Positions 1-64,000 of a stretch of 64,000 nucleotides of DNA are shown piece by piece. Position 1 is the stretch's first letter, and the number at the start of each line of letters is the position of its first letter. A program made the position numbers and the translations under genes. Source of the DNA: Prescottella equi (GTDB lineage Bacteria > Actinomycetota > Actinomycetes > Mycobacteriales > Mycobacteriaceae); the NCBI RefSeq assembly GCF_020171745.1, contig NZ_JAIVAH010000029.1, positions 62,001-126,000 of the forward strand, given 5' to 3'. The notes beneath the pieces were generated by a model, which saw only the letters and a list, made by a program, of their open reading frames with translations, searched no databases and was not told the DNA's origin.

Positions 1-1018
1 ACGCGAAACGTGACCCCAGCCCGACGACGCCGTCCCGCACGCCGAGAAACCGCCGCGCGGTCGCGATCCGGCCGGCCACATGCGACGCCCGGACCAGTCG
101 ACGCGTGGGGCGGCGTCGGGCCCGGTCGTAGCGCCGCAAGGCGTCGGGCACGGCATGTTCGGTGAGCAGTCGGCCGAGGGTGACGGCGTCGACCATCGCC
201 TCGCACGCGCCGCGGCCCAGGTTCGGGGCCATCGAGTGCGCGGCGTCGCCGATCAACGCGACGTTCCCGCGCACGTACGACGGCAGCGCCGGCGACTCGT
301 GGAGGTCGTGGTGCAACACGGTGTCGGGGTCGACCTGCTCGAGGATCTTGCGCACGTCCTGGTGCCAGTCGCCGAAACGGGTGCGCAGGAAGTCGACTCC
401 GTCCGGCGCGTCGGCGGGGGAGCGGACCGCCGCGAACCAGTTCACCAGGCCGCCCTCGCGTGGGGTGATGCCGAACAGCGCGCCGGGACCCCACGTCTCG
501 GTGACCGACGCGGTCTCGCCGGGGATCCACCCGCGCCATGCCGTCATTCCGGTGTATACGGGGCGGTAGCGGGAGCCGAACAGCACGTCGCGGGTGGCGC
601 TGCGGGTGCCGTCGGCCGCGACGACGACGTCGAATCCGGCGAGGGTGCCGAGATCGGGTGCGGCCTCGCCGAATCGGACGGTGCCGGCGGGGAGTCCGTC
701 CACGAGGATGCCCAGCAGCGCCGGGCGGGAGATCAGGTAGGCGGTGCGCCGCGCGCTGTCGACGCGGCCGATCACCGACCCGTCCGGTCGCAGGAAGGCC
801 GCGCGCTGCTGTCGCGCGCCGACATCGCGCACCCGGTCGCCGACCCCGGCCGCGTCCAGCGCGGCAATTGCCTGCGGCCACATGCCGAGTGCGGTGCCCG
901 TCGTCGGGGGCGCGGAGGAGCGTTCGAACACCGACACGTCCCACCCGCGGCGGATCAGGACGTTGGCGGCCGTCAGCCCACCGATGCCGCCACCGAGGAT
1001 CGCTGCCTTGCCAGCCAT
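1..1018 (-). CDS. FAD-dependent aromatic-type monooxygenase, C-terminus cut by window edge
   Basis: Reading the minus strand from an ATG at 1018 gives an open frame that runs off the left edge (about 339 codons visible). It opens with a Rossmann FAD-binding motif, AAILGGGIGGL, at residues 5-15. It also carries a DG motif (VVAADGTRSATR) and the second FAD/ribityl motif (ALIGDAAHSMAPNLGRG), the three signatures of the PHBH/UbiH flavoprotein monooxygenase family. Such enzymes hydroxylate aromatic or other cyclic substrates using NAD(P)H and O2. Substrate specificity cannot be read here. It is transcribed divergently from the YVTN gene, and no partner gene is visible on its downstream side because the window ends. 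Confidence 0.85.
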   Translation of the reverse strand, partial: MAGKAAILGGGIGGLTAANVLIRRGWDVSVFERSSAPPTTGTALGMWPQAIAALDAAGVGDRVRDVGARQQRAAFLRPDGSVIGRVDSARRTAYLISRPALLGILVDGLPAGTVRFGEAAPDLGTLAGFDVVVAADGTRSATRDVLFGSRYRPVYTGMTAWRGWIPGETASVTETWGPGALFGITPREGGLVNWFAAVRSPADAPDGVDFLRTRFGDWHQDVRKILEQVDPDTVLHHDLHESPALPSYVRGNVALIGDAAHSMAPNLGRGACEAMVDAVTLGRLLTEHAVPDALRRYDRARRRPTRRLVRASHVAGRIATARRFLGVRDGVVGLGSRFA

Positions 1019-1203
1019 GTGGGGGACCGTACCCGACCTGTGACGGCCCTTCCGGGCACCGCTGCGGTGAGGCCTCCCACCTCGGGTGTTTACAGGTCCG
1101 CGCGCGCGGCGTCCAATGGAGAGGAACGAAGATGCGCCGCCGTTGACGGTGCGTGAGCGCTGTCCGACTCCGGCGATTTGCCCTCTTGGAGAAGGGAAAG
1201 CGC

Positions 1204-2169
1204 ATGATCGCGATGTCCAGGTCCGCGGCACTGGTGGCGGTGTCCGTGGCGGGGCTCGTCCTGTCCGCACCGATCGTCCACGCGGACAACGTCACCGGGA
1301 CCATTCCGGTCGGCGCCGGTCCCACCGAGGTGGCGATCGCCCCCGACGGCTCCCGCGCCTACGTCACCAACTACTTCGACGCCACGGTCGCGGTCATCGA
1401 CACCGCGACCGACACCGTCACCGCGACGGTGCCGGTCGGCGGCTACCCGACCGACGTCGCGGTCGGCCCCGACGGTGCCCGCGCCTACGTGACCAACTCC
1501 GACGACGGCACGGTGTCCGTGATCGACACCACCGCCGGGGCGGTGGTGGCCACCGTCCCGGTCGGCGACGGTCCGGAGGGGGTCGCGGTCACCCCGGACG
1601 GTGCCCGGGCCTTCGTGTCGAACTACGACGGCGGCACGGTGTCGGTGATCGACACCCGCACGGACGCCGTCACCGCCACCGTCCCGGTCGGCCGGCTGCC
1701 CTCCGAGGTGGCGATCACCCCCGACGGCGCCCGCGTGTACGTCGCCGAGCAGGGCAGCGACGCGGTGGCGGTGATCGACACCGCGACGGCCGCGGTCGTC
1801 GGCAGCGTTCCGGTCGGCGACGGGCCGTTCGGGGTGGCGATCACGCCGGACGGCACCCGGGCCTACGTCACCGCGTGGGACAGCGACGCGGTGTCGGTGG
1901 TGGGTCTGCCGGTGAAGGCCGTCGTCGCGACCGTTCCGGTCGGGGACAGCCCGTTCGGCACCGCGATCACCCCGGACGGTGCCCGGGCGTACGTCACCAA
2001 CTACGCGAGCGACACGGTGTCGGTGATCGGTACCGCGGTCAACGCCGTCGTCGCGACCGTCACCGTCGGCGACAGTCCGTCCGCCGTGGCGATCACCCCG
2101 GACGGCACCCGGGCGTACGTGACGAACTATGACGGCGACTCGGTGTCGGTGGTCGCGATCGAGCCGTGA
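1204..2169 (+). CDS. Secreted seven-bladed YVTN beta-propeller protein
   Basis: The predicted protein has 321 residues. Residues 1-29 form a signal peptide ending near HADN. The remainder is seven consecutive repeats of about 42 residues, each containing a PDG-x-RAYVTN-type turn followed by D-x-TVSVID and a VPVG strand. Seven YVTN blades are enough to close one beta-propeller, and almost nothing is left outside it. Start: an ATG at 1204 follows a purine-rich GGAGAAGGGAAAG. An in-frame GTG at 1153 would bury the signal peptide, so I did not use it. YVTN propellers are extracellular binding scaffolds (surface-layer or cytochrome-like), and no active-site residues can be assigned. It stands alone between divergent and downstream genes. 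Confidence 0.85.
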   Translation: MIAMSRSAALVAVSVAGLVLSAPIVHADNVTGTIPVGAGPTEVAIAPDGSRAYVTNYFDATVAVIDTATDTVTATVPVGGYPTDVAVGPDGARAYVTNSDDGTVSVIDTTAGAVVATVPVGDGPEGVAVTPDGARAFVSNYDGGTVSVIDTRTDAVTATVPVGRLPSEVAITPDGARVYVAEQGSDAVAVIDTATAAVVGSVPVGDGPFGVAITPDGTRAYVTAWDSDAVSVVGLPVKAVVATVPVGDSPFGTAITPDGARAYVTNYASDTVSVIGTAVNAVVATVTVGDSPSAVAITPDGTRAYVTNYDGDSVSVVAIEP

Positions 2170-2555
2170 CACGACGGCGATACATCGCCCAACGATCGTG
2201 TCGATGCTGCAATCCGTCCGCCCGTCGGGCGCGAAACATTCGCTCTAGGCTGTGACGTGCACTTCATTTCCCCAGCAACGGGGAGGAAAACCACAGGTCA
2301 CGGCGTGGAGAGGGGAGCCTTGCTTGCGTTTCTCCCGGGTGCGTGAATTAACCTTTTCTCAACACGGTGGACTCATAGCCGTCTGAAACGCCCCAGAGCA
2401 ACGTCGCCGGGGCGGACGTCAGTCCCGTGCCGAGGCTCAACGAGGAGCCCTTCTCGGTCGGTGCCGCACAGTGTCGTGCAGGTACATGCTCTGCAGTTGT
2501 ATGACCATCAGCGCTGCTGGTCATCGGTGCATTTACGCATACGAAGGCAGTAGGT
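2170..2555 (+). other. 386-bp non-coding leader of gltBD
   Basis: No convincing coding frame or RNA gene is present. A TANNNT-type -10 hexamer (TAGGCT, around 2248) suggests a promoter about 300 bp upstream of gltB, which would leave a long 5' leader. The leader contains a nested hairpin: outer arms CCGAG 2430-2434 / CTCGG 2453-2457, inner arms GGCTC 2434-2438 / GAGCC 2444-2448. I looked for a GlnR box (gTnAC-n6-GaAAC) and saw no good match. I could not assign it to a known riboswitch class. Confidence 0.4.
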
Positions 2556-5500
2556 ATGAAGCATCTTCCCGGGCCCCAGGGGCTCTACCACCCGGCGAAC
2601 GAGCACGACGCGTGTGGCGTCGCGTTCGTCGTCGACATGCACGGTCGTCGCAGCCGGGACATCGTCGAGAAGGCGATCACCGCGCTGGTGAACCTCGAGC
2701 ACCGCGGTGCCGCGGGCTCCGAGCCCAACACCGGTGACGGCGCCGGCATCCTGCTCCAGGTCCCGGACCGCTTCCTGCGTGCCGTGGTCGACTTCGAGCT
2801 GCCCGCCGCGGGCGCGTACGCCACGGGTATCGCGTTCCTGCCGCAGGGCGACGCCGCCGCCGACGAGGCAGCCGCGGGCGTCGAGAAGATCGTCGCCGAG
2901 GAGGGCCTGACGGTTCTCGGCTGGCGTGCGGTCCCCACCGACGACTCGTCGCTCGGTTCGCTGGCGCAGGCTGCGATGCCGACGTTCCGTCAGGTGTTCA
3001 TCGGCTCGGCCGGTGACGCCGTCACCGACATGGACCTCGAGCGCCGCGCGTACGTCATCCGCAAGCGCGTCGAGCACGAGCTCGGCGACGGCGGTGCCGG
3101 CGAGGACGGCCCGGGTCGCGAGTCCGTGTACTTCCCCAGCCTGTCCGGCCAGACGTTCGTCTACAAGGGCATGCTCACCACCCCGCAGCTCAAGGGTTTC
3201 TACCTGGACCTGCAGGACGACCGCGTCGAGAGCTCGCTGGGCCTGGTGCACTCGCGCTTCTCCACCAACACGTTCCCGTCGTGGCCGCTGGCGCACCCGT
3301 TCCGCCGCGTCGCGCACAACGGTGAGATCAACACCGTCAGCGGCAACGAGAACTGGATGCGGGCCCGCGAGGCGCTCATCAAGTCCGACGTCTTCGGTGA
3401 GGGCGCGCTCGAGAAGATCTTCCCGGTCTGCACCCCGGGCGCCTCGGACACCGCGCGCTTCGACGAGGTGCTCGAGCTGCTGCACCTCGGTGGCCGCAGC
3501 CTGCCGCACGCCGTGCTGATGATGATCCCGGAGGCCTGGGAGCGCCACGAGAGCATGGATCCGGCCCGCAAGGCGTTCTACGAGTACCACTCGGCGCTCA
3601 TGGAGCCGTGGGACGGCCCGGCGTCGGTGTGCTTCACCGACGGCACCGTCGTCGGCGCCGTGCTCGACCGCAACGGCCTGCGTCCGTCGCGTGTGTGGGT
3701 CACCGAGGACGGCCTGGTCGTCATGGCGTCCGAGGTCGGCGTCCTCGACATCGCCCCGGAGAAGATCGTGCGCCGCATGCGCCTGCAGCCGGGCCGCATG
3801 TTCCTGGTCGACACCGCGCAGGGTCGCATCATCTCGGACGACGAGATCAAGTCGGAGCTCGCCGCGGCGCAGCCGTACCAGCAGTGGATCGACGAGGGCC
3901 TCGTCCAGATCGACGACCTGCCGGAGAGCAAGTACACGTACATGACCCACGACCGGGTCGTGCTGCGCCAGCAGATCTTCGGCTTCACCAACGAAGAGGT
4001 GAACCTGCTCGTCAAGCCGATGGCACTCACCGGTGGTGAGGCGCTGGGCTCGATGGGCACCGACACCCCGATCGCGGTGCTGTCGGCCCGTCCGCGGATG
4101 CTGTTCGACTACTTCCAGCAGCTGTTCGCGCAGGTCACCAACCCGCCGCTCGACGCCATCCGCGAGGAGATCGTCACGAGCCTGGGCGGCACCATCGGTC
4201 CCGAGGCCGACCTGCTGAACCCGTCGGCCGCGTCGTGCCGCCAGATCGCGCTGCCGTCGCCGATCCTGCACAACGACGACCTGTCGAAGCTGATCCACCT
4301 CAACGACAACGCGAAGTTCCCGCACTTCCGCAGCGTCGTCGTGCGCGGCGTGTACCCGGTCGCGCAGGGTGGCGAGGGTCTGCGCAAGGCCCTGGACACG
4401 GTGCGCGACAAGGTTTCCGAGGCCATCGCCGGCGGCGCCCGCATCATCGTGCTGTCGGACCGCGAGTCCAACGAGAAGTACGCGCCGATCCCGTCGCTGC
4501 TGCTCACCTCCGCGGTGCACCAGCACCTGGTGCGCGAGAAGACCCGCACCAAGGTCGGTCTGGTCGTCGAGTCCGGTGACGCCCGCGAGGTCCACCACAT
4601 GGCGGCGCTTCTCGGCTGCGGTGCCGCGGCGGTCAACCCGTACATGGCGTTCGAGACCATCGACGAGCTGCTGCAGAGCAACCAGCTGCAGGGGCTGAGC
4701 CTGGACAATGCCGTCTCGAACTACATCAAGGCCGCCGGCAAGGGCGTGCTGAAGGTGATGTCCAAGATGGGCATCTCGACGCTCGCGTCGTACACCGGTG
4801 CCCAGCTGTTCCAGGTGATCGGCCTGTCGCAGGAGCTCGTGGACGAGTACTTCACCGGTCTGCACTCCAACCTGGACGGCATCGGCCTGGACGAGATCGC
4901 AGCGGATGTCGCTGCGCGCCATGCCAATGCGTACCTGGATCGGCCGGAGCTGCGGGCGCACCGCGAGCTCGAGGTCGGTGGCGAGTACCAGTGGCGTCGT
5001 GAGGGCGAGTACCACCTGTTCAACCCGGACACGGTGTTCAAGCTCCAGCACGCCACCAAGACCGGCCAGTACGAGGTCTTCAAGGAGTACACCAAGCTGG
5101 TCGACGACCAGTCGGAGCGCCTGGCGTCGCTGCGCGGCCTGTTCAAGTTCAAGACCGGTCTGCGCGAGCCGATCTCGATCGACGAGGTGGAGTCGGCGGA
5201 GTCGATCGTCAAGCGCTTCTCGACCGGTGCGATGAGCTACGGCTCGATCTCCGCGGAGGCGCACGAGACCCTCGCGATCGCGATGAACCGTCTCGGTGGC
5301 CGCTCGAATTCCGGTGAGGGCGGCGAGCATCCGTCGCGCTTCACGCCGGACGAGAACGGTGACTGGCGCCGGTCGGCGATCAAGCAGGTCGCGTCGGGTC
5401 GCTTCGGTGTCACCTCGCACTACCTGAGCAACTGCACCGACATCCAGATCAAGATGGCGCAGGGCGCCAAGCCCGGTGAGGGTGGCCAGCTGCCGCCGCA

Positions 5501-7134
5501 CAAGGTGTACCCGTGGGTCGCCGAGGTGCGTGGCTCCACCCCGGGCGTCGGCCTCATCTCGCCGCCGCCGCACCACGACATCTACTCGATCGAGGATCTG
5601 GCGCAGCTGATCCACGACCTGAAGAACGCGAATCCGCAGGCGCGGATCCATGTCAAGCTGGTCTCGGAGATCGGCGTCGGCACCGTCGCCGCGGGTGTGT
5701 CGAAGGCGCACGCCGACGTCGTCCTCATCTCGGGTCACGACGGTGGCACCGGTGCGTCGCCGCTGACGTCGCTCAAGCACGCGGGTGCGCCGTGGGAGCT
5801 CGGCCTGGCCGAGACCCAGCAGACGCTGCTGCTCAACGGTCTTCGGGACCGCATCGTGGTCCAGGTCGACGGTCAGATGAAGACCGGGCGCGACGTCGTC
5901 ATCGCGACGCTGCTCGGCGGCGAGGAGTTCGGTTTCGCGACCGCACCGCTCGTCGTCTCGGGCTGCATCATGATGCGCGTGTGCCACCTCGACACCTGCC
6001 CGGTGGGTGTGGCGACGCAGAACCCGGTGCTGCGCAAGCGTTTCGCGGGCAAGCCCGAGTTCGTCGAGAACTTCTTCATGTTCATCGCCGAGGAGGTGCG
6101 CGAGCTGCTCGCCGAGCTGGGGTTCCGTACCCTGCAGGAGGCGGTCGGCCAGGTCGACGTGCTCGACACCACCGCGGCGCTCGAGCACTGGAAGGCGTCC
6201 AAGCTGGACCTGTCCCCGATCCTGCACAAGGTCGAGTCCGCGTTCGCGGACCAGGACCTGTACTGCTCGGGCACGCAGGAGCACGGCCTGGAGAAGGCCC
6301 TCGACCAGCAGCTCATCGAGCTGGCACGTCCGGCCCTCGACAAGGGCGAGGCCGTCGCGTTCGAGTCGGAGATCACCAACGTCAACCGCACGGTCGGCAC
6401 CATGCTCGGCCACGAGGTGACCAAGGCCTTCGGCGCGGAGGGGCTGTCGGACAACATGATCGACATCACCTTCACGGGTGCGGCCGGCAACAGCTTCGGT
6501 GCGTTCGTGCCGAAGGGCATGACGCTGCGCCTGCACGGCGACGCCAACGACTTCGTCGGCAAGGGCCTGTCCGGTGGACGCATCGTCGTCCGCCCGCCGC
6601 TGCAGACGGCCGAGGGCTTCGTGCCCGAGGAGAACATCATCGGCGGCAACGTGATCCTGTTCGGTGCCACCACGGGTGAGGCTCTCATCCGCGGCATCGT
6701 CGGCGAGCGATTCGCAGTCCGCAACTCCGGCGCCACCGCTGTCGTCGAGGGTGTGGGCGATCACGCGTGCGAGTACATGACCGGCGGCAAGGTGGTCATC
6801 CTGGGCAAGACCGGACGCAACTTCGGTGCCGGCATGTCCGGTGGTGTGGCGTTCATCTTCAACCCGGACCGTGATTTCGGGACCAACCTCAACACCGAGT
6901 TGGTCGATCTCGAGGACCTCAGCGTCGAGGATTTCGAGTGGCTGCACGGCGCCATCGAGCGCCACCGTGACGAGACCGGATCCGAGGTTGCGGCTCGGAT
7001 CCTCGCCGACTGGTCGCACCAGAAGGCACATTTCGCGAAGGTCATGCCGCGCGACTACAAGAAGGTCCTCGTCGCTATCGAGACCGCGAAGAAGAACGGA
7101 ACCAACGTGGACGACGCAATCATGGAGGCAGCTC

Positions 7135-7142
<8 letters not shown>
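2556..7142 (+). CDS. gltB: Glutamate synthase (NADPH) large subunit
   Basis: The 1528-residue protein has the usual full length for the GltB alpha subunit. With GltD it transfers the amide of glutamine to 2-oxoglutarate, yielding two glutamates. Cys20 (HDACGVAF) is the conserved N-terminal nucleophile exposed after propeptide removal, which marks the Ntn glutaminase domain. The FMN/synthase barrel follows ([22 protein letters not shown]). Three cysteines, Cys1137, Cys1143 and Cys1148, in a C-x5-C-x4-C pattern ligate the 3Fe-4S cluster. The C-terminal GXGXG beta-helix runs to the end. The gene overlaps gltD by 8 nt, so the two are translationally coupled. The ATG at 2556 places the propeptide at the expected length. 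Confidence 0.97.
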
Positions 7143-8586
<1,444 letters not shown>

Positions 8587-8635
8587 GCGGTCCGGCGGGG
8601 ACCAACGACGTTCCCCGCCGATCGCACCGAGCTCG

Positions 8636-8687
8636 AAGGCCCCGTTCCACGCATCGCCTCGCGTGGGACGGGGCCTTCGTCCTTTTT
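8636..8687 (+). terminator. Intrinsic-type terminator after gltD
   Basis: A 17-bp stem (8636-8652 with 8661-8677, one G-T wobble) with an 8-nt loop is followed by a T-rich tract, CGTCCTTTTT. A second, shorter hairpin (8593-8601 with 8612-8620) lies just upstream. Together they form a strong transcription end for gltBD. Confidence 0.85.
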
Positions 8688-8835
8688 CGATTCGAAATCG
8701 GGTTGAGCTGCAGGGTTATTTCTGGACGTTCGACCAGAAAACACTTTCGCAACGATCTTGCAACGGCTAAGGTCCGCCTCATGTGATTTCTGACACAACC
8801 GCCAAGTCGGGGGGCGGGCGACCCGAGGAGGATCA

Positions 8836-10659
8836 GTGTTTTCGTCGAAGATTCGTAGAGCGGCCGGCCCGCTCGTGGCCTTGGTCAGTGCAGCAGCGCT
8901 GACTTTGGCCATGGTCGGGACGGCAGGTGCGGACCCCACGGGGCCGCCGCCGTCGGCGACGTCGAACGACCAGACCGCCGACAACATGGGATGGAAGACC
9001 GAGGTCGTCAGCGTCAACGGCGTTCCCGGCAACGTCGCCAATCCCGGTGACACGGTGACGTACCGTTCCAGCGTCTGGGAGAACTCGCAGGTCGCCCTGA
9101 ACCTGGGTCGCTACCTCACCACGATCCGGCACAAGGCGCCCGCCGGGTTCGAATACCAGAGTGCGAGCACTTCGTTGGCCGGGACGATCACCAACGAAGG
9201 CAACAATGGAGTCAAGGCGGTCTGCACCGGCGGCGGTTGCAGCTCGGTGCCTCTCACCGGCGCAAAGGGCTTCAAGATCATCGGCAGCACCGTGCTGACC
9301 TTCACGACCACGTACAAGATTCCGGAGAACTTCGCGTTCGGCGACTACAACAGCGGGTTCGTCTTCGATGTGTACTCGTTCGGTAGCCAGCAGGGCAGCA
9401 ACACGTCCGGTGCGTTCGTGCGGGTCGAGGCCAAGCGCGACAACACCACGACGACCATCTCGGCGCCGGCCACCACGAGCAAGGGCAGTGAGACGACCCT
9501 GACAGCGACGGTCTCGCCGTCGACCGCCACGGGCACGGTGCAGTTCTTCGAGGGCACGAACCCGATCGGGGACCCGGTCGCGGTCAGCGGTGGTACCGCC
9601 TCGCTGGAGCACGTGTTCGACGAGATGGGTACCTACGCCGTCTCCGCGAAGTACACGGCGACAGGGCTTTTCAACAGTTCTGAGTCAGGAACGACACAGG
9701 TCGAGGTCGGCCCCGTGGCCACCGCCACCTCGGTAACCGTCCCGGCCACGGCCGAGGCGGGCTCGACGGTTCCCCTCCAGGCCACCGTCACTCCGGCGGA
9801 CGCCACGGGCACCGTGCAGTTCGCGATCAATGGCACCAACGTCGGTAGCCCGGTCCAGGTCAGCGGCGGCACGGCCACGCTGGACCACCGCTTCGACGAT
9901 CCAGGCAACTTCGCGGTGACTGCGAACTTCGTCGGTGGCTTCGGTATCGCAAACTCGGCCGCGACGGCTCAGCAGATCGCCGTCTCCTACGGCGCGTGGC
10001 AGACCACCACCGTGGTGGTCGAACCGGTGACCGCCGAGGCCGGTAGCCCGACCAACCTGATGGCGACGGTCCGCCCGATCCCGACCGGCGGCACCGTCAC
10101 CTTCTCGGTCGACGGCACCGAGGTCGGCACCGTCGACCTGGGCACCGCCGACGGCGTCGCGGCGCTCGAGCACACCTTCGATACCGCCGGGACCTATCAG
10201 GTGGTCGCCGCATTCGCCGGCACCGAGGGCTTCGGCGCCTCCACCTCCGCACCGTTCACGGCCACGGTCGCCCCGACCGCACCCGTCCTCACGGCGGTGA
10301 CCGCGGACCTGACGGTTCAGGGTCGGTCGGTGGTCGGTCAGACGGTCACGCTCACCGTGGACGTCGATCCGGCTGACGCGCAGGGCACCGTGCAGTTCTA
10401 CAAGGGCACCGAGGCCATCGGCGCCCCCGTGGCCGTCGTCGACGGCAAGGCGTCAGTCACCACCACGCTCGACTTCGAGGGAACGCAGCTGCTCACCGCC
10501 AAGTTCATCGGCGGCGAGGGCTTCCGTGACACGGTGTCGAATCCTGTGGTGCTGAACGTGTCTCCGGCGCCGGTGGCTCCGGAGCCGGGCGCCGGCAGCC
10601 TCGGCTCGCTGTTGGAAGGCCCGCTCGCCGGGCTGCTCGCCGGATCGATCGGAGGCTGA
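8836..10659 (+). CDS. Secreted Ig-like domain repeat protein
   Basis: The protein has 607 residues. Residues 1-32 form a Sec signal peptide (AAALTLAMVGTAGADP). An unassigned extracellular N-terminal domain (about 33-200) follows. The rest is a series of bacterial Ig-like (Big_3/Ig-like_3) domains, recognisable by repeated TVSPSTATGTVQFFEG / GGTASLEHVFDEMGTYAVSA-type strands about 85-100 residues apart. There is no LPXTG sorting signal and no membrane anchor. The protein ends in a Gly/Leu/Ser tail (GSLGSLLEG, then LAGLLAGSIGG). The GTG start at 8836 has a GAGGAGG ribosome site. It is followed immediately by a paralogous Ig-repeat gene, so the pair is probably co-transcribed. A cell-envelope or adhesion role is plausible but inferred only from the domain type. 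Confidence 0.85.
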   Translation: MFSSKIRRAAGPLVALVSAAALTLAMVGTAGADPTGPPPSATSNDQTADNMGWKTEVVSVNGVPGNVANPGDTVTYRSSVWENSQVALNLGRYLTTIRHKAPAGFEYQSASTSLAGTITNEGNNGVKAVCTGGGCSSVPLTGAKGFKIIGSTVLTFTTTYKIPENFAFGDYNSGFVFDVYSFGSQQGSNTSGAFVRVEAKRDNTTTTISAPATTSKGSETTLTATVSPSTATGTVQFFEGTNPIGDPVAVSGGTASLEHVFDEMGTYAVSAKYTATGLFNSSESGTTQVEVGPVATATSVTVPATAEAGSTVPLQATVTPADATGTVQFAINGTNVGSPVQVSGGTATLDHRFDDPGNFAVTANFVGGFGIANSAATAQQIAVSYGAWQTTTVVVEPVTAEAGSPTNLMATVRPIPTGGTVTFSVDGTEVGTVDLGTADGVAALEHTFDTAGTYQVVAAFAGTEGFGASTSAPFTATVAPTAPVLTAVTADLTVQGRSVVGQTVTLTVDVDPADAQGTVQFYKGTEAIGAPVAVVDGKASVTTTLDFEGTQLLTAKFIGGEGFRDTVSNPVVLNVSPAPVAPEPGAGSLGSLLEGPLAGLLAGSIGG

Positions 10660-10681
10660 CGACATGAGTGCAGGAGGATCG

Positions 10682-12424
10682 ATGAGTTCCAAGCTGTACC
10701 GCTACATCGCACCGGTCGCAGTAGGCGCGACGGTCGTTGCCGGCGCCGGCGTTCTGGGTGTTGGGGCCGCCTCCGCGGCGACGACCACCACACCGTTCAA
10801 CAACGCGTGCAAGGCGACGCCGTCGTCGAGTCTGGCCGGCGGGCCGCAGACTCAGGTGCAGGCGGCCTCGGTGACGGTCGACGCACCGGAAACGGTGGCA
10901 CCCGGTGAGGAGTTCGTGGTGACGATCTCGCCGCCGCCGATCTCGGTGCCCAACGATCTGGGTTCCGGCGCGAGTCTGTCGAACATCTCGCGGCTAAAGA
11001 TCGACGTGGCGATGCCGGAGAACGCGCAGTTCATCGGCGCCGAGGTGGTGGCCAACACCTCGTCGGGTATCTCCGGTGTCGCGCCCAACGTCCTCGTCGT
11101 CAACGAGCAGGGCAATGTGGATCCGAACGGGCAGATCATCCGTCTGTCCGGGAACAACCAGACGATCGGCAACGGCCCCAGTTCGGCGAAGAACTCCGAG
11201 GGCGGCATCAAGGCGAATGCGTCGGGCAGCACCACGACATTCCAGTTGCCCCAGGTCAAGGCCACCCTCAAGGCCGGCGCGGCGGGAAGTATCTCGATGA
11301 AGCTGCGCACGGCGGGTGCGGCCGGTCAGTTCGGCAATGACGCCAACTTCCTGACGTTCCTGCCGAGGGCCAGCGCGCCGGTCGTCGGCACCGTCTGGGC
11401 ACCCACCCAGTGTTCGCCGCGTGACAGCGACACCGGCCCGCTGAACGCGGGAGCCGGCCCGTTGGCCACGATCCAGATCCTGCGGCAGGCGGTCGCCACC
11501 GTGAGTTACCTGGACGGCCCGAGCGCAGTGACCAACGGCGGCGAGTTCACGCTCAACGCCACGGTCGTGCCCACCCCGGACAGCGGGCAGGTGCAGTTCA
11601 CCAAGGACGGCGAGGACATCGGCACGCCGGTCGATCTGGTGAACGGCAAGGCCTCGCTGACGCAGTCGATCGACACCGACGGCGACTACGCCTACGAGGC
11701 GAAGTTCCTGGGCGCCGAGTTCTTCAATGCGTCGTCCGCCTCGAAGACGGTCACGGTGACCTCGCAGGACATCCAGACCACCACGTCGGTCACCGGACCG
11801 GATCATGACGCCTACCGCGACCAGCCGGTGAACCTCACCGCGAAGGTCGAGCCGGGTGTCTCGGGCGGCACGGTGGCCTTCGAGGTCGACGGAACTCCGG
11901 TCGGCACCGCCGACGTGATGGATGACGGCGCCGCGGTGCTCCCGCACACCTTCACCACCAACGGCACGCACCGCGTGATCGCCCGCTACTCGGGCGCCGA
12001 GGGGATCTCTCCGTCGGTCTCGCTGCAGTACCCGGTCAGTGTCACCGAGGCGCCGGCCGCCGACGTGGCCACCACGATCGCGGTCGATCCGGTCGCGTCG
12101 ACCGCCAAGGGCTCGCCGGTGACGCTCACCGCGCGTCTGGATCCGGCTGATGCTCGGGGCACAGTGCAGTTCAAGCTCGGCGACGTGCTGCTCGGTGGAC
12201 CGGTGCGGGTGGATGCGAACGGCGTCGCGACGCTGACGACGTTCTTCCAGAACCCGGGCGACTTCGTCGTCACGGCCCAGTTCACTGCCGACGCCGGTTT
12301 CATCGACTCGGCAGCGAACCCGGTGAACGTCACGGTGACCGGCGATCCGGACACGATTCCGAACCCGGATGGCGGCGGAAGCCTCGCCGGACTCTCGGGG
12401 CTGTTCGGTAGCTTGGGCGGCTGA
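10682..12424 (+). CDS. Secreted Ig-like domain repeat protein, paralogue of upstream gene
   Basis: The protein has 580 residues from the ATG at 10682, which follows AGGAGG at 10672-10677. This start aligns MSSKLYRY with MFSSKIRR of the upstream paralogue. An ATG at 10664 is an alternative adding six residues. A signal peptide (to about residue 34, GAASAAT) precedes a unique domain with PPPIS and PENAQFIGAEV strands (about 40-240). Ig-like_3 repeats follow (TPDSGQVQFTKDG, DPADARGTVQFKLGD). The C-terminus is again a Gly/Leu/Ser tail (GGGSLAGLSGLFGSLGG) with no LPXTG. The N-terminal domains of the two neighbours differ more than their repeats, so they may bind different partners. The gene is 22 bp downstream of its paralogue and ends in a perfect hairpin. 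Confidence 0.85.
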   Translation: MSSKLYRYIAPVAVGATVVAGAGVLGVGAASAATTTTPFNNACKATPSSSLAGGPQTQVQAASVTVDAPETVAPGEEFVVTISPPPISVPNDLGSGASLSNISRLKIDVAMPENAQFIGAEVVANTSSGISGVAPNVLVVNEQGNVDPNGQIIRLSGNNQTIGNGPSSAKNSEGGIKANASGSTTTFQLPQVKATLKAGAAGSISMKLRTAGAAGQFGNDANFLTFLPRASAPVVGTVWAPTQCSPRDSDTGPLNAGAGPLATIQILRQAVATVSYLDGPSAVTNGGEFTLNATVVPTPDSGQVQFTKDGEDIGTPVDLVNGKASLTQSIDTDGDYAYEAKFLGAEFFNASSASKTVTVTSQDIQTTTSVTGPDHDAYRDQPVNLTAKVEPGVSGGTVAFEVDGTPVGTADVMDDGAAVLPHTFTTNGTHRVIARYSGAEGISPSVSLQYPVSVTEAPAADVATTIAVDPVASTAKGSPVTLTARLDPADARGTVQFKLGDVLLGGPVRVDANGVATLTTFFQNPGDFVVTAQFTADAGFIDSAANPVNVTVTGDPDTIPNPDGGGSLAGLSGLFGSLGG

Positions 12425-12438
12425 TTCGAGCCGTAAGG

Positions 12439-12469
12439 TGGGCCCCCTCGCGGAATGCGAGGGGGCCCA
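12439..12469 (+). terminator. Hairpin terminator after Ig-repeat pair
   Basis: A perfect 13-bp GC-rich stem (12439-12451 with 12457-12469) has a 5-nt GGAAT loop. No T-tract follows, which is common in high-GC actinobacteria. Confidence 0.75.
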
Positions 12470-12683
12470 TCCGTGTTCGGGCACGAAAACGACGAATCGA
12501 AGAAGCCCACCACCGCGCTCGGCTCCGGTAACGTGCGTTTACCGATCGTGCACCGTATCGACATGTAGGACTGTCAAGATCTACCTGTCGCGTCACCCGC
12601 AGGCGTTGTCACGGGAGGGGACGTCACGGCATGTGGCCATGGGGAAGTGGCCACCTGGATCAGATGAGTGGGGTGGGGTGTCG

Positions 12684-13610
12684 ATGCGCCTGAGGAAGAC
12701 GCTGGCTGCTGTCGGAGCAAGTGCGGCAACGGTTCTCGGACTTGTTCTCGGAACGACGGTCTCGATCGGTGCCGGGGCGGCGCAGGCCGCACCCGCGTGT
12801 CCGAACCTGCACGTCGTGGCGATTCCGGGGACCTGGGAGACGACGACCGATCCGGGTGAAAGCCGCGGTCCGGGACTGCTGTCGGCGGTGACCAACCGGC
12901 TGCCGTCATCGGTCGGTGTCGATTACGTGACTTATGTGGCGACGGCGTTCCCGTGGGAGACCGAGGTGTACGGCGCGTCCAAGCGGCAGGCCGTCGACAA
13001 CGCCCGCGGGATCATCGCGGACGTCGCCGGACGCTGCGGCAACACGAACTTCGCCCTGATCGGATACAGCCAGGGCGCGGACGCAGCGGGTGATCTCGCG
13101 GCCGAGATCGGCACCGGGCTCGGTGTCGTCCCGGCGAATCGGATTGCCGCGGTGGGGTTGTTGTCCGATCCGCGCCGTTCCGAGGGGGACAACATCGTCG
13201 GCCCGCAGGTGATCGGCAACGGCGCCGGTGGTCCGCGGATCGGTGGCTTCGGGTTGGTCAACCCGCAGACGCGGACCTTCTGCGCCGCCGGTGATCTGTA
13301 CTGCTCCACGCCGAAGGACGACTTCGTGACCCGCCTGGCCGGGTTCATGGCCCAGAACTCGTCGCCGCTGGCCCCGCTCAGCGGTAAGTACGCGCAGGAG
13401 GCGCTGGTCATCGCGCAGGACCTGATCGCCGCGGGTGGCATGCCGACGCTCGAATCGCAGTCGTCGGACGGTGCCAACCACGACCGGGCCGAGAAGCTCC
13501 GCCAGTTCTACGAGTCGCAGGTGCACCAGGACTACTCGACCTACGTCGTGGATCGCAACGGTGCCACCGCGACGTCGTGGCTCGCGAACTGGTTGCGCTC
13601 CATGGCCTGA
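12684..13610 (+). CDS. Secreted cutinase-family (Culp-like) esterase
   Basis: The 308-residue protein has a signal peptide ending at AAQAAP (about residue 37). The mature part starts with the CPNLHVVAIPGTWE strand typical of the actinobacterial cutinase family. Ser129 in GYSQGAD is the nucleophile. FCAAGDLYCS holds the catalytic Asp between disulfide cysteines, and a C-terminal VHQDYSTYV supplies the likely His. Known mycobacterial Culps hydrolyse short/medium-chain esters, lipids or Tweens outside the cell. The ATG at 12684 was chosen because it starts the signal peptide directly. An in-frame ATG at 12639 would add a non-hydrophobic leader. It stands as a single gene facing a convergent lipoprotein gene. 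Confidence 0.87.
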   Translation: MRLRKTLAAVGASAATVLGLVLGTTVSIGAGAAQAAPACPNLHVVAIPGTWETTTDPGESRGPGLLSAVTNRLPSSVGVDYVTYVATAFPWETEVYGASKRQAVDNARGIIADVAGRCGNTNFALIGYSQGADAAGDLAAEIGTGLGVVPANRIAAVGLLSDPRRSEGDNIVGPQVIGNGAGGPRIGGFGLVNPQTRTFCAAGDLYCSTPKDDFVTRLAGFMAQNSSPLAPLSGKYAQEALVIAQDLIAAGGMPTLESQSSDGANHDRAEKLRQFYESQVHQDYSTYVVDRNGATATSWLANWLRSMA

Positions 13611-13647
13611 CGGTGTGTCGTGACCGCGGCTCACGTCCGAGTCGCGG

Positions 13648-14229
13648 TCAGCAGTACGTGCGTTCGGCGGTCGACACGTAGATCTCCGCGATCCGGTCCG
13701 CGGGCATCGGCAGGAACTGTGCGTATGCCTTTCCGACCGAATCGAATTCGGCCAGAACGCTCGCGCGCGAGTCGCCGCGCGCGAGGGCCTCGCAGGTGCC
13801 CTGCGCGTACAGCACCTCGACACCGTCCATCCCGGTCGGCGGGATACCCGCTCCCCGGAGTGCGGCGAGGTAGCGCTGCCCGCGCTCGCCCGACTCGGCG
13901 ACGACCTGTTCCGGGGATCGGGCGTCGATCTCGCCGGCCGCGGGTGCGGCGGGACGTGGAGCGGGCGGCGGCACGGTGGTCACCGGTGGTGGGGGCGCGA
14001 CCGTCGTGGTCGGTGCCGGCAGGGGAGTAGACGATTCCGCCGCTGGGGTGGGGACCGCGGCCTCGATCGGCGTCGGCGGTGCCGCCATCGCCGAGGTGGC
14101 GCCGCTCGCGGACGTGCTGGAGGCGTCGTGTCCCGTGTGTTCCGGCGTCGAATCCTGCCCGCCGCACGAGGTGAGGAACAGTGCTCCTGCTGCCGCTACG
14201 GCGACGGTAACTGCACGTGTGCTCGTCAT
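13648..14229 (-). CDS. DUF732-type lipoprotein with Pro/Thr-rich linker
   Basis: The protein has 193 residues. The leader ends in a lipobox (L19-T-S-C22), so Cys22 is the lipidation site. A low-complexity linker rich in Ala, Pro, Thr and Ser (about residues 25-100) spans the cell wall. The folded C-terminal domain shows the DUF732 pattern: AALRGAGIPPTG, then a Cys-containing ARG-type helix (YAQGTCEALARG) and a final Cys close to the end. DUF732 proteins are small exported proteins of mycolata with unknown function. A Met six codons upstream (14247) is an alternative start. Neither start has a clear ribosome site, so the message may be leaderless. Confidence 0.75.
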   Translation of the reverse strand: MTSTRAVTVAVAAAGALFLTSCGGQDSTPEHTGHDASSTSASGATSAMAAPPTPIEAAVPTPAAESSTPLPAPTTTVAPPPPVTTVPPPAPRPAAPAAGEIDARSPEQVVAESGERGQRYLAALRGAGIPPTGMDGVEVLYAQGTCEALARGDSRASVLAEFDSVGKAYAQFLPMPADRIAEIYVSTAERTYC

Positions 14230-14247
14230 GGGGAAACAGTCTGGCAT

Positions 14248-14567
14248 GTTGAACTACTGACTGGTAGACCCTCGACGCTCGAATTGGATGAAAGTCGGGA
14301 AATTCCCATTCTCCAGGATTGCCTGTGATATAAACCACTCCAGCTGTTACCTTGCGTAACAGTCGAAGGCGCTCCGAGTCTGCGGTGAATGTGCAGGTAG
14401 AAGCCATTCATTCGCCGGACTCTCGGTGCTGTGGACGACGGGGTGTATCCGCAGCACAGTTCGACTGACCGAAACTCGCGGCGAGAGGCGTTCGCCGTTG
14501 CTCACCCCTCTGTGTGCCCATAACCCGTGGATACGCACATCGAATGCTCGATAACTGAGGAGGACGT
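14248..14567 (+). promoter_or_regulatory. Divergent intergenic region with a 19-bp inverted repeat
   Basis: This 320-bp gap separates the DUF732 lipoprotein gene from the Ser/Gly-tailed secreted protein gene, which diverge. It contains CTGTTAC-cttgc-GTAACAG (14344-14362), a perfect 7-bp-arm inverted repeat of the size bound by dimeric regulators. No coding frame or RNA gene is seen. The repeat is too short to be a good terminator. Confidence 0.45.
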
Positions 14568-15473
14568 GTGAAGAACGATTCGAGAGTCTCGCGGCGTCGC
14601 GGGGCAGTGCGCACCGTGGCCGTGGCAGGTGCGGTGGGCGCCTCGATGGCGCTGCTGGCTCCCTTGGCGTCGGCAGCTCCGACGCCCGCCCCTGTCCCGG
14701 GTGGTGGCGTGTGCGATCCCGCAATCGCGCAAGGCTGCCTCACGGTGCTCGTCGAGAGCGGTACGTTCGCGAACAACGGCTTCAACTTGCCGATCGGGCT
14801 CGGCGACATGATCATCGCGGGCAACGCCCCTGACGACGACTTCATCCCCCGCGACGACGGCCACAACGGTGTCTACGGCAAGCCGTTGACGGTGCCCGGC
14901 GGTGTGCTCGGGGTCGATCTCCCGTTCAACAACCTGTTCGGCTTGGCCGCAGTGACCGCGACGGTCGAGGCGGTAGAGGTTCCGGTGTTCAACGGCGACC
15001 TCTTCAACTTCGATATGACCCTGAAAACGCGGATGAAGATCGACAATCCGTTCCTGGGCGACAACTGCTACATCGGGACCGATTCGGCCCCGGTCGAACT
15101 GAACCTGCACAAGTCCAATCCGGTCGACGACCCGTCGTCCATCGGTGTCAGTGACGGCACGGAGTGGCCCGCCGGCGTCTTGGTTGCGTCCAACATTCAG
15201 AACACGGCGTCGGACTTCACTCTTCCGGGGGCGACGGGCTGCGGTCCGTTCGGGATTCTCAACCCGATCGTCAACTGGCGGGCCAAGGTGCCCAACTCCA
15301 CCGGAACGGAGCTGACGACCAAGGCGACCGGCTTCATTTCGGAGTCCGCCGCCGGTGGCACGGATCCGCTGGACGGTGCGGACGACGGCAACGGTTCGAG
15401 CGGATCCAGTGGCTCGAGCGGTTCCAGCGGTTCGAGCGGCTCGGACAGCTCCAGCGCTTCCAGCGGTAGCTGA
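14568..15473 (+). CDS. Secreted protein with Ser/Gly-repeat C-terminal tail, function unknown
   Basis: The 301-residue protein has a signal peptide (ALLAPLASAAPTP, about residues 1-35). A globular, largely beta domain follows (about 45-265), with paired cysteines (GGVCDPAIAQGC; GDNCYIG; ATGCGPFG) suggesting disulfides. It ends in a low-complexity Ser/Gly tail (repeated GSS units from about residue 273). The GTG start at 14568 follows GAGGAGG. I do not recognise the family. The globular part loosely recalls beta-rich outer-envelope proteins of Rhodococcus, but it does not show an MspA-porin signature that I can defend. It has its own promoter region and a bidirectional hairpin downstream. Confidence 0.7.
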   Translation: MKNDSRVSRRRGAVRTVAVAGAVGASMALLAPLASAAPTPAPVPGGGVCDPAIAQGCLTVLVESGTFANNGFNLPIGLGDMIIAGNAPDDDFIPRDDGHNGVYGKPLTVPGGVLGVDLPFNNLFGLAAVTATVEAVEVPVFNGDLFNFDMTLKTRMKIDNPFLGDNCYIGTDSAPVELNLHKSNPVDDPSSIGVSDGTEWPAGVLVASNIQNTASDFTLPGATGCGPFGILNPIVNWRAKVPNSTGTELTTKATGFISESAAGGTDPLDGADDGNGSSGSSGSSGSSGSSGSDSSSASSGS

Positions 15474-15490
15474 TTCGCCCATGATCCGGG

Positions 15491-15524
15491 CGTCCTGCCG
15501 GCCCGTCGGGGGGTCGGCAGGACG
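15491..15524. terminator. Bidirectional hairpin between convergent genes
   Basis: A 10-bp stem (15491-15500 with 15515-15524) lies between the Ser/Gly-tailed protein gene and the SDR gene, which converge. It can end both transcripts. Confidence 0.65.
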
Positions 15525-15533
15525 TCCGTTCGT

Positions 15534-16334
15534 CTATTTCACCCCGTGGAACCGGGCCATCATCTTCTCGGTGAAGGCGCGCGGCGCGAGCCGCCGGACC
15601 GTGAACACCAGCGGCGCCTTGTTTCCCGTTGCGTACAGCGGCCTGGGCTTGTCCGCCTCGATGGCCTTCACCACGAGGTCGGCGACCGTCGACGCCTGGA
15701 TCCCGCGATCCTCGTTGCGCTGCATCGCCTTCGACACCGTCGTGTAGTCGGCGGTGTACGGGGAGCCGTCGCCGATGTACCGGGTGCGGCGGTCGCCGAT
15801 GCCGGTCGCGATGGTGCCGGGCTCGACGGTGGTGAGCCACACCCCGAACGGGCTCAGTTCCCGTCGGGCCGCCGACGCGAAGCCCTTCAGCGCGCACTTC
15901 GCGGCCACGTACGACGACCGGAACGCGAGCGGGAAGCTCGCGAGCATCGAGCCCACCATCACGACCCGGCCGTAGCCGCCCTCGCGCATGCCGGGCAACA
16001 CCAGCTGCGTCAGCTGGATCGCGCCCAGCACGTTCACCTGGAACAGGCGGTCGATCGCGTCGAGTGGCAACTCCTCGAGCGGACCCATCTGGCTCTCACC
16101 GGCGTTGTTGACGAGGACGTCCACGGCGCCGGCTGCCCGGGCGCACGCCTCGATGCTCGCCCGGTCGGTGAGATCCAACGCCAGGTACTCGACGCCGGGC
16201 ACCCGCGAACTCTGCTGCAGCGCATCCAGATTACGGGTGGTGCCGAGCACTCGATACCCGCGCGTCACCAGCGCCCGGGCCACCTCGAGGCCGATGCCCG
16301 ACGACGCGCCCGTCACGAGCGCGGTGCGGCTCAC
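15534..16334 (-). CDS. Classical short-chain dehydrogenase/reductase
   Basis: The 266-residue Rossmann enzyme has the NAD(P) site VTGASSGIG at residues 7-15, the NNAGE motif, the Ser of VGSMLAS and the catalytic YVAAK pair. A basic residue (TTRN) after the second strand suggests NADPH. Its GTG start overlaps the stop of the FAD-dehydrogenase gene (GTGA junction at 16331-16334), so it is translated as the last gene of a TetR/FAD-dehydrogenase/SDR operon. This pairing suggests the two enzymes act on the same ketone/alcohol. The substrate cannot be assigned, although steroid-like or lipid alcohols are common for such pairs. Confidence 0.85.
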   Translation of the reverse strand: MSRTALVTGASSGIGLEVARALVTRGYRVLGTTRNLDALQQSSRVPGVEYLALDLTDRASIEACARAAGAVDVLVNNAGESQMGPLEELPLDAIDRLFQVNVLGAIQLTQLVLPGMREGGYGRVVMVGSMLASFPLAFRSSYVAAKCALKGFASAARRELSPFGVWLTTVEPGTIATGIGDRRTRYIGDGSPYTADYTTVSKAMQRNEDRGIQASTVADLVVKAIEADKPRPLYATGNKAPLVFTVRRLAPRAFTEKMMARFHGVK

Positions 16335-17992
16335 CCGAGGCTCCGGCCCAGCGCGCGTCCGGCCGCGCGGCCGGAGAAGATGCAGCCGCCGAGGAACGTG
16401 CCCTCGAGCGCGTTGTAGCCGTGGACGCCGCCGCCACCGAACCCGGCGACCTCACCCGCGGCGTACAGGCCGTCGAAGACGCTGCCGTCGGGCCGGATCA
16501 CCTGCGAGTCCAGGTTGGTCTCGAGGCCCCCGAGGGTCTTGCGGGTGAGCAGGTTCAGTCGGACCGCGATGAGCGGGCCGTGCGCAGGATCGAGCAGGCG
16601 GTGCGGCTTGGCGACCCGGATCGCCTTGTCCGCGAGATAGGTTCGCGCGTTGCGGATGGCCATCACCTGCATGTCCTTGGAGTAGGTGTTGTCCATCTCG
16701 CGGTCGCGGGCCACGATCTCGTGCTCCACCTGGGCGTAGTCCAGCTTTGCGTCCGGGGTGAGGGCGTTCATGCCGTCGACCAGGTCGCGCAGGTTGTCGC
16801 GGACCACGAAGTCCACGCCGTGCTGCTTGAACGCCTCCACCGGACCGGGTGCGCCCTTCTTCACGCGTCCGAGCAGGAGCTTCATGTCCTTGCCGGTAAG
16901 GTCGGGGTTCTGCTCCGAACCCGACAGCGCGAACTCCTTCTCGATGATCGACTGGGTGAGGACGAACCAGGTGTGGTCGTGCCCGGTACCGAGGATGTGC
17001 TTCAGCGTCGCGAGGGTGTCGAAGCCGGGGAACAGCGGCACCGGCAGGCGCTTGCCGGTGGCGTCGAGCCACAGCGACGACGGGCCGGGGATGATCCGGA
17101 TGGCGTGGTTGGGCCAGATCGGATCCCAGTTGACGATGCCCTCGGTGTAGTGCCACATGCGATCCCGATTGACGATGTTGCCGCCCGCGTTCTCGGTGAT
17201 CTCGAGCATGCGGCCGTCGACGTGCGCGGGCACGCCGGTGATCATGTGCTCGGGCGCGCGGCCCAGTCGGTCGACGGGCCAGTTCTTCTTCACGAGGTCG
17301 GGATTGCCGCCGATACCGCCGGACGTCACCACCACCGCCTGCGCACGGAGCTCGAATTCGCCTGCGGGCGTGCGGGACGACTTCACACCCCGCGGTTCGG
17401 TCGACGGCTCGAGCACCGTGCCGCGGACGCCGACGGCGGCACCGTTCTCGATGATCAGCCCGTCCACCTGGTGCCGGTAGCGGAAGGTGACCTGCCCGCG
17501 GCTCGCGGCCTCGAGCACGGGTTCGCGGAACACCCGGACCACCTCGGGGCCGGTGCCCCACGTGATGTGGAAGCGCGGCACCGAGTTTCCGTGACCGGTG
17601 GCCAGTCCGCCGCCGCGCTCGGCCCAGCCGACGTTCGGCATCACCCGCAGGCCGAGGTCGTGCAGGTAGGCGCGCTTCTCGCCGGCCGCGAAGTCGACGT
17701 AGGCCTCGGCCCACTGCCGGGGCCAGTGGTCCTCGCGGTCGCGGTCGAAGCCGGCGCTGCCCAGCCAGTCCTGCAAGGCCAGTTCACGGGAGTCCTTGAT
17801 GCCCATGCGTCGCTGCTCGGGGCTGTCCACCAGGAACAGGCCGCCCAGTGACCAGAACGCCTGTCCGCCCAGGTTTTCCACGTTCTCCTGGTCGACGACG
17901 AGGACCTTGCGTCCGGCCTTGACCAGTTCGTGTGTCGCGACCAGACCTGCCAGTCCGGCTCCGACAACGATGACGTCGGCTTCCGTTGCCAC
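16331..17992 (-). CDS. FAD-binding dehydrogenase (FAD_binding_2 / KstD-like family)
   Basis: The protein has 553 residues. The N-terminus carries the FAD Rossmann motif DVIVVGAGLAGLVATHEL. The C-terminus carries the second flavin motif GLYAAGEVAGFGGGGVHG and LGGCIFSGRAAG. This layout is that of the fumarate-reductase/3-ketosteroid-dehydrogenase superfamily and matches the long mycobacterial flavoproteins annotated as FAD-binding dehydrogenases. A desaturation of a ketone ring or acyl substrate is plausible but not shown. A GTG at 17992 preceded by AGGAGA (7-nt spacing) is the start. The gene lies 17 nt downstream of the TetR gene and overlaps the SDR start, so all three are one transcript. 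Confidence 0.82.
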   Translation of the reverse strand: MATEADVIVVGAGLAGLVATHELVKAGRKVLVVDQENVENLGGQAFWSLGGLFLVDSPEQRRMGIKDSRELALQDWLGSAGFDRDREDHWPRQWAEAYVDFAAGEKRAYLHDLGLRVMPNVGWAERGGGLATGHGNSVPRFHITWGTGPEVVRVFREPVLEAASRGQVTFRYRHQVDGLIIENGAAVGVRGTVLEPSTEPRGVKSSRTPAGEFELRAQAVVVTSGGIGGNPDLVKKNWPVDRLGRAPEHMITGVPAHVDGRMLEITENAGGNIVNRDRMWHYTEGIVNWDPIWPNHAIRIIPGPSSLWLDATGKRLPVPLFPGFDTLATLKHILGTGHDHTWFVLTQSIIEKEFALSGSEQNPDLTGKDMKLLLGRVKKGAPGPVEAFKQHGVDFVVRDNLRDLVDGMNALTPDAKLDYAQVEHEIVARDREMDNTYSKDMQVMAIRNARTYLADKAIRVAKPHRLLDPAHGPLIAVRLNLLTRKTLGGLETNLDSQVIRPDGSVFDGLYAAGEVAGFGGGGVHGYNALEGTFLGGCIFSGRAAGRALGRSLG

Positions 17993-18009
17993 TGTCTGTC
18001 TCCTGTCCG

Positions 18010-18633
18010 TTAGGTACCGCTGCTGTAACTGCTCACGACGGTGACGAACAGACGCTGACGCGCCTGTCGGACCGCCTCGTTCTCGGGTTCCATCAGCACC
18101 TGCACGGCGGTGCCGTCGTGGATCGCGACCAGCGCGCGCCCCAGGGCCCCTCGGTCGGTGACGCGTCGTCCCGCCGCGGCGAGGGCGTCCTCGACGATCG
18201 GCAGGATCGTCGCGAGGATCGCGTCCTCCCGGGCCGCCATGACGCGCTTGAGGGCGGGATTGCGCAGCGCGTGCGCGGTGAACTCGGCGGTGATCCGGTA
18301 CCACGCGTCGTCGACGGGAATCGCGGCCAGGACGCGTTCGACCGCGGATTCGAGGGTGAGCGTCGCCGGGCGGTCGGCGAGGGCGGAGCGGATGCCGTCG
18401 AGCATGGTGGCCGAGCGCTGCTCCCACATCGCGAGAAACAACTCGTCGAGTGAGGTGAAGTTCGAGTAGAACGCGCCGCGGGTGTACCCGGCGCGCTCAC
18501 ACACCTGCTCTACGGTGGAGCGGCCGAAGCCCTCGTCGGCGAACACCGCGCCGGCGGCGTCGAGCAGGCGCTGTCGCGTCTCGGCGCGCCGTTTCGTGAC
18601 CCGCTTCGGTCGTGGCGTCTCGGCCGTCTGCAC
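18010..18633 (-). CDS. TetR-family transcriptional regulator of the FAD-dehydrogenase/SDR operon
   Basis: The 207-residue protein has a TetR_N helix-turn-helix (STVEQVCERAGYTRGAFYSNF, about residues 39-59) after a basic N-terminal arm. A variable helical ligand-binding domain follows. It is the first gene of the operon and would repress it through the palindrome at 18669-18684, just upstream. The GTG start sits about 36 bp from this site. The ligand is unknown, probably the substrate or a product of the downstream flavoenzyme. Confidence 0.88.
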   Translation of the reverse strand: MQTAETPRPKRVTKRRAETRQRLLDAAGAVFADEGFGRSTVEQVCERAGYTRGAFYSNFTSLDELFLAMWEQRSATMLDGIRSALADRPATLTLESAVERVLAAIPVDDAWYRITAEFTAHALRNPALKRVMAAREDAILATILPIVEDALAAAGRRVTDRGALGRALVAIHDGTAVQVLMEPENEAVRQARQRLFVTVVSSYSSGT

Positions 18634-18668
18634 TGGTCACTCCCCGCTTTCCGCGTCGGATCCCATTC

Positions 18669-18684
18669 GATACAAAACTGTATC
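18669..18684. promoter_or_regulatory. Palindromic operator candidate GATACA-N4-TGTATC
   Basis: GATACAAAACTGTATC has perfect 6-bp arms. It lies between the TetR gene and the divergent gene at 18713, where an autoregulatory TetR site is expected. Confidence 0.6.
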
Positions 18685-18712
18685 CGATGAATCCCGGCGT
18701 AGCGTCGAAATC

Positions 18713-19207
18713 GTGCAGATCTGGTACGTGAGCTACGGATCGAACATGTCGCGGGCCCGCCTCGACTGCTACCTGCGGGGTGGCTGTCCGGCCGGGGGTG
18801 GCCGCACGTACGCCGGCGCGCGGGACCCGAACCCGCCGGTCGGCCGGACCGCGATCCGGTTGCCGGGCACCGTCTACTTCGCGGGCGAGTCGCTGGTGTG
18901 GGGCGGCGGACGGGCGTTCTACGATCCGGACCTGCCCGGCGACACCGCCGCGTGCGCGTATCTGGTGACGGCCGAGCAGTTCGACGATATCCACGCGCAG
19001 GAACCGCCGTGCTACGACCGCGTCCTCGACCTCGGGTGGCGCGCCGGTGCCCCGATGCGGACCTTCACGGCGGCCGTGGGTCGAGGCGACGTCGTGCGGA
19101 CCGCGCCGTCGGCGGCGTACCTCGACACGATGGCCACCGGCCTTCGCGAAGTGTTCGGCTGGAATTCCGAACGGGCGCAGGCGTATCTGCGGGGTTTACG
19201 GCCCTGA
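18713..19207 (+). CDS. Gamma-glutamylcyclotransferase-like protein
   Basis: The 164-residue protein begins WYVSYGSNMSRARLDCY. YGSN near the N-terminus is the substrate-loop signature of the gamma-glutamyl cyclotransferase/AIG2 fold. A Glu in HAQEPPCYDR is placed about where the catalytic acid of the fold would lie. Family members cleave gamma-glutamyl amides to 5-oxoproline, but many bacterial members have unknown substrates. The GTG at 18713 gives a start seven residues before YGSN. There is no clear ribosome site, so translation may be leaderless from the promoter shared with the TetR operon. Confidence 0.7.
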   Translation: MQIWYVSYGSNMSRARLDCYLRGGCPAGGGRTYAGARDPNPPVGRTAIRLPGTVYFAGESLVWGGGRAFYDPDLPGDTAACAYLVTAEQFDDIHAQEPPCYDRVLDLGWRAGAPMRTFTAAVGRGDVVRTAPSAAYLDTMATGLREVFGWNSERAQAYLRGLRP

Positions 19208-19263
19208 CCAGGGTACCGTCGAGAAGCCGCATACTGTGGCGGCGCTCACAGAATAGGGATCCG

Positions 19264-19557
19264 ATGTCGAATCTGCATGTCGTTGCGACAATTCCGGCCA
19301 AGGCCGGCTCCGAGAACACCGTTCGCGCCGCCCTCACCGCGCTGGCGGAGGAGAGTCGCAAGGAGGACGGTTGCGTGTCCTACGACCTGTTCGAGTCCAC
19401 CTCGGCGCCCGGCACGTTCGTCGTCGTCGAGGTCTGGAAGGACCAGCACGCACTCGACACGCACATGAAGTCGGATCACATGCGTGAGGCCGCCGGCGCG
19501 TTCGGCGCCCACCTCGCCGCGGCCCCCGGCATCCACCCGCTGCGCCCCGTCGCCTGA
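19264..19557 (+). CDS. Antibiotic-biosynthesis-monooxygenase (ABM/YgiN-like) domain protein
   Basis: The 97-residue protein is a single ABM dimeric ferredoxin-like fold: an N-terminal strand LHVVATIPAKAG, then EDGCVSYDLFES, then FVVVEVWKDQHALDTHMKSDH. These are the usual features of the YgiN/LsrG type, in which a cofactor-free or quinol monooxygenase activity, or an isomerase role, has been seen. The conserved HMKSDHM histidines are present. The start is an ATG at 19264. It is followed by a repeat hairpin that may act as terminator. Its real substrate is unknown. Confidence 0.8.
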   Translation: MSNLHVVATIPAKAGSENTVRAALTALAEESRKEDGCVSYDLFESTSAPGTFVVVEVWKDQHALDTHMKSDHMREAAGAFGAHLAAAPGIHPLRPVA

Positions 19558-19577
19558 CCTATCCTCGCCCCTCACCC

Positions 19578-19642
19578 TCGCGTTTTGCGCACTTGTCGCG
19601 CTCCCGGGCCCCGGAATCTCGCGATAAGTGCGCGAAACGCGA
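19578..19642. repeat. Long hairpin repeat element, copy 1
   Basis: A 23-bp inverted repeat (19578-19600 with 19620-19642; two differences, both G-T compatible) has a 19-nt spacer. It is near-identical in arms, spacer length and much of the spacer to the element at 21759-21821. It lies between the ABM gene and the CocE-type hydrolase gene. It looks like a REP/PU-type dispersed palindrome or a shared terminator. Confidence 0.8.
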
Positions 19643-19714
19643 GACGGGCCGGAAGTATTGAGGTTTCCCGACGCGGGGGCGTCGTGTCGACGGGAGCGTG
19701 GGGGAGGGGCTCGG

Positions 19715-21736
19715 ATGCGGTGGATCTCGAGGACGGTGGCGACGGTCGCGGTCGCGGCGATCGCTGCCGTCGGAGCGGTGGTGCCGGCGAGCGCTACCCC
19801 GGACGCGGGAGAGCTCGGCGCGCAGTGGACGGCCACCGCGGACGGCCCGGGGACGTATCCCGGCATGGACATCGCGTGGGACGTCCCGATCCGAATGAGC
19901 GACGGGGTGATCCTGAAGGCCAACGTGTATCGGCCCGCCGACGCGGACGGGCGGCCCGTCGACACCCCGCTCCCGACGATCGTGAGCATGACGCCGTACA
20001 CGAAACTCGTGTCGGCGCTGGCCGAGGCGGCGGTCTCGGTTCCGGGGATCAGCGACGCGGTCCTGGACTTCGCCGGCGACCTCAATTTCTCGGGAACCTC
20101 GTTGAGCGGCATCACCGATCTGACGCGGGCCCTGTCCGGCGGCGGTCTGCGCACGTTCACCGTCGACCGTGAGCTGATCCGGAGCGGTTACACGCAGGTG
20201 GTCGTCGACGTGCGGGGCACCGGCTTCTCGCAGGGCATCTGGCAGGTGTTCCAGGAGCGCGAGCAGCAGGACACCATCGAAACGATCGAGTGGGCCGCGC
20301 AGCAGGCGTGGTCGAACGGTCGGATCGGCATGAGCGGGGTGTCGTATTCCGCGATCAACCAGATCCAGGCGGCGTCGAAGCGTCCCGCTGCGCTGCAGGC
20401 GATCGTGCCGATCGAACCAGGCGGCGATCTCGTTCGGGACGTCGTGGCGCCGGGCGGCGGTGCGGGCGTCGGCTTCCTGCCGTTCTGGCTGGCGGCGGTC
20501 AACGGGCTCAAGCTGATTCCCGACGTCCAGGCGTTGATGCAGGGCAACCTCGACCAGACGTGGCTGCGCGACCGGCTCGCCGATCCGGCGACCTTCTTCC
20601 AGTACCTCGTCCAGGCGATCACCATCCCGGACGTCGACTCGATCCCACCGGAGCTGCGGACGCTGCTCGAGCCGGACAGCACGCTGCGACAGGCGTGGCT
20701 GCCGCATGCGGAGAACGTTGTGGCGCCGACCATGCTCTACGGCGGCTGGCACGACATCTTCACCAACTCCGAACCCAGGCTGTACAACGCGATCCCGCTG
20801 GCACCCGGGAAGAAGCAGCTCATCATGGGCGACACCTACCACCTCAACCCGGGCAGCGGCTTCGGCGATCCGGGATACCCGCCGCGGCTCGACGTCCTGC
20901 AGCGGGCGTGGTTCGACCGGTGGCTCAAGGACATCGACAACGGCATCGAGACGTACGGCCCGGTCACCTCGTACCAGCAGGGCAACGGCTGGACCACCAC
21001 GGATCAGTTCCCGCGGTCGGGCGTCGAGCACCGGCGGATGTACCTGGCGGCTCAGCCGAGTGGCACCACCGCGACGTCCGTGCACGACGGCTCTCTGCTC
21101 GCGTCGGCCCCGGCCGGCACGACGACATTGACGGTGGCGCCGGGGCTTTCGAGTATGTGCTCGCGCGACGCCGCGCAGGAACTGGCGGGTATCCTCGCGG
21201 TGATCGACGGTTGCGCCAAGGACAACCGGATCGCGGAGCGTGACGCGCTCACATTCACGAGCGCCCCGGTCTCGGTGCCCACGCAGATCTCGGGGCCGGT
21301 GAACGTGCACCTGAACACCGTCCTCGACACCACCGACGGCTACTGGACTGCGACACTCAACGACGTTGCCCCGGACGGCACCTCGACGGTCCTGACGTCG
21401 GGTCAGCTCACGTCGTCGCTGCGCGGCATCGACGAGGCCCGCAGCGAGCGCTCCGCGAACGGCGACCTCACGGACCCGTTCTACACGCTCACCCTCGCGG
21501 CGCGGCAGCCGATCGTGCCCGGCCTGCCCACCACGCTCGACGTCGGGCTCACTGCGACGGATGCGCTGCTGCAGCCGGGCCATCGCCTGCGGGTGTCGGT
21601 GGCGGCGAGCAACTTCCCGAAGGGCATGCTGCTGCGTCCGCTGCTCAACGAGAGCCGGTTGGCGCCGCAGCACCTGGTGCTCGACCCGGCGTCACCGAGC
21701 TTCGTCAACGTCCCGGTCGACATCCCCGTCCCCTGA
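19715..21736 (+). CDS. Secreted CocE/NonD-family (S15-type) hydrolase
   Basis: The 673-residue protein has a signal peptide ending at ASATPD. The alpha/beta-hydrolase core begins with RMSDGVILKANVYRP, as in CocE and X-Pro dipeptidyl peptidases. It contains DVRGTGFSQG and the nucleophile Ser210 in GVSYSA. GGWHDIF holds the catalytic Asp, and GDTYHLNPG the His. A C-terminal jelly-roll (PepX_C-like) domain follows from about residue 430. Characterised relatives hydrolyse esters (cocaine esterase), beta-lactam side chains or X-Pro peptides. The substrate here is unknown. The ATG at 19715 is preceded by GGGGAGGGG. The gene is flanked on both sides by the same hairpin repeat. Confidence 0.85.
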   Translation: MRWISRTVATVAVAAIAAVGAVVPASATPDAGELGAQWTATADGPGTYPGMDIAWDVPIRMSDGVILKANVYRPADADGRPVDTPLPTIVSMTPYTKLVSALAEAAVSVPGISDAVLDFAGDLNFSGTSLSGITDLTRALSGGGLRTFTVDRELIRSGYTQVVVDVRGTGFSQGIWQVFQEREQQDTIETIEWAAQQAWSNGRIGMSGVSYSAINQIQAASKRPAALQAIVPIEPGGDLVRDVVAPGGGAGVGFLPFWLAAVNGLKLIPDVQALMQGNLDQTWLRDRLADPATFFQYLVQAITIPDVDSIPPELRTLLEPDSTLRQAWLPHAENVVAPTMLYGGWHDIFTNSEPRLYNAIPLAPGKKQLIMGDTYHLNPGSGFGDPGYPPRLDVLQRAWFDRWLKDIDNGIETYGPVTSYQQGNGWTTTDQFPRSGVEHRRMYLAAQPSGTTATSVHDGSLLASAPAGTTTLTVAPGLSSMCSRDAAQELAGILAVIDGCAKDNRIAERDALTFTSAPVSVPTQISGPVNVHLNTVLDTTDGYWTATLNDVAPDGTSTVLTSGQLTSSLRGIDEARSERSANGDLTDPFYTLTLAARQPIVPGLPTTLDVGLTATDALLQPGHRLRVSVAASNFPKGMLLRPLLNESRLAPQHLVLDPASPSFVNVPVDIPVP

Positions 21737-21758
21737 TCCCGAGCTCCCGCCCCACCCC

Positions 21759-21821
21759 CGCGTTTTGCGCACTTATCGCGCTCCGGAGCCCCGGAATCCC
21801 GCGATAAGTGCGCAAAACGCG
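21759..21821. repeat. Long hairpin repeat element, copy 2
   Basis: A perfect 22-bp inverted repeat (21759-21780 with 21800-21821) has a 19-nt spacer. It lies between the convergent CocE-type hydrolase and DUF998 genes. It is a second copy of the element at 19578-19642. Confidence 0.82.
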
Positions 21822-21823
21822 TT

Positions 21824-22531
21824 TCACGTGGAACCCGGGGAGGCGGTGGACGCAGGCTCCACTCCGTCCACCCCGTGCACGTCCCGCCACGCGCGGTCGC
21901 TGAGCAGCGTGGCGGCGACGAGCACCATCCATCCGCTCATCGACAGCAGTTCGACGCGCTGCGCGAAGCCGAGCCAGCTGTGGCTGCCCGACGGATCGTC
22001 GACGCCGACGAGCATCCACAGGGTGCCGACGAGGAACAGTACGACGACGGCGAGCCCGGACCACCACATCGCCCGCGGCGCGCGGTAGACGAAGATCGCG
22101 ATGATGAACGCGACCGCCGACACCACCGCGGCCGTCACCGATACCGTGCTCGTCAGGGCGTGCCACTGGTGGGTCAGCGGCACCTGCTCCGCCTCGCAGG
22201 CGGGCTTCGAACACCGCAGCGGCAGCCGGGAATCGGCGATGGTGCCGACCGCGAAGACGCCCAGTGCGAGCCAGCCGACGGTGGTGAGGAAGCGCCGCGG
22301 GGTGATCGTCAGGCCCAGCACCGCCGCGACCGTGAGCACGATCCCGGTCAGTAGATCGCCGCTGCGGTAGAGGATTCCGTACCGCTGGTCGGTCGCCGCG
22401 AGCTGGCTCGCGAACCCCTCGAACGGGCCCTCGCCCGAGTTCAGGAAGAACGCGAGCACCCACGACGAGTACAGCACCGCACCCGCGATGAGCAAGGCTG
22501 CGATCGTGTACCTGCGCAAAGTCAGTGACAC
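21824..22531 (-). CDS. DUF998-type integral membrane protein next to lysX
   Basis: The 235-residue protein has about six hydrophobic helices (starting LRRYTIAALLIAGAVLYSSW). One extracytoplasmic loop holds two cysteines (RCSKPACEAEQ), and the C-terminal tail is short and polar. The family matches DUF998 membrane proteins of unknown function. It starts with a GTG seven bases after the lysX stop and is surely co-transcribed with it. In Mycobacterium tuberculosis a membrane protein gene also follows lysX. It may assist or use lysyl-phosphatidylglycerol, but that is inference from position. Confidence 0.72.
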   Translation of the reverse strand: MSLTLRRYTIAALLIAGAVLYSSWVLAFFLNSGEGPFEGFASQLAATDQRYGILYRSGDLLTGIVLTVAAVLGLTITPRRFLTTVGWLALGVFAVGTIADSRLPLRCSKPACEAEQVPLTHQWHALTSTVSVTAAVVSAVAFIIAIFVYRAPRAMWWSGLAVVVLFLVGTLWMLVGVDDPSGSHSWLGFAQRVELLSMSGWMVLVAATLLSDRAWRDVHGVDGVEPASTASPGST

Positions 22532-22538
22532 GGCGACC

Positions 22539-25500
22539 TCAGTTGCGCGGCTTGGCGAACGGGAACGCGAGCGACTCCCGGATGCTGCCGCCGGTGATGA
22601 GCATGACGATGCGGTCGACGCCCATGCCGAGACCGCCGGTGGGGGGCATCGCGTGCTCGAGGGCCTGCAGGAAGTCCTCGTCGAGTTCCATCGCCTCGGC
22701 GTCGCCGCCGGCCGCGAGCAGCGACTGTTCGGTGAGCCGTTGGCGCTGATCGATCGGATCGGTGAGTTCGCTGTAGGCGGTGCCGAGTTCGACGCCCCAC
22801 GCCACCAGGTCCCACTTCGCGGCCACGCCCGGAATCGTCGGGTGCGGGCGGGTCAACGGCGACATCGACGTCGGGAAGTTGGTGTAGAAGGTGGGGAACT
22901 CGGTCTGCCCCTCCACCAGGTGCTCGTACATCTCCTGCGCGACGGCGCCTGCGTCCCAGCTCTTCTGATACTCGATCTCGTTCTCGTCGCACAGTTTCTG
23001 CAGCACCTCGAGCGGTGTCTCCGGGGTGACGTCCACGCCCAGCTTCTCGGCGACCGCGCCGTGCATCGTCTTCACCGGCCACTCGCCGGAGATGTCGACG
23101 GCGACCAGTTCGCCGTCCGGGCCGGGACGCATGATCGTCTGGCTGCCGTGCGCGGCGACGGCGGCGGCCTGGATCAGCTCGCGGCACAACACCATCATGC
23201 GTTCGTAGTCGCTGTGCGCCTCGTACGCCTCGAGGATCGTGAACTCCGGATTGTGCTTGAAGTCGACGCCCTCGTTGCGGAACACCCTTCCGATCTCGAA
23301 GACCTTCTCCATGCCGGCCACGCACAGCCGCTTGAGGAACAGTTCCGGTGCGATCCGCAGGTACAGGTCCAGATCGTAGGCGTTGATGTGGGTGACGAAC
23401 GGGGCCGCGTTGGCGCCGCCGTGGATCCGCTGCAGGATCGGCGTCTCCACCTCGAGGTAGTCGCGTCCGGACAGGGTGTCGCGCAACGACTTCACGATCG
23501 CCGTCCGTGCGGCCAGCAGGCGCCGCGACTCGGGGTTGATCGCGAGGTCGACGTAGCGCTGCCGCACCCGGGTCTCGGCGTCGGTCAGGCCCTTCCACTT
23601 GTCGGGCAGCGGGTGCAGGCACTTGCCGTTCATCCGCCACTCCGTCGCCAGCAGCGACAGTTCGCCCTTGCGGCTGCGGCCGATGGTGCCGCTCACCTCC
23701 ATGAGGTCGCCCAGGTCGAAGTCGGTGGAGAACTCGTCGAGCCGGTCGCCGACGGTGGTGCGCTCGATGAGCACCTGGATGTCGCCGGACCAGTCCCGCA
23801 GCACCGCGAACGCGACACCGCCGTACGTGCGGATCCGCAACAGCCGTCCCGCGATTCGCACGCGGGTGCCCTCGGGGGACGACGCCGCCGCGGCGACGGT
23901 GTGCGTGGGCGGGTACGCGACGGGGTACGGGTCGATGCCCTCGTCGGCCAGCCGGGCGAGCTTGTCCATCCGTACCCGCACCTGTTCGGGCCGACGCGGT
24001 CCCACCGCCTCCGGCGTGGTCACGGGTGCGGCGTCCGGGGCGGGGCCCGCGTCCGGGGCACTGCCGTCGGCGTGCAGGACACCGGAGACGGCAAGCGCCT
24101 CCGGCACCGCGGCGTGCTTGCCGGTGTGGGTGGGTGCCTTTGCCCGATGGCCGAAGGTGGGCAGTGTCAGGAAGCCCTCGGCGACGGCCGACGCGATGCC
24201 CACGCGCGGCAGCTGCCGGTTGTCGTCGAAACACAGGTACCGCGGCGCCCAATCGGGCTGGTACTTCACGTTCGAGCGGTACAGCGCCTCGAGCTGCCAC
24301 CATCGGGAGAAGAACAGCAGCATCGAGCGCCACACCCGCAGGATCGGGCCGGCGCCGATGCGCGCGCCCTCCTCGAACGTCGAGCGGAACACCGCGAAGT
24401 TCAGCGAGACCCGGACAACGCCGAACTCGTCGGAGCGGGTCGCGAGTTCGGTGACCATCAGTTCGACGACGCCGTTGGGGGCGTCCGGGTTCCGGCGCAT
24501 CAGGTCCAGCGACGCCCCGTTGGGTCCCCACGGCACGAGCGACAGCATGCCCAGCACCTCGCCGTCCTCGCCGAGCGCTTCCACCAGCAGGCAGTCGCCG
24601 TCGAGGGGATCGCCGAGCCGACCGAGCGCCATCGAGAAGCCGCGCTCGGTCTCGGTGTCGCGCCACGCGTCGGCGCGCGCGACGACGTCGGCCATCTCGG
24701 CGGGCGGGATGTCGCGGTGGCGTCGGATCCGGACGTCGACGTGCTGCCTGCGGACCCGATGCACGGCCTGACGGACCTGCCGCATCTCGCGGCCGTTGAG
24801 GTTGAAGTCGCGGGTCTCGAGGATCGCCTCGTCACCGAGCTGCAGCACCGACAGACCGGCCCGCTTGTAGGCGGTGGCGCCGGCCTCGCTCGCCCCCATC
24901 ACCGCGGGCGCCCACCCGTACTTCGAACACAGGTCGAGCCACGCGTCGATCGCGTGCGGCCACGCCTCCGGGTTGCCGATCGGGTCGCCGCTCGCGAGGC
25001 ACACGCCGATCTCCACGCGGTACGTGACGGCGGCCTTGCCGCTCGGCGCGAACACGACGGCCTTGTCGCGGCGGGTGGCGAAGTAGCCGAGGGAGTCGTC
25101 GGCCCCGAAGCTGTCGAGCAGGCCGCGCAGTGCGGATTCGTCGTCTCCGGTCAACGCGTTCGACGCGCGCTGCGCCCGGAACAGCGTGATCACCGCGGCC
25201 AGCAGCGCGAGCGCACCGAACAGGCCGAGCAGGGTGTTGACGAAGGCATGCGGATGGCCGTCGAACTGTTCGTTCTCGACCACGACGAGCGCGGTCACGC
25301 GGTTGAGGGCCCAGAAGAAGCGCTGATCCGACGGCAGCGTCCCCGGGAACAGTTCCACCAGCGCCCAGCCCAGCAGCGTGCCGACCACCAGGCCGGACAC
25401 GAGGACGCCCAACGCCTTCCAGCCCGCGCCCCGGCGGACCCGCGTGTAGAACTCCTTGCGGGCCGCGATGAGAACGCCGACCAGGACCAGGTGGACCACG

Positions 25501-25889
25501 AAGGCGACGGCGGCGTTGACGTTCTTGTCGATCACCGCCTCGAACGCGTTGACGACCGCGAACAGCACCAGGTAGATCGTCAGCAGCCACCACGCGATCC
25601 GTTTGCGACTCGCGAGTGCGGCCGCGACCAGACCGAGCACCAGTGCCCACGCGAGGCTCGTGTCGGGGGCGTCGAAGTAGTAGTTCTCGATGTACAGGCG
25701 CGGCGTGTGCACCAGGTACCGCAGTGCGGGCGACAGGCTCCACAGGAACACCAGCACCGAGAAGACACCGAGGACCAGGCCCGCGATGTGCGGAACCTCG
25801 GACAGCCGTCCGCGTTTCGGAGTGAAACGGGCGGGGTGGTGGTCCCGCTTCTCCGTGGTCTCCACAGGGCTACCGGTGCTCGTGGCCAT
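22539..25889 (-). CDS. lysX: Bifunctional lysyl-tRNA synthetase / lysylphosphatidylglycerol synthase
   Basis: The protein has 1116 residues from the ATG at 25889 (GGAAGG six bases upstream). An N-terminal MprF-like block of about six to seven membrane helices (36-250) is followed by the DUF2156 lysyl-transferase domain (about 265-560, ending [11 protein letters not shown]). A disordered Ala/Pro linker comes next, then an OB-fold anticodon domain (about 670-745). The class II synthetase core contains motif 2 ([17 protein letters not shown], about 870) and motif 3 ([12 protein letters not shown], about 1090). Such fusions charge tRNA-Lys and transfer lysine to phosphatidylglycerol, lowering membrane charge and giving resistance to cationic peptides. 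The Met at 25976 is rejected because it overlaps the divergent S4 gene. Confidence 0.96.
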
Positions 25890-25974
25890 CGACGTCCTTC
25901 CAGTGACTGTCGTCTCTCCGAGTCCAGTGTGAGGCGTCGAAGGGCCGTTTGGGGTGAAGGAGGAAGATGGAGGC

Positions 25975-26205
25975 ATGTCTGACGCTGCCCACGAGGTCCC
26001 GATCCGTGACGAATCGATCCGCCTGGGTCAATTCCTCAAGCTGGCCAATCTCATCGAGTCGGGTGCGGAGGCGAAGGTCGTCGTCGCCGACGGACTCGTC
26101 AGCGTCAACGGCGAGGTGGAGATCCGGCGCGGACGGCAGTTGCGGGACGGCGACGTCGTCGAGATCGGTGGCATGGCGGCGCGGGTGAGCGCACCCGTGT
26201 CCTAG
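25975..26205 (+). CDS. Small S4-domain RNA-binding protein
   Basis: The 76-residue protein is essentially one S4 domain of the YbcJ type: [20 protein letters not shown], followed by [13 protein letters not shown] and a DGDVVEIGG strand. It probably binds structured RNA or ribosomal elements. It is divergent from lysX with about 85 bp between starts. AAGGAGG lies 10 bases before the ATG. The stop codon lies within the first copy of a 14-bp tandem repeat. Confidence 0.85.
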
Positions 26206-26231
26206 TAATCCGCGCGAAGTAATCCGCGCGA
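26204..26231. repeat. 14-bp tandem duplication AGTAATCCGCGCGA
   Basis: Two adjacent perfect copies (26204-26217 and 26218-26231) start inside the TAG stop of the S4 gene. It may be a recent slippage duplication or a paired regulator site for the gene at 26306. Confidence 0.6.
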
Positions 26232-26305
26232 ACCCAGCCGGACCCCATCCAAGGTCCCCTCCGGCGCCGAATACTCGGACGTAGTCGGAAGGAAGCGGGG
26301 ACGAC

Positions 26306-27868
26306 ATGACGGCTCGCGAGGATGCGACCGGGACGCCACGGCGCCGACTGCCGGTGCGGGCACTGTCGGGGGTTCTCGCGGCCGCCGTCGTACTCGGGAT
26401 CGGCGAGTTGGTGTCGGTGCCGATCGGCCCCGCGTCGTCGCCGTTCTTCGCGGTCGGGTCCACCACCGTCGACCGCAGCCCGGCCTGGGCGCGGGAGTTC
26501 GCGATCACGACGTTCGGCACCAACGACAAGCCGGCGCTGTTCCTCGGCATGACCGTGCTGATCGTGGTGCTGTCGGCGGTGGCCGGCATCGTCGAGCAAT
26601 CGCGGCGGCCCTACGGCAGCGCGATCCTGCTGGCGCTCGGCGTGGTCGGGGTCTACGCGGCCGTGAACCGGCCCGGTGCGACGGCGCTGTACGCGCTGCC
26701 GACGGTCGTCGGGGTCGCCGCCGGCATCGTCACGCTACGGGTGCTCACCGGTCGCCTGCGGTCGCCCGCGGCCACCGGCCAGGAGGCGTCGGGGATGCCG
26801 CGGCGGCAATTCCTGGTGCTGGCGGTCACGGCCGCCGCGGTTGCGGCCGCGGCAGGGGCCGCCGGACGCTACCTCGCCGACACGATCGCCGGCGCGGTCC
26901 GCAACCGCAACGGTCTCGCACTGCCCACGGTGCCTTCCGCCGGCCGCGCCCCGGCCGTCGCGGCCGGCACCGACATCGCTGTTCCCGGGGCGACACCGTT
27001 CGTCACCGGGACCGGCGACTTCTACCGGATCGACACCGCGCTGCAGGTGCCGATGCTCACGACCGACGACTGGACCCTGCGGATCCACGGCATGGTGGAC
27101 CGCGAGATCACGTTGAGCTGGGACGACCTGATCGCGCGGACGCCGATCGAACGGACGATCACGCTGACGTGCGTATCCAACGAGGTCGGCGGCAACCTCG
27201 CCGGCAATGCCACCTGGATCGGATACCGGATCAAGGAACTGCTCGACGAGGTGGGCGTGGCGCCCGACGCCGACATGTTGCTGTCCACCAGTTCCGACGG
27301 CTTCACCGTCGGCACTCCCGTCGAGATCCTGCGCGACGGCCGCGACGCGATCCTCGCGGTCGCGATGAACGGCGAACCGCTGCCGTTCGAGCACGGCTAC
27401 CCGGTCCGGCAGGTGGTGCCCGGGCTGTACGGGTTCGTCTCCGCCACGAAATGGGTGGTCGACTGGGAACTCACCCGGTTCGACCGTGCGGAGGCGTACT
27501 GGACGCGGCGCGGCTGGGCGGCGCAGGCGCCGATCAAGACCGCGTCCCGGATCGACGTGCCCGCCGCGTTCGGGAAGATCGCGGCCGGTGCCACGATCGT
27601 CGCCGGCACCGCGTGGGCGCAGCATCGCGGCATCGCGAAGGTCGAGATCCGCGTCGATGGCGGCGAGTGGCGGGCCGCGACGTTGGCGCCCGAGTACTCG
27701 ATCGACACGTGGCGGCAGTGGACGTGGCAGTGGGACGCGCCCACCGGCGTGCACAGCCTGCAGGTGCGCGCCACCGATCTCGACGGCAACACCCAGACCG
27801 AGGAGCGGGCGGCGCCGATTCCGGACGGCGCCAGCGGATGGCACTCGCGCACAGTGACGGTGTCGTGA
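26306..27868 (+). CDS. Membrane-anchored molybdopterin (sulfite-oxidase/YedY-like) oxidoreductase
   Basis: The protein has 520 residues. Four N-terminal hydrophobic segments (about 20-145) are followed by a twin-arginine-like MPRRQFLVLA at about residue 163. The molybdopterin-binding domain (about 235-410) then follows. Cys289 in TLTCVSNEVGG is positioned as the molybdenum ligand. A C-terminal Mo-co dimerisation domain (about 415-520, RVDGGEWRAA; LQVRATDLDGN) completes the sulfite-oxidase fold. Relatives act outside the membrane on sulfite, methionine sulfoxide or other S/N-oxides. No cytochrome or maturation partner is adjacent. The ATG at 26306 follows GGAAGG. Confidence 0.87.
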   Translation: MTAREDATGTPRRRLPVRALSGVLAAAVVLGIGELVSVPIGPASSPFFAVGSTTVDRSPAWAREFAITTFGTNDKPALFLGMTVLIVVLSAVAGIVEQSRRPYGSAILLALGVVGVYAAVNRPGATALYALPTVVGVAAGIVTLRVLTGRLRSPAATGQEASGMPRRQFLVLAVTAAAVAAAAGAAGRYLADTIAGAVRNRNGLALPTVPSAGRAPAVAAGTDIAVPGATPFVTGTGDFYRIDTALQVPMLTTDDWTLRIHGMVDREITLSWDDLIARTPIERTITLTCVSNEVGGNLAGNATWIGYRIKELLDEVGVAPDADMLLSTSSDGFTVGTPVEILRDGRDAILAVAMNGEPLPFEHGYPVRQVVPGLYGFVSATKWVVDWELTRFDRAEAYWTRRGWAAQAPIKTASRIDVPAAFGKIAAGATIVAGTAWAQHRGIAKVEIRVDGGEWRAATLAPEYSIDTWRQWTWQWDAPTGVHSLQVRATDLDGNTQTEERAAPIPDGASGWHSRTVTVS

Positions 27869-27875
27869 CGCGGGG

Positions 27876-29372
27876 TCAGCGCGCCCGACGGTGCTGGTGC
27901 GCGACGGCGAGCCGCCCCGCGGCCCGCAGTACCTGGGGCGCGCGCCGGGCGGTGCGCAGGATCAGGTGATCGATCGCCTTCAGGCTCAGCGGGTTTCGGT
28001 CGAGTGTGCGGGGGTCGTCGACGGTGTCGGCGAGCGCGTACAACCGCCAGTGCCCGGGGACGCCCTTGAGGTCGTGCTCGCCGCGGTCGACGAAGGAGAG
28101 CCCGGAGCCGACGACGAGATCGCGCACCGTCCGCGACACCATCACCTCGCCGCACCCGGCGGCCGCCCCGATGCGTGCGCCGACGTGCACCGTCATCCCG
28201 GTCATCTCGATCCCGGTGCCCTCGATCTCGCCGGTGTGCACGCCCGCCCGCACGCCGACACCCAGTTCGGCCGCCTGGCGGCACACCGTGCGGGCAACGC
28301 GGACCGCGGCGGCCGGGCCTTCGAACACGCTCAACGTGCCGTCACCGGCGACGTTCACCAGGCGCCCGCCAGCCCCCTCGACCTCGTTGCGCACCTGGCG
28401 TTCGTGCGTGTCGCGCAGGCCGCGGTACCGGCCGTCGCCGATCCGCGCGAGCGTCTCGGTGGATCCGACGAGGTCGGTGAACAGCACCGTGGCGAGATAG
28501 CGGTCGGCGTCGAACGGGCGTCGGGTGCCGGTCGCCACCTCGTGGATGTGGTCGAGGACGGGGATCCAGGCCTCGCCCATCGACGTGCCGGGCGGCAGCG
28601 GGGGCAGCACGTGCAGGGTGCCGTGCGGGATGGCCGCTGCGACCTGGCGCGACGTCTCCAGCGGGACCGCGCTACGCGCGGAATGCAGTATCCGAGTGGG
28701 GCACTGAATGGACGCGAGCGTGTCGAAATAGTCGATCCGGAACAACCATTCGAGATGTGCGCGGGCGGTGGCCGGGGTCGCCGAGCAGCGCTCGAGCAGC
28801 GCCATGAGCCGCCGGTTGAACGACGAGTCCTGGGTCGGATCCCACATCGCGATGACCTTGCCGGACCCCCAGTCGTCGTAGACGGCCCGCCACCCGTCGA
28901 CGAAGCGGTCCCGTGCCGCCACGGTCCAGCCCCGCGGCAGGTCCACGCCCTCGCGGAGCGCGCCCTCGACGAACGGCTGCTGGAACACCAGACCGGTGAC
29001 GCGATCCGGGTCGCGCGCCGCGATGAGGGCCAGGGCACCGCAGGTGCTGCCGATGCCGACCAGGGTGGCGCGGCGCATCCCGGCCGCGTCCATGATCGCG
29101 AGGACGTCGTCGGCCTGCTGCTCGAGGGTGGGGACGTGATCGACCGGGTCGGACAGGCCGAAGCCGCGGCGCTGGAAGTAGACCAATCGGCAGAACCGCG
29201 CGGCCTGCTCGAAGACGTAGTGGATGTGGGGATCGGTCCACATGAGATCGGGATGCAGGCCGATCTCGAGGAACAGGACCACGTCCGTGCCGTTGGTGCC
29301 GCCCTCGCCCACCACCTGATACGCCAGCGCGTGCCCGTCACGCTCGACGTACCTCGTTCCCGGCGGGTACAT
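27876..29372 (-). CDS. Alpha/beta-hydrolase-like domain fused to class III adenylate/guanylate cyclase
   Basis: The protein has 498 residues. Residues 1-270 form an alpha/beta-hydrolase-like domain. Residues 285-460 form a class III cyclase catalytic domain with ATVLFTDLVGST (metal-binding Asp), NVAGDGTLSVF (second Asp) and GVHTGEIE. About 40 basic residues follow. The nucleophile elbow of the hydrolase reads VGIGSTCGA, with Gly in the usual Ser position, so it may be a ligand sensor rather than an enzyme. Such hydrolase-cyclase fusions are frequent in mycobacteria and are presumed to make cAMP in response to a small molecule. It is convergent with the molybdoenzyme gene (7-bp gap). Confidence 0.85.
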   Translation of the reverse strand: MYPPGTRYVERDGHALAYQVVGEGGTNGTDVVLFLEIGLHPDLMWTDPHIHYVFEQAARFCRLVYFQRRGFGLSDPVDHVPTLEQQADDVLAIMDAAGMRRATLVGIGSTCGALALIAARDPDRVTGLVFQQPFVEGALREGVDLPRGWTVAARDRFVDGWRAVYDDWGSGKVIAMWDPTQDSSFNRRLMALLERCSATPATARAHLEWLFRIDYFDTLASIQCPTRILHSARSAVPLETSRQVAAAIPHGTLHVLPPLPPGTSMGEAWIPVLDHIHEVATGTRRPFDADRYLATVLFTDLVGSTETLARIGDGRYRGLRDTHERQVRNEVEGAGGRLVNVAGDGTLSVFEGPAAAVRVARTVCRQAAELGVGVRAGVHTGEIEGTGIEMTGMTVHVGARIGAAAGCGEVMVSRTVRDLVVGSGLSFVDRGEHDLKGVPGHWRLYALADTVDDPRTLDRNPLSLKAIDHLILRTARRAPQVLRAAGRLAVAHQHRRAR

Positions 29373-29393
29373 AACCCCAGCGTAGCCGGGTTG

Positions 29394-30074
29394 CTACTCC
29401 GGTTCGGGCAGGGCGGCCTCCGGACCGGACTCGCCGCCGAGGACCGCGGCCAGACGCTCCCGCGCGCGGCCCAAGTGGTCCGTCAGCACCGCGACCGCGC
29501 CGTCGCCGTCGCCGGCGGCGAGGGCGTCGAGGATCTGCTGGTGCTCGGCGACGATACTGGACGTGGTCAGCAGGTGTTTGCCCTGCACCTGGACCATGCA
29601 CAGGCGCACCTCGGCGACCAGCGTCCGGAAGATCCGGCTCGTGCGGGGGCTGCCGACCGTGTCGACGAGTGAGGTGTGGAACCGCATGTCGGGTTCGACG
29701 ACGGACAGCGGAGCGCCGTCGGTGAGCGCGGCGATCTCGGTGTTCGCAGCCACCGCGTCCGGGGGAACCAGGCGGTTGCGGGCGAGTTCCCGCAGCACCT
29801 GCGATTCGAGGCCGGCCCGGGTGCGGTAGATGTCGCGCACGTCGTCCGGGCTCAGGTGCAGCACCCGCGCGGTCTTGTGTGCGCTGCGCTGCAGCAGACC
29901 CTCGCCGACGAGCTTCTCGATCGCGGCCTTCGCGGTGGGGCGGGCGACCTCGTAGGTGCGAGCGATCTCGGCCTCGGTCAGGGCGGTGGCGTGCGTCAGG
30001 TCGCCGGCGAACACGCGTCGCCGCAGTTCGGCGGCCAGTGCGTCGACGATCGACAACGCCTCGACTCTGCCCAC
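29394..30074 (-). CDS. GntR-family (FadR subfamily) regulator
   Basis: The 226-residue protein has an N-terminal winged helix (ALTEAEIARTYEVARPTAKAAIEKL). An all-helical FCD ligand domain follows, with conserved metal-ligand residues (DMRFHTSLVD, then EHQQILDALAAGD). FCD regulators typically sense carboxylates such as lactate, glycolate or other hydroxy acids. The GTG start at 30074 has GGAGG at the right distance. It is divergent from the FAD-linked oxidase gene, and a perfect TTGTC-N-GACAA palindrome lies between them. It most likely controls that oxidase. Confidence 0.87.
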   Translation of the reverse strand: MGRVEALSIVDALAAELRRRVFAGDLTHATALTEAEIARTYEVARPTAKAAIEKLVGEGLLQRSAHKTARVLHLSPDDVRDIYRTRAGLESQVLRELARNRLVPPDAVAANTEIAALTDGAPLSVVEPDMRFHTSLVDTVGSPRTSRIFRTLVAEVRLCMVQVQGKHLLTTSSIVAEHQQILDALAAGDGDGAVAVLTDHLGRARERLAAVLGGESGPEAALPEPE

Positions 30075-30167
30075 CGGATCCTCCGCTCGCTCGATTCCGG
30101 TCGATCCTCCCACGGGCCGTCGGCCGTGCACACCTGTCCGTCTACAGATCTTGACTCGCATGAATAC

Positions 30168-30178
30168 TTGTCTGACAA
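30168..30178. promoter_or_regulatory. GntR/FadR-type operator TTGTCTGACAA
   Basis: This perfect 5-1-5 palindrome is of the FadR-subfamily type. It lies between the divergent GntR gene and the FAD-oxidase gene. It overlaps a plausible -10 placed 17 bp after TTGACT (30151-30156), so binding would block the oxidase promoter. Confidence 0.7.
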
Positions 30179-30212
30179 TCAAGGAGTCTTGCTCTCGGAT
30201 GGACGGTTCTCC

Positions 30213-31586
30213 ATGACCCTCGAAGTCACCTCTTCCGCTGCGGTCGACCTGACCGCCCGACTCGGCTCCGCGGTCGTCACCGACCCCGACCGGATGCTCG
30301 CGTACCGCCGCGACCAGTCTCTGCTCACACCCGACGGCGAACCGTCGGCCCTCGTCCGGGCGCGCAGCACCGACGACGTCGTCGCGACGCTGCAGATCGC
30401 GCACCGCCACGGCACCCCCGTGGTCACCCGTGGCGCCGGCACCGGCCTGGCCGGCGGCGCGAACGCGATCGACGGGTGCATCGTGCTGAGCCTCGAGCGG
30501 ATGAACGAGATCCTGCGCATCGACGCGGCCGCCCGCACCGCGACCGTGCAGCCGGGCGTCATCAACGGCGACCTCGCCGCGGCCGTCGCCGAGCGTGGCC
30601 TCTGGTACGTCCCGGATCCGGGAAGCCGCGCCATCTCGTCGATCGGCGGCAACCTCGCCACCAACGCCGGCGGCACGTGCTGCGCCAAGTACGGCGTCAC
30701 CGCCGACCACGTCGCGCGCATCAAGGCGGTCCTCCCGGACGGCCGGGTCATCCACACCGGCGCCGAGACCCGCAAGAACGTCGCCGGCCTCAACCTCACG
30801 CAGGTGCTCGTCGGCTCCGAGGGCACGCTCGCGGTGATCGTGGAGGCGACGGTGCGATTGCGGGCGCAGCCGTCGGCGGCATCGACGGTGGTTGCGAGTT
30901 TCCCGACCACCGCCCAGGCGATCGACGCCGTGCTGGCGATCCGGCAGGTGGCCGATCCGTGCCTGCTCGAGCTGATGGACCGCACCACCATCGCCGCCGT
31001 CAACGATCTGACCAGGATGGGCCTCGACGACTCGGCGGGCGCCTTGCTGCTGGTGCAGTGCGACGGGGGCGACGCGAGCGCGGAGGCCGCCCGTTGTGCG
31101 GCGGCGTGCACGGCGGCCGGTGCCACCGAGGTCTACGACACCGCCGATCCGGTCGAGGGCGAGGAGTTCATGCAGGCCCGCCGTGTCGCGCTCACCGCCC
31201 TCGAGCACCGGGGCAGCACCCTGCTCGACGACCTCGCCGTCCCGGTCCCGCACCTTCCACGCATGCTGACCGCGATCGAGGAGACGGCGGCCCGGCACGA
31301 CGTGCTCATCGGCACGTTCGGGCATGCCGCCGACGGAAACCTGCACCCCACCATCGTGTTCGACGCGTCCGACGCCGCCATGACGGCCCGCGCGCGGTCG
31401 GCCTTCGACGACCTCGTCGCCGCGTGTCTCGAACTGGGTGGATCGATCACCGGCGAGCACGGTGTGGGCGTGCTCAAGGCGCCGTACCTGGAGTCGATGG
31501 TCGGCGCGACCGAGCGCGAACTCATGGCGGGCATCAAATCGGTCTTCGACCCCACCGGCATCCTCAATCCGGGGCGCGGCTTCTGA
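30213..31586 (+). CDS. FAD-linked 2-hydroxyacid oxidase/dehydrogenase (GlcD/D-LDH-like)
   Basis: The 457-residue protein has an N-terminal PCMH-type FAD-binding domain (VVTRGAGTGLAGGANAI at about 70-86; PDPGSRAISSIGGN). The C-terminal FAD-oxidase domain carries GTFGHAADGNLHP and ITGEHGVGVLK, both conserved in the glycolate oxidase GlcD / D-lactate dehydrogenase group. It should oxidise a 2-hydroxy acid, feeding electrons to an acceptor. No separate GlcE/GlcF subunit is present. The ATG at 30213 matches the usual N-terminus. AAGGAG lies 26 bases away, so the start could also be a little upstream. Likely repressed by the adjacent GntR protein. Confidence 0.85.
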   Translation: MTLEVTSSAAVDLTARLGSAVVTDPDRMLAYRRDQSLLTPDGEPSALVRARSTDDVVATLQIAHRHGTPVVTRGAGTGLAGGANAIDGCIVLSLERMNEILRIDAAARTATVQPGVINGDLAAAVAERGLWYVPDPGSRAISSIGGNLATNAGGTCCAKYGVTADHVARIKAVLPDGRVIHTGAETRKNVAGLNLTQVLVGSEGTLAVIVEATVRLRAQPSAASTVVASFPTTAQAIDAVLAIRQVADPCLLELMDRTTIAAVNDLTRMGLDDSAGALLLVQCDGGDASAEAARCAAACTAAGATEVYDTADPVEGEEFMQARRVALTALEHRGSTLLDDLAVPVPHLPRMLTAIEETAARHDVLIGTFGHAADGNLHPTIVFDASDAAMTARARSAFDDLVAACLELGGSITGEHGVGVLKAPYLESMVGATERELMAGIKSVFDPTGILNPGRGF

Positions 31587-31652
31587 CGGGTCTCGCCGGA
31601 TCCTGTGCGGATCCGTGCGCGCACGGGATACTCGGTGCTGGGAGGTGCTGCC

Positions 31653-32954
31653 GTGGGCGAGCTGAGCGTGCAGGGCGACCGATTGGTGCTGCGATTGTCT
31701 CGTTTCGAGAGGATCGCCGGACTCCGCGGTGATGTCGCGATCCCCGTCGAGCAGATTCGGGACGTCGACGTCGTCGCCGACGCGTTCGCGAACACCCGCG
31801 GCATGCGGGCACCCGGTCTCGGAGTTCCCCGACGTCGGCGCATCGGGACGTGGCGCGGCCGGGGATCGCGCGCGTTCGTGGTCGCGCGCGCCGGGGTTCC
31901 CGCGGTTCGGGTGCGCACCGTCGGCCGGGCCGCCGGCGCGGAGTTCGACGAACTGATCGTGACCACCCCGGATGCCGCGCAGGTTGCCGGCCGGATCCGC
32001 GACGTCCTCGCCGCCGGCCGCCCGGGGGTGTCCGAGCGTGAGGTGACGTTCCGATCGGGAGACGAGACGGCCCTGGCGGGCACCCTCACCGTTCCGGCGG
32101 GTGCGGAGGCCGGCCCGGTGGCGGTGATCCTCACCGGGTCCGGGGAGATGAACCGCGACGGCGATCACGCGAAACTGCCGATCGGCGTGAGTCGTGCTCT
32201 CGCGGAGGCATTGGCGCGCAATGGGATCGCATCTCTGCGCTACGACAAGCGGGGGGTGCCCAAGTCGGGCGGCGACTACCTGTCGACCGGGATGTCCGAC
32301 AACCTCGCCGACGCGGCGGCTGCCATCGAATGGCTCAGGACGACAGGAGGATTCGTGCGGGACGCGGTGGCGGTGGTCGGGCACAGCGAGGGTGCCTGCC
32401 TGGCCGCGGCACTGGGCGCCGATCGGGAGATCGATCCCGCCGCCGTGGTGCTGATCGCGTGTCCGGCCGTGACCGGCCGCGAGGTGCTGCTGTGGCAGTC
32501 CGCCAAGGCCGTCGACGGTCTGCCCACGCCGGTCCGTGCGGTTCTGCGACTCCTGCGAATCGACGTGAAGGTGAAGCAACGCAAGGCAATCGACAAGCTG
32601 TATCGGACGACGGAGGACACCGCCCGGATGGGGCTCCGCCGGGTCAACGCCCGTTGGTTCCGGGAGTTCCTCGACTTCGACCCGAAACCGTTGCTGCAGA
32701 AGAATCGTTCACCGGTCCTCGCGATCACCGGGGCGAAGGACCTGCAGGTGGACCCGGACGACCTGGAGGCGATCTCCGACCTCGTGCCGGGGGAGGTCGA
32801 CACCGTCCGGGTACCCGATCTGACGCATCTCGTCCGGCGCGACGCCGACCCGGCGTCGCTGCGCGCCTATCGGCGGCTGGTCCGTGAACCGGTGGATGCG
32901 AAGGTGCTGTCGCTGGTGGCCGACTGGACCGCCGGCCACCTGCGACGCATCTGA
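31653..32954 (+). CDS. Alpha/beta hydrolase with unusual N-terminal beta domain
   Basis: The protein has 433 residues. The first 130 are a basic, strand-rich domain (LSVQGDRLVLRLSRFERIAGLRG) that resembles PH-like/bacterial-PH folds in pattern, but I cannot assign it. The rest is an alpha/beta hydrolase with VILTGSGEMNRDGD, RYDKRGVPKSGG and the nucleophile elbow VVGHSEGA. The final ITGAKDLQVDPDD and PDLTHLVRRD hold the likely catalytic Asp and His. The GTG at 31653 has GGAGG seven bases upstream. A GTG at 31605 is an alternative. The gene follows the FAD-oxidase by 66 bp and may be read with it. Substrate unknown. Confidence 0.75.
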   Translation: MGELSVQGDRLVLRLSRFERIAGLRGDVAIPVEQIRDVDVVADAFANTRGMRAPGLGVPRRRRIGTWRGRGSRAFVVARAGVPAVRVRTVGRAAGAEFDELIVTTPDAAQVAGRIRDVLAAGRPGVSEREVTFRSGDETALAGTLTVPAGAEAGPVAVILTGSGEMNRDGDHAKLPIGVSRALAEALARNGIASLRYDKRGVPKSGGDYLSTGMSDNLADAAAAIEWLRTTGGFVRDAVAVVGHSEGACLAAALGADREIDPAAVVLIACPAVTGREVLLWQSAKAVDGLPTPVRAVLRLLRIDVKVKQRKAIDKLYRTTEDTARMGLRRVNARWFREFLDFDPKPLLQKNRSPVLAITGAKDLQVDPDDLEAISDLVPGEVDTVRVPDLTHLVRRDADPASLRAYRRLVREPVDAKVLSLVADWTAGHLRRI

Positions 32955-32955
32955 C

Positions 32956-33426
32956 TCAGCGGACGACGACGCCGTCGTCGTCGCTGTAGACCGTCTCGCC
33001 CGGGTTGAAGGTGACGCCGCCGAAGGAGACGGGCACGTTCTTCTCGCCGGAGCCGGTCTGGGTGCTCTTGCGCGGGTTGGTGCCGAGCGCCTTGATGCCG
33101 ATGTCGAGCGTGCGCAGGATCGCCGAGTCCCGGACCGCGCCGTTGACGATGACGCCGGCCCAGCCGTTGGAGACGCCGCGTCCGGCGATGATGTCGCCGA
33201 CGAGGGCGGTGTGCACGCTCGCGTCGCCGTCCACGACGAGTACGCCGCCGTTGCCCGGCTCGCTGAGCGTCTGCTTGACCAGCAGGTTGTCCTGGAAGCA
33301 CTTGATGGTGGTGATCGGGCCGGAGAACGCGGCCCGGGCACCGAACTGGATGAACTGGGTGTCGCAGCTGCGAATGTCGGGACCGATCTCGTCGGCCAGA
33401 TCGGCGGTCGCTACCTGCTCACTCAT
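32956..33426 (-). CDS. rraA: RraA-like protein (RNase E inhibitor / HMG-CHA aldolase family)
   Basis: The 156-residue protein matches RraA along its full length: TADLADEIG at the N-terminus, [19 protein letters not shown], and [14 protein letters not shown], then LGTNPRKS. The same fold includes class II 4-hydroxy-4-methyl-2-oxoglutarate/oxaloacetate aldolases, and the Arg-Asp of AVRD is needed for that activity. Sequence alone does not separate the two roles, but the length and lack of a catabolic operon favour the RraA name. It is convergent with the hydrolase gene, with one base between stops. Confidence 0.85.
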
Positions 33427-33488
33427 GGTTTCTTCCCTTCGTCGGTTCGCCCGTTCACCATAGTTGACTCACCGGTAACTTGTGCCGG

Positions 33489-33869
33489 TCAGGCGCGTCC
33501 GTGCCGACGTTCGTAGTCGTCGCGCACCCGGTCGGCGCGGCGTTGCGCCTTCTCGGCCACCAGGTCCGGATCGAGTCCGTGACTGTGCAGCCGATGCCGC
33601 CGGTATACCTGCATCAACGCGATCGCGAAGTACACGAGGGGAATGAACAGCAGCGCCATCATCGCGAGCGGAATCCAGATCGGGCCGGGGATGAGCAGGA
33701 ACAGCGCGAGGATCGGCAGCACCGGAACTGTGAACCGGATCAGGTACCGCACCGATGCGCCCGGGCCCACCAGGTCCCGGCGGACCCAGTCCTGCAGCGA
33801 GTCCGGCAGCGTGCGTCCGAACTGGTAGCCCACGTACTGCCCGAACGTGGGGCGCGAAGGTGCCGACAT
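33489..33869 (-). CDS. Small membrane protein, DUF5313-like
   Basis: The 126-residue protein has a soluble N-terminus (FGQYVGYQFGRTLPDSLQDWV). Two hydrophobic helices (about 44-90) and a highly charged C-terminal helix (EKAQRRADRVRDDYERRHG) follow. The pattern fits DUF5313, a mycolata-restricted family of unknown role. It lies between rraA and the KstR2-like regulator gene on the same strand. I see no operator of that regulator in front of it. Confidence 0.6.
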   Translation of the reverse strand: MSAPSRPTFGQYVGYQFGRTLPDSLQDWVRRDLVGPGASVRYLIRFTVPVLPILALFLLIPGPIWIPLAMMALLFIPLVYFAIALMQVYRRHRLHSHGLDPDLVAEKAQRRADRVRDDYERRHGRA

Positions 33870-33894
33870 GCCTCCAGGGTAGTGGGGGCGCGGA

Positions 33895-34479
33895 TCAGGA
33901 CCGGGCCTCGATGCCTTCCAGGAAGACGGACACCACCGAGTCGGCCAGCTGGTCCATGCCGAACTCGGCGGTGGGCGAGAACCAGCGCAACGACAACCAG
34001 ACGGCGTCGCGGATGAGGCCGTACAGCACCTCGGCCGGCAGATCCGAGCGGAACTCGCCCGACGCGATGCCGGATTCGATCACCGCCATCCAGGCGTCCT
34101 TCGTGGTTCGCGCGGCGTCGCGAATCTTACGGTGCGACTTGAGTTTGCGCAGATAGGTGCCGTTGTTCTGGTAGATCTCCGACGCGTGGGGATGCGCCTG
34201 ACTGACCCGGAACGACGCCTTGACGAGGTCGTCGAGGCGCCCCCGTGGATCGCTCGACGATTCGAGGATCGCCTTGTACTCGTCGACGAGGGCGTCGAGA
34301 TACTGGGTGACGATCAGTTCGGCTATCGCGTCCTTGGACGGGAAGTAGTGGTACAGACTGCCGGAGAGGATGCCCACGCCGTCGGCGATGTCGCGCACCT
34401 TGGTGCCGGCGATGCCCTTGGTGGCGAACAGGGTGGCGGCCTGCTCCATGATCAAGGTGTGGCGCTCGGACCACTCCAT
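33895..34479 (-). CDS. KstR2-like TetR regulator of the adjacent catabolic cluster
   Basis: The 194-residue protein has a TetR_N domain with KVRDIADGVGILSGSLYHYF as recognition region (about residues 27-46). From memory of the family, this is very close to the VRDIADG-GILSGSLYH segment of KstR2, the repressor of steroid C/D-ring catabolism. The C-terminal SLRWFSP segment also recalls KstR2. The ATG at 34479 follows GGAGG. An 18-bp palindrome starts 67 bp upstream, and near-identical sites lie in the two other promoters of the cluster, so it is the obvious regulator, autoregulated. KstR2 binds a CoA thioester of a steroid fragment; an acyl-CoA ligand is likely here too. Confidence 0.88.
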   Translation of the reverse strand: MEWSERHTLIMEQAATLFATKGIAGTKVRDIADGVGILSGSLYHYFPSKDAIAELIVTQYLDALVDEYKAILESSSDPRGRLDDLVKASFRVSQAHPHASEIYQNNGTYLRKLKSHRKIRDAARTTKDAWMAVIESGIASGEFRSDLPAEVLYGLIRDAVWLSLRWFSPTAEFGMDQLADSVVSVFLEGIEARS

Positions 34480-34545
34480 GTCTACCTCCGAAATCGAAAC
34501 AGCCCGGCGACCCGGGCAGTCGTGTTGTCCATGTCGACTCTATCG

Positions 34546-34563
34546 GCAGCAAACATTTGCTAC
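34546..34563. promoter_or_regulatory. Cluster operator site 1 (KstR2-like box)
   Basis: GCAGCAAACATTTGCTAC contains the perfect 14-bp palindrome AGCAAA-CA-TTTGCT. It lies upstream of the KstR2-like gene and matches sites 2 and 3 at 16 of 18 positions or better. Confidence 0.82.
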
Positions 34564-34584
34564 CCGTGCGCGGGTCTGCCTCGG

Positions 34585-35478
34585 TCAGGCACCGGGGTTG
34601 CCGAACTGGCCGTTGACGACCTTGGTGGGCGCGATGTCCAGGTCGGCCAGGAAGGCGCGCGTCGCGGCGGCGAGGCGCGCCACGCGGGCGTCCGGGTTGC
34701 CGCGCTCGGCGGTGAACACCTCGACACTCAGCACCAGGTCCGGCGAGGTCGCGCGCAGGCGGCGCACCATCTCCCCGACGGCCGCGGTGCCCTCCCCGGG
34801 CACCAGCCGACCCGTCATCGGTACGTAGGTCTCGGTGGCGGGCGGCGGACGCCAGCCGCTGATCTGCACCTCGATCACCCGCGCGGCCGCGGCCGCGGTC
34901 ACCTCGTCGGGTGTGCCGCCCGAGCGGATGTGGTGCCACGTGTCGAACAGAATCCCCACCGACGGCGAGTCCACGCTCTCGACCACCCGCAGTGCCGTGT
35001 CCAGGTCCGGGAGACCGGTGCCCGGGATGAACTCCAGGCCGATGCGGACGTTGCTCTTCCTTGCCGGCGCACCCAGTTCGTCTGCTGCCGTTGCCATGTC
35101 GTCGACAGCCACGTCGGTTCGGCCGAGGAAGTGCGCTACGTTGAGGGTGCGGGCTCCCAGTTCGACGGCTGCCTCCAGGCACTCCTCCGCGCTCCGTGAG
35201 TAACTCTCTCGCAGCGGTGCCGGTACCCGGGCGGGGTCCGGTGCGCCCGGCAGGTAGCCCATCAGCGCGTCGACGACGCCGATGCGAACGCCGGTGGCCT
35301 CCAGCTTCCGTCGCCAGTCGGGGTCGGCCCGTGCGCGGAAGAACTGGCCGGGTTGTACCGCGATCTCGGGGAATCCGTGGCGTGCTGCGGCTTCCGCAAG
35401 CCCGATCAGGTCGAGCTCGGGAACACACCCCCAGGAGAGGGCCGTTCCGGTCAGCGTGCCGCACCGTTCGTATGTCAT
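34585..35478 (-). CDS. Xylose-isomerase-like TIM-barrel protein 1
   Basis: The 297-residue protein of the AP_endonuc_2 / sugar-phosphate isomerase superfamily has strands GFPEIAVQPG, GVRIGVVDALM, GARTLNVAHFLG, RIGLEFIPGTG, SVGILFDTWHHIRSGG and VLSVEVFTAE. The Glu of LEF, the Asp-x2-His of DTWHH and the Glu of SVEVF are placed like the divalent-metal ligands of the fold. Members are isomerases, epimerases, dehydratases or hydrolases, so the reaction is open. It is 37 bp behind the kinase gene on the same strand, forming a two-gene operon from operator site 2. A second divergent TIM-barrel gene (36703) is in the same regulon. Confidence 0.8.
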   Translation of the reverse strand: MTYERCGTLTGTALSWGCVPELDLIGLAEAAARHGFPEIAVQPGQFFRARADPDWRRKLEATGVRIGVVDALMGYLPGAPDPARVPAPLRESYSRSAEECLEAAVELGARTLNVAHFLGRTDVAVDDMATAADELGAPARKSNVRIGLEFIPGTGLPDLDTALRVVESVDSPSVGILFDTWHHIRSGGTPDEVTAAAAARVIEVQISGWRPPPATETYVPMTGRLVPGEGTAAVGEMVRRLRATSPDLVLSVEVFTAERGNPDARVARLAAATRAFLADLDIAPTKVVNGQFGNPGA

Positions 35479-35515
35479 GAATGCTCCGTGGTTTCAGGAC
35501 GGATCGGAGGTCTGA

Positions 35516-36553
35516 TCAGAGGCGGCTCGCGTACCGCCAGGCCTGGGCCGCGAGCCGCTGGGCCTGGGCGCCGAAGGATTCCGGTGTGCGGTCGCTCGCG
35601 CCCATCGCACCGCGCAGCGTGCGGGTGTAGACACCCTCGACGATGCACGCGATCTTCCACCAGTTGTAGGCGATGTAGAAGTCGATGTCGGGCACCGTGT
35701 CCGGCCGTACCGCGGCGAGGTACTGCTCCACCAGGTCGTCGCGCGTGGGAAACCCCGGCACGCGGGTGGGCGGGTTCTCGAGCGCGCACACCTCGTCGTC
35801 GGGCTGCGCCCAGTACGCGAGCAGCTGGCCGAGGTCGGCGAGCGGGTCGCCGACGGTGGTGAGTTCCCAGTCGAGGATCCCGCCGATCGTGCCGTCGGGT
35901 GCGAACAAGCAGTTGTCGAGCCGGAAGTCGCCGTGGACGATCCGCGCGGAGCCCTGCCGCGGCAGGCGTTCGAGCAGTCGGTCGTGGGTGCGGCCGATGT
36001 CGTCGAGGACACGGACGCGATCCTGGGCCCAGTTCGTGGACCAGCGCCGCAGCTGCCGGGCGAGGTAGTCGTCCCGGTCGGCGAGGCCACCCCAACCGAC
36101 ATCGCGCGGATCGACGGCGTGCAGGGCGGCCAGAGCGCGCACCAGTTCGGCGGCGACGGCCGGGCGGCGCTCGACGGGCACCGTGGCCGTCACGGTATCG
36201 GGATCGCGGAGCACGACGCCGTCGATGTGGTTCATGACGAAGAACGGTGCGCCTGTGACGGCGTCGTCGTCACAGGCGCCGACGACCACCGGTGTCGGCA
36301 CCGGGCTGCTGCGCAGGCGATCGAGCACCTCGGCTTCGCGGAGCACGTCGTGGGCGCGCGAGTGCGCCATTCCCAGCGGCGGCCGTCGCAGGACCCACCG
36401 GGCGTCGTCTGCGCCCTGTACCAGGTAGGTCAGGTTGGACCGGCCGCCGGCGATGCGCTCGAAACGGAGCGGTCCCGTCGCGTCGTCGACGTGGTCGGTG
36501 AACCACCGGGAGAGCGCGTCGTCGCGGATCCCGGTGTCGGTGGTGCTGGTCAT
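35516..36553 (-). CDS. ACAD10/11-type acyl-CoA (hydroxyacyl) kinase, APH fold
   Basis: The 345-residue aminoglycoside-phosphotransferase-fold protein carries the nucleotide loop ERIAGGRSNLTY and VLRRPPLG. The catalytic loop is HGDFRLDN (His207, Asp209), followed by ILDWELTTVGDPLADLG and CIVEGVYTRTLRG. These segments match the N-terminal kinase half of mammalian ACAD10/ACAD11 and the LvaA type, which phosphorylate 4-hydroxyacyl-CoA before loss of phosphate. They do not look like true drug-resistance kinases. The partner dehydrogenase half is a separate gene at 43109. The ATG at 36553 follows GGAAAGG. A longer frame from 36640 would begin inside operator site 2 and is rejected. Confidence 0.87.
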   Translation of the reverse strand: MTSTTDTGIRDDALSRWFTDHVDDATGPLRFERIAGGRSNLTYLVQGADDARWVLRRPPLGMAHSRAHDVLREAEVLDRLRSSPVPTPVVVGACDDDAVTGAPFFVMNHIDGVVLRDPDTVTATVPVERRPAVAAELVRALAALHAVDPRDVGWGGLADRDDYLARQLRRWSTNWAQDRVRVLDDIGRTHDRLLERLPRQGSARIVHGDFRLDNCLFAPDGTIGGILDWELTTVGDPLADLGQLLAYWAQPDDEVCALENPPTRVPGFPTRDDLVEQYLAAVRPDTVPDIDFYIAYNWWKIACIVEGVYTRTLRGAMGASDRTPESFGAQAQRLAAQAWRYASRL

Positions 36554-36629
36554 CGGCTGCCTTTCCGGTAGGGGCAGGGCCGGCGCTCGGCGTGTGCGAA
36601 TCGCCGGTACGAGATGGAGACTATACGGC

Positions 36630-36647
36630 GCATCAAACATTTGCTAC
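36630..36647. promoter_or_regulatory. Cluster operator site 2 in divergent promoter
   Basis: GCATCAAACATTTGCTAC matches site 3 (reverse complement) at 17 of 18 bases. It sits between the divergent kinase/TIM-barrel-1 operon and the TIM-barrel-2 gene, 55 bp and 77 bp from the two starts. Confidence 0.82.
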
Positions 36648-36702
36648 ATTCCGTTTGCACCACGATCTCGGCATCGTCACCTGCACTGCGACAGGAGGAT
36701 TC

Positions 36703-37527
36703 GTGCAACACTCTCACTCGAACACGGCTGTGGACCGCCGGTCCGCCCTCAGCGTCTGCCTGGCGGCCACGGCCGAGCGTCCGCTCGGGGAATCGCTGGC
36801 GATGCTGCACCGCATCGGCGCGGACCGCTTCGGGCTGTTGGCGGCGACGATGTCGAGTCAGGGCTGGGACGAGTCGGTCGAGCTGATCCGGTCGTCCGGG
36901 CTACGGCCCGAGTTCATCGCCGGCGGTTGTCGCGCGATGCACGACGGCGACGGATGGGGGCGCGTGCTGTCCTCGCTCGCGCGGGCGATCGACGCCGCGG
37001 GAAAGATCGGTGCCCCCACCGTGTGTTTCACCTCGGGCGGTTCCGGCCGCCTCACCTGGGAGGAGGCCGCGGACGCGGCGGTGGACCGGTTCGGTCCACT
37101 GGTCGGATACGCGCAGGAACGGGGCGTTGGTCTCGCGCTGGAGAACACGATGTCGATCCGGTCGGCGATGAGCTTCACCCACAGTGTCTCGGATATCGCC
37201 GAACTGGGACGGCGGCTGGGCGTCGGGCTCATGGTGGACCTGTGTTCGGCCTGGCAGGAGCGGGGTCTGATGCAAACGATCGGTGACAACCTGGACGCCA
37301 TTCGGATCTTCCAGATCGGGGATCGCCACGTGGACGCGACGTCGGTGCCGAGCCGTCGGGTGCCGGGGGAAGGCAGCATTCCCCTCGATCGGATGGTGTC
37401 CGAGGTGGGCGCGCTCGGCTACGCCGGGCTGGTCGATCTCGAACTGCTCGGTCCGGCGATCGACGCGGAGGGAGCCGAGGGCGCAATGGCTCGAGGACTG
37501 GAGTGGATGCGGAAGTACGTGCCGTGA
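36703..37527 (+). CDS. Xylose-isomerase-like TIM-barrel protein 2
   Basis: The 274-residue AP_endonuc_2-type TIM barrel has RFGLLAATMS, GLRPEFIAGG, GAPTVCFTSGGSGR, GVGLALENTMS, GVGLMVDLCSAW, RIFQIGDRHVD and GLVDLELLGP. The putative metal ligands are Glu (ALEN), Asp (MVDLC), His (GDRHVD) and Glu (DLELLG). GDRHVD followed by a VPGEG loop is typical of inosose isomerase/dehydratase-like relatives. The GTG at 36703 has AGGAGG upstream. It differs clearly from TIM-barrel 1, so the two probably catalyse different steps or form a heteromer. It heads the plus-strand side of the cluster. Confidence 0.8.
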   Translation: MQHSHSNTAVDRRSALSVCLAATAERPLGESLAMLHRIGADRFGLLAATMSSQGWDESVELIRSSGLRPEFIAGGCRAMHDGDGWGRVLSSLARAIDAAGKIGAPTVCFTSGGSGRLTWEEAADAAVDRFGPLVGYAQERGVGLALENTMSIRSAMSFTHSVSDIAELGRRLGVGLMVDLCSAWQERGLMQTIGDNLDAIRIFQIGDRHVDATSVPSRRVPGEGSIPLDRMVSEVGALGYAGLVDLELLGPAIDAEGAEGAMARGLEWMRKYVP

Positions 37528-37541
37528 TCCTGCGGCGATAT

Positions 37542-37559
37542 GTAGCAAATGTTTGATAC
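37542..37559. promoter_or_regulatory. Cluster operator site 3 upstream of the ipdA-like operon
   Basis: GTAGCAAATGTTTGATAC is near-palindromic (arms GTAKCAAA / TTTGMTAC). It lies 58 bp before the chosen start of the IpdA-like gene. An ATG falls inside it, which creates a false upstream start. Confidence 0.82.
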
Positions 37560-37617
37560 GCGCGGACCCGAAGGGACGAAGTCGCGCGGTCGGGACGCAG
37601 ACGAAGGATGGATCGAA

Positions 37618-38481
37618 TTGTCGGACAAGAGGATGACGGAGAAAGAGGTGGTCAGCCGGCTGCGGTCCGGTATGACCATCGGTATCGGCGGGTGGGGATC
37701 GCGGCGCAAGCCCATGTCGCTCGTGCGCGAGATCCTGCGCTCGGACATCGACGATCTCACCGTCGTCTCGTACGGCGGACCGGACGTGGGTCTGCTGTGC
37801 GCGGCGGGCAAGGTGCGCAAGGTGATCTTCGGGTTCGTGTCGTTGGACTCGATCCCGCTGGACCCGCACTTCCGCGCCGCGCGACAGGGCGGACGCATCG
37901 AGGTCGCCGAGTACGACGAGGGCATGCTGCAGTGGGGCCTGTACGCCGCCGGAATCAGGCTGCCGTACCTGCCGACGCGGGCGGGGCTCGGATCGGACGT
38001 CATGCGTGTCAACCCCGAATTGCGCACGGTCACAGACCCCTACGGCGACGAGACCCTCGTCGCGATGCCGGCGATCCCGCTCGACGCGGCGCTGGTGCAC
38101 ATGAACCGAGCCGACGTGCACGGCAACGCGCAATACCTGGGCCCGGACCTGTACTTCGACGACCTGTTCTGCATGGCGGCCGAGCAGGTGTACGTCTCGT
38201 GCGAACGCATCGTGCCGACCGCCGAACTCACCGCCGACGCGCATCCGTCGACGATCCGGATCCCCCGCCTGCTGGTGTCCGGCGTGGTGGCCGCGCCCGG
38301 CGGCGCGCACTTCACGTCGTGTGTGCCGGACTACGACCGCGACGAGGCGTTCCAGCGGGAGTACGTCACGGCGGCCAAGGACCCGGAGAAGTGGCAGGCG
38401 TTCGTGGACCGCTACCTGGCGGTCCCGGAGGCGGAGTACCAGCGCGCGGTGCGCGGCGAGCGTGAGGAGGCTTCGGCATGA
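37618..38481 (+). CDS. IpdA-like CoA-transferase-fold hydrolase, alpha subunit
   Basis: The 287-residue protein of the class I CoA-transferase fold matches IpdA of the steroid C/D-ring pathway closely: RLRSGMTIGIGGWGSRRKPM, YGGPDVGLLCAAGKV, GFVSLDS, RAGLGSDV and VAAPGGAHFTS. IpdAB is a ring-opening hydrolase rather than a CoA transferase. The acidic DEGML motif (Glu101), where the family catalytic glutamate appears to lie, is kept. I chose the TTG at 37618 (GAAGG about 10 bases upstream) because an ATG at 37549 is inside operator site 3. An ATG at 37633 is a further alternative. First gene of a run of ten same-strand genes. Confidence 0.85.
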   Translation: MSDKRMTEKEVVSRLRSGMTIGIGGWGSRRKPMSLVREILRSDIDDLTVVSYGGPDVGLLCAAGKVRKVIFGFVSLDSIPLDPHFRAARQGGRIEVAEYDEGMLQWGLYAAGIRLPYLPTRAGLGSDVMRVNPELRTVTDPYGDETLVAMPAIPLDAALVHMNRADVHGNAQYLGPDLYFDDLFCMAAEQVYVSCERIVPTAELTADAHPSTIRIPRLLVSGVVAAPGGAHFTSCVPDYDRDEAFQREYVTAAKDPEKWQAFVDRYLAVPEAEYQRAVRGEREEASA

Positions 38482-39236
38482 GTGCAGCGACGCGGGCGGA
38501 AGTGTGTGCGGTGGCGTGCGCCGAGGCGTACCGCGGTAACGGCGAGGTGATCGCCAGTGCGTTCGGGACCATCCCGGCGATCGGCGTCCGGTTGGCACGG
38601 CACACGTTCGAACCCGACCTGGTGGTGTCGGACGGCGAGGCCGCCGCGGTGCGCGGGACGTGGGCGGTCGGAGGCCCCGCCGACGGCGAGGTCGAGGCGT
38701 GGCTGCCCTTCAACCAGATCTTCGATCTGGTGTGGAACGGCAAGCGCCACATCATGATGATCCCGACCCAGCTCGACACGTACGGCAACTGCAACATCTC
38801 CGCGATCGGGGACCACGAGCGGCCGAGCGTGCAGCTGCTCGGTGTCCGCGGTGCGCCGGGCAACACCGTCTACCACCCGACCAGCTACTGGGTGCCCAAG
38901 CACAGCACCCGGGTGTTCGTGCCCAAGGTCGACATGGTGTCCGGCGTCGGCAACGACAACGCGCGCAAGGCGGGTCCGGCGGCCACCCGGTACCACGAAT
39001 TGCGCCGTGTCGTCACGGATCTGGCGGTCCTCGACTTCACGCCGGACACCGGGCGGCTGCGCCTGGTCTCCGTGCATCCGGGGGTCACCGTCGACGACGT
39101 CGTCGCGGCCACCGGGTTCGAGCTGGTGATCCCGGACTCGGTGTCGCAGACCCGCACCCCGAGCGCGGAGGAACTGAACCTGATCCGCACCGTCATCGAC
39201 CCCCGCAACCTGCGCGACAAGGAGGTTCCCGCGTGA
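38478..39236 (+). CDS. IpdB-like CoA-transferase-fold hydrolase, beta subunit
   Basis: This 252-residue partner of the IpdA-like subunit begins SAATRAEVCAVACAEAYRGNG and contains VSDGEAAAV, NQIFDLVWNGKRHIMM, YGNCNISAIGD, RGAPGNTVYHPTSYWVPKHS and SVHPGVTVDDV. All of these are matched in order by IpdB as I recall it. Its ATG overlaps the ipdA-like stop (ATGA), as expected for subunits made in equal amounts. With the alpha subunit it should hydrolyse a carbon-carbon bond of a cyclic 1,3-dicarbonyl-type CoA ester. The true substrate is unknown. Confidence 0.85.
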   Translation: MSAATRAEVCAVACAEAYRGNGEVIASAFGTIPAIGVRLARHTFEPDLVVSDGEAAAVRGTWAVGGPADGEVEAWLPFNQIFDLVWNGKRHIMMIPTQLDTYGNCNISAIGDHERPSVQLLGVRGAPGNTVYHPTSYWVPKHSTRVFVPKVDMVSGVGNDNARKAGPAATRYHELRRVVTDLAVLDFTPDTGRLRLVSVHPGVTVDDVVAATGFELVIPDSVSQTRTPSAEELNLIRTVIDPRNLRDKEVPA

Positions 39237-40321
39237 CCACCGTCGAATCGAACCGCAACGCGCTGCACACCCGGGTGTGCGACCTGTTCGGCGTGAAGTA
39301 CCCGATCGTGCAGACCGGCATGGGCTACGTCTCCGACGCCAAGCTCACCGCGGCCACGGCCGCGGCGGGTGGCCTCGGGATCATCGCCGGCGGCATGCTG
39401 AGCTACGACGAACTCGAGCAGGCGATCCACTACGTCAAGGACCGGACCGACGCCCCGTTCGGCGTCAACCTGCGCGCCAATCAGGAGGACATCGACAAGC
39501 GACTCGATCTGCTGATCCGATCCGGGGTCAAGGTGGCGTCGTTCGCGCTGGCCCCCAAGCGGGACCTGATCGCGAAGCTCAAGGACGCCGGCCTCGTGGT
39601 GGTGCCGTCGATCGGTGCGCGCCGGCACGCGGAGAAGGTCGCCGAATGGGGCGTCGACGCCGTCGTCGTGCAGGGCGGCGAGGGCGGCGGCCACACCGGC
39701 GCCGTCCCGACCAGCCTGCTGCTGCCGCAGGTGGTCGACGCGGTGGACATCCCGGTGATCGCCGCGGGCGGCTACTTCGACGGCCGCGGCCTGGTCTCGG
39801 CCCTCGCATACGGTGCCGACGGCATCGCGATGGGCACCCGGTTCATGCTGACCAGCGATTCCCCGGTGGCCCAGGCGGTCAAGGACGTCTACCTGTCGAA
39901 GTCGGTGAACGACACCGTCGTGACGCTCGAGATCGACGGGGTTCCGCAGCGGGTACTGCGGGCCGGCACGATCGACCAGCTCGAGTCCACCCGCGGACCA
40001 CAGCGCGTGCTGCGCGCGGTGCGCAATGCGGTTGCGTTCCAGCGGTTGTCGGGCACCCCGTGGAAGGACATGATCCGCGAGGGCCTCGAGATGAAGAAGA
40101 GTCACGAACTCGGCTGGCGGCAGGTCGTCATGGCCGCGAACGCGCCGATGCTGTACCGCTCCGCGCTGGTCGACGGAAACGCCGACATCGGCGTGATGGC
40201 CACCGGTCAGGTGGTGGGGCTGATCGACGACGTCCCGAGCTGTGCCGAGCTGATCGACCGGATCGTGCACGAGGCGGAGTCCGTTCTGGACCGACTCGGC
40301 GGGGCCAACGAGCGCGTTTAG
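39233..40321 (+). CDS. IpdC-like flavin oxidoreductase (nitronate-monooxygenase/enoyl-reductase family)
   Basis: The 362-residue FMN TIM barrel of the 2-nitropropane dioxygenase superfamily has PIVQTGMGYVSDAKLTAAT, GGLGIIAGG, VVVQGGEGGGHTG, IPVIAAGGYFDGRG and GADGIAMGTRFMLT. The C-terminal WRQVVMAANAPMLYR, then DDVPSCAELI, are characteristic of IpdC. In steroid breakdown IpdC handles the hydrindane CoA ester just before ring hydrolysis. The GTG start overlaps the ipdB-like stop (GTGA), so the three form a tightly coupled unit. It was not read as a nitronate monooxygenase because of this context. Confidence 0.84.
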   Translation: MTTVESNRNALHTRVCDLFGVKYPIVQTGMGYVSDAKLTAATAAAGGLGIIAGGMLSYDELEQAIHYVKDRTDAPFGVNLRANQEDIDKRLDLLIRSGVKVASFALAPKRDLIAKLKDAGLVVVPSIGARRHAEKVAEWGVDAVVVQGGEGGGHTGAVPTSLLLPQVVDAVDIPVIAAGGYFDGRGLVSALAYGADGIAMGTRFMLTSDSPVAQAVKDVYLSKSVNDTVVTLEIDGVPQRVLRAGTIDQLESTRGPQRVLRAVRNAVAFQRLSGTPWKDMIREGLEMKKSHELGWRQVVMAANAPMLYRSALVDGNADIGVMATGQVVGLIDDVPSCAELIDRIVHEAESVLDRLGGANERV

Positions 40322-40359
40322 CCCACAACCGAACTCACACTTCTACGAGGAGACATCAG

Positions 40360-41235
40360 ATGAACCAGCTGAAGGATCGAGTGATCGTGGTGACCGGCGC
40401 CGGTCGCGGTATCGGGCGTGAGCACGCGCTGCTGGCCGCTGCCGAGGGCGCCCGGGTGGTCGTCAACGACACCGGCGCCGGACCCGACGGCAAGGGTTCG
40501 GATCCGGCGCTCGCGCAGCAGGTCGCGGACGAGATCACCGCGGCGGGCGGCGCCGCGGTCGCGAACACCGCGGACATCACCACGATCGAGGGCGCACAGA
40601 GCCTGCTCGACACCGCGCTCGGCAGTTTCGGCGAGGTGCACGGGCTGGTGAACAACGCCGGCATCCTGCGAGATCGCATGTTCGTCAACATGAGTGAGGA
40701 CGAGTGGGACGACGTCATCACCGGACAGCTGCGTGCGACGTTCGCCCCGTGCCGCGTCTTCGGCGCACACTGGCGCGACCGCTCGAAGGCGGGTGACGCG
40801 GTCGCGGCGTCGATCGTGAACGTCTCGAGCACGTCCGGGCTGCTCGGCGCCGTCGGGCAGAGTAATTACGGCGCGGCCAAGGCCGGAATCGCGTCGCTCA
40901 CGGTGATTCTGGCGCAGGAACTGGACCGTTACGGGGTGCGCGCCAACGCGATCACCCCCGTGGCCCGCACCCGGATGACCGAGAACGTACCCGGCATCAA
41001 GGACATGGTCGCGAAGCCCGCCGACCCGAACGAGTTCGACGTCTACCACCCCGGGAACGTCTCGCCCGTCGTCGCCTACCTCCTCACCGAGCAGTGCCCG
41101 GCCAACGGATCGGTGTTCTACGCCAAGGGCGGCGAGATCCGGCAGTTCCTCGGCTGGCAGTACGGGAAGGTCCTCGACAAGGGCGCCCGTTGGACCGTCG
41201 ACGAGCTGGTGCAGGAGATGAGCGGGCTCGTCTGA
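40360..41235 (+). CDS. SDR, MFE-2/17beta-HSD4-like 3-hydroxyacyl-CoA dehydrogenase
   Basis: The 291-residue short-chain dehydrogenase has VVTGAGRGIGREHAL, VVVNDTGAGPDGKG, LVNNAGILRD, NVSSTSGLLG and the catalytic YGAAK. The NDTGAGPDG-type insert after the second strand is typical of the dehydrogenase unit of peroxisomal multifunctional enzyme 2. This points to (R)-3-hydroxyacyl-CoA oxidation, consistent with the MaoC hydratase pair just downstream. The C-terminus is extended (FLGWQYGKVLDKGARWTVDEL). It starts 38 bp after the ipdC-like gene with GAGGAG upstream. Confidence 0.85.
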   Translation: MNQLKDRVIVVTGAGRGIGREHALLAAAEGARVVVNDTGAGPDGKGSDPALAQQVADEITAAGGAAVANTADITTIEGAQSLLDTALGSFGEVHGLVNNAGILRDRMFVNMSEDEWDDVITGQLRATFAPCRVFGAHWRDRSKAGDAVAASIVNVSSTSGLLGAVGQSNYGAAKAGIASLTVILAQELDRYGVRANAITPVARTRMTENVPGIKDMVAKPADPNEFDVYHPGNVSPVVAYLLTEQCPANGSVFYAKGGEIRQFLGWQYGKVLDKGARWTVDELVQEMSGLV

Positions 41236-41274
41236 GCCCGCGCCCCTCGACCGAACCACATTCCTGGAGAGAAC

Positions 41275-41721
41275 ATGGCAAACGCAGACGCTGTCGGAGT
41301 CGAGGGCGTGCCGTTCGACCTCGACGTCGAGCGGGGCAAGGTCCGCGAATTCGCGAAGGCGACGCACTCGACCAACCCCGACTATCTCGAGCGCGAGGAC
41401 GCGGTGTCCCCACCGACCTTCCTCACCACCACCCTGCACTGGCAGCCACCCGAGGGAAACCCCTGGAAGGCTGTGGAACTCGACGGCAAGCGTGGCTTGC
41501 ACGCCGAGCAGCAGTACGAGTTCTTCGGCCCGCCGCCGAAGGCCGGCACGCGTCTGCGCTGCACCTCCCGGATCACCGACGTCTACACCAAGCAGGGCCG
41601 GCGCGGTGGGGAGATGACGTTCGCGGTGATGGTCACCGACTTCGTCGACCCCACAGGCACACTTGTGGCCCGCGCGACCATGACCGGTGTCGAGACCGCC
41701 CGACCCGCGACGGAGGCATGA
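41275..41721 (+). CDS. MaoC/FAS1-like dehydratase subunit A (HadA-like)
   Basis: The 148-residue hotdog-fold protein of the N-terminal MaoC (FAS1_DH) type has FDLDVERGKVREFAKATHSTN, VSPPTFLTTTLHW, EQQYEFFGPPPKAG and EMTFAVMVTDF. This half usually lacks the catalytic Asp/His and serves as the structural partner of a second MaoC subunit, as in HadA/HadB. Its stop overlaps the next start, supporting a heterodimer that hydrates an enoyl-CoA to the (R)-3-hydroxy form. Confidence 0.82.
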   Translation: MANADAVGVEGVPFDLDVERGKVREFAKATHSTNPDYLEREDAVSPPTFLTTTLHWQPPEGNPWKAVELDGKRGLHAEQQYEFFGPPPKAGTRLRCTSRITDVYTKQGRRGGEMTFAVMVTDFVDPTGTLVARATMTGVETARPATEA

Positions 41722-42128
41722 TGACCGCGACCCTGACCGTTCCCGAGCCCTGGACCGTCGGACCGGTGACCCGCACCGACTTCGTCCGCTACCAGGGCGC
41801 GTCCGGGGACATGAACCCCATCCACCACGACCAGACCTACGCGGAGGCGGCCGGCTACAAGAGCCCGTTCTCGGTCGGGATGTTCCAGGCCGGGCTGCTG
41901 GCCACCTACGCCACCGACTGGCTCGGCGCCGAGAACGTCCGCTCGTTCCGGGTGCGGTTCCTCGAGCAGGTGTGGCCCGACGATGTGCTCACCTGCACCG
42001 CGCAGGTGTTGCGCGAGTACGAGGAGGACGGAGTGTCCAAGGTCGACCTCGAGCTCGATTGTGCCCGTCAGACCGGCGGACTCGCGGTCAAGGCGTGGGC
42101 GACGTTCGTGACGGGGGGCGCGGCGTGA
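41721..42128 (+). CDS. MaoC-family (R)-specific enoyl-CoA hydratase subunit B
   Basis: The 135-residue hotdog-fold subunit has the hydratase-2 motif YQGASGDMNPIHHD, which supplies the catalytic Asp and His. GYKSPFSVGMFQAGLLATY and RFLEQVWPDDVLTC follow. It would be the catalytic half of the pair with the upstream gene. The ATG at 41721 gives better spacing to CGGAGG than the ATG at 41718, and both overlap the preceding stop. Its own stop overlaps the next gene (GTGA), so the whole block is translationally coupled. Confidence 0.86.
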   Translation: MTATLTVPEPWTVGPVTRTDFVRYQGASGDMNPIHHDQTYAEAAGYKSPFSVGMFQAGLLATYATDWLGAENVRSFRVRFLEQVWPDDVLTCTAQVLREYEEDGVSKVDLELDCARQTGGLAVKAWATFVTGGAA

Positions 42129-43105
42129 AGGTGCAACTGTGCGAGGTGCTCGGCGAGCCGGAGGTGTTGCAGTACAGGGACATCGCCGACCCCGAACCCG
42201 GTCACGGCGAGGTCCTCGTCGAGGTGCACGCGGCCGGCGTCAACTTCCCCGACGGCCTCGTCGTCTCAGGGAACTACCAGACCAAGCCGGAACTGCCGTT
42301 CGTGCCGGGCTCCGAGGTCGCCGGCGTCGTCCGGGCCGTCGGAGCGAACGTCGACGGTGTCGCTGTCGGCGACCGGGTGCTGGCGTTCTGCGGGATGGGC
42401 GGCTACGCGGAACTGGTGACGGTGCCCGCGACGATGGTGTTCCCGATCCCGGACTCGATGTCGTACGTCGACGCCGCGGGCTTCGTGGTGACCTACGGGA
42501 CGTCGTACCACGGCCTGGTCGACCGGGCCGACCTCGCGGCCGGGGAGACGCTGCTGGTGCTGGGCGCGTCCGGTGGTGTCGGTCTGACCGCCGTCGAGAT
42601 CGGAAAGGCGTTGGGCGCCCGCGTGATCGCGGCGGCCTCCACCGCCGACAAGCTGGCGCTGTGCCGCGAGCACGGTGCCGACGAGCTGATCGACTACTCC
42701 GCCGACGACCTGAAGGCGCGACTGGCCGAGGTGGCACCGGGCGGCGTCGACGTCGTGTACGACCCGGTCGGTGGCGACCATGCGCAGACCGCGATCCGCG
42801 CATTGGCTTGGGGCGGACGGTATCTCACCGTCGGATACGCCTCCGGTGACATCCCCAGGGTAGGGATGAACCGACTGCTGGTCAGTGGCGGCGCTCTGCA
42901 CGGCGTGCTGTGGGGGGCGTGGGCCAAGCGCAACCCGGAGCGCAACGCCGCGAACATGCGTCGGCTGTTCGACTGGTACGACCGCGGCGCGCTGCGTCCG
43001 CACGTCAGCGAGACGTACCCGCTGGCGGAGGCATCCGCGGCGTTGGACGTGGTGATGGGGCGACGCGCGCGCGGCAAGGTCATTCTCACGAGCTGGAGGA
43101 ACTGA
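42125..43105 (+). CDS. NADPH:quinone-oxidoreductase-like MDR (enoyl reductase type)
   Basis: The 326-residue medium-chain reductase has GVNFPDGLVVSGNYQTKPELPFVPGSE across the substrate face. A nucleotide site reading LVLGASGGVGLTAVEIGKA follows. The structural-zinc cysteine lobe is absent, so it is the zinc-free QOR/enoyl-reductase group. Such enzymes reduce an activated double bond with NADPH. In this operon the substrate could be an enoyl-CoA or enone, but none can be named. The GTG overlaps the MaoC stop. Confidence 0.84.
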   Translation: MKVQLCEVLGEPEVLQYRDIADPEPGHGEVLVEVHAAGVNFPDGLVVSGNYQTKPELPFVPGSEVAGVVRAVGANVDGVAVGDRVLAFCGMGGYAELVTVPATMVFPIPDSMSYVDAAGFVVTYGTSYHGLVDRADLAAGETLLVLGASGGVGLTAVEIGKALGARVIAAASTADKLALCREHGADELIDYSADDLKARLAEVAPGGVDVVYDPVGGDHAQTAIRALAWGGRYLTVGYASGDIPRVGMNRLLVSGGALHGVLWGAWAKRNPERNAANMRRLFDWYDRGALRPHVSETYPLAEASAALDVVMGRRARGKVILTSWRN

Positions 43106-43108
43106 CGG

Positions 43109-44308
43109 ATGGATCTGTCGCCGAGCCCGGAAGCCCGGGACATCATCGAGCGCCTCGAGGCGTTCATGGACGACTACGTGTACCCGGCCGAGCCGGTCTA
43201 CGCCGAGCAACTCGAGGCGTCCGGACCACGCAGCCACGAGCTGCCGCCCGTCGTCGAGGACCTCAAGGTCGAGGCCCGCCGACAGGGCATGTGGAACCTC
43301 TTCCTGCCCGCGCTGTCCGGACTGACGCACCTGGACTACGCGCACATCGCGGAGGTGACCGGCCGGTCGCCGTACATCGCGCCGGAGGCCCTCAACTGCT
43401 CCGCGCCGTCGACCGGCAACATGGAGATCCTGCACATGTTCGGCACTCCCGAGCAGAAGGAGCGGTGGCTCGAACCGCTGCTCGACGGCCGCATCCGGTC
43501 GGGCTTCTCGATGACCGAACCGGACGTCGCGTCGTCGGACGCCCGCAACATCTCGACGTCGATCGTGCGCGACGGCGACGAGTACGTGATCAACGGTCGC
43601 AAGTGGTGGACCACCGGCGCCGCGGATCCGCGCTGCGAGATCCTCGTCGTGATGGGCAAGACCGACCCGGACGCCGCACCACATCGCCAGCAGTCGATGA
43701 TCCTCGTCCCGGTCGCGACGCCCGGCGTCGAGATCGTCCGCTCGCTGCCGATCTTCGGGTACCACGACCAGCAGGGGCACGCCGAGATCCAGTTCACCGA
43801 CGTGCGGGTGCCGGTCACCAACATGCTCGCCGGCGAGGGCGAGGGTTTCGCGATCGCCCAGGCCCGCCTCGGTCCCGGCCGCATCCATCACGCGATGCGC
43901 TGCATCGGTATGGCCGAGCGCGGACTGGAACTGATGGTGCGGCGCACGATGGCACGCAATGCCTTCGGTGGTCCGATCTCCGACCAGGGCGTGGTCCGGA
44001 CCTGGATCGCCGAGTCGCGCATGGAGATCGAGCAGGCGCGCCTGCTGGTGCTCAAGACCGCCTGGATGATCGACCGGGTGGGCGCCAAGGGCGCGCAGAT
44101 CGAGATCGCCGCGGTGAAGGTGATCGGACCGCGAGTCGCCAGATCCGTGCTGAACCGGGCGATCCAGTGTCACGGCGGCGGCGGCGTGACCGACGACTTC
44201 CCGATCGCGCGCATGTGGGCCAGCGCGCGCATCCTCGGCATCGCCGACGGTCCGGACGAGGTGCACATCCGGAGCGTCGCGCGGCAGGAGCTGCGGAAGT
44301 ACAGGTGA
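43109..44308 (+). CDS. ACAD11-like acyl-CoA dehydrogenase
   Basis: The 399-residue protein follows the dehydrogenase half of mammalian ACAD11 almost segment by segment: MWNLFLPALSGLTHLDYAHIA, FSMTEPDVASSDA, YVINGRKWWTTGA, RLGPGRIHHAMRC, AFGGPISDQGVV, WIAESRMEIEQARLLVLK and GIADGPDEVH. The usual catalytic Glu of fatty-acyl dehydrogenases corresponds to the ADGPDEVH region. This subgroup, like LvaC, removes phosphate from 4-phosphoacyl-CoA rather than simply desaturating a chain. The matching kinase is the separate gene at 35516. Three bp separate it from the MDR gene. Confidence 0.88.
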   Translation: MDLSPSPEARDIIERLEAFMDDYVYPAEPVYAEQLEASGPRSHELPPVVEDLKVEARRQGMWNLFLPALSGLTHLDYAHIAEVTGRSPYIAPEALNCSAPSTGNMEILHMFGTPEQKERWLEPLLDGRIRSGFSMTEPDVASSDARNISTSIVRDGDEYVINGRKWWTTGAADPRCEILVVMGKTDPDAAPHRQQSMILVPVATPGVEIVRSLPIFGYHDQQGHAEIQFTDVRVPVTNMLAGEGEGFAIAQARLGPGRIHHAMRCIGMAERGLELMVRRTMARNAFGGPISDQGVVRTWIAESRMEIEQARLLVLKTAWMIDRVGAKGAQIEIAAVKVIGPRVARSVLNRAIQCHGGGGVTDDFPIARMWASARILGIADGPDEVHIRSVARQELRKYR

Positions 44309-44403
44309 GCACGGGCAGTCCGACAGAAGTACCGACGAAGGTGTGAGTGCAGAAAAGTGTGACCGTCCGTATGGGTTGATCGAGGCTTCTCAGGAGGATG
44401 TCG

Positions 44404-45975
44404 ATGACAGGCAGATGGATTCGTGGCTTGCAGAGTTGCGCCGTGTTCGCGGCGGCAACAGTGGTGCTCGCGGGGTGTGGCGGCGGTGCGTCGTCGTCAC
44501 CGGCCGCGAGCGCTTCCGCCGAACTCGACCCCACCGCGGTTCTACGGGTGACGTCGAGCAATCCCACCCGAAACCTGGACCCGTATCTCCAGACGAGTTA
44601 CGGCGGATGGGGTTACCTCACAATGATCTTCGATCGGCTCACCGTGGTGGACGGTGACGGAAACCTGCAGCCGGGACTCGCGGAGTCGTGGGAGTTCGCG
44701 CCCGACGGTTCGTATCTCGAGATGAAGCTCCGCGACGACGTCACCTTCCACGACGGTGCCAAGTTCGACGCCGAGGCCGTGGCCGCGAACATTCGGCGCG
44801 GCCAGACCATGGAAGGCAGCACGGTCGCGGGTACGTTCAAGAACATCGAGGGTGTCGACGTCGTCGGCGAGTACACCGTGCGGCTGCGCCTGCGTCCAGG
44901 GACCGGGGTGGAGCTGCCGGGCGTGTTCACGGGGAACGCGGGAATGATGATCAGCCCCCAAGCGATCGAATCCGGTGCGGATCTGCGCAACAACCCGGGT
45001 AAGGCGGGTTCCGGTGCGTATCTCGTGACCGCGTACGTCCCCGAGGAGTCGGTCTCCATGGTGCGGGCCGAGGATCCCAACTGGGATCCGGAGGCCGGGA
45101 AGCTGGCCGGAATCGAGTTCACGTGGATTCCCGATGCGAGCACCCGCCTCAACGGTCTGAAGACAGGGGCGACCGATCTCAGTTGGGTGAGTTCGGCGAA
45201 CGAGATCGTCGAAGCGCAGTCGCTGGCGAAGAGCGGAGCACTTGCCGTCTCCGAGGACAAGTTTCGCAGCATCATCGGTCTGTTCATGCGGGCTCAGGGC
45301 GACCTGGCCGATCCGCAAGTGCGGCAGGCGGTGGCCACGGCGATCGACCCCGAGGCCGTCAGCGCTCTGTTCTCGGGAACCTGTACCCCCTACCGTCAGC
45401 TGTATCCCGCGGGAAGCTGGCCGGCCGACGCGTCGTACGAGTACCCGTACGAGTTCGATCTGGACAAGGCGAAGAGCCTCGTGCAGGCGGCGGGTGGTGC
45501 GAAGGTCACGCTGACGTTCGCCGCGGGAACCAACACCGAGAAGCCCGCCAACGTCATCCAGTCGGCGCTGTCGAAGGCAGGAATCGATGCCGAGCTGAAC
45601 CCGCTGCCGAACACGCAGAACGAGCCCCGCTACGTCGCAGGAGATTTCGAGTCGATGGTCTCGGGGAGCATGAACCCGCGCGTCGATCCCGCCGAAACCG
45701 TCAACGCCTACGTGCTCGGCGCCTACGACATCGGCAACGGAAACCCGCAGATCGAGGCTCTCGCGACCAAGGCCGCCGCTCCGACGCTGTCGGAGGAGGA
45801 ACGGGCGGACCTGTATCACCAGATCTGGAATCTGACGCTGCAGGAAGCGCTGTACGTCCCGATCTGCAACCCGTCGATCGCCACCGTCTCGACCGGGAAG
45901 GTCACTGGCGTGGAGGACATGCCGTGGGCCAATCTCGGGATCTTCGACCTTCGTCACGTGGGCATGACGAGGTAG
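44404..45975 (+). CDS. Family 5 extracellular solute-binding lipoprotein (orphan)
   Basis: The 523-residue SBP_bac_5 protein (dipeptide/oligopeptide/nickel-binding type) has a lipobox (L22-A-G-C25), so Cys25 is lipidated and the protein sits on the outer face of the membrane. LAESWEFAPDGSYLEMKLRD and VTFHDGAKFDAEAVAANI are hallmarks of the family. The ATG at 44404 is seven bases after AGGAGG; the ATG at 44398 is too close. No permease or ATPase gene is adjacent, so it must borrow another transporter or act as a receptor. It lies 95 bp after the ACAD gene with no copy of the operator, and probably belongs to the same transcript. Confidence 0.85.
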   Translation: MTGRWIRGLQSCAVFAAATVVLAGCGGGASSSPAASASAELDPTAVLRVTSSNPTRNLDPYLQTSYGGWGYLTMIFDRLTVVDGDGNLQPGLAESWEFAPDGSYLEMKLRDDVTFHDGAKFDAEAVAANIRRGQTMEGSTVAGTFKNIEGVDVVGEYTVRLRLRPGTGVELPGVFTGNAGMMISPQAIESGADLRNNPGKAGSGAYLVTAYVPEESVSMVRAEDPNWDPEAGKLAGIEFTWIPDASTRLNGLKTGATDLSWVSSANEIVEAQSLAKSGALAVSEDKFRSIIGLFMRAQGDLADPQVRQAVATAIDPEAVSALFSGTCTPYRQLYPAGSWPADASYEYPYEFDLDKAKSLVQAAGGAKVTLTFAAGTNTEKPANVIQSALSKAGIDAELNPLPNTQNEPRYVAGDFESMVSGSMNPRVDPAETVNAYVLGAYDIGNGNPQIEALATKAAAPTLSEEERADLYHQIWNLTLQEALYVPICNPSIATVSTGKVTGVEDMPWANLGIFDLRHVGMTR

Positions 45976-45982
45976 CGGTGAC

Positions 45983-47605
45983 ATGACTGAACAGCACATC
46001 CGCCCAGGAGGTTTCGTCGAGGCTCCCGAGCACTACGCCGACATGCCGCTCAGCGACGTCGTCCGGTCCTGGGCCCGACAGATCCCCGACGGCCGGGCGT
46101 TCGTGACGCCGGCCCGGACCACGACGTGGCGCGAGTACGACCGGTTGGCCGACGCTGTGGCGCGCGAGCTTCGCGCGACGGCCGGTGGTCTCCGCTCCCG
46201 GGCGGCGCTGTTACTGCCCGACACGGCCGGCGTCCACGCTGCGCTGTGCGGCAGCTACCGCGCCGGCCGGGTGGCGGCGGCGATCGGTGTGCGGTCCGGG
46301 GTGCGGGAGATCGCACACATCATGCGGCGCACCGGCGCATCGGTTCTCGTCACCGCACCGGAGATCCGTGGGCGGTCGTGGACCGGGCTGGTCGAGGAGC
46401 TGCGTGAGCAGGGGGTGTTCCCGGCGGATGTCGTGGTGGTCGACGAGGGCAGCGGTGCCGTCGACCGGCATCGTCTCGGCGGAGTCGAGCACGGTGACAC
46501 GGCCGCGCCGGGCGCCCCGTTCACCACGTCCGAGGTGACGATCCTCAATTCGACGTCGGGGACGACGGGTCTGCCGAAGGTGGTGGCCCACGACGAGCGC
46601 AAGTGGGTCGCCTTCGCGCGGGAGGCGATGCGGGGCGGCCGGATCGGGCCGGGGGACGTCGTCTGTTCCGTTGTCCCGGCGCCGTTCGGTTTCGGGTTGT
46701 GGTCGGCGCACTTCCTGCCGACCCTGCTCGGCGTTCCGGTGGTGGTGACGGCGAAGTTCGACGTCGACGAGATGGCGATGATGATCGAACGCGAGCGGGT
46801 GCCCGTACTGTGCTGTGTCAGTACACAGTTCAGGATGCTACTGCGCTCGGATGCGGTCCGGCACCGGGATCTCTCGAGCCTGCGTGTCCTGTACACCGGC
46901 GGCGAACCGGTGCCCTACCGGGACGCCCGGGCGTTCGAGGAGCGCACCGGCGCCAAGGTGTTGCAGTTCTACGGCTCCAACGAGGCCGGGGTGGTGAGCC
47001 GTACGACCCTCGACGACGACGTCGAGACGCGGCTGCGTACGTGCGGTCACGTGCTCGAGTCGGCGAACGTTCGGGTACTCGACGACTCCGGCGCCGACTG
47101 TCGGGACCGGCCGCGCCGCGGTCGGCCCGCTGTCCGCGGGCCGCTGGTGTCCGCCGGGTACTGGGCGGATCCGGCGGCGAACACCGAGTTGTACACGGGC
47201 GACGGCTGGATGCTGCTCGGTGACGTCGTCGAGGTCGACGACGCGGGCCGTGTTCGAGTCGTCGGTCGCACAGCCGATTTCGTCATCCGCGGCGGCAAGA
47301 ACATCTCGATCGTCGAGATCGAGGAACTCGTCGGTGATCACCCGTCGGTGTCGGACGTGGCCGTCGTCGGGGTTCCCGACGACATCTTCGGCGAACGCGT
47401 CTGCGCGGTCGTCGTGCCCGTCGCCGGAGATCACCTGGACACCGAGACGCTCGCGCAGTGGCTACGCTCGCGGGGCGTCACCACCGAGTACCTGCCGGAG
47501 TACGTCGTTGCCGTGGATCGGCTCGATGTCGGTCCGGGCGGCAAGACCGATCGCCGGGCCGCGAAGGCGGTCGCGGTGGAGTTGCTCAGCCGTACAGTTC
47601 GGTGA
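45983..47605 (+). CDS. Acyl-CoA synthetase (AMP-forming ligase) of the cluster
   Basis: The 540-residue ANL-family ligase has the ATP loop NSTSGTTGLPKVV, QFYGSNEAGV, TGDGWMLLGDVVEV, the hinge VGRTADFVIRGGKNIS and the C-terminal GPGGKTDRRA with its catalytic Lys. It should activate the pathway acid as an acyl-CoA. Just before the GPLVSAGYW motif, the segment ADCRDRPRRGRPAVRG is much more basic than usual, where GEI-x-VRG is expected. This may be real divergence or two compensating indels. It starts eight bp after the SBP gene. Its last 20 bp overlap the end of the convergent fadD15-like gene. Confidence 0.85.
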   Translation: MTEQHIRPGGFVEAPEHYADMPLSDVVRSWARQIPDGRAFVTPARTTTWREYDRLADAVARELRATAGGLRSRAALLLPDTAGVHAALCGSYRAGRVAAAIGVRSGVREIAHIMRRTGASVLVTAPEIRGRSWTGLVEELREQGVFPADVVVVDEGSGAVDRHRLGGVEHGDTAAPGAPFTTSEVTILNSTSGTTGLPKVVAHDERKWVAFAREAMRGGRIGPGDVVCSVVPAPFGFGLWSAHFLPTLLGVPVVVTAKFDVDEMAMMIERERVPVLCCVSTQFRMLLRSDAVRHRDLSSLRVLYTGGEPVPYRDARAFEERTGAKVLQFYGSNEAGVVSRTTLDDDVETRLRTCGHVLESANVRVLDDSGADCRDRPRRGRPAVRGPLVSAGYWADPAANTELYTGDGWMLLGDVVEVDDAGRVRVVGRTADFVIRGGKNISIVEIEELVGDHPSVSDVAVVGVPDDIFGERVCAVVVPVAGDHLDTETLAQWLRSRGVTTEYLPEYVVAVDRLDVGPGGKTDRRAAKAVAVELLSRTVR

Positions 47606-49433
47606 TCCGATCCGAGAAGTTGTCGACCACCTTCTTGCGCTTGAGCTTCATGCTGGGGGTGATCTCGCCGTTCTCGACGGTGAGTTCGCGTTCGAGGATC
47701 GTGAAGCGTTTGATCTGCTCCCACCGGTTGAGTCCGGCGTTGAGCTGATCCACGTACGCGCTCATCATCGCGACCGTCGGTCCCGCCGAGGCGATCTCGC
47801 GCAGCGGCCTGTCGCCCATCCCGTTGTCGACAGCCCATTCGGCGACGGCCTCGCCGTCGAGACTGATCAGCGCGACGCAGTACGACTTCCCCTCGCCGTG
47901 CACGATGATCTCGCCGACATACGGGCAGATCCCCTTGAACGTCGCCGCGATCGCCGACGGCGCCACGTACTTCCCGTTGGACGTCTTGAACATGTCCTTC
48001 TTGCGGTCGGTGATCCGCAGGAACCCGTTGGCGTCGACCGTCCCGATGTCGCCGGTGTGGAACCAGCCGTCCGGTTCCAGGGCGTCCGCGGTGGCCTCCG
48101 GATTCTCGTGGTAGCCGCTCATCACGCCGGGACCCTTGATCAGGATCTCGCCGTCCTCGGCGATCTTCACCTCGGTACCGGGGATGGGCCAGCCGACGGT
48201 GCCGAACCGGTACGCGGACGGCCGGTTCACGAGCGACGCCGCGCTGGTCTCGGACAGCCCGTAGCCCTCGAGGACCACGATGCCGACCGCGTCGAACCAT
48301 TGCGCCACATCGCGATCCAGCGCCGCCGATCCCGAGATGAAGAACTTCAGCCGTCCGCCGAACCGGTCCCGGATCTTCTGGAACACCAGTCGGTCGGCCA
48401 CGGCATACTGAGCTTTCTGACTGCGGGACAGTGCCTTTCCGGACTGCCGTGCCTTGGATGCCGTCAGGCCCACGCCGATCGCCCAGTCGAAGATCTTCTC
48501 CTTGACGCCACCCTCGGCCCGCACCGTGCCCTCGATCCGGGCGTGCGCCTTCTCGAAGATCCGTGGCGCCGCGCCCATGAAGGTCGGTCTGACCACCGCG
48601 AGGTTGTCGACGATCCTGTCGACCCGGCCGTCGACCGCGGTCGCGAACCCGATCTGCAGCGGCAGCGTGAGCAGCACCTTGCCGAACACGTGCGACAGCG
48701 GCAGCCACAGGTACTGGAGATCGTCGGGGTCGAGGATGCCGGTGGCGTCGATGGCCGCGGCCTCGTACGTCCACGCCGAGTGCGGCAGCCGCACGCCCTT
48801 CGGCCGCCCGGTGGTGCCCGACGTGTAGATCAGGGTGGCGAGGCTGTCGGGGGAGATGCCGGCGATCCGCTCGTCGACGGCGTCGGGTCGCTCGGACAGC
48901 AGGCGCTCACCGAGCGTGGCGAGTTCGTCGAACCCGATCACCCATTCGTCGTCCGGCACGGTGCCGTCGATGAGGACCACCCGGTCGACGTCGGGCATCT
49001 CCTCGCGGTGTTCGCGCAGCTTGGCGAGCTGCGCCTCGTCCTCGGCGACGACGATGCGGCTGCCCGAGTTCGCGACGATGAACGCGACGTCGGAGGCGGT
49101 GGTCGTCGGGTAGACCGTGGTGGTGGCCGCGCCCGCACACATCACCGCCAGGTCCGCGAGCACCCACTCGTAGCGGGTCGCGGAGGCGAGCGCCACCCGT
49201 TGTTCGGACTGCACCCCCAGCGCGATCAGGCCGGCCGCGAGGCGTCTGACGCGCTCGCCCACCTCCGACCACGTCACGCTCACCCAGTCCTCGCCACCCG
49301 GCCCCGGGTGGCGGAACGCCTCGGACCGGGGTGACGCCGTCACCCGATCGACGAACATCCGGGCGACCGTCGGCGCCCGCTTCTCGATCTTGGACCAGTC
49401 CACGACCTCGTCTGACGCGCGCGAAGCTGTCAT
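47586..49433 (-). CDS. Long-chain fatty-acid-CoA ligase, FadD15-like
   Basis: The 615-residue ANL ligase is of the long-chain type: LIYTSGTTGRPKGVRLPHSA, PLSHVFGKVL, the AAPRIFEKAHARI helix, EGYGLSETSA, WFHTGDIG, ITDRKKDMFKTSNGKYV and a terminal SMKLKRKKVVDNF. The length and motifs fit the mycobacterial FadD15 group (long-chain fatty acids, general lipid metabolism). It is a single gene on the minus strand. It ends tail-to-tail with the cluster ligase gene, overlapping it by 20 bp, and starts with an ATG at 49433. Confidence 0.9.
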   Translation of the reverse strand: MTASRASDEVVDWSKIEKRAPTVARMFVDRVTASPRSEAFRHPGPGGEDWVSVTWSEVGERVRRLAAGLIALGVQSEQRVALASATRYEWVLADLAVMCAGAATTTVYPTTTASDVAFIVANSGSRIVVAEDEAQLAKLREHREEMPDVDRVVLIDGTVPDDEWVIGFDELATLGERLLSERPDAVDERIAGISPDSLATLIYTSGTTGRPKGVRLPHSAWTYEAAAIDATGILDPDDLQYLWLPLSHVFGKVLLTLPLQIGFATAVDGRVDRIVDNLAVVRPTFMGAAPRIFEKAHARIEGTVRAEGGVKEKIFDWAIGVGLTASKARQSGKALSRSQKAQYAVADRLVFQKIRDRFGGRLKFFISGSAALDRDVAQWFDAVGIVVLEGYGLSETSAASLVNRPSAYRFGTVGWPIPGTEVKIAEDGEILIKGPGVMSGYHENPEATADALEPDGWFHTGDIGTVDANGFLRITDRKKDMFKTSNGKYVAPSAIAATFKGICPYVGEIIVHGEGKSYCVALISLDGEAVAEWAVDNGMGDRPLREIASAGPTVAMMSAYVDQLNAGLNRWEQIKRFTILERELTVENGEITPSMKLKRKKVVDNFSDRITELYG

Positions 49434-49546
49434 GGTCCCGAGTTTAGGAACCCCACAGCAGCCCCTGACCGGGAATTCACGGCACGGTTAGGTCTCGAAT
49501 GCGTACCGTGGAATCCCGTTCGCGGATCGGGTGGGGAGGGGCGGAC

Positions 49547-50542
49547 ATGCCGGGCGATGTGTCGTGGGTGGAGGTGCTCGTCCGCATGGTCGACGGACCG
49601 GACCTGCCGGTGCACGGGGTGGTCCGGAGCAGATTCGCCGACGACGACGCGCGACGCGGCACCGTGGGGTGGATGTCGGGCATGCGGCCGGTCGTTCTCA
49701 CCGGCGGCGGAGCCGGGGACGACGGCGCCCGCGTGTGGCGGGACGGTCCCCGCCTGCGGGTGGAACGCATGGACGGCGCGCCGCTGATGATCTCCGACGG
49801 GCACACCAGTTGGCGATTCTCGGACGAATATCCCGAGCCGCTCGAGTACGTCGACGCCGACGTGCGCTATCTCGGCGATGGCACCGAATTGCTCGAACGG
49901 CGGCCTGCCACCGACTGGGCCGGTGACGACTTCACGAGACCGAACGGACCGATCGGCACGACGGTGTTCCTGGGCCGCGACGCGTGGACGGTCGAGTTGG
50001 CGCCGCCGTCGCGCAAGCCCTTTCCGATCCAGATCGTCGTCGACCGGGAGACGGGCCTGTGGCTGCAGAGCCGGAATGACGGCGCCGGCGTCGTCCACGA
50101 GTGGGTCGAGTTCGAGGCCGGCGGGACGTTCGCGGACAGCCTGTTCACGTATTCGGGACCCGTTCGCTCCGCGGAGGAGCGACAGCGGCAGATGCGCGCC
50201 GATCACGAGGCGGCCGCGAGCAGGAGGCGGGACTGGTTCCGCGCCAACGTATCCGGTGAGCCGCTGGTCGTCGACGTTCGCGCCGACCTGAGCGTGCGCT
50301 ACGTGCACACGCTCGACGAGAACACGGGCGCCTTCGAAGCGCGGCTGGGCGACGACCGCGCGATCTCCGGGTTCCTCACGCGCCGTCCTCGGTCCGACGA
50401 GCCGTGGCCGCTGCGCATCGCCGAACCGGTGCACCGCTGGTCGACCAACGACTTCGACTGGGCCCTCGCCGTGCAGGGGGTCGAGCTCGCCGACGGTGAG
50501 CTCGCCCGGCTGCAGGCACTGCTGGGCGACGCCGACACGTGA
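49547..50542 (+). CDS. Uncharacterised cytoplasmic protein
   Basis: The 331-residue protein is hydrophilic with no signal peptide and no membrane segment. Its sequence alternates short beta strands (DGPRLRVERMDGAPLMIS; WTVELAPPSRKPFPIQIVVD) with acidic loops. A charged helix (RSAEERQRQMRADHEAAASRR, about residues 205-225) separates it from a smaller C-terminal part. I do not recognise the family. The first half recalls the LolA/outer-membrane-lipoprotein-sorting pattern used in cytoplasmic actinobacterial proteins, but weakly. The ATG at 49547 is preceded by GGGAGGGG; the ATG at 49499 has no such site. It faces the ABC exporter operon with one base between stops. Confidence 0.6.
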   Translation: MPGDVSWVEVLVRMVDGPDLPVHGVVRSRFADDDARRGTVGWMSGMRPVVLTGGGAGDDGARVWRDGPRLRVERMDGAPLMISDGHTSWRFSDEYPEPLEYVDADVRYLGDGTELLERRPATDWAGDDFTRPNGPIGTTVFLGRDAWTVELAPPSRKPFPIQIVVDRETGLWLQSRNDGAGVVHEWVEFEAGGTFADSLFTYSGPVRSAEERQRQMRADHEAAASRRRDWFRANVSGEPLVVDVRADLSVRYVHTLDENTGAFEARLGDDRAISGFLTRRPRSDEPWPLRIAEPVHRWSTNDFDWALAVQGVELADGELARLQALLGDADT

Positions 50543-50543
50543 G

Positions 50544-52175
50544 TCAGCGCAGATCGCGGCGCCGCAGTGCCGCCAGTCCGGTGATCAGCAGTCCCGCCGC
50601 GATCAGCAGCAGCCACAGGATCGGTGTCAGTTGGAACTCGCCGCCGGGCAGTCGGGGCAGGTGCAGGAACGGCACGAGGTCGAGCAGCGGCTGCGGCAGG
50701 TCGGCCACCATGCCGAACACGTAGAGCGCCATCATCGCCGCGAAGACGCCCCACGCCGCGGGGGCGACGCGCGGCACGAGTCCGAACATCGCGACGGTGA
50801 TCCCGGTCAGCACCCACACCCCGGGCAGTTGCACCAGTGCGGCGGCGAGGATTCGTGGCACCTGCCCGCCGACGTCGCCGATCGACGCCCCGTAGGCGAG
50901 TCCCGCCGCGAGTCCGGCCACGGTGAGCGCCACGGCCGGCCCGGCGAGCGCGAACACGATGTGGCTCAGTGCCCAACGGGTGCGGGAGATCGACGCGGCG
51001 AGCACCGACTCGGCACGGCCCGCCTCCTCCTCGTCGTGCAGTTGCAGTGTCGCGGAGACGGAGTAGGCACCGGCGACGAGCCCGAAGATGGTGAACCCCA
51101 ACGCGATGAACGAGTCCTCGATCGCCTGCGTGCCGCCGAGCCGGGCCAGTGCCGCGAGCACCGCCTCGCTGTTCCCGAGTTGGTCGCTGACGCCGTGCGC
51201 GGCACCGCCGATCACGAGCGCGAACACCGCCAGCCCCACCGTCCACGCGACGAGCGGTCCGCGCTGTCCGTGCCACGCAAGTCCGACCGGTCCGGACAGC
51301 GACGGCGGTGACGTCGCCGGGCCGGGGCGCTCGGCGATGAGGCCCGCGCCGAGGTCGCGGCGGGCGAGCAGTCGGTACGCGACGACGACCAGCGCGACGG
51401 TGGTGACGGCGGGCAGCAGCAGCACCCACCAGCGTTCGTCGGCGTAGGGGCGGACCTGCTGGGACCAGCCGATCGGCGACAGCCACGACAGCGCTCCCGA
51501 ACCGGCGTCACCGACGGCGCGCAGCAGGAAGGCGACCGCGAGCACCCCGAACGAGATGCCGCGCGCGAGGCGGGCCGATGTACTGACCTGCGCCGCGACG
51601 GCGGCGACACCGGCGAAGACGGCGCCGGCACCGAGCACGGCCGCACCGAACGCGACCGCCCCGGTCACGCCGATGTCGATCGAGATCAGCCCGACCGTGG
51701 CGACGACGGCGCTGACGACGGCCCCCAGCCCGGCCACAGCGAGCGCCGCCGTCAGTCCCGCGTACCGTCCCACCGCCGTCGAATCGAGCAGCTCGGTGCG
51801 GCCGGTCTCCTCCTCGGTCCTCGTGTGCCGCACGACCGTGAGGATCACGGCGACGGCGAGGAAGGTGAACAGATAGCCGGCGCGCCACGTGGTCAGCGCC
51901 CCCACGCTGGAACCGAAGATCGGTCCCACCAAGGCGATTTCGGATTTCAGGGTCGCCGTCGAGGACGCGAAGGCGTCGAGCTGGCTCTGGGTGGTGTACA
52001 GCCCCATGATCGCCTTGCCGTAGACGATCGGAAGCAGACCGATGACGATCGACCACAGCGGCAGGATGACCCGGTCGCGCCGCAGGGCCAGGCGGGCGAG
52101 GGCGGTGGTTCCGGTGAACGGGGACTGCGCCGGTACGGCCGCGCCGGCGACGGTCGGCGCCGCGGTGGTGGTCAT
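50544..52175 (-). CDS. ABC-2 type exporter permease
   Basis: The 543-residue polytopic protein has about twelve hydrophobic helices in two similar halves ([18 protein letters not shown]... and [15 protein letters not shown]...). This arrangement is seen in tetronasin/polyketide-antibiotic type ABC permeases, where one polypeptide supplies the whole channel. Both halves contain an [10 protein letters not shown] / [11 protein letters not shown] coupling motif after the second helix. Its ATG overlaps the ATPase stop (ATGA), so the two subunits are made together. The exported compound is unknown but drugs or lipids are likely. Confidence 0.87.
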
Positions 52176-53071
52176 ACCCGGACCTCCTCCGTGAGTTCGT
52201 AGTGTCGCAGGAACAGCTCCTCGAGTGTCGGCGGCGTGCTGACCAGGCTCCGGACGCCGGTGTCGCCGAGCGTGCGGATGAGCGCGCCGAGGCTGTCGGC
52301 GTCCACCTGGCAGTGCAGTGTCCGGCCGTCGATCCGGATGTCCTCGACACCCGGGATCCGGCCGAGATCGCCGAGGTCGCCGGTGAGTTCGGCCGTGATG
52401 GACGTCCGGCTCAGGTGACGCATCGACGCGATCGACCCGCTCTCGACCGACTTCCCGGCTCGGATGATGGTGACCTTCTCGCACAGGGCGTCCACCTCGG
52501 ACAGGATGTGACTCGACAGCAGTACCGTCACCCCGCGGTCGCGGGCCTCGGCAATGCAGTCGCGGAACACCTTCTCCATCAACGGATCCAGTCCGGACGT
52601 GGGTTCGTCGAGCAGGAGTAGCCGCGCGTGCGACGAGAACGCGGAGATCACCGCAACCTTCTGCCGATTGCCCTTCGAGTACGACCGCGCCTTCTTCCGC
52701 GGATCGAGGTCGAAGCGCTCGATCAGGTCGGCACGGCGAGTGGTGTCGAGCCCGCCGCGCATCCGCGCCAGCAGGTCGATGATCTCGCCGCCCGTGAGCG
52801 ACGGCCACAGCGTGACATCGCCTGGCACGTAGGCGACCTCGCGGTGCAGCGCCACGGCGTCACGCCACACGTCGCGTCCGAACAGGGTTGCGCTGCCACC
52901 GTTCGCCCGCAGCATGCCGAGCAGCACCCGGATGGTCGTGGACTTGCCGGCACCGTTGGGGCCGAGGAACCCGTGGACCTCGCCCTCGCCGACCGTCAGG
53001 TCCAGGCCGTCGAGCGCGCGGGTGGTGCCGAACGTCTTCTCCAACCGGTCGACTTCGATGATGGTGGTCAT
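52172..53071 (-). CDS. ABC exporter ATP-binding protein
   Basis: The 299-residue ATPase has Walker [14 protein letters not shown] (about residues 34-46), the Q-loop region [12 protein letters not shown], the signature [13 protein letters not shown] and Walker [14 protein letters not shown]. The H-loop is LLSSHIL. The signature reads YSKGNRQ instead of LSGGQ, a known variant of drug-export ATPases. A C-terminal accessory domain (about 215-299) is present as in DrrA-type proteins. It lies between the TetR gene and the permease gene, each junction being an ATGA overlap. Confidence 0.92.
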
Positions 53072-53718
53072 GCCCGCTCCTCCGAGGGTGCGTGATGGGT
53101 GTAGGCGTCGAGCAGGGTCGAATCGGTGAACAGCCCGTCGGTGTAGAGCTCGAGGGCGGGGAGCATGATCTCGTCGGTCATCTCCCGGATCGCGCGGGCC
53201 ACGTCCACCGAACCGTCGGGCGCGGTGTGCATCTGCAGGTACAGCAGCGTCGACCCGAGGCTGTTCATCGCGAGGTACCGGGCGCGCGCGGTGGGCGAGC
53301 GGGTCGCCCGTACCCGGCCCTCGGCGACCGCCGCCTCGAGATAGCTCTCGACGCCGGCGACCATGTGCTCGAACAGCGCCGCGGCGAGGTCGCCGCCGGC
53401 CTGGAAGGACCGAACGAGGTAGGCGACCAGTGGTGCGTACCGTTCGATCTCGCCGAGCGATGCGAGCATCCGCGCCGGGCCGCTCGCGGTGAGAACCTCG
53501 CGTTTCTCGGTGACGATGATGTCGAGCACGTGCTCGTCGCACACCGCCCGCAGGCCCTGCTTGGAACCGAAGTGGTGGTTGACCAGGCCCGGCGACACCC
53601 CGGCCGCGGTGGCGACGGCGCGCACGCCGGCGTCGAATCCCTGTGCGCCGAACACCCGGATCGCGGCATCGCGGATGCGGGCGCGGGTGTTCAGGTCCCG
53701 ATCCGCCGGAACCGACAT
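53068..53718 (-). CDS. TetR-family regulator of the ABC exporter operon
   Basis: The 216-residue protein has a TetR_N domain with [19 protein letters not shown] (about residues 32-50). A C-terminal domain of the TetR_C group found with exporters follows. It is the first gene of the regulator/ATPase/permease operon. A perfect palindrome, TGAACA-CA-TGTTCA, lies directly upstream (53722-53735), four bases from the chosen ATG, so it probably represses its own operon until an exported compound binds. A Met at 53730 would start inside that palindrome and is less likely. Confidence 0.87.
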
Positions 53719-53721
53719 GGC

Positions 53722-53735
53722 TGAACACATGTTCA
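53722..53735. promoter_or_regulatory. Operator candidate TGAACACATGTTCA of the exporter operon
   Basis: This perfect 14-bp palindrome (arms TGAACA/TGTTCA) overlaps the start region of the TetR gene. Its location fits autorepression. Confidence 0.65.
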
Positions 53736-53904
53736 AAGCATTGCTCGCCCGTTCAGCGCGGGCAAGAGCGGCGGCTCGGTCCTGACGGAATCTTGACGGC
53801 GGCACCGACACAACGATTTTGACCCCATCAAGCGTTCGATTGTGTTAGCTTCCCGAAGAAACGGGGTGGTGACGTGAGTCACTACGGAACGAGGATGGAA
53901 CTAC

Positions 53905-55503
53905 GTGACGCTGAACATCGCCGACCTGTACGAAGCTGTCGCCGACGCGATCCCCGATCGGGTCCCGGTGGTGTGCGACGACCAGCGCCGCAGCTATGCC
54001 GAACTCGATCGACGGGCCAACCGGCTCGCCCACCACCTCGAGTCGGTGGGTGTGCGCCCCGGCCAGCACGTCGCGGTCCACATGCGCAACCGCATCGAGT
54101 ACATCGAGGCGCTGTTGGCCTGCATGAAGATCCGCGCCGTCGCCATCAACATCAACTTCCGCTACACCGACGCCGAGCTGGAGTATCTCTACACCAACTC
54201 GGACAGTGTCGCCCTGATCGTCGAGAACGAGTACCTCGCGCCGGCCGGTGCCGCACTGGCGAAGAGCCCGAAGGTCGACAATGTCATCGTGGTCGGCGAG
54301 CACGACGGGCTGCCCGCCGGCTACGACGGCGTCACCGCAGTCGACTACGAGGATGCGCTGGGCGCGCAGTCCGACGCGCGCGGGTTCGGGCCCCGCAGCG
54401 ACGACGACCACTTCGTCATCTACACCGGCGGCACCACCGGCATGCCGAAGGGCGTCGTGTGGCGCCAGGAGGACTTCTACTTCGCGGCCCTGTCCGGCGG
54501 CAACATCGGCGGCGCCCCGCGGCGGTCGGTCGAGGAGGTGGTCGCCGGTGCGGTCGCGAACACCGATCCGCAGACCTATCTCGTCATCCCGCCGCTCATG
54601 CACGGCGGGGCCATCTACTCGCTTCTCACCGCGCTCCTCATGGGTGCGCCGCGCGTGTTCTGCCGGACGTTCGACCCGGTCGACGTACTGCGGGTGATCG
54701 AGGCCGAGAAGATCACCGGCATCACGGTCATCGGCGACGCCATCGCGCGGCCCATCGCGGAGGCGATCAAGGAGCACCGCGGCCGCTACGACCTCAGCTC
54801 CCTGAAGCTGATGGGTTCCGGCGGTGCGCTGTTCTCGCCCGCGCTCAAGGACGAACTGCGCGAGCTGATTCCGGGCCTGACGATCAAGGACGCGTTCGGC
54901 GCCTCCGAGACCGGCAACGACGGCATCCTCGAGTTCGCCGAGGACGGCACCAAGCGGATTCGATTCAACCCCAACCTGATCCTCGTCGACGAGAACAGCC
55001 GACCGATCGCGCCGGGCTCGGACGAGATCGGCTTCCTTGCCCGTAAGGGTCACGTGCCGCTCGCGTACTACAACGACGCCGAGAAGACCGCCGCCACGTT
55101 CATCGAGGTCGACGGGGTGCGTCTGGCCGTCCTCGGCGACATGGGCCGGGTGGAGGAGGACGGCGCCATCTTCCTTCTCGGCCGCGGGTCGACGTGCATC
55201 AACACGGGCGGCGAGAAGGTGTACCCCGAGGAGGTGGAGTCCGCCCTCAAGACCCACCCGGCCGTGCTGGACGCGCTGGTCGCGGGCGCCCCCGACATCC
55301 GGTTCGGTGAGAAGGTCGCCGCCGTGGTCCAGCTGCGCCCCGGGTTCGACGACGTCGACCCGGACGAGATCGCCGAACACTGCCGGATCCACGTCGCCGG
55401 CTACAAGATTCCGCGGTCGGTGGTCCTGGTGTCCTCGATCCGGCGGTCGCCGACCGGGAAGGCCGACTACCGCTGGGCCAAGGAGGTCGTGTCGGCGGGG
55501 TGA
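53905..55503 (+). CDS. Acyl-CoA synthetase, FadD19-like (steroid/branched side-chain type)
   Basis: The 532-residue ANL ligase follows FadD19, the ligase for cholesterol side-chain acids, motif by motif: LNIADLYEAVADAIPDRV, NINFRYTDAELEYLYTNSD, YTGGTTGMPKGVVWR, PPLMHGGAIYS, GDAIARPI, GASETGNDG, LGRGSTCINTGGEKVYPEEVE and a final SPTGKADYRWAKE. The YTGGTTG core and TGGEKVYPEEVE are specific to this branch. The acid substrate is probably branched or ring-bearing. It stands as a single gene and is not near the ring-cleavage cluster. The GTG at 53905 follows GAGGA by about eight bases. Confidence 0.85.
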   Translation: MTLNIADLYEAVADAIPDRVPVVCDDQRRSYAELDRRANRLAHHLESVGVRPGQHVAVHMRNRIEYIEALLACMKIRAVAININFRYTDAELEYLYTNSDSVALIVENEYLAPAGAALAKSPKVDNVIVVGEHDGLPAGYDGVTAVDYEDALGAQSDARGFGPRSDDDHFVIYTGGTTGMPKGVVWRQEDFYFAALSGGNIGGAPRRSVEEVVAGAVANTDPQTYLVIPPLMHGGAIYSLLTALLMGAPRVFCRTFDPVDVLRVIEAEKITGITVIGDAIARPIAEAIKEHRGRYDLSSLKLMGSGGALFSPALKDELRELIPGLTIKDAFGASETGNDGILEFAEDGTKRIRFNPNLILVDENSRPIAPGSDEIGFLARKGHVPLAYYNDAEKTAATFIEVDGVRLAVLGDMGRVEEDGAIFLLGRGSTCINTGGEKVYPEEVESALKTHPAVLDALVAGAPDIRFGEKVAAVVQLRPGFDDVDPDEIAEHCRIHVAGYKIPRSVVLVSSIRRSPTGKADYRWAKEVVSAG

Positions 55504-55641
55504 GGCGGGATTCGGGCGCTCGGAAGGTATGTGTATGTGGACAAGCGTCCAATTGTTTGTTGAAATGAGTCGCTTCGAAGCGCATCTCGACGGTCGTCTC
55601 GGTAGCACCTGACGTCCGTACGAGTTCATTGGAGGAACGAG

Positions 55642-56169
55642 ATGCGCAGCACGGCAGCAGCGCTCGGTGTGGGTGCCGCCGTGATCGCGATGACGGTCGT
55701 TCCCGGGTCGCTGGCGGGCACGGCGGCGGCAACCACCAGCGGGGCGACCGACGTGACCTTCGACATCACCGGGCTGAGCGGGCCGCTCGAACTGTCCGTT
55801 CCGCGCACGGTACGCATCGATTGGACCACGGGACAGGACAACGTCACCGGCACGATTCCCGCCTCCAGCGTGCGCGATCGTCGGAACGGCACCAACCGCT
55901 CGGTCACGGTATCGGCGTCGATTTCGGACGTCACCAACGGCACCACCACCATTCCCCGGGCCGGGGTCACCTACACGGCGGTCGGCTCGACCATGGGGCT
56001 GCGGAGCACCGGACCGCAGACGCTGAGCTCCGTGAAGGCCGTGGCGGGTATCTCCGCCCACAGTCGGCCGGACGTGACGTTCGTGTGGACCCCTTCGCTG
56101 CGCATCGATCTGCCCGCCGGTGTGACCGTCGGAAACTACAGTGCAACCCTGATCCAGTCCGCCGTGTAA
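55642..56169 (+). CDS. Secreted single-domain beta-sandwich protein (WxL-like)
   Basis: The 175-residue protein has a signal peptide (VVPGSLAGTAAATTSG, about 1-31). One all-beta domain follows (VTFDITGLSGPLELSVPRTVRID through LRIDLPAGVTVGNYSATLIQS). The C-terminal LPAGVTVGNYSATL strand resembles the closing strand of WxL surface domains, though no WxL motif itself is present. There are no cysteines. It is followed by a membrane-anchored DUF916-like gene, the classic partner of WxL proteins. The upstream gap holds a 12-bp palindrome, CGCTTCGAAGCG (55571-55582). The call rests on architecture and neighbour more than on sequence identity. Confidence 0.65.
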   Translation: MRSTAAALGVGAAVIAMTVVPGSLAGTAAATTSGATDVTFDITGLSGPLELSVPRTVRIDWTTGQDNVTGTIPASSVRDRRNGTNRSVTVSASISDVTNGTTTIPRAGVTYTAVGSTMGLRSTGPQTLSSVKAVAGISAHSRPDVTFVWTPSLRIDLPAGVTVGNYSATLIQSAV

Positions 56170-56197
56170 GTCGTCGGCAGCTCACGAAAGTCATTCC

Positions 56198-57205
56198 ATG
56201 CGTTCATTGTTGCGGAACCTTCTCGCACTCCTGGCTCTGCTCGCATCGTTCGTCGCCGCGTCGACGACGGTAGTGCACGCAGCTCCCCAGCTGCCGACCG
56301 GGACGATCGGCATCAAGGTTGTAGATCAACCGGTCGACCCTGCTGATCCGCGCACGCAGCACTACATCGTCGGCAATGTTTCTCCCGGCACCCCGATCCA
56401 GCGACATGTGCGGGTCTCGAACAACACTGGTCAGTCGCAGATGATCGATGTCTACGCCGGCGCGGCGTCCGAGTGGCGTGGACAGTTCACGACCGGAGAA
56501 CGCGGTACGGCCAACCGACTCACGGAATGGATCCGCCTCGACAGTCAGCGACTGCAACTGCCGAGCGGGCAGAGCGGTGACGTGACTGTGACGATCACCG
56601 TCCCCGCGGATGCGCCGGTGGGTACCCAGTACGCGGGTATCTTGGCGGCGCAGGCCGTCAACGGTGGCGTGGCGGCGGCATCCGAGGTCGGCATCCGCAC
56701 CTACGTGACGGTGGGCGCCGGGGCCGGGCAGATTGCGGATTTTCAGATCGACCGGCTCACCGGTGAACGTGATCCCGACGGCCGTGCCGTTGTTGTCGCC
56801 GATATCCGCAATACCGGCACACGGGCGCTCGACCTCGAGAGCGAACTGAACCTGTCGGGGCCGGCGAACATCGGCCCGATGCCGTCCGATCGTGTGCTCG
56901 TTCCCGCCGGCGGCGCCGGAAAGGTGCGCTTCCGGCTTCCTGTCGGCACTGATGTCTCGGACGGCCCCTGGCAGGCGCGTGTCACGTCTCGGGCCGCCTC
57001 CGTCGTCCGCGAACTCGACGGCGAGGTGACTTTCCCGACGCCGGATTCCGGCGGCAACGGATCGCTCGGCAGCCTCGGATCGTCCGGCGCGGGATCGTCG
57101 GGCTCCCCGCTGATGTGGGTCGGCGTCGCCGGCGCTGCCGCGGCGGCCATCGGGGCGATCGGGTGGACCATGCTGCAGCAGCAGAATCCGCCGGCGGTCC
57201 GCTGA
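56198..57205 (+). CDS. Membrane-anchored DUF916-like surface protein
   Basis: The protein has 335 residues. A signal peptide (to about residue 28, VVHAAP) is followed by an Ig-like domain. This domain contains VVDQPVDPADPRTQHYIVGNVSPGTPIQR, HVRVSNNTGQSQMIDVYAG and VTITVPADAPVGTQYAGIL, the pattern of DUF916 (WxL-interacting) proteins. A second beta domain follows. The C-terminus is a Gly/Ser linker (GNGSLGSLGSSGAGSSGS), one transmembrane helix (MWVGVAGAAAAAIGAIGW) and a short tail. It would hold the upstream secreted protein at the membrane. The 28-bp spacing makes the two one operon. Confidence 0.78.
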   Translation: MRSLLRNLLALLALLASFVAASTTVVHAAPQLPTGTIGIKVVDQPVDPADPRTQHYIVGNVSPGTPIQRHVRVSNNTGQSQMIDVYAGAASEWRGQFTTGERGTANRLTEWIRLDSQRLQLPSGQSGDVTVTITVPADAPVGTQYAGILAAQAVNGGVAAASEVGIRTYVTVGAGAGQIADFQIDRLTGERDPDGRAVVVADIRNTGTRALDLESELNLSGPANIGPMPSDRVLVPAGGAGKVRFRLPVGTDVSDGPWQARVTSRAASVVRELDGEVTFPTPDSGGNGSLGSLGSSGAGSSGSPLMWVGVAGAAAAAIGAIGWTMLQQQNPPAVR

Positions 57206-57206
57206 C

Positions 57207-57227
57207 GCTCAGCCGAGAGCGCTGAGC
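57207..57227 (+). terminator. Small hairpin after the DUF916-like gene
   Basis: A 7-bp stem (GCTCAGC 57207-57213 with GCTGAGC 57221-57227) has a 7-nt loop. It directly follows the stop codon and has no T-tract. Confidence 0.45.
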
Positions 57228-57403
57228 TGATCGAACTCGTCGTCGCCGAGTTCGATTGCCGGACGATGTCGCAAACGCATCGAAAGAACGTGCACGGGGT
57301 GCGGCCGAGCCTGGACGCGATCCTGCTGTTCACAAGACATGGATCGCGCCCTGATCCCTGTGACGGTGGCCACGGACGGGGTAGGTTGTGTGTAACTCGA
57401 AAT

Positions 57404-57417
57404 CTACTCACCAGTAG
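57404..57417. promoter_or_regulatory. Inverted repeat CTACT-CACC-AGTAG before the aldehyde dehydrogenase
   Basis: Perfect 5-bp arms lie 11 bp upstream of the ATG at 57428 and overlap its ribosome site (TAGGAG). A protein bound here would block translation or transcription start. It is a common size for TetR/MarR sites, but the regulator is not in this window. Confidence 0.4.
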
Positions 57418-57427
57418 GAGTACGAAA

Positions 57428-58981
57428 ATGCCTGCTCCGTCCGCGGCGACGTTCGCCCGCCTCGCCGATCTCATTGCCATCCCGGACGCCGCGGACCGCG
57501 CGACCCGTCCGGTCGTGGAGGCGTTCACCGGTCGCGAGCTCGCGACCGTGCCGATCGGCACCGCGGCCGATGCGCTCGCCGCGATCGAGCGGGCCCGGGT
57601 GGCGCAGAAGGCGTGGGAGAAGCGATCCCCGGTCGAGCGGGCCGAGGTGTTCCTCCGCTACCGCGACCTGGTGCTCGAACACAAGGACGCGCTGATGGAC
57701 ATGGCGCAGGCCGAGACCGGCAAGTCCCGCGCCTCCGCGCAGGAGGAGGTCCTCGACATCGCGATGACCTCCCGCTACTACGCACGCCTCGCCCCGAAGT
57801 TGCTGCGTCCCAGCCGGGTCCAGGGCATGCTGCCGGGGCTCACCAAGACCGTCGTCCGGCACCACGCGAAGGGCGTCGTCGGCGTCATCTCGCCGTGGAA
57901 TTACCCGATGACGCTGGCGGTGTCCGACGCGATCGCGGCACTGCTCGCCGGTAATGCCGTCGTGATCAAGCCGGACAGCCAGACGCCGTACTGCGCGCTC
58001 GCGTGTGCCGAACTGCTGTACCAGGCGGGCCTGCCCCGCGACCTCTTCGCGGTGGTGCCCGGCCCCGGTTCGGTCGTCGGCACCGCGCTGGTGGAAAACA
58101 CCGACTACCTGATGTTCACCGGCTCCACCGCTACCGGACGCCTCCTCGCGGAGCAGGCCGGGCGGCGGCTCATCGGCTTCTCCGCCGAGCTGGGCGGCAA
58201 GAACCCGATGATCGTGGCGAAGGGCGCGAACCTGCGTGAGGTCACCGACGCCGCCGTCCGCGCATGCTTCTCGAACTCCGGCCAGCTGTGCATCTCGGTC
58301 GAGCGGATCTACGTCGAGGAAGCGATCGCTCCCGAGTTCACGCGGATGTTCGGCGAGCGGGTCCGGAACATGAGCCTGGCACCCGGCTACGAGTTCGGCA
58401 TCGAGATGGGCAGCCTCGTCTCCGAGGACCAGGTCAAGACCGTGTCCGGCCACGTCGACGACGCGGTCGCAAAGGGCGCCACCGTCGTCGCGGGCGGCAA
58501 GGCGCGTCCCGACCTGGGTCCGCTGTTCTACGAGGCCACCGTGCTCACCGGTGTGACTCCCGAGATGGAGTGCTACGCGAACGAGACGTTCGGGCCGCTC
58601 GTCTCGATCTACCCGGTGGCCGACGTCGAGGAGGCGATCGCACGCGCCAACGACACCGACTACGGGCTCAATGCGAGCGTGTGGGCGGGCAGCCACGCCG
58701 AGGGCGAGGCCATCGCCGCCCGTGTCATGGCCGGCACCGTCAACGTCGACGAGGGCTACGGCCCCACCTGGGGCAGCACCGCCGCCCCGATGGGCGGCAT
58801 GGGGGTGTCCGGCGTCGGACGCCGGCACGGCGCCGAGGGCCTGCTCAAGTACACGGAATCGCAGACCGTCGCGACCACCCGGGTCGTCAATCTCGGTGGC
58901 CCGCGGTGGCTTCCGGCCAAGGTGTGGGCCAAGCTGCTGCCGCCGTTCATCAAGGCGATGAAGTTCGTGCCGGGACGCTGA
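57428..58981 (+). CDS. gabD2: Succinic semialdehyde dehydrogenase, GabD2-like
   Basis: The 517-residue aldehyde dehydrogenase of the GabD2 group has SPWNYPMTLAVSDAIAAL, KPDSQTPYCALACAELLY, FTGSTATGR, SAELGGKNPM with Glu254 as general base, and Cys288 in SGQLCISVE as nucleophile. The actinobacterial succinate-semialdehyde dehydrogenases share this GMGVSGVGRRHGAEG C-terminal region. It would oxidise succinic semialdehyde to succinate (GABA shunt or alternative TCA route). Neither a GABA transaminase nor a 2-oxoglutarate decarboxylase gene is nearby. The ATG at 57428 has AGGAG eight bases upstream. Confidence 0.85.
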   Translation: MPAPSAATFARLADLIAIPDAADRATRPVVEAFTGRELATVPIGTAADALAAIERARVAQKAWEKRSPVERAEVFLRYRDLVLEHKDALMDMAQAETGKSRASAQEEVLDIAMTSRYYARLAPKLLRPSRVQGMLPGLTKTVVRHHAKGVVGVISPWNYPMTLAVSDAIAALLAGNAVVIKPDSQTPYCALACAELLYQAGLPRDLFAVVPGPGSVVGTALVENTDYLMFTGSTATGRLLAEQAGRRLIGFSAELGGKNPMIVAKGANLREVTDAAVRACFSNSGQLCISVERIYVEEAIAPEFTRMFGERVRNMSLAPGYEFGIEMGSLVSEDQVKTVSGHVDDAVAKGATVVAGGKARPDLGPLFYEATVLTGVTPEMECYANETFGPLVSIYPVADVEEAIARANDTDYGLNASVWAGSHAEGEAIAARVMAGTVNVDEGYGPTWGSTAAPMGGMGVSGVGRRHGAEGLLKYTESQTVATTRVVNLGGPRWLPAKVWAKLLPPFIKAMKFVPGR

Positions 58982-59042
58982 CCCAGCACCTCTCACGCCG
59001 CCGGGCCGCCCGATCGTCTGGGCGAACACTCGATCGGGAAAT

Positions 59043-59068
59043 GGCCCGGCCCCCGAGGAGCCCGGGCC
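59043..59068 (+). terminator. GC hairpin after gabD2
   Basis: A 7-bp stem (59043-59049 with 59062-59068) lies 62 bp after the aldehyde dehydrogenase gene. No T-tract follows. It is a weak terminator candidate. Confidence 0.4.
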
Positions 59069-59188
59069 GAGCGGATCCGCGGCCGGTTCGTTGGATCTGT
59101 TCGAGTCGATCGTCGGCATTCTGTCGACAGTTCGTTAGGTTCGCGCACTAGCTCTTGCATTCGGTTTCGACCCGTTAGTCTCTTTCCT

Positions 59189-59845
59189 GTGAAAGAGACC
59201 GCATGGGTGCGTCGGGCACTCGTGGTCGAGGACCAGCCGCTGATGCGCTCCCTCGTGGCCGATGCGCTGCGGCACGCCGGGTTCGAGGTCCACGACCGGC
59301 CGTCCGCGTCGACCGCGCTCGCCGATCTCGACGAGATCGACCCGGACGTTCTGGTCACCGACATCGACCTCGGATCGCGGCCCAACGGGATGGAGATGGC
59401 GACGATCGTCCACGCCCGGGCGCCGCACTGCGCGACGGTGTTCCTCACGAACTACCCGCGGGCGGGAATCGCTCCGGGTGAGGGCGTTCCGGTGGGATCG
59501 GTGTTCCTGGACAAGGTCGAACTCGAGTCCGTCGAGCAACTGGTGGCGGCGGTGGAATCCGCGCTGGCGGAGAAGCCGCTGCCACCTCGGCGCGTGCCGG
59601 ACGGTCCCGACGCCGCCCTCGGGCACCTCACCCGCACCCAACTCGATGTGCTGCGCTGCATCGCGCTCGGGTGGTCCAATGCGGAGATCGCCCGGCGTCG
59701 CGAGTCGAGCCTGCGCAGCGTCGAGAAGATGGTGACCCGTACCTTCGACGCGCTCGGGGTCAACCACAACCCCGACCTGAATCCGCGGGTCGCGGCGGCG
59801 CAGCTGTACGTCCGCCGCTTCGGAATGCCGACGGCGACAGAGTGA
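59189..59845 (+). CDS. LuxR-family (NarL-type) response regulator
   Basis: The 218-residue protein has a receiver domain with the acidic pair (VVEDQPLMRS), the phospho-acceptor Asp58 (VLVTDIDLG) and the Lys of VFLDKVE. A C-terminal GerE/LuxR helix-turn-helix follows (LTRTQLDVLRCIALGWSNAEIARR, about 150-173). The DNA-binding helix has RSVEKMVTR. The start is a GTG at 59189. The stop overlaps the start of the sensor gene (GTGA), so it is the response partner of that kinase. Its target genes are unknown; self-control or the adjacent GAP-family gene is possible. Confidence 0.9.
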   Translation: MKETAWVRRALVVEDQPLMRSLVADALRHAGFEVHDRPSASTALADLDEIDPDVLVTDIDLGSRPNGMEMATIVHARAPHCATVFLTNYPRAGIAPGEGVPVGSVFLDKVELESVEQLVAAVESALAEKPLPPRRVPDGPDAALGHLTRTQLDVLRCIALGWSNAEIARRRESSLRSVEKMVTRTFDALGVNHNPDLNPRVAAAQLYVRRFGMPTATE

Positions 59846-61581
59846 GTCGTCGGTTTCCCTGGGTGGCGCGGATCGGCGGCAGCTCCGCCGTCACGCGCTG
59901 GTCGTGGATTCTGACCGCCCCGTTCGCCGTCACGGTGATGGGCAGCTACATCACCGCACGCAGCCCGCGGGACTGGCCGTCCTACTTCGCTGTCGCGGTC
60001 ATGGTGCACATGATCATGGGCGTCGCTCTGCTGGTTGCCTGGCTCACGGTGCTCAGGCCGGATCGCCCGCGGCCACGTGTGGGCGTGGCACTGCTCGTAT
60101 TCGCGGCCCTCGGCGCCTGCCGACCGTTCCTTCTCGACGCACTGTTGGTGTTCAACGGTTTCCCCACCGACGACAGGTCGATCTGGATTCGGCTGTTCAT
60201 CAACATGATCACCGGGGTGGTGGCGCTGTCGCTGGTCGCGATCCTCGTGGACTCGGTTCGCGAGCACAACGCGACGATGCAGCGGCTGCGGTCCGCCCGC
60301 GCGGCGCTCGACGAGCAGCGGCGCGTCGACGAGGAGTACCTCGCGGGGCTGGGGCGACGTTACGCCGATGATCTGGCGGCGCAGATCGATTCGGCGCTCG
60401 CCGCATCGGACCGGGTCGGTATCGACTCGGTGGGCGGGGCGCGCCTGCTGCGGGAGATCTCGGAGGACATCGTCCGGCCGATGAGCCACGCCCTGTTCGA
60501 CGACGTCACCCCGCTGCCGCAGCGCAGTGTCGAACTCCCGGTGCTGACCCTGGGCGAACGCCTGCGCGGGGTGCTGCAGGCGGTGCGCCCGGCCCCGCTC
60601 GCGCTGCCGGTGCTGCTGTACACGGCGGTCGTCCTGACGTATCTCGTTACCAGTTACGGCGTGCGCGAGACGGTGTTGCAGGTCGGCGCCGGGCTCATCG
60701 TGTGCATCTCGGGCAACTGGGTCGTGGAGAAGGTGGCGGTGCGGATCGAGGGCGCGACCGCGCGGATCCTGTTCCTGACGGTCGCGTACAGCGCCGTCGC
60801 AGCGGTCACCGCGGTGGCGTTCTGGCTGATCCTCGGCGGCGTCGGGTTCCCGCCGGCGTTCGTCCTTCCCGGTATCGCGTTCTATCCGTTCGCCGCCCTC
60901 GCGATGTGTCTGATCCGGGCCGCGAACGACCAACGCGCGCTGGAAGAGCAGCAGCTCGCGACGGCGCTCGCCGAGCAGAGCCACCTGTCGGCGGAGGTGC
61001 ACGGGCGGGTGGTGGCGGCACGCCGCCGGCTCGCGCACGTCCTGCACTCGTCGGTGCAGGGCGAACTGGTGGCAGCGGCACTGCTGATGCGCGGTGCCAC
61101 GACGGCGCCGGATCGCTCCGCCGGCCGGCCGTCGGTGGAGGTGACGGTGTCGGAGATCCTCGATCGGGTGCTCGACGAGGTGGCCCGCGAGGAGATGCGT
61201 CCCCGGATCCCCACCTCCGACGCCGACCAGCAGATCACCGAACTGGTCGCGATGTGGTCGTCCGCGGTGCCGGTGCTCACCGACATCGACCCCGATGTCT
61301 GGCCGCTGCTGTCGGCGAGTCCGGTGCGGCTCGAGCACGCGATCGACGTCCTCTCCGAGGGCTTCACCAACGCGATCCGGCACGGAACGGGCGGGACGCT
61401 GCACCTGACGATGGTCGTCAACCCGCGGACATCGGTTATCTGCATCGGGATTCGCTCTCCGGGGAGGATCTCTCGTGATGCCGGGGACGGGGTGGGCCTG
61501 ACCACGCTGGCCGAGAAGGTCGGCACTGCTGAACTGGTCCAGGAGCATGGGTCGGTGCTGCTCTCCGTCCGCCTGGACTGA
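59842..61581 (+). CDS. Membrane sensor histidine kinase with two membrane blocks
   Basis: The protein has 579 residues. Two hydrophobic blocks (about 18-145, four helices; about 235-345, four helices) are separated by a cytoplasmic helical segment (about 150-225). The kinase region contains AHVLHSSVQGEL (His402 as likely phospho-acceptor). An N-box, EGFTNAIRHGTGG, and a GDGVGLTTL glycine motif identify a HATPase. The H-box is atypical for HisKA_3, with Ser-Ser after the His instead of Asp. The signal is unknown, and the double block is unusual. It is coupled to the LuxR gene by a GTGA overlap. Confidence 0.82.
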   Translation: MSRRFPWVARIGGSSAVTRWSWILTAPFAVTVMGSYITARSPRDWPSYFAVAVMVHMIMGVALLVAWLTVLRPDRPRPRVGVALLVFAALGACRPFLLDALLVFNGFPTDDRSIWIRLFINMITGVVALSLVAILVDSVREHNATMQRLRSARAALDEQRRVDEEYLAGLGRRYADDLAAQIDSALAASDRVGIDSVGGARLLREISEDIVRPMSHALFDDVTPLPQRSVELPVLTLGERLRGVLQAVRPAPLALPVLLYTAVVLTYLVTSYGVRETVLQVGAGLIVCISGNWVVEKVAVRIEGATARILFLTVAYSAVAAVTAVAFWLILGGVGFPPAFVLPGIAFYPFAALAMCLIRAANDQRALEEQQLATALAEQSHLSAEVHGRVVAARRRLAHVLHSSVQGELVAAALLMRGATTAPDRSAGRPSVEVTVSEILDRVLDEVAREEMRPRIPTSDADQQITELVAMWSSAVPVLTDIDPDVWPLLSASPVRLEHAIDVLSEGFTNAIRHGTGGTLHLTMVVNPRTSVICIGIRSPGRISRDAGDGVGLTTLAEKVGTAELVQEHGSVLLSVRLD

Positions 61582-61752
61582 CCGCCCTCCCGCCGACTGT
61601 GTCGGCCGTCACGGCAGGTTGTCGCAATACCCGAACGTCCACCGGGACCGCCGAATCGGTGCTCCTAACGTTCCTCTCGGATGCCGGCCACGACAGCCGA
61701 CGAGCTGACGGACGGCTCGCGCATCCCGCGTGACGAAGGGACGTGAGCCGAT

Positions 61753-62430
61753 ATGGGACACACAGCGACGCAACTGATTCCAATCGCACTCGGCATGATC
61801 GTCAGCCCGATCCCGATCGCTGCCCTGATCGCGATTCTGCTGTCCGCGCGCGCCAAGGCGAATGCGTTCGCGTTCACGGCCACTGCAGTGGCGGCCTCGG
61901 CCGTCATCGTCGGAGTCGTCGCCGCGACCACCAAGACCAGCGCCGCCGACGCCGGCAGTGCCGCCCATCCGACCCAGCTGATCTTCGCGACCGTGTTCGG
62001 CCTCGCCTTCCTGGTGCTGGCCGCGCTCAGCTGGCGGGGTCGCCCCCGCAACGGCGCCCCGGCCGCGATGCCGAGCTGGATGGCGCAGATCGACACCATG
62101 AAGCCCGGTCGCGCCGCGGTGCTCAGCCTGCTGCTCACCGTGCCGAATGCCAAGAACCTGCCCCTCGAGCTCAAGGCCGGTGCCCTCATCGCGGAGGGGC
62201 ACCTGCCCCTGGCCCACGCCGCCGCGCTCATCGCCGGTTTCGCCGTCCTCGGCGGGCTGGGTCTGATCGCGCTGGCCGTCCTCGCCGCCGTTCCCTCGAA
62301 GCGGGTGACCGCGGCGCTGGGTGTGGTCAAGGAGGAACTGATCCGGCACAACGCCGCCATCATGACCGTGCTGTTCGTTCTTCTTGCGGGCCTGCAGGTT
62401 TCGCACATCGTCACCGCGCTCACCGTGTGA
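61753..62430 (+). CDS. GAP/Sap-family membrane protein
   Basis: The 225-residue membrane protein has six hydrophobic helices. LIPIALGMIVSPIPIAALIAILL begins it, with an MIVSPIPIAA motif typical of the Sap (sulfolipid/peptidoglycolipid addressing) protein family, and LSLLLTVPNAKNLPL lies in the middle. Sap-like proteins are thought to help move complex lipids across the membrane in mycobacteria. There is no polyketide synthase or lipid-synthesis gene nearby. A GCCGAC-tgt-GTCGGC hairpin (61592-61606) separates it from the kinase gene upstream. Confidence 0.78.
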   Translation: MGHTATQLIPIALGMIVSPIPIAALIAILLSARAKANAFAFTATAVAASAVIVGVVAATTKTSAADAGSAAHPTQLIFATVFGLAFLVLAALSWRGRPRNGAPAAMPSWMAQIDTMKPGRAAVLSLLLTVPNAKNLPLELKAGALIAEGHLPLAHAAALIAGFAVLGGLGLIALAVLAAVPSKRVTAALGVVKEELIRHNAAIMTVLFVLLAGLQVSHIVTALTV

Positions 62431-62456
62431 ACGCATCGAACCGGAGGAGGAGAGAA

Positions 62457-64000
62457 ATGACCAACGTTGCCCCCCAGGCCGATACGGCCATCATCCAGAC
62501 GACCTACGGACCGGTGCGCGGCACCCACGACGGCCCCGTCGCGGTATGGAAGGGCATCCGCTACGCGGCCGCTCCGACCGGTGTTCGTCGCTTCTGTGCG
62601 CCGGTGCCCCCGCAGCCGTGGACCGAGGTGTTCGACGCGGATCGGTTCGGACCGGTGGGGCCGCAGAGTGCCATGCCGGGAATGTCGCTCGGCGACGACG
62701 TCCGTCAGGACGAGGACTGCCTGTCGCTCAACGTGTGGGCGCCGACCACGGGCGCGGCGAACAAGCCGGTGATGCTGTGGATCCACGGCGGTGCCTACTT
62801 CCGCGGGGCGTCGAGCCAGCCCGTCTACGACGGTCGGGCGCTCGCCGAGAACGGCGACGTCGTGGTCGTCACCATCAACTACCGTCTCGGTGTGTTCGGG
62901 TTCGTCGACTTCTCGTCGCTGAGCAACGACCGCCAGCGCTTCGACACCAACGTCGCGATGCAGGACATGCTCGCCGCGCTGCGTTGGGTACAGGCGAACA
63001 TCGCGGCCTTCGGGGGCGACCCGGACCGGGTCACGGTGTTCGGGGAGTCGGCCGGGGGCGGCGCGGTGACCACGCTGATGACGATGCCGTCGGCGCGTGG
63101 GTTGTTCCACCGTGCGATCGCCGAGAGTTCGCCGGCCACGTCGGTGTACAACCAGGAGCGTGCGGCGCATGTGGCACAGCTGTTCCTCGAAATCCTCGGT
63201 GGGGCCGACGATCCCGTCGAGCGTCTGCTCACCGCGAGCACCGACGAGTTGCTGGCCGCGTCGGACGCGCTGTTCGCGCGCATCCCCACCGACACCCCCG
63301 GGACGCTCGCATTCGGGCCGGTCGTGGACGGGGACCTGCTGCCCGACTACCCGGTGAACGCGTACTGGAACGGCACCGCTCTGCGTGTCCCGCTCCTGAT
63401 CGGCACGAACAAGGACGAGGCGTCGCTGTTCAAGCTGATGAAGTCGCCGCTCATGCCGCTCGACCCCGACGTCATCCGCGGCATGTTCGCGGAGATCGCG
63501 GCCGAGCACCCGGACGTGGATTTCCCCGATCAGGCGCGGATCGAGTCGGCCTATTCGGGGCTCGCCACGAAGAGCGACGCGATGGGCCTCACCCGGGACT
63601 TCGGCTTCCGGCTCCCCACGCTGTGGATCGTGGAGGCGCACAGCCGCTATGCCCCGACGTGGCTCTACCGGTTCGACTACGCGACCCCGATGCTCAAGGC
63701 GCTCAAGATCGGTGCAACACATGCCACCGAACTGCCCTACGTGTTCGGCAACATCGCACACGGGCCCAAGGAGATCACCTACCTGTTGGGCGGACTGTCC
63801 ACCGGACGGAAGGTGTCGGAGCGGATGCAGCACCGGTGGCTCGCGTTCGCCACGACCGGAACTCCCGTCGGTATCGAGGGGGAACCGGAGTGGAACGCCT
63901 ACGACCGTGACGGACGTTCCACACTGGTGATCGACAAGCACGACGCGGTCGTCGCCGATCTCGACGGACCGCTTCGTGCAGCCTGGGGCGAACAGGTCAT
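62457..64000 (+). CDS. Type-B carboxylesterase, C-terminus cut by window edge
   Basis: About 514 codons are visible from the ATG at 62457 (GGAGGAGG upstream). The sequence shows the type-B family hallmarks: VRGTHDGPVAVWKGIRYAA, EDCLSLNVWAP, LWIHGGAYFRGA, GDPDRVTVFGESAGG with Ser198 as nucleophile, LIGTNKDEAS with the catalytic Glu, and ATHATELPYVFG with the catalytic His. The enzyme should hydrolyse esters of small acids or drugs. No signal peptide is seen, so it is cytoplasmic. It is 26 bp after the GAP-family gene and may be in the same transcript. Only the extreme C-terminus is missing. Confidence 0.9.
   Translation, partial: MTNVAPQADTAIIQTTYGPVRGTHDGPVAVWKGIRYAAAPTGVRRFCAPVPPQPWTEVFDADRFGPVGPQSAMPGMSLGDDVRQDEDCLSLNVWAPTTGAANKPVMLWIHGGAYFRGASSQPVYDGRALAENGDVVVVTINYRLGVFGFVDFSSLSNDRQRFDTNVAMQDMLAALRWVQANIAAFGGDPDRVTVFGESAGGGAVTTLMTMPSARGLFHRAIAESSPATSVYNQERAAHVAQLFLEILGGADDPVERLLTASTDELLAASDALFARIPTDTPGTLAFGPVVDGDLLPDYPVNAYWNGTALRVPLLIGTNKDEASLFKLMKSPLMPLDPDVIRGMFAEIAAEHPDVDFPDQARIESAYSGLATKSDAMGLTRDFGFRLPTLWIVEAHSRYAPTWLYRFDYATPMLKALKIGATHATELPYVFGNIAHGPKEITYLLGGLSTGRKVSERMQHRWLAFATTGTPVGIEGEPEWNAYDRDGRSTLVIDKHDAVVADLDGPLRAAWGEQV

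Follow-up and report, generated by a model that had tools for sequence, protein, structure and literature searches.

Three described systems come closest to the locus reported here. Mammalian ACAD10 and ACAD11, and the LvaA/LvaC pair of Pseudomonas putida levulinate catabolism, which the literature describes as alike to ACAD11, combine a kinase part with an acyl-CoA dehydrogenase part. In ACAD11 the elimination step is hit hardest by substitution of R626, H634 and R637, and in the section on these variants the His and Arg of the HCMR motif were substituted, with no mention of a change to its Cys (PMC12440821). The second system is the HIP (KstR2) regulon of mycolic actinobacteria, which acts on steroid rings C/D. 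The third, R. equi ipdA2B2, is a paralogue of the ipdAB genes and is described as having its primary role outside steroid catabolism: it can take the place of ipdAB when cells grow on AD and 5-OH-HIP, though only following a long lag, and its deletion leaves wild-type growth on AD and hardly impairs growth on 5-OH-HIP (PMC3161971, available sections). The same sections mention no kinase, dehydrogenase or operator. A second ipdAB in Nocardioides simplex is listed, in the available text of PMC7807495, as KstR2-regulated and phytosterol-induced.

In the window, by which we mean the whole 64,000-nucleotide stretch of Prescottella equi DNA analyzed here, the gene set bounded by tetR (33895) and the CoA ligase (47605) likely constitutes one regulon that degrades a cyclic carboxylic acid, using phosphorylation-assisted removal of a gamma-hydroxyl together with IpdAB-type ring hydrolysis (Table 1). 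By sequence comparison, the gene content, catalytic residues, shared operator and tight phylogenetic linkage of this set are clear. ORF calls and Pfam place the kinase, dehydrogenase, IpdA, IpdB, IpdC, SDR, MaoC pair, MDR and CoA ligase at the positions claimed for them in the initial annotation. The kinase was scanned against Pfam as 35516-36640, 36640 being an alternative start. The second TIM barrel, 37 bp 3' of the kinase, has a 66% match in locus L064 and no match seen in L063.

Table 1. Features of the predicted regulon, with positions in the window.
Feature	Position	Strand	Evidence or location
TetR-family regulator, KstR2 type	33895..34479	-	PDB matches and HIP-cluster paralogy
Operator copy 1, AGCAAACATTTGCTAC	34548..34563	+	5' of tetR
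Second TIM barrel, xylose-isomerase-like, accessory	34585..35478	-	Pfam AP_endonuc_2 1.9e-27
APH-type kinase, ACAD11 N-half / LvaA type	35516..36553	-	Pfam APH 1.1e-45
Operator copy 2, ATCAAACATTTGCTAC	36632..36647	+	Divergent promoter, kinase/TIM barrel
TIM barrel, xylose-isomerase-like	36730..37527	+	Pfam
Operator copy 3	37542..37557	-	5' of ipdA
IpdA homologue (R. equi IpdA2 counterpart)	37633..38481	+	6co6_A E=6.2e-102
IpdB homologue (R. equi IpdB2 counterpart)	38478..39236	+	6co6_B E=6.5e-79
IpdC homologue, FabK/NMO-type flavoenzyme	39233..40321	+	Pfam NMO 1.9e-80
SDR	40360..41235	+	NCBIfam PRK07791 379.9 bits (cut-off 373)
MaoC/HadA-like hydratase subunit	41275..41721	+	Pfam FAS1_DH_region 7.9e-21
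MaoC/HadB-like hydratase subunit	41718..42128	+	Pfam MaoC_dehydratas 1.2e-16
MDR, quinone-oxidoreductase (PIG3-like) type	42125..43105	+	250 bits, below PIG3 cut-off 297
Acyl-CoA dehydrogenase, ACAD11 C-half / LvaC type	43109..44308	+	ACAD11 8v3u E=1.3e-132
Solute-binding protein, SBP_bac_5	44398..45975	+	Pfam 1.8e-56
AMP-forming acyl-CoA ligase	45983..47605	+	Pfam 2.7e-58

The initial reading of the kinase and dehydrogenase as the two halves of ACAD11 is borne out by PDB matches and by every catalytic residue tested. The kinase matches ACAD11 (8v3v, E=6.1e-35) and has closer PDB matches in 9o56 (2.6e-50) and 3dxp (4.8e-47); its HGDFRLDN aligns with HGDFKLDN of ACAD11, and the equivalents of Asp220 and Asn225 are kept. 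Among 15 related kinases with at least 50% identity, 13 show this strict Asp/Asn pattern, and L073 and L078 do not match it. When the dehydrogenase is aligned to 8v3u, the equivalents of R626, R631, H634, R637 and the catalytic Asp753 are all kept, as they are in 20/20 dehydrogenases at 75% identity or above. HHAMR replaces the HHCMR of ACAD11, with HAMR also in all 20 relatives. The pair further differs from ACAD10/ACAD11 and LvaA/LvaC in being two separate genes on opposite strands and in lying inside a ring-cleavage regulon. ACAD11 is the sequence compared here, the likeness to LvaA/LvaC being taken through it from the literature. These results support an ACAD10/11-LvaAC type pair with 4-hydroxyacyl-CoA as its predicted substrate.

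The best PDB matches of the TetR-family regulator are 2ibd (4.9e-39) and KstR2 4w97 (1.5e-37) and 4w1u (1.6e-37), the next being at 1.2e-17. The TetR that occupies the kstR2 position in the HIP cluster of its own genome shares 36% identity with it over 187 residues. A KstR2-type regulator implies partial descent of the set from the steroid HIP regulon. In place of the KstR2 box stands a related palindrome, CAAACATTTGCTA, which fits the KstR2 box frame given in the available part of PMC3068626. It has three genome-wide copies (at most one mismatch; 0 for the reversed control), at the promoters of tetR, kinase/TIM barrel and ipdA. The KstR2 box itself, AnCAAGnnCTTGnT, has no exact copy in the window and one site with a single mismatch, inside the SDR gene, where 0.23 are expected, which is within chance. 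All ten loci L063-L072, from Prescottella, Speluncibacter, Nocardia and Rhodococcus, have the operator as well, against 2 of the 70 other fetched loci. At the level of sequence, such sharing supports co-regulation of the kinase, the ipdABC set and the dehydrogenase, which had been proposed as members of the same regulon, and argues against separate control of kinase and dehydrogenase, which the initial annotation had named as a way for its reading to fail.

Adjacency might also be coincidental, with an ordinary acyl-CoA dehydrogenase beside a kinase that acts on something else. APH-type proteins are indeed common (11 matches in the own genome) and dehydrogenases of the window type occur in 29 of 30 genomes, but we consider this very improbable: the elimination-specific residues are kept in the dehydrogenase, the kinase promoter bears the shared operator, kinase and module co-occur, and among 23 controls searched for both, 15 have a kinase match, 10 of them at most 2 kb from a dehydrogenase-family match.

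The module, defined as ipdABC, SDR, MaoC pair, MDR and dehydrogenase, was found in 19 of 80 fetched loci. MDR, SDR and MaoC1 accompany the dehydrogenase in all 19, and the kinase lies within the flanks in 15; the remaining 61 loci have the kinase in 2, MDR in 1, SDR in 2 and MaoC1 in 6. For the 52 loci of at least 20 kb, counted irrespective of kinship, the kinase is present in 15/17 module loci versus 1/35 others. Where the flanks hold no kinase (4/19), the genome carries it elsewhere. Searches of 17 module genomes gave a kinase of at least 51% identity in 16, and that of G153 is only 44% identical; no orthologue was found in 40 control genomes, whose best match was 45%. The loci in which the gene set is conserved include ones of Rhodococcus and Nocardia, where the initial annotation had suggested looking for it.

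Several observations count against the favored regulon, among them the HHAMR motif, the kinases outside the flanks and the 44% kinase of G153, as well as the kinase, tree and EchA20 findings that follow. Since kinase identity (55-57%) is far below that of ipdB (82-89%) in L067 and L070-L072 (Nocardia, Rhodococcus), the kinase may have been replaced there. The TIM barrel preceding ipdA is found at 38% identity or above in 14/19 module loci. The IpdAB tree of 90 tips shows no clean clade of module IpdAB: the 21 module tips fall inside a 58-tip group, so that close ipdAB relatives without the module exist. Several module loci also have EchA20-like genes and additional dehydrogenase genes, a sign that their substrate has two rings, the window set being without EchA20; in the fuller module loci one extra dehydrogenase is related to IpdE2 (125 bits, cut-off 450). 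Plasmids also hold relatives: the kinase on one Streptomyces plasmid (46%) and IpdB on 32 plasmids (best 60.6%).

The matches in Table 1 agree with an IpdABC-type set, as first annotated, 6co6 being what we take to be R. jostii IpdAB. The ipdA and ipdB genes adjoin as an alpha/beta gene pair, and IpdA keeps, within YDEGM, the Glu that aligns with Ala in 6coj, presumably the catalytic Glu of IpdA. The predicted activity would be hydrolysis of a 6-oxocyclohexene-carboxyl-CoA ring, for which the growth that R. equi ipdA2B2 permits in place of ipdAB is indirect support. A regular copy of the HIP cluster lies elsewhere in the own genome (L005/L006), and the window ipdABC genes are 49-59% identical to it (IpdA/IpdB 56-57/49-50%, IpdC 59%); the SDR is 53% identical to the one near ipdAB there (L005:3980-4894). 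The IpdB of Prescottella equi DSM 20307 shares 97% identity with that of the window. Published identities of R. equi IpdA2/IpdB2 to IpdA/IpdB are 55/51% (PMC3161971, available sections), and the window ipdAB most likely is the same locus as R. equi ipdA2B2 (REQ_00850/REQ_00860), judged by these identity figures. The initial annotation overlooked that the ipdAB pair had already been published as ipdA2B2 in that source.

The set shares with the HIP regulon IpdABC, one SDR, a KstR2-like TetR and a KstR2-like operator frame; unlike it, it has no EchA20-like gene, thiolase gene or exact KstR2 box, and it adds the kinase, ACAD11-type dehydrogenase, MaoC pair, MDR and TIM barrels. The paralogy of ipdABC, SDR and TetR to the own HIP cluster would fit a spare or variant HIP operon for a slightly different HIP-type compound, with kinase and dehydrogenase processing side products only, a reading we hold to be unlikely. 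The ability of R. equi ipdA2B2 to sustain growth on AD and 5-OH-HIP when ipdAB is missing favors it, whereas the nearly unaffected deletion mutant does not (PMC3161971, available sections). Steroid markers divide similarly: of the 21 module genomes, 14 have strong KshA_C matches, with HsaC at 73% or above also present in P. equi, Nocardia vermiculata, Lentzea and G049, but six lack a KshA_C match and a seventh (G108) gives only 77 bits. HsaC has no match at 1e-30 in the six tested of these seven, five of which are without any KshA match; the module is therefore not confined to classical steroid degraders.

Gene content also counts against a variant HIP operon, as does the chance-level KstR2 box result. 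Pfam found no thiolase or crotonase domain among the window cluster genes, and in tblastn of L005/L006 products the echA20-position protein has no window match, while the proteins encoded at the fadE30, fadD3 and ipdF positions reach only 28-33%; we assume these names from position and M. tuberculosis gene order. We do not take a KstD-like gene (16331-17992) to mark a steroid island, since it belongs to PRK12834 (995 bits) and the own KstD aligns with it in short pieces only. The initial annotation had itself named origin as a scattered HIP-locus variant as grounds against its reading, which is right insofar as ipdABC, SDR and regulator are HIP-cluster paralogues and falls short in that a regular HIP cluster exists elsewhere, the set has its own operator and 6/21 module genomes lack a KshA_C match.

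For the favored regulon, which would degrade a cyclic acid, we infer each individual step, with its substrate and order, as follows. The substrate can fairly be taken to be a cyclic or lactone-forming hydroxy acid. The KstR2-like TetR would repress the three promoters until released, probably by a cyclic acyl-CoA. The ligase would form the CoA ester, the kinase would phosphorylate the gamma-hydroxyl, and the ACAD11-type dehydrogenase, with FAD, would expel phosphate to give a 2-enoyl-CoA; the MaoC pair would then hydrate this, the SDR would oxidize the product to a beta-keto ester, IpdC would introduce a ring double bond, and IpdAB would cut the ring hydrolytically. Alternatively, in a version of this same explanation, the kinase/dehydrogenase pair may act after ring opening: a MOODA-like gamma-keto diacid from IpdAB would be reduced by an SDR, phosphorylated, dehydrated and passed to beta-oxidation, like levulinate. 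The likeness of the pair to LvaA/LvaC, and the presence of both ligase and SDR, make this order possible, but we find it doubtful, as the proposed HIP route takes MOODA-CoA from the other end, kinase-free, and the extra dehydrogenases of fuller module loci, one of them IpdE2-related, could do the same job.

Degradation of 11-oxygenated corticosteroids, or of HIP fragments bearing an 11-hydroxyl, is a rather improbable function. Counting atoms in HIC-CoA puts the 11-hydroxyl at the gamma position relative to the thioester, the position on which an ACAD11-type pair acts. The operator stands directly 5' of split transketolase genes, likened to DesAB (steroid-17,20-desmolase) by gene architecture, in P. 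subtropica, Speluncibacter and Rhodococcus sp. IEGM 1379; those of Speluncibacter lie ~4 kb from a KshA homologue, and that of IEGM 1379 reads in two frames. A split transketolase at 77% or above occurs in 4 of 30 genomes, all module-bearing and one the query source. At 1e-50 the own genome, P. equi and most other module genomes give no match, and the split transketolase was rejected as a general module part. If the corticosteroid reading were true, module carriers lacking KshA would live on fragments that others leave behind.

The TIM barrel preceding ipdA gave an AlphaFold2 model with pLDDT 86 whose nearest folds are general sugar isomerases/epimerases (7vpf, SMc04130), from which no reaction was assigned. 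The CoA ligase reached no NCBIfam cut-off among 25 of 84 families listed, and its cyclohexanecarboxylate-CoA ligase score (TIGR03208, 211 bits against a cut-off of 792) was set aside as evidence on the substrate.

What appears to be new is one co-regulated set joining phosphorylation-assisted hydroxyl removal with hydrolytic ring opening, both known chemistries. That the module is also carried by genomes giving no KshA match suggests a route for degrading a class of cyclic compounds for which we found no assignment, and the operator is a direct handle for finding the inducer. A concrete role is thereby proposed for the R. equi ipdA2B2 genes, and the ACAD10/11 type of hydroxyl removal, reported in 2024-2025, is predicted to be used by bacteria within a ring-degradation pathway. 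By means of this set the bacterium, a Rhodococcus relative, can probably degrade a ring-shaped acid.

Gene calling with Pfam/NCBIfam searches recovered every gene of the initial annotation at its position and extended the cluster by four further genes (table). The proposal that the kinase and the dehydrogenase match the two halves of ACAD11 was borne out by alignment, in which both proteins keep ACAD11-equivalent catalytic residues. The dehydrogenase matches the ACAD11 structure 8v3u with E=1.3e-132, and the equivalents of R626, R631, H634, R637 and D753 are all conserved when it is aligned with 8v3u, as they are in 20/20 related dehydrogenases at at least 75% identity. According to section 7 of PMC12440821, disruption of this region ablates the elimination step of ACAD11, nonconservative substitutions of R626, H634 and R637 have the worst effects, and D753 is the catalytic base. 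R631 is common to the entire dehydrogenase family and is therefore not specific, and the HHCMR motif of ACAD11 reads HHAMR in the window dehydrogenase. Alignment of the kinase showed its D220 and N225 equivalents to be conserved. IpdA keeps a Glu, which we take to be the catalytic one, at the position that is Ala in entry 6coj. Elsewhere in the window, two adjoining genes encode proteins with bacterial Ig-like (Big_3_5) stretches.

Cluster genes beyond the initial annotation, and other features mentioned in the text; locations without an L-number (fetched locus) are in the window.
Feature	Location	Strand	Remark
TetR regulator	33895-34479	-	further cluster gene
xylose-isomerase-like TIM barrel	34585-35478	-	further cluster gene
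xylose-isomerase-like TIM barrel	36730-37527	+	further cluster gene
solute-binding protein	44398-45975	+	further cluster gene
Ig-like protein	8911-10659		582 aa, 4 stretches
Ig-like protein	10682-12424		580 aa, 3 stretches
Old-Yellow-Enzyme-type gene	L066:15927-17159		
Old-Yellow-Enzyme-type gene	L069:17488-18717		Pfam on this copy
Old-Yellow-Enzyme-type gene	L070:16764-17990		
kinase + ACAD11-type dehydrogenase	L008:9192-11503		dehydrogenase 51% identical to window's; HHCMR motif
kinase + ACAD11-type dehydrogenase	L009:9169-11408		dehydrogenase 34% identical to window's
split transketolase	L068:4441-6371		P. subtropica
split transketolase	L152:7254-9219		Speluncibacter
split transketolase	L153:7517-9291		Rhodococcus sp. 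IEGM 1379; N-terminal part in two reading frames

IpdB was searched against genome contigs, the best 80 of 479 relatives were retained, and loci with the dehydrogenase at at least 70% identity (19/80) were scored as module loci. These carry MDR, SDR and MaoC1 in 19/19 cases each, the kinase in 15/19 and the TIM barrel (36730-37527) in 14/19, versus MDR 1/61, SDR 2/61, MaoC1 6/61, kinase 2/61 and TIM barrel 1/61 in the other loci, of which only 35/61 reach 20 kb; the single MDR-bearing one (L075) is a contig ending within the dehydrogenase. Among loci of at least 20 kb (n=52), the kinase is found in 15/17 module loci vs 1/35 others, counts that ignore relatedness. Conservation of the gene set in Rhodococcus and Nocardia, a check suggested by the initial annotation, was confirmed in both genera; the module also occurs in Prescottella, Speluncibacter, Nocardioides, Nakamurella, Micromonospora, Actinokineospora, Lentzea, Sphaerimonospora and Dactylosporangium. 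When 17 loci were clustered, some of them clipped where a contig ends, 6 proved to have an EchA20-like crotonase, 5 to have further dehydrogenases and 10 to have a second SDR. The Nakamurella lactea EchA20-like protein is 67% identical to the one that immediately precedes ipdA within the HIP cluster of the window's own genome. Three loci have an Old-Yellow-Enzyme-type flavin oxidoreductase gene directly or one gene after the dehydrogenase. An IpdA+IpdB FastTree (90 tips, rooted on the own-genome HIP copy) places the 21 module tips inside a group of 58, intermixed with non-module tips. The module has been gained or lost relative to ipdAB, and IpdAB type by itself is no marker of it.

The kinase is transcribed divergently from the ipdABC operon, and co-regulation therefore needed testing. 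A shared predicted operator at the tetR, kinase/TIM-barrel and ipdA promoters supports the earlier placement of kinase and ipdABC in one regulon. The window has three exact copies of CAAACATTTGCTA (shuffled sequence gives 0.07 at ≤2 mismatches), each 69-79 bp ahead of a called gene start, namely that of tetR, that of the kinase (where the TIM barrel flanks the operator on its other side) and that of ipdA; at ≤1 mismatch the whole genome has exactly these 3, and the reversed control 0. A palindrome of this type occurs in 10/10 loci L063-L072 and in 2/70 remaining loci among the best 80 of 479 IpdB relatives. The kinase of Nocardia speluncae, which is ~9 kb away from the ipd promoter, has a 1-mismatch copy immediately upstream; for Nocardia vermiculata, no copy before the kinase is among the matches listed. 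The nearest named structure to the TetR regulator is KstR2, whose published box is AnCAAGnnCTTGnT (PMC3068626); the own-genome HIP cluster has ACCAAGCACTTGCT, and operator copy 2 is ATCAAACATTTGCT, with 11/14 positions equal by manual comparison.

A regular HIP cluster (pathway steps after PMC5380842) lies on a different contig of the same genome (L005, L006; gene names assigned by position and homology). Its counterparts are 57% (ipdA), 49% (ipdB), 59% (ipdC), 53% (SDR) and 36% (TetR) identical to those of the window, and its protein in the echA20 position has no match within the window. According to PMC3161971, R. equi IpdA2B2 (REQ_00850/00860) is 55/51% identical to IpdA/IpdB and lies outside the cholesterol cluster; the ipdA2B2 deletion mutant has wild-type growth on AD and is hardly impaired on 5-OH-HIP, ipdA2B2 supports growth of an ipdAB mutant once a long lag has passed, and the primary role of IpdA2B2 lies elsewhere in the authors' judgement. 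This lag would fit repression by a window-type TetR. Among the papers listed in literature searches, none visibly joins an ACAD11-type kinase/dehydrogenase with an IpdABC system.

The kinase is present at at least 51% identity in 16/17 module genomes (G153, best 44%), and its best match among 40 hand-picked, non-random control genomes of the same order is 45%. In the 23 of 40 checked for it, the dehydrogenase reaches at most 69%; 15/23 have a kinase match, and in 10/15 the two lie ≤2 kb apart (G067, G118, G144, G156, G160, G184, G191, G224, G238, G255); such kinases are thus frequent partners of this dehydrogenase family. The window's genome has two more such pairs (table). Kinase identity drops to 55-57% in the Nocardia and Rhodococcus loci L067 and L070-L072, where ipdB stands at 82-89%, and the kinase there may have been swapped for a related one.

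With the ring intact, the ligase, kinase and dehydrogenase would act in turn, followed by MaoC hydration, SDR oxidation, IpdC desaturation and IpdAB hydrolysis. In a sub-version of this best explanation, the kinase/dehydrogenase pair would instead act on the opened gamma-keto diacid. We slightly prefer the intact-ring order because the fuller module loci carry extra dehydrogenases that might serve the open chain.

In three genera, split transketolase genes likewise have the operator in front of them; in Speluncibacter a KshA homologue lies ~4 kb away, and a TPP-dependent enzyme is encoded in the interval. Since the DesAB desmolase has this architecture (PMC12876203), the regulon could be read as degrading 11-oxygenated corticosteroids or HIP fragments with an 11-hydroxyl, but other split transketolases share the architecture, module genomes without KshA exist, and a search at 1e-50 found no split pair in the own genome, so that we consider this improbable. 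The closest solved structure is 6yak, a generic split transketolase.

The own genome has ten KshA_C matches (nine strong, one of 107 bits; contigs C4, C5, C6, C7, C8, C9, C18, C28, C32), many for a single steroid pathway. Across 21 module genomes KshA_C is strong in 14, reaches 77 bits only in G108 and has no match in 6 (G042, G132, G306, G307, G310, G317), G306 being a 3.3 Mb MAG, possibly incomplete; in G042 and G153 module parts are split over different contigs. HsaC at 1e-30 was found in 12/18 module genomes searched (a set without G317), at best only 45% in G308 and 55% in G309, and not in G042, G108, G132, G306, G307 and G310. The module is thus not bound to classical aerobic steroid degradation, though most tested carriers have steroid markers.
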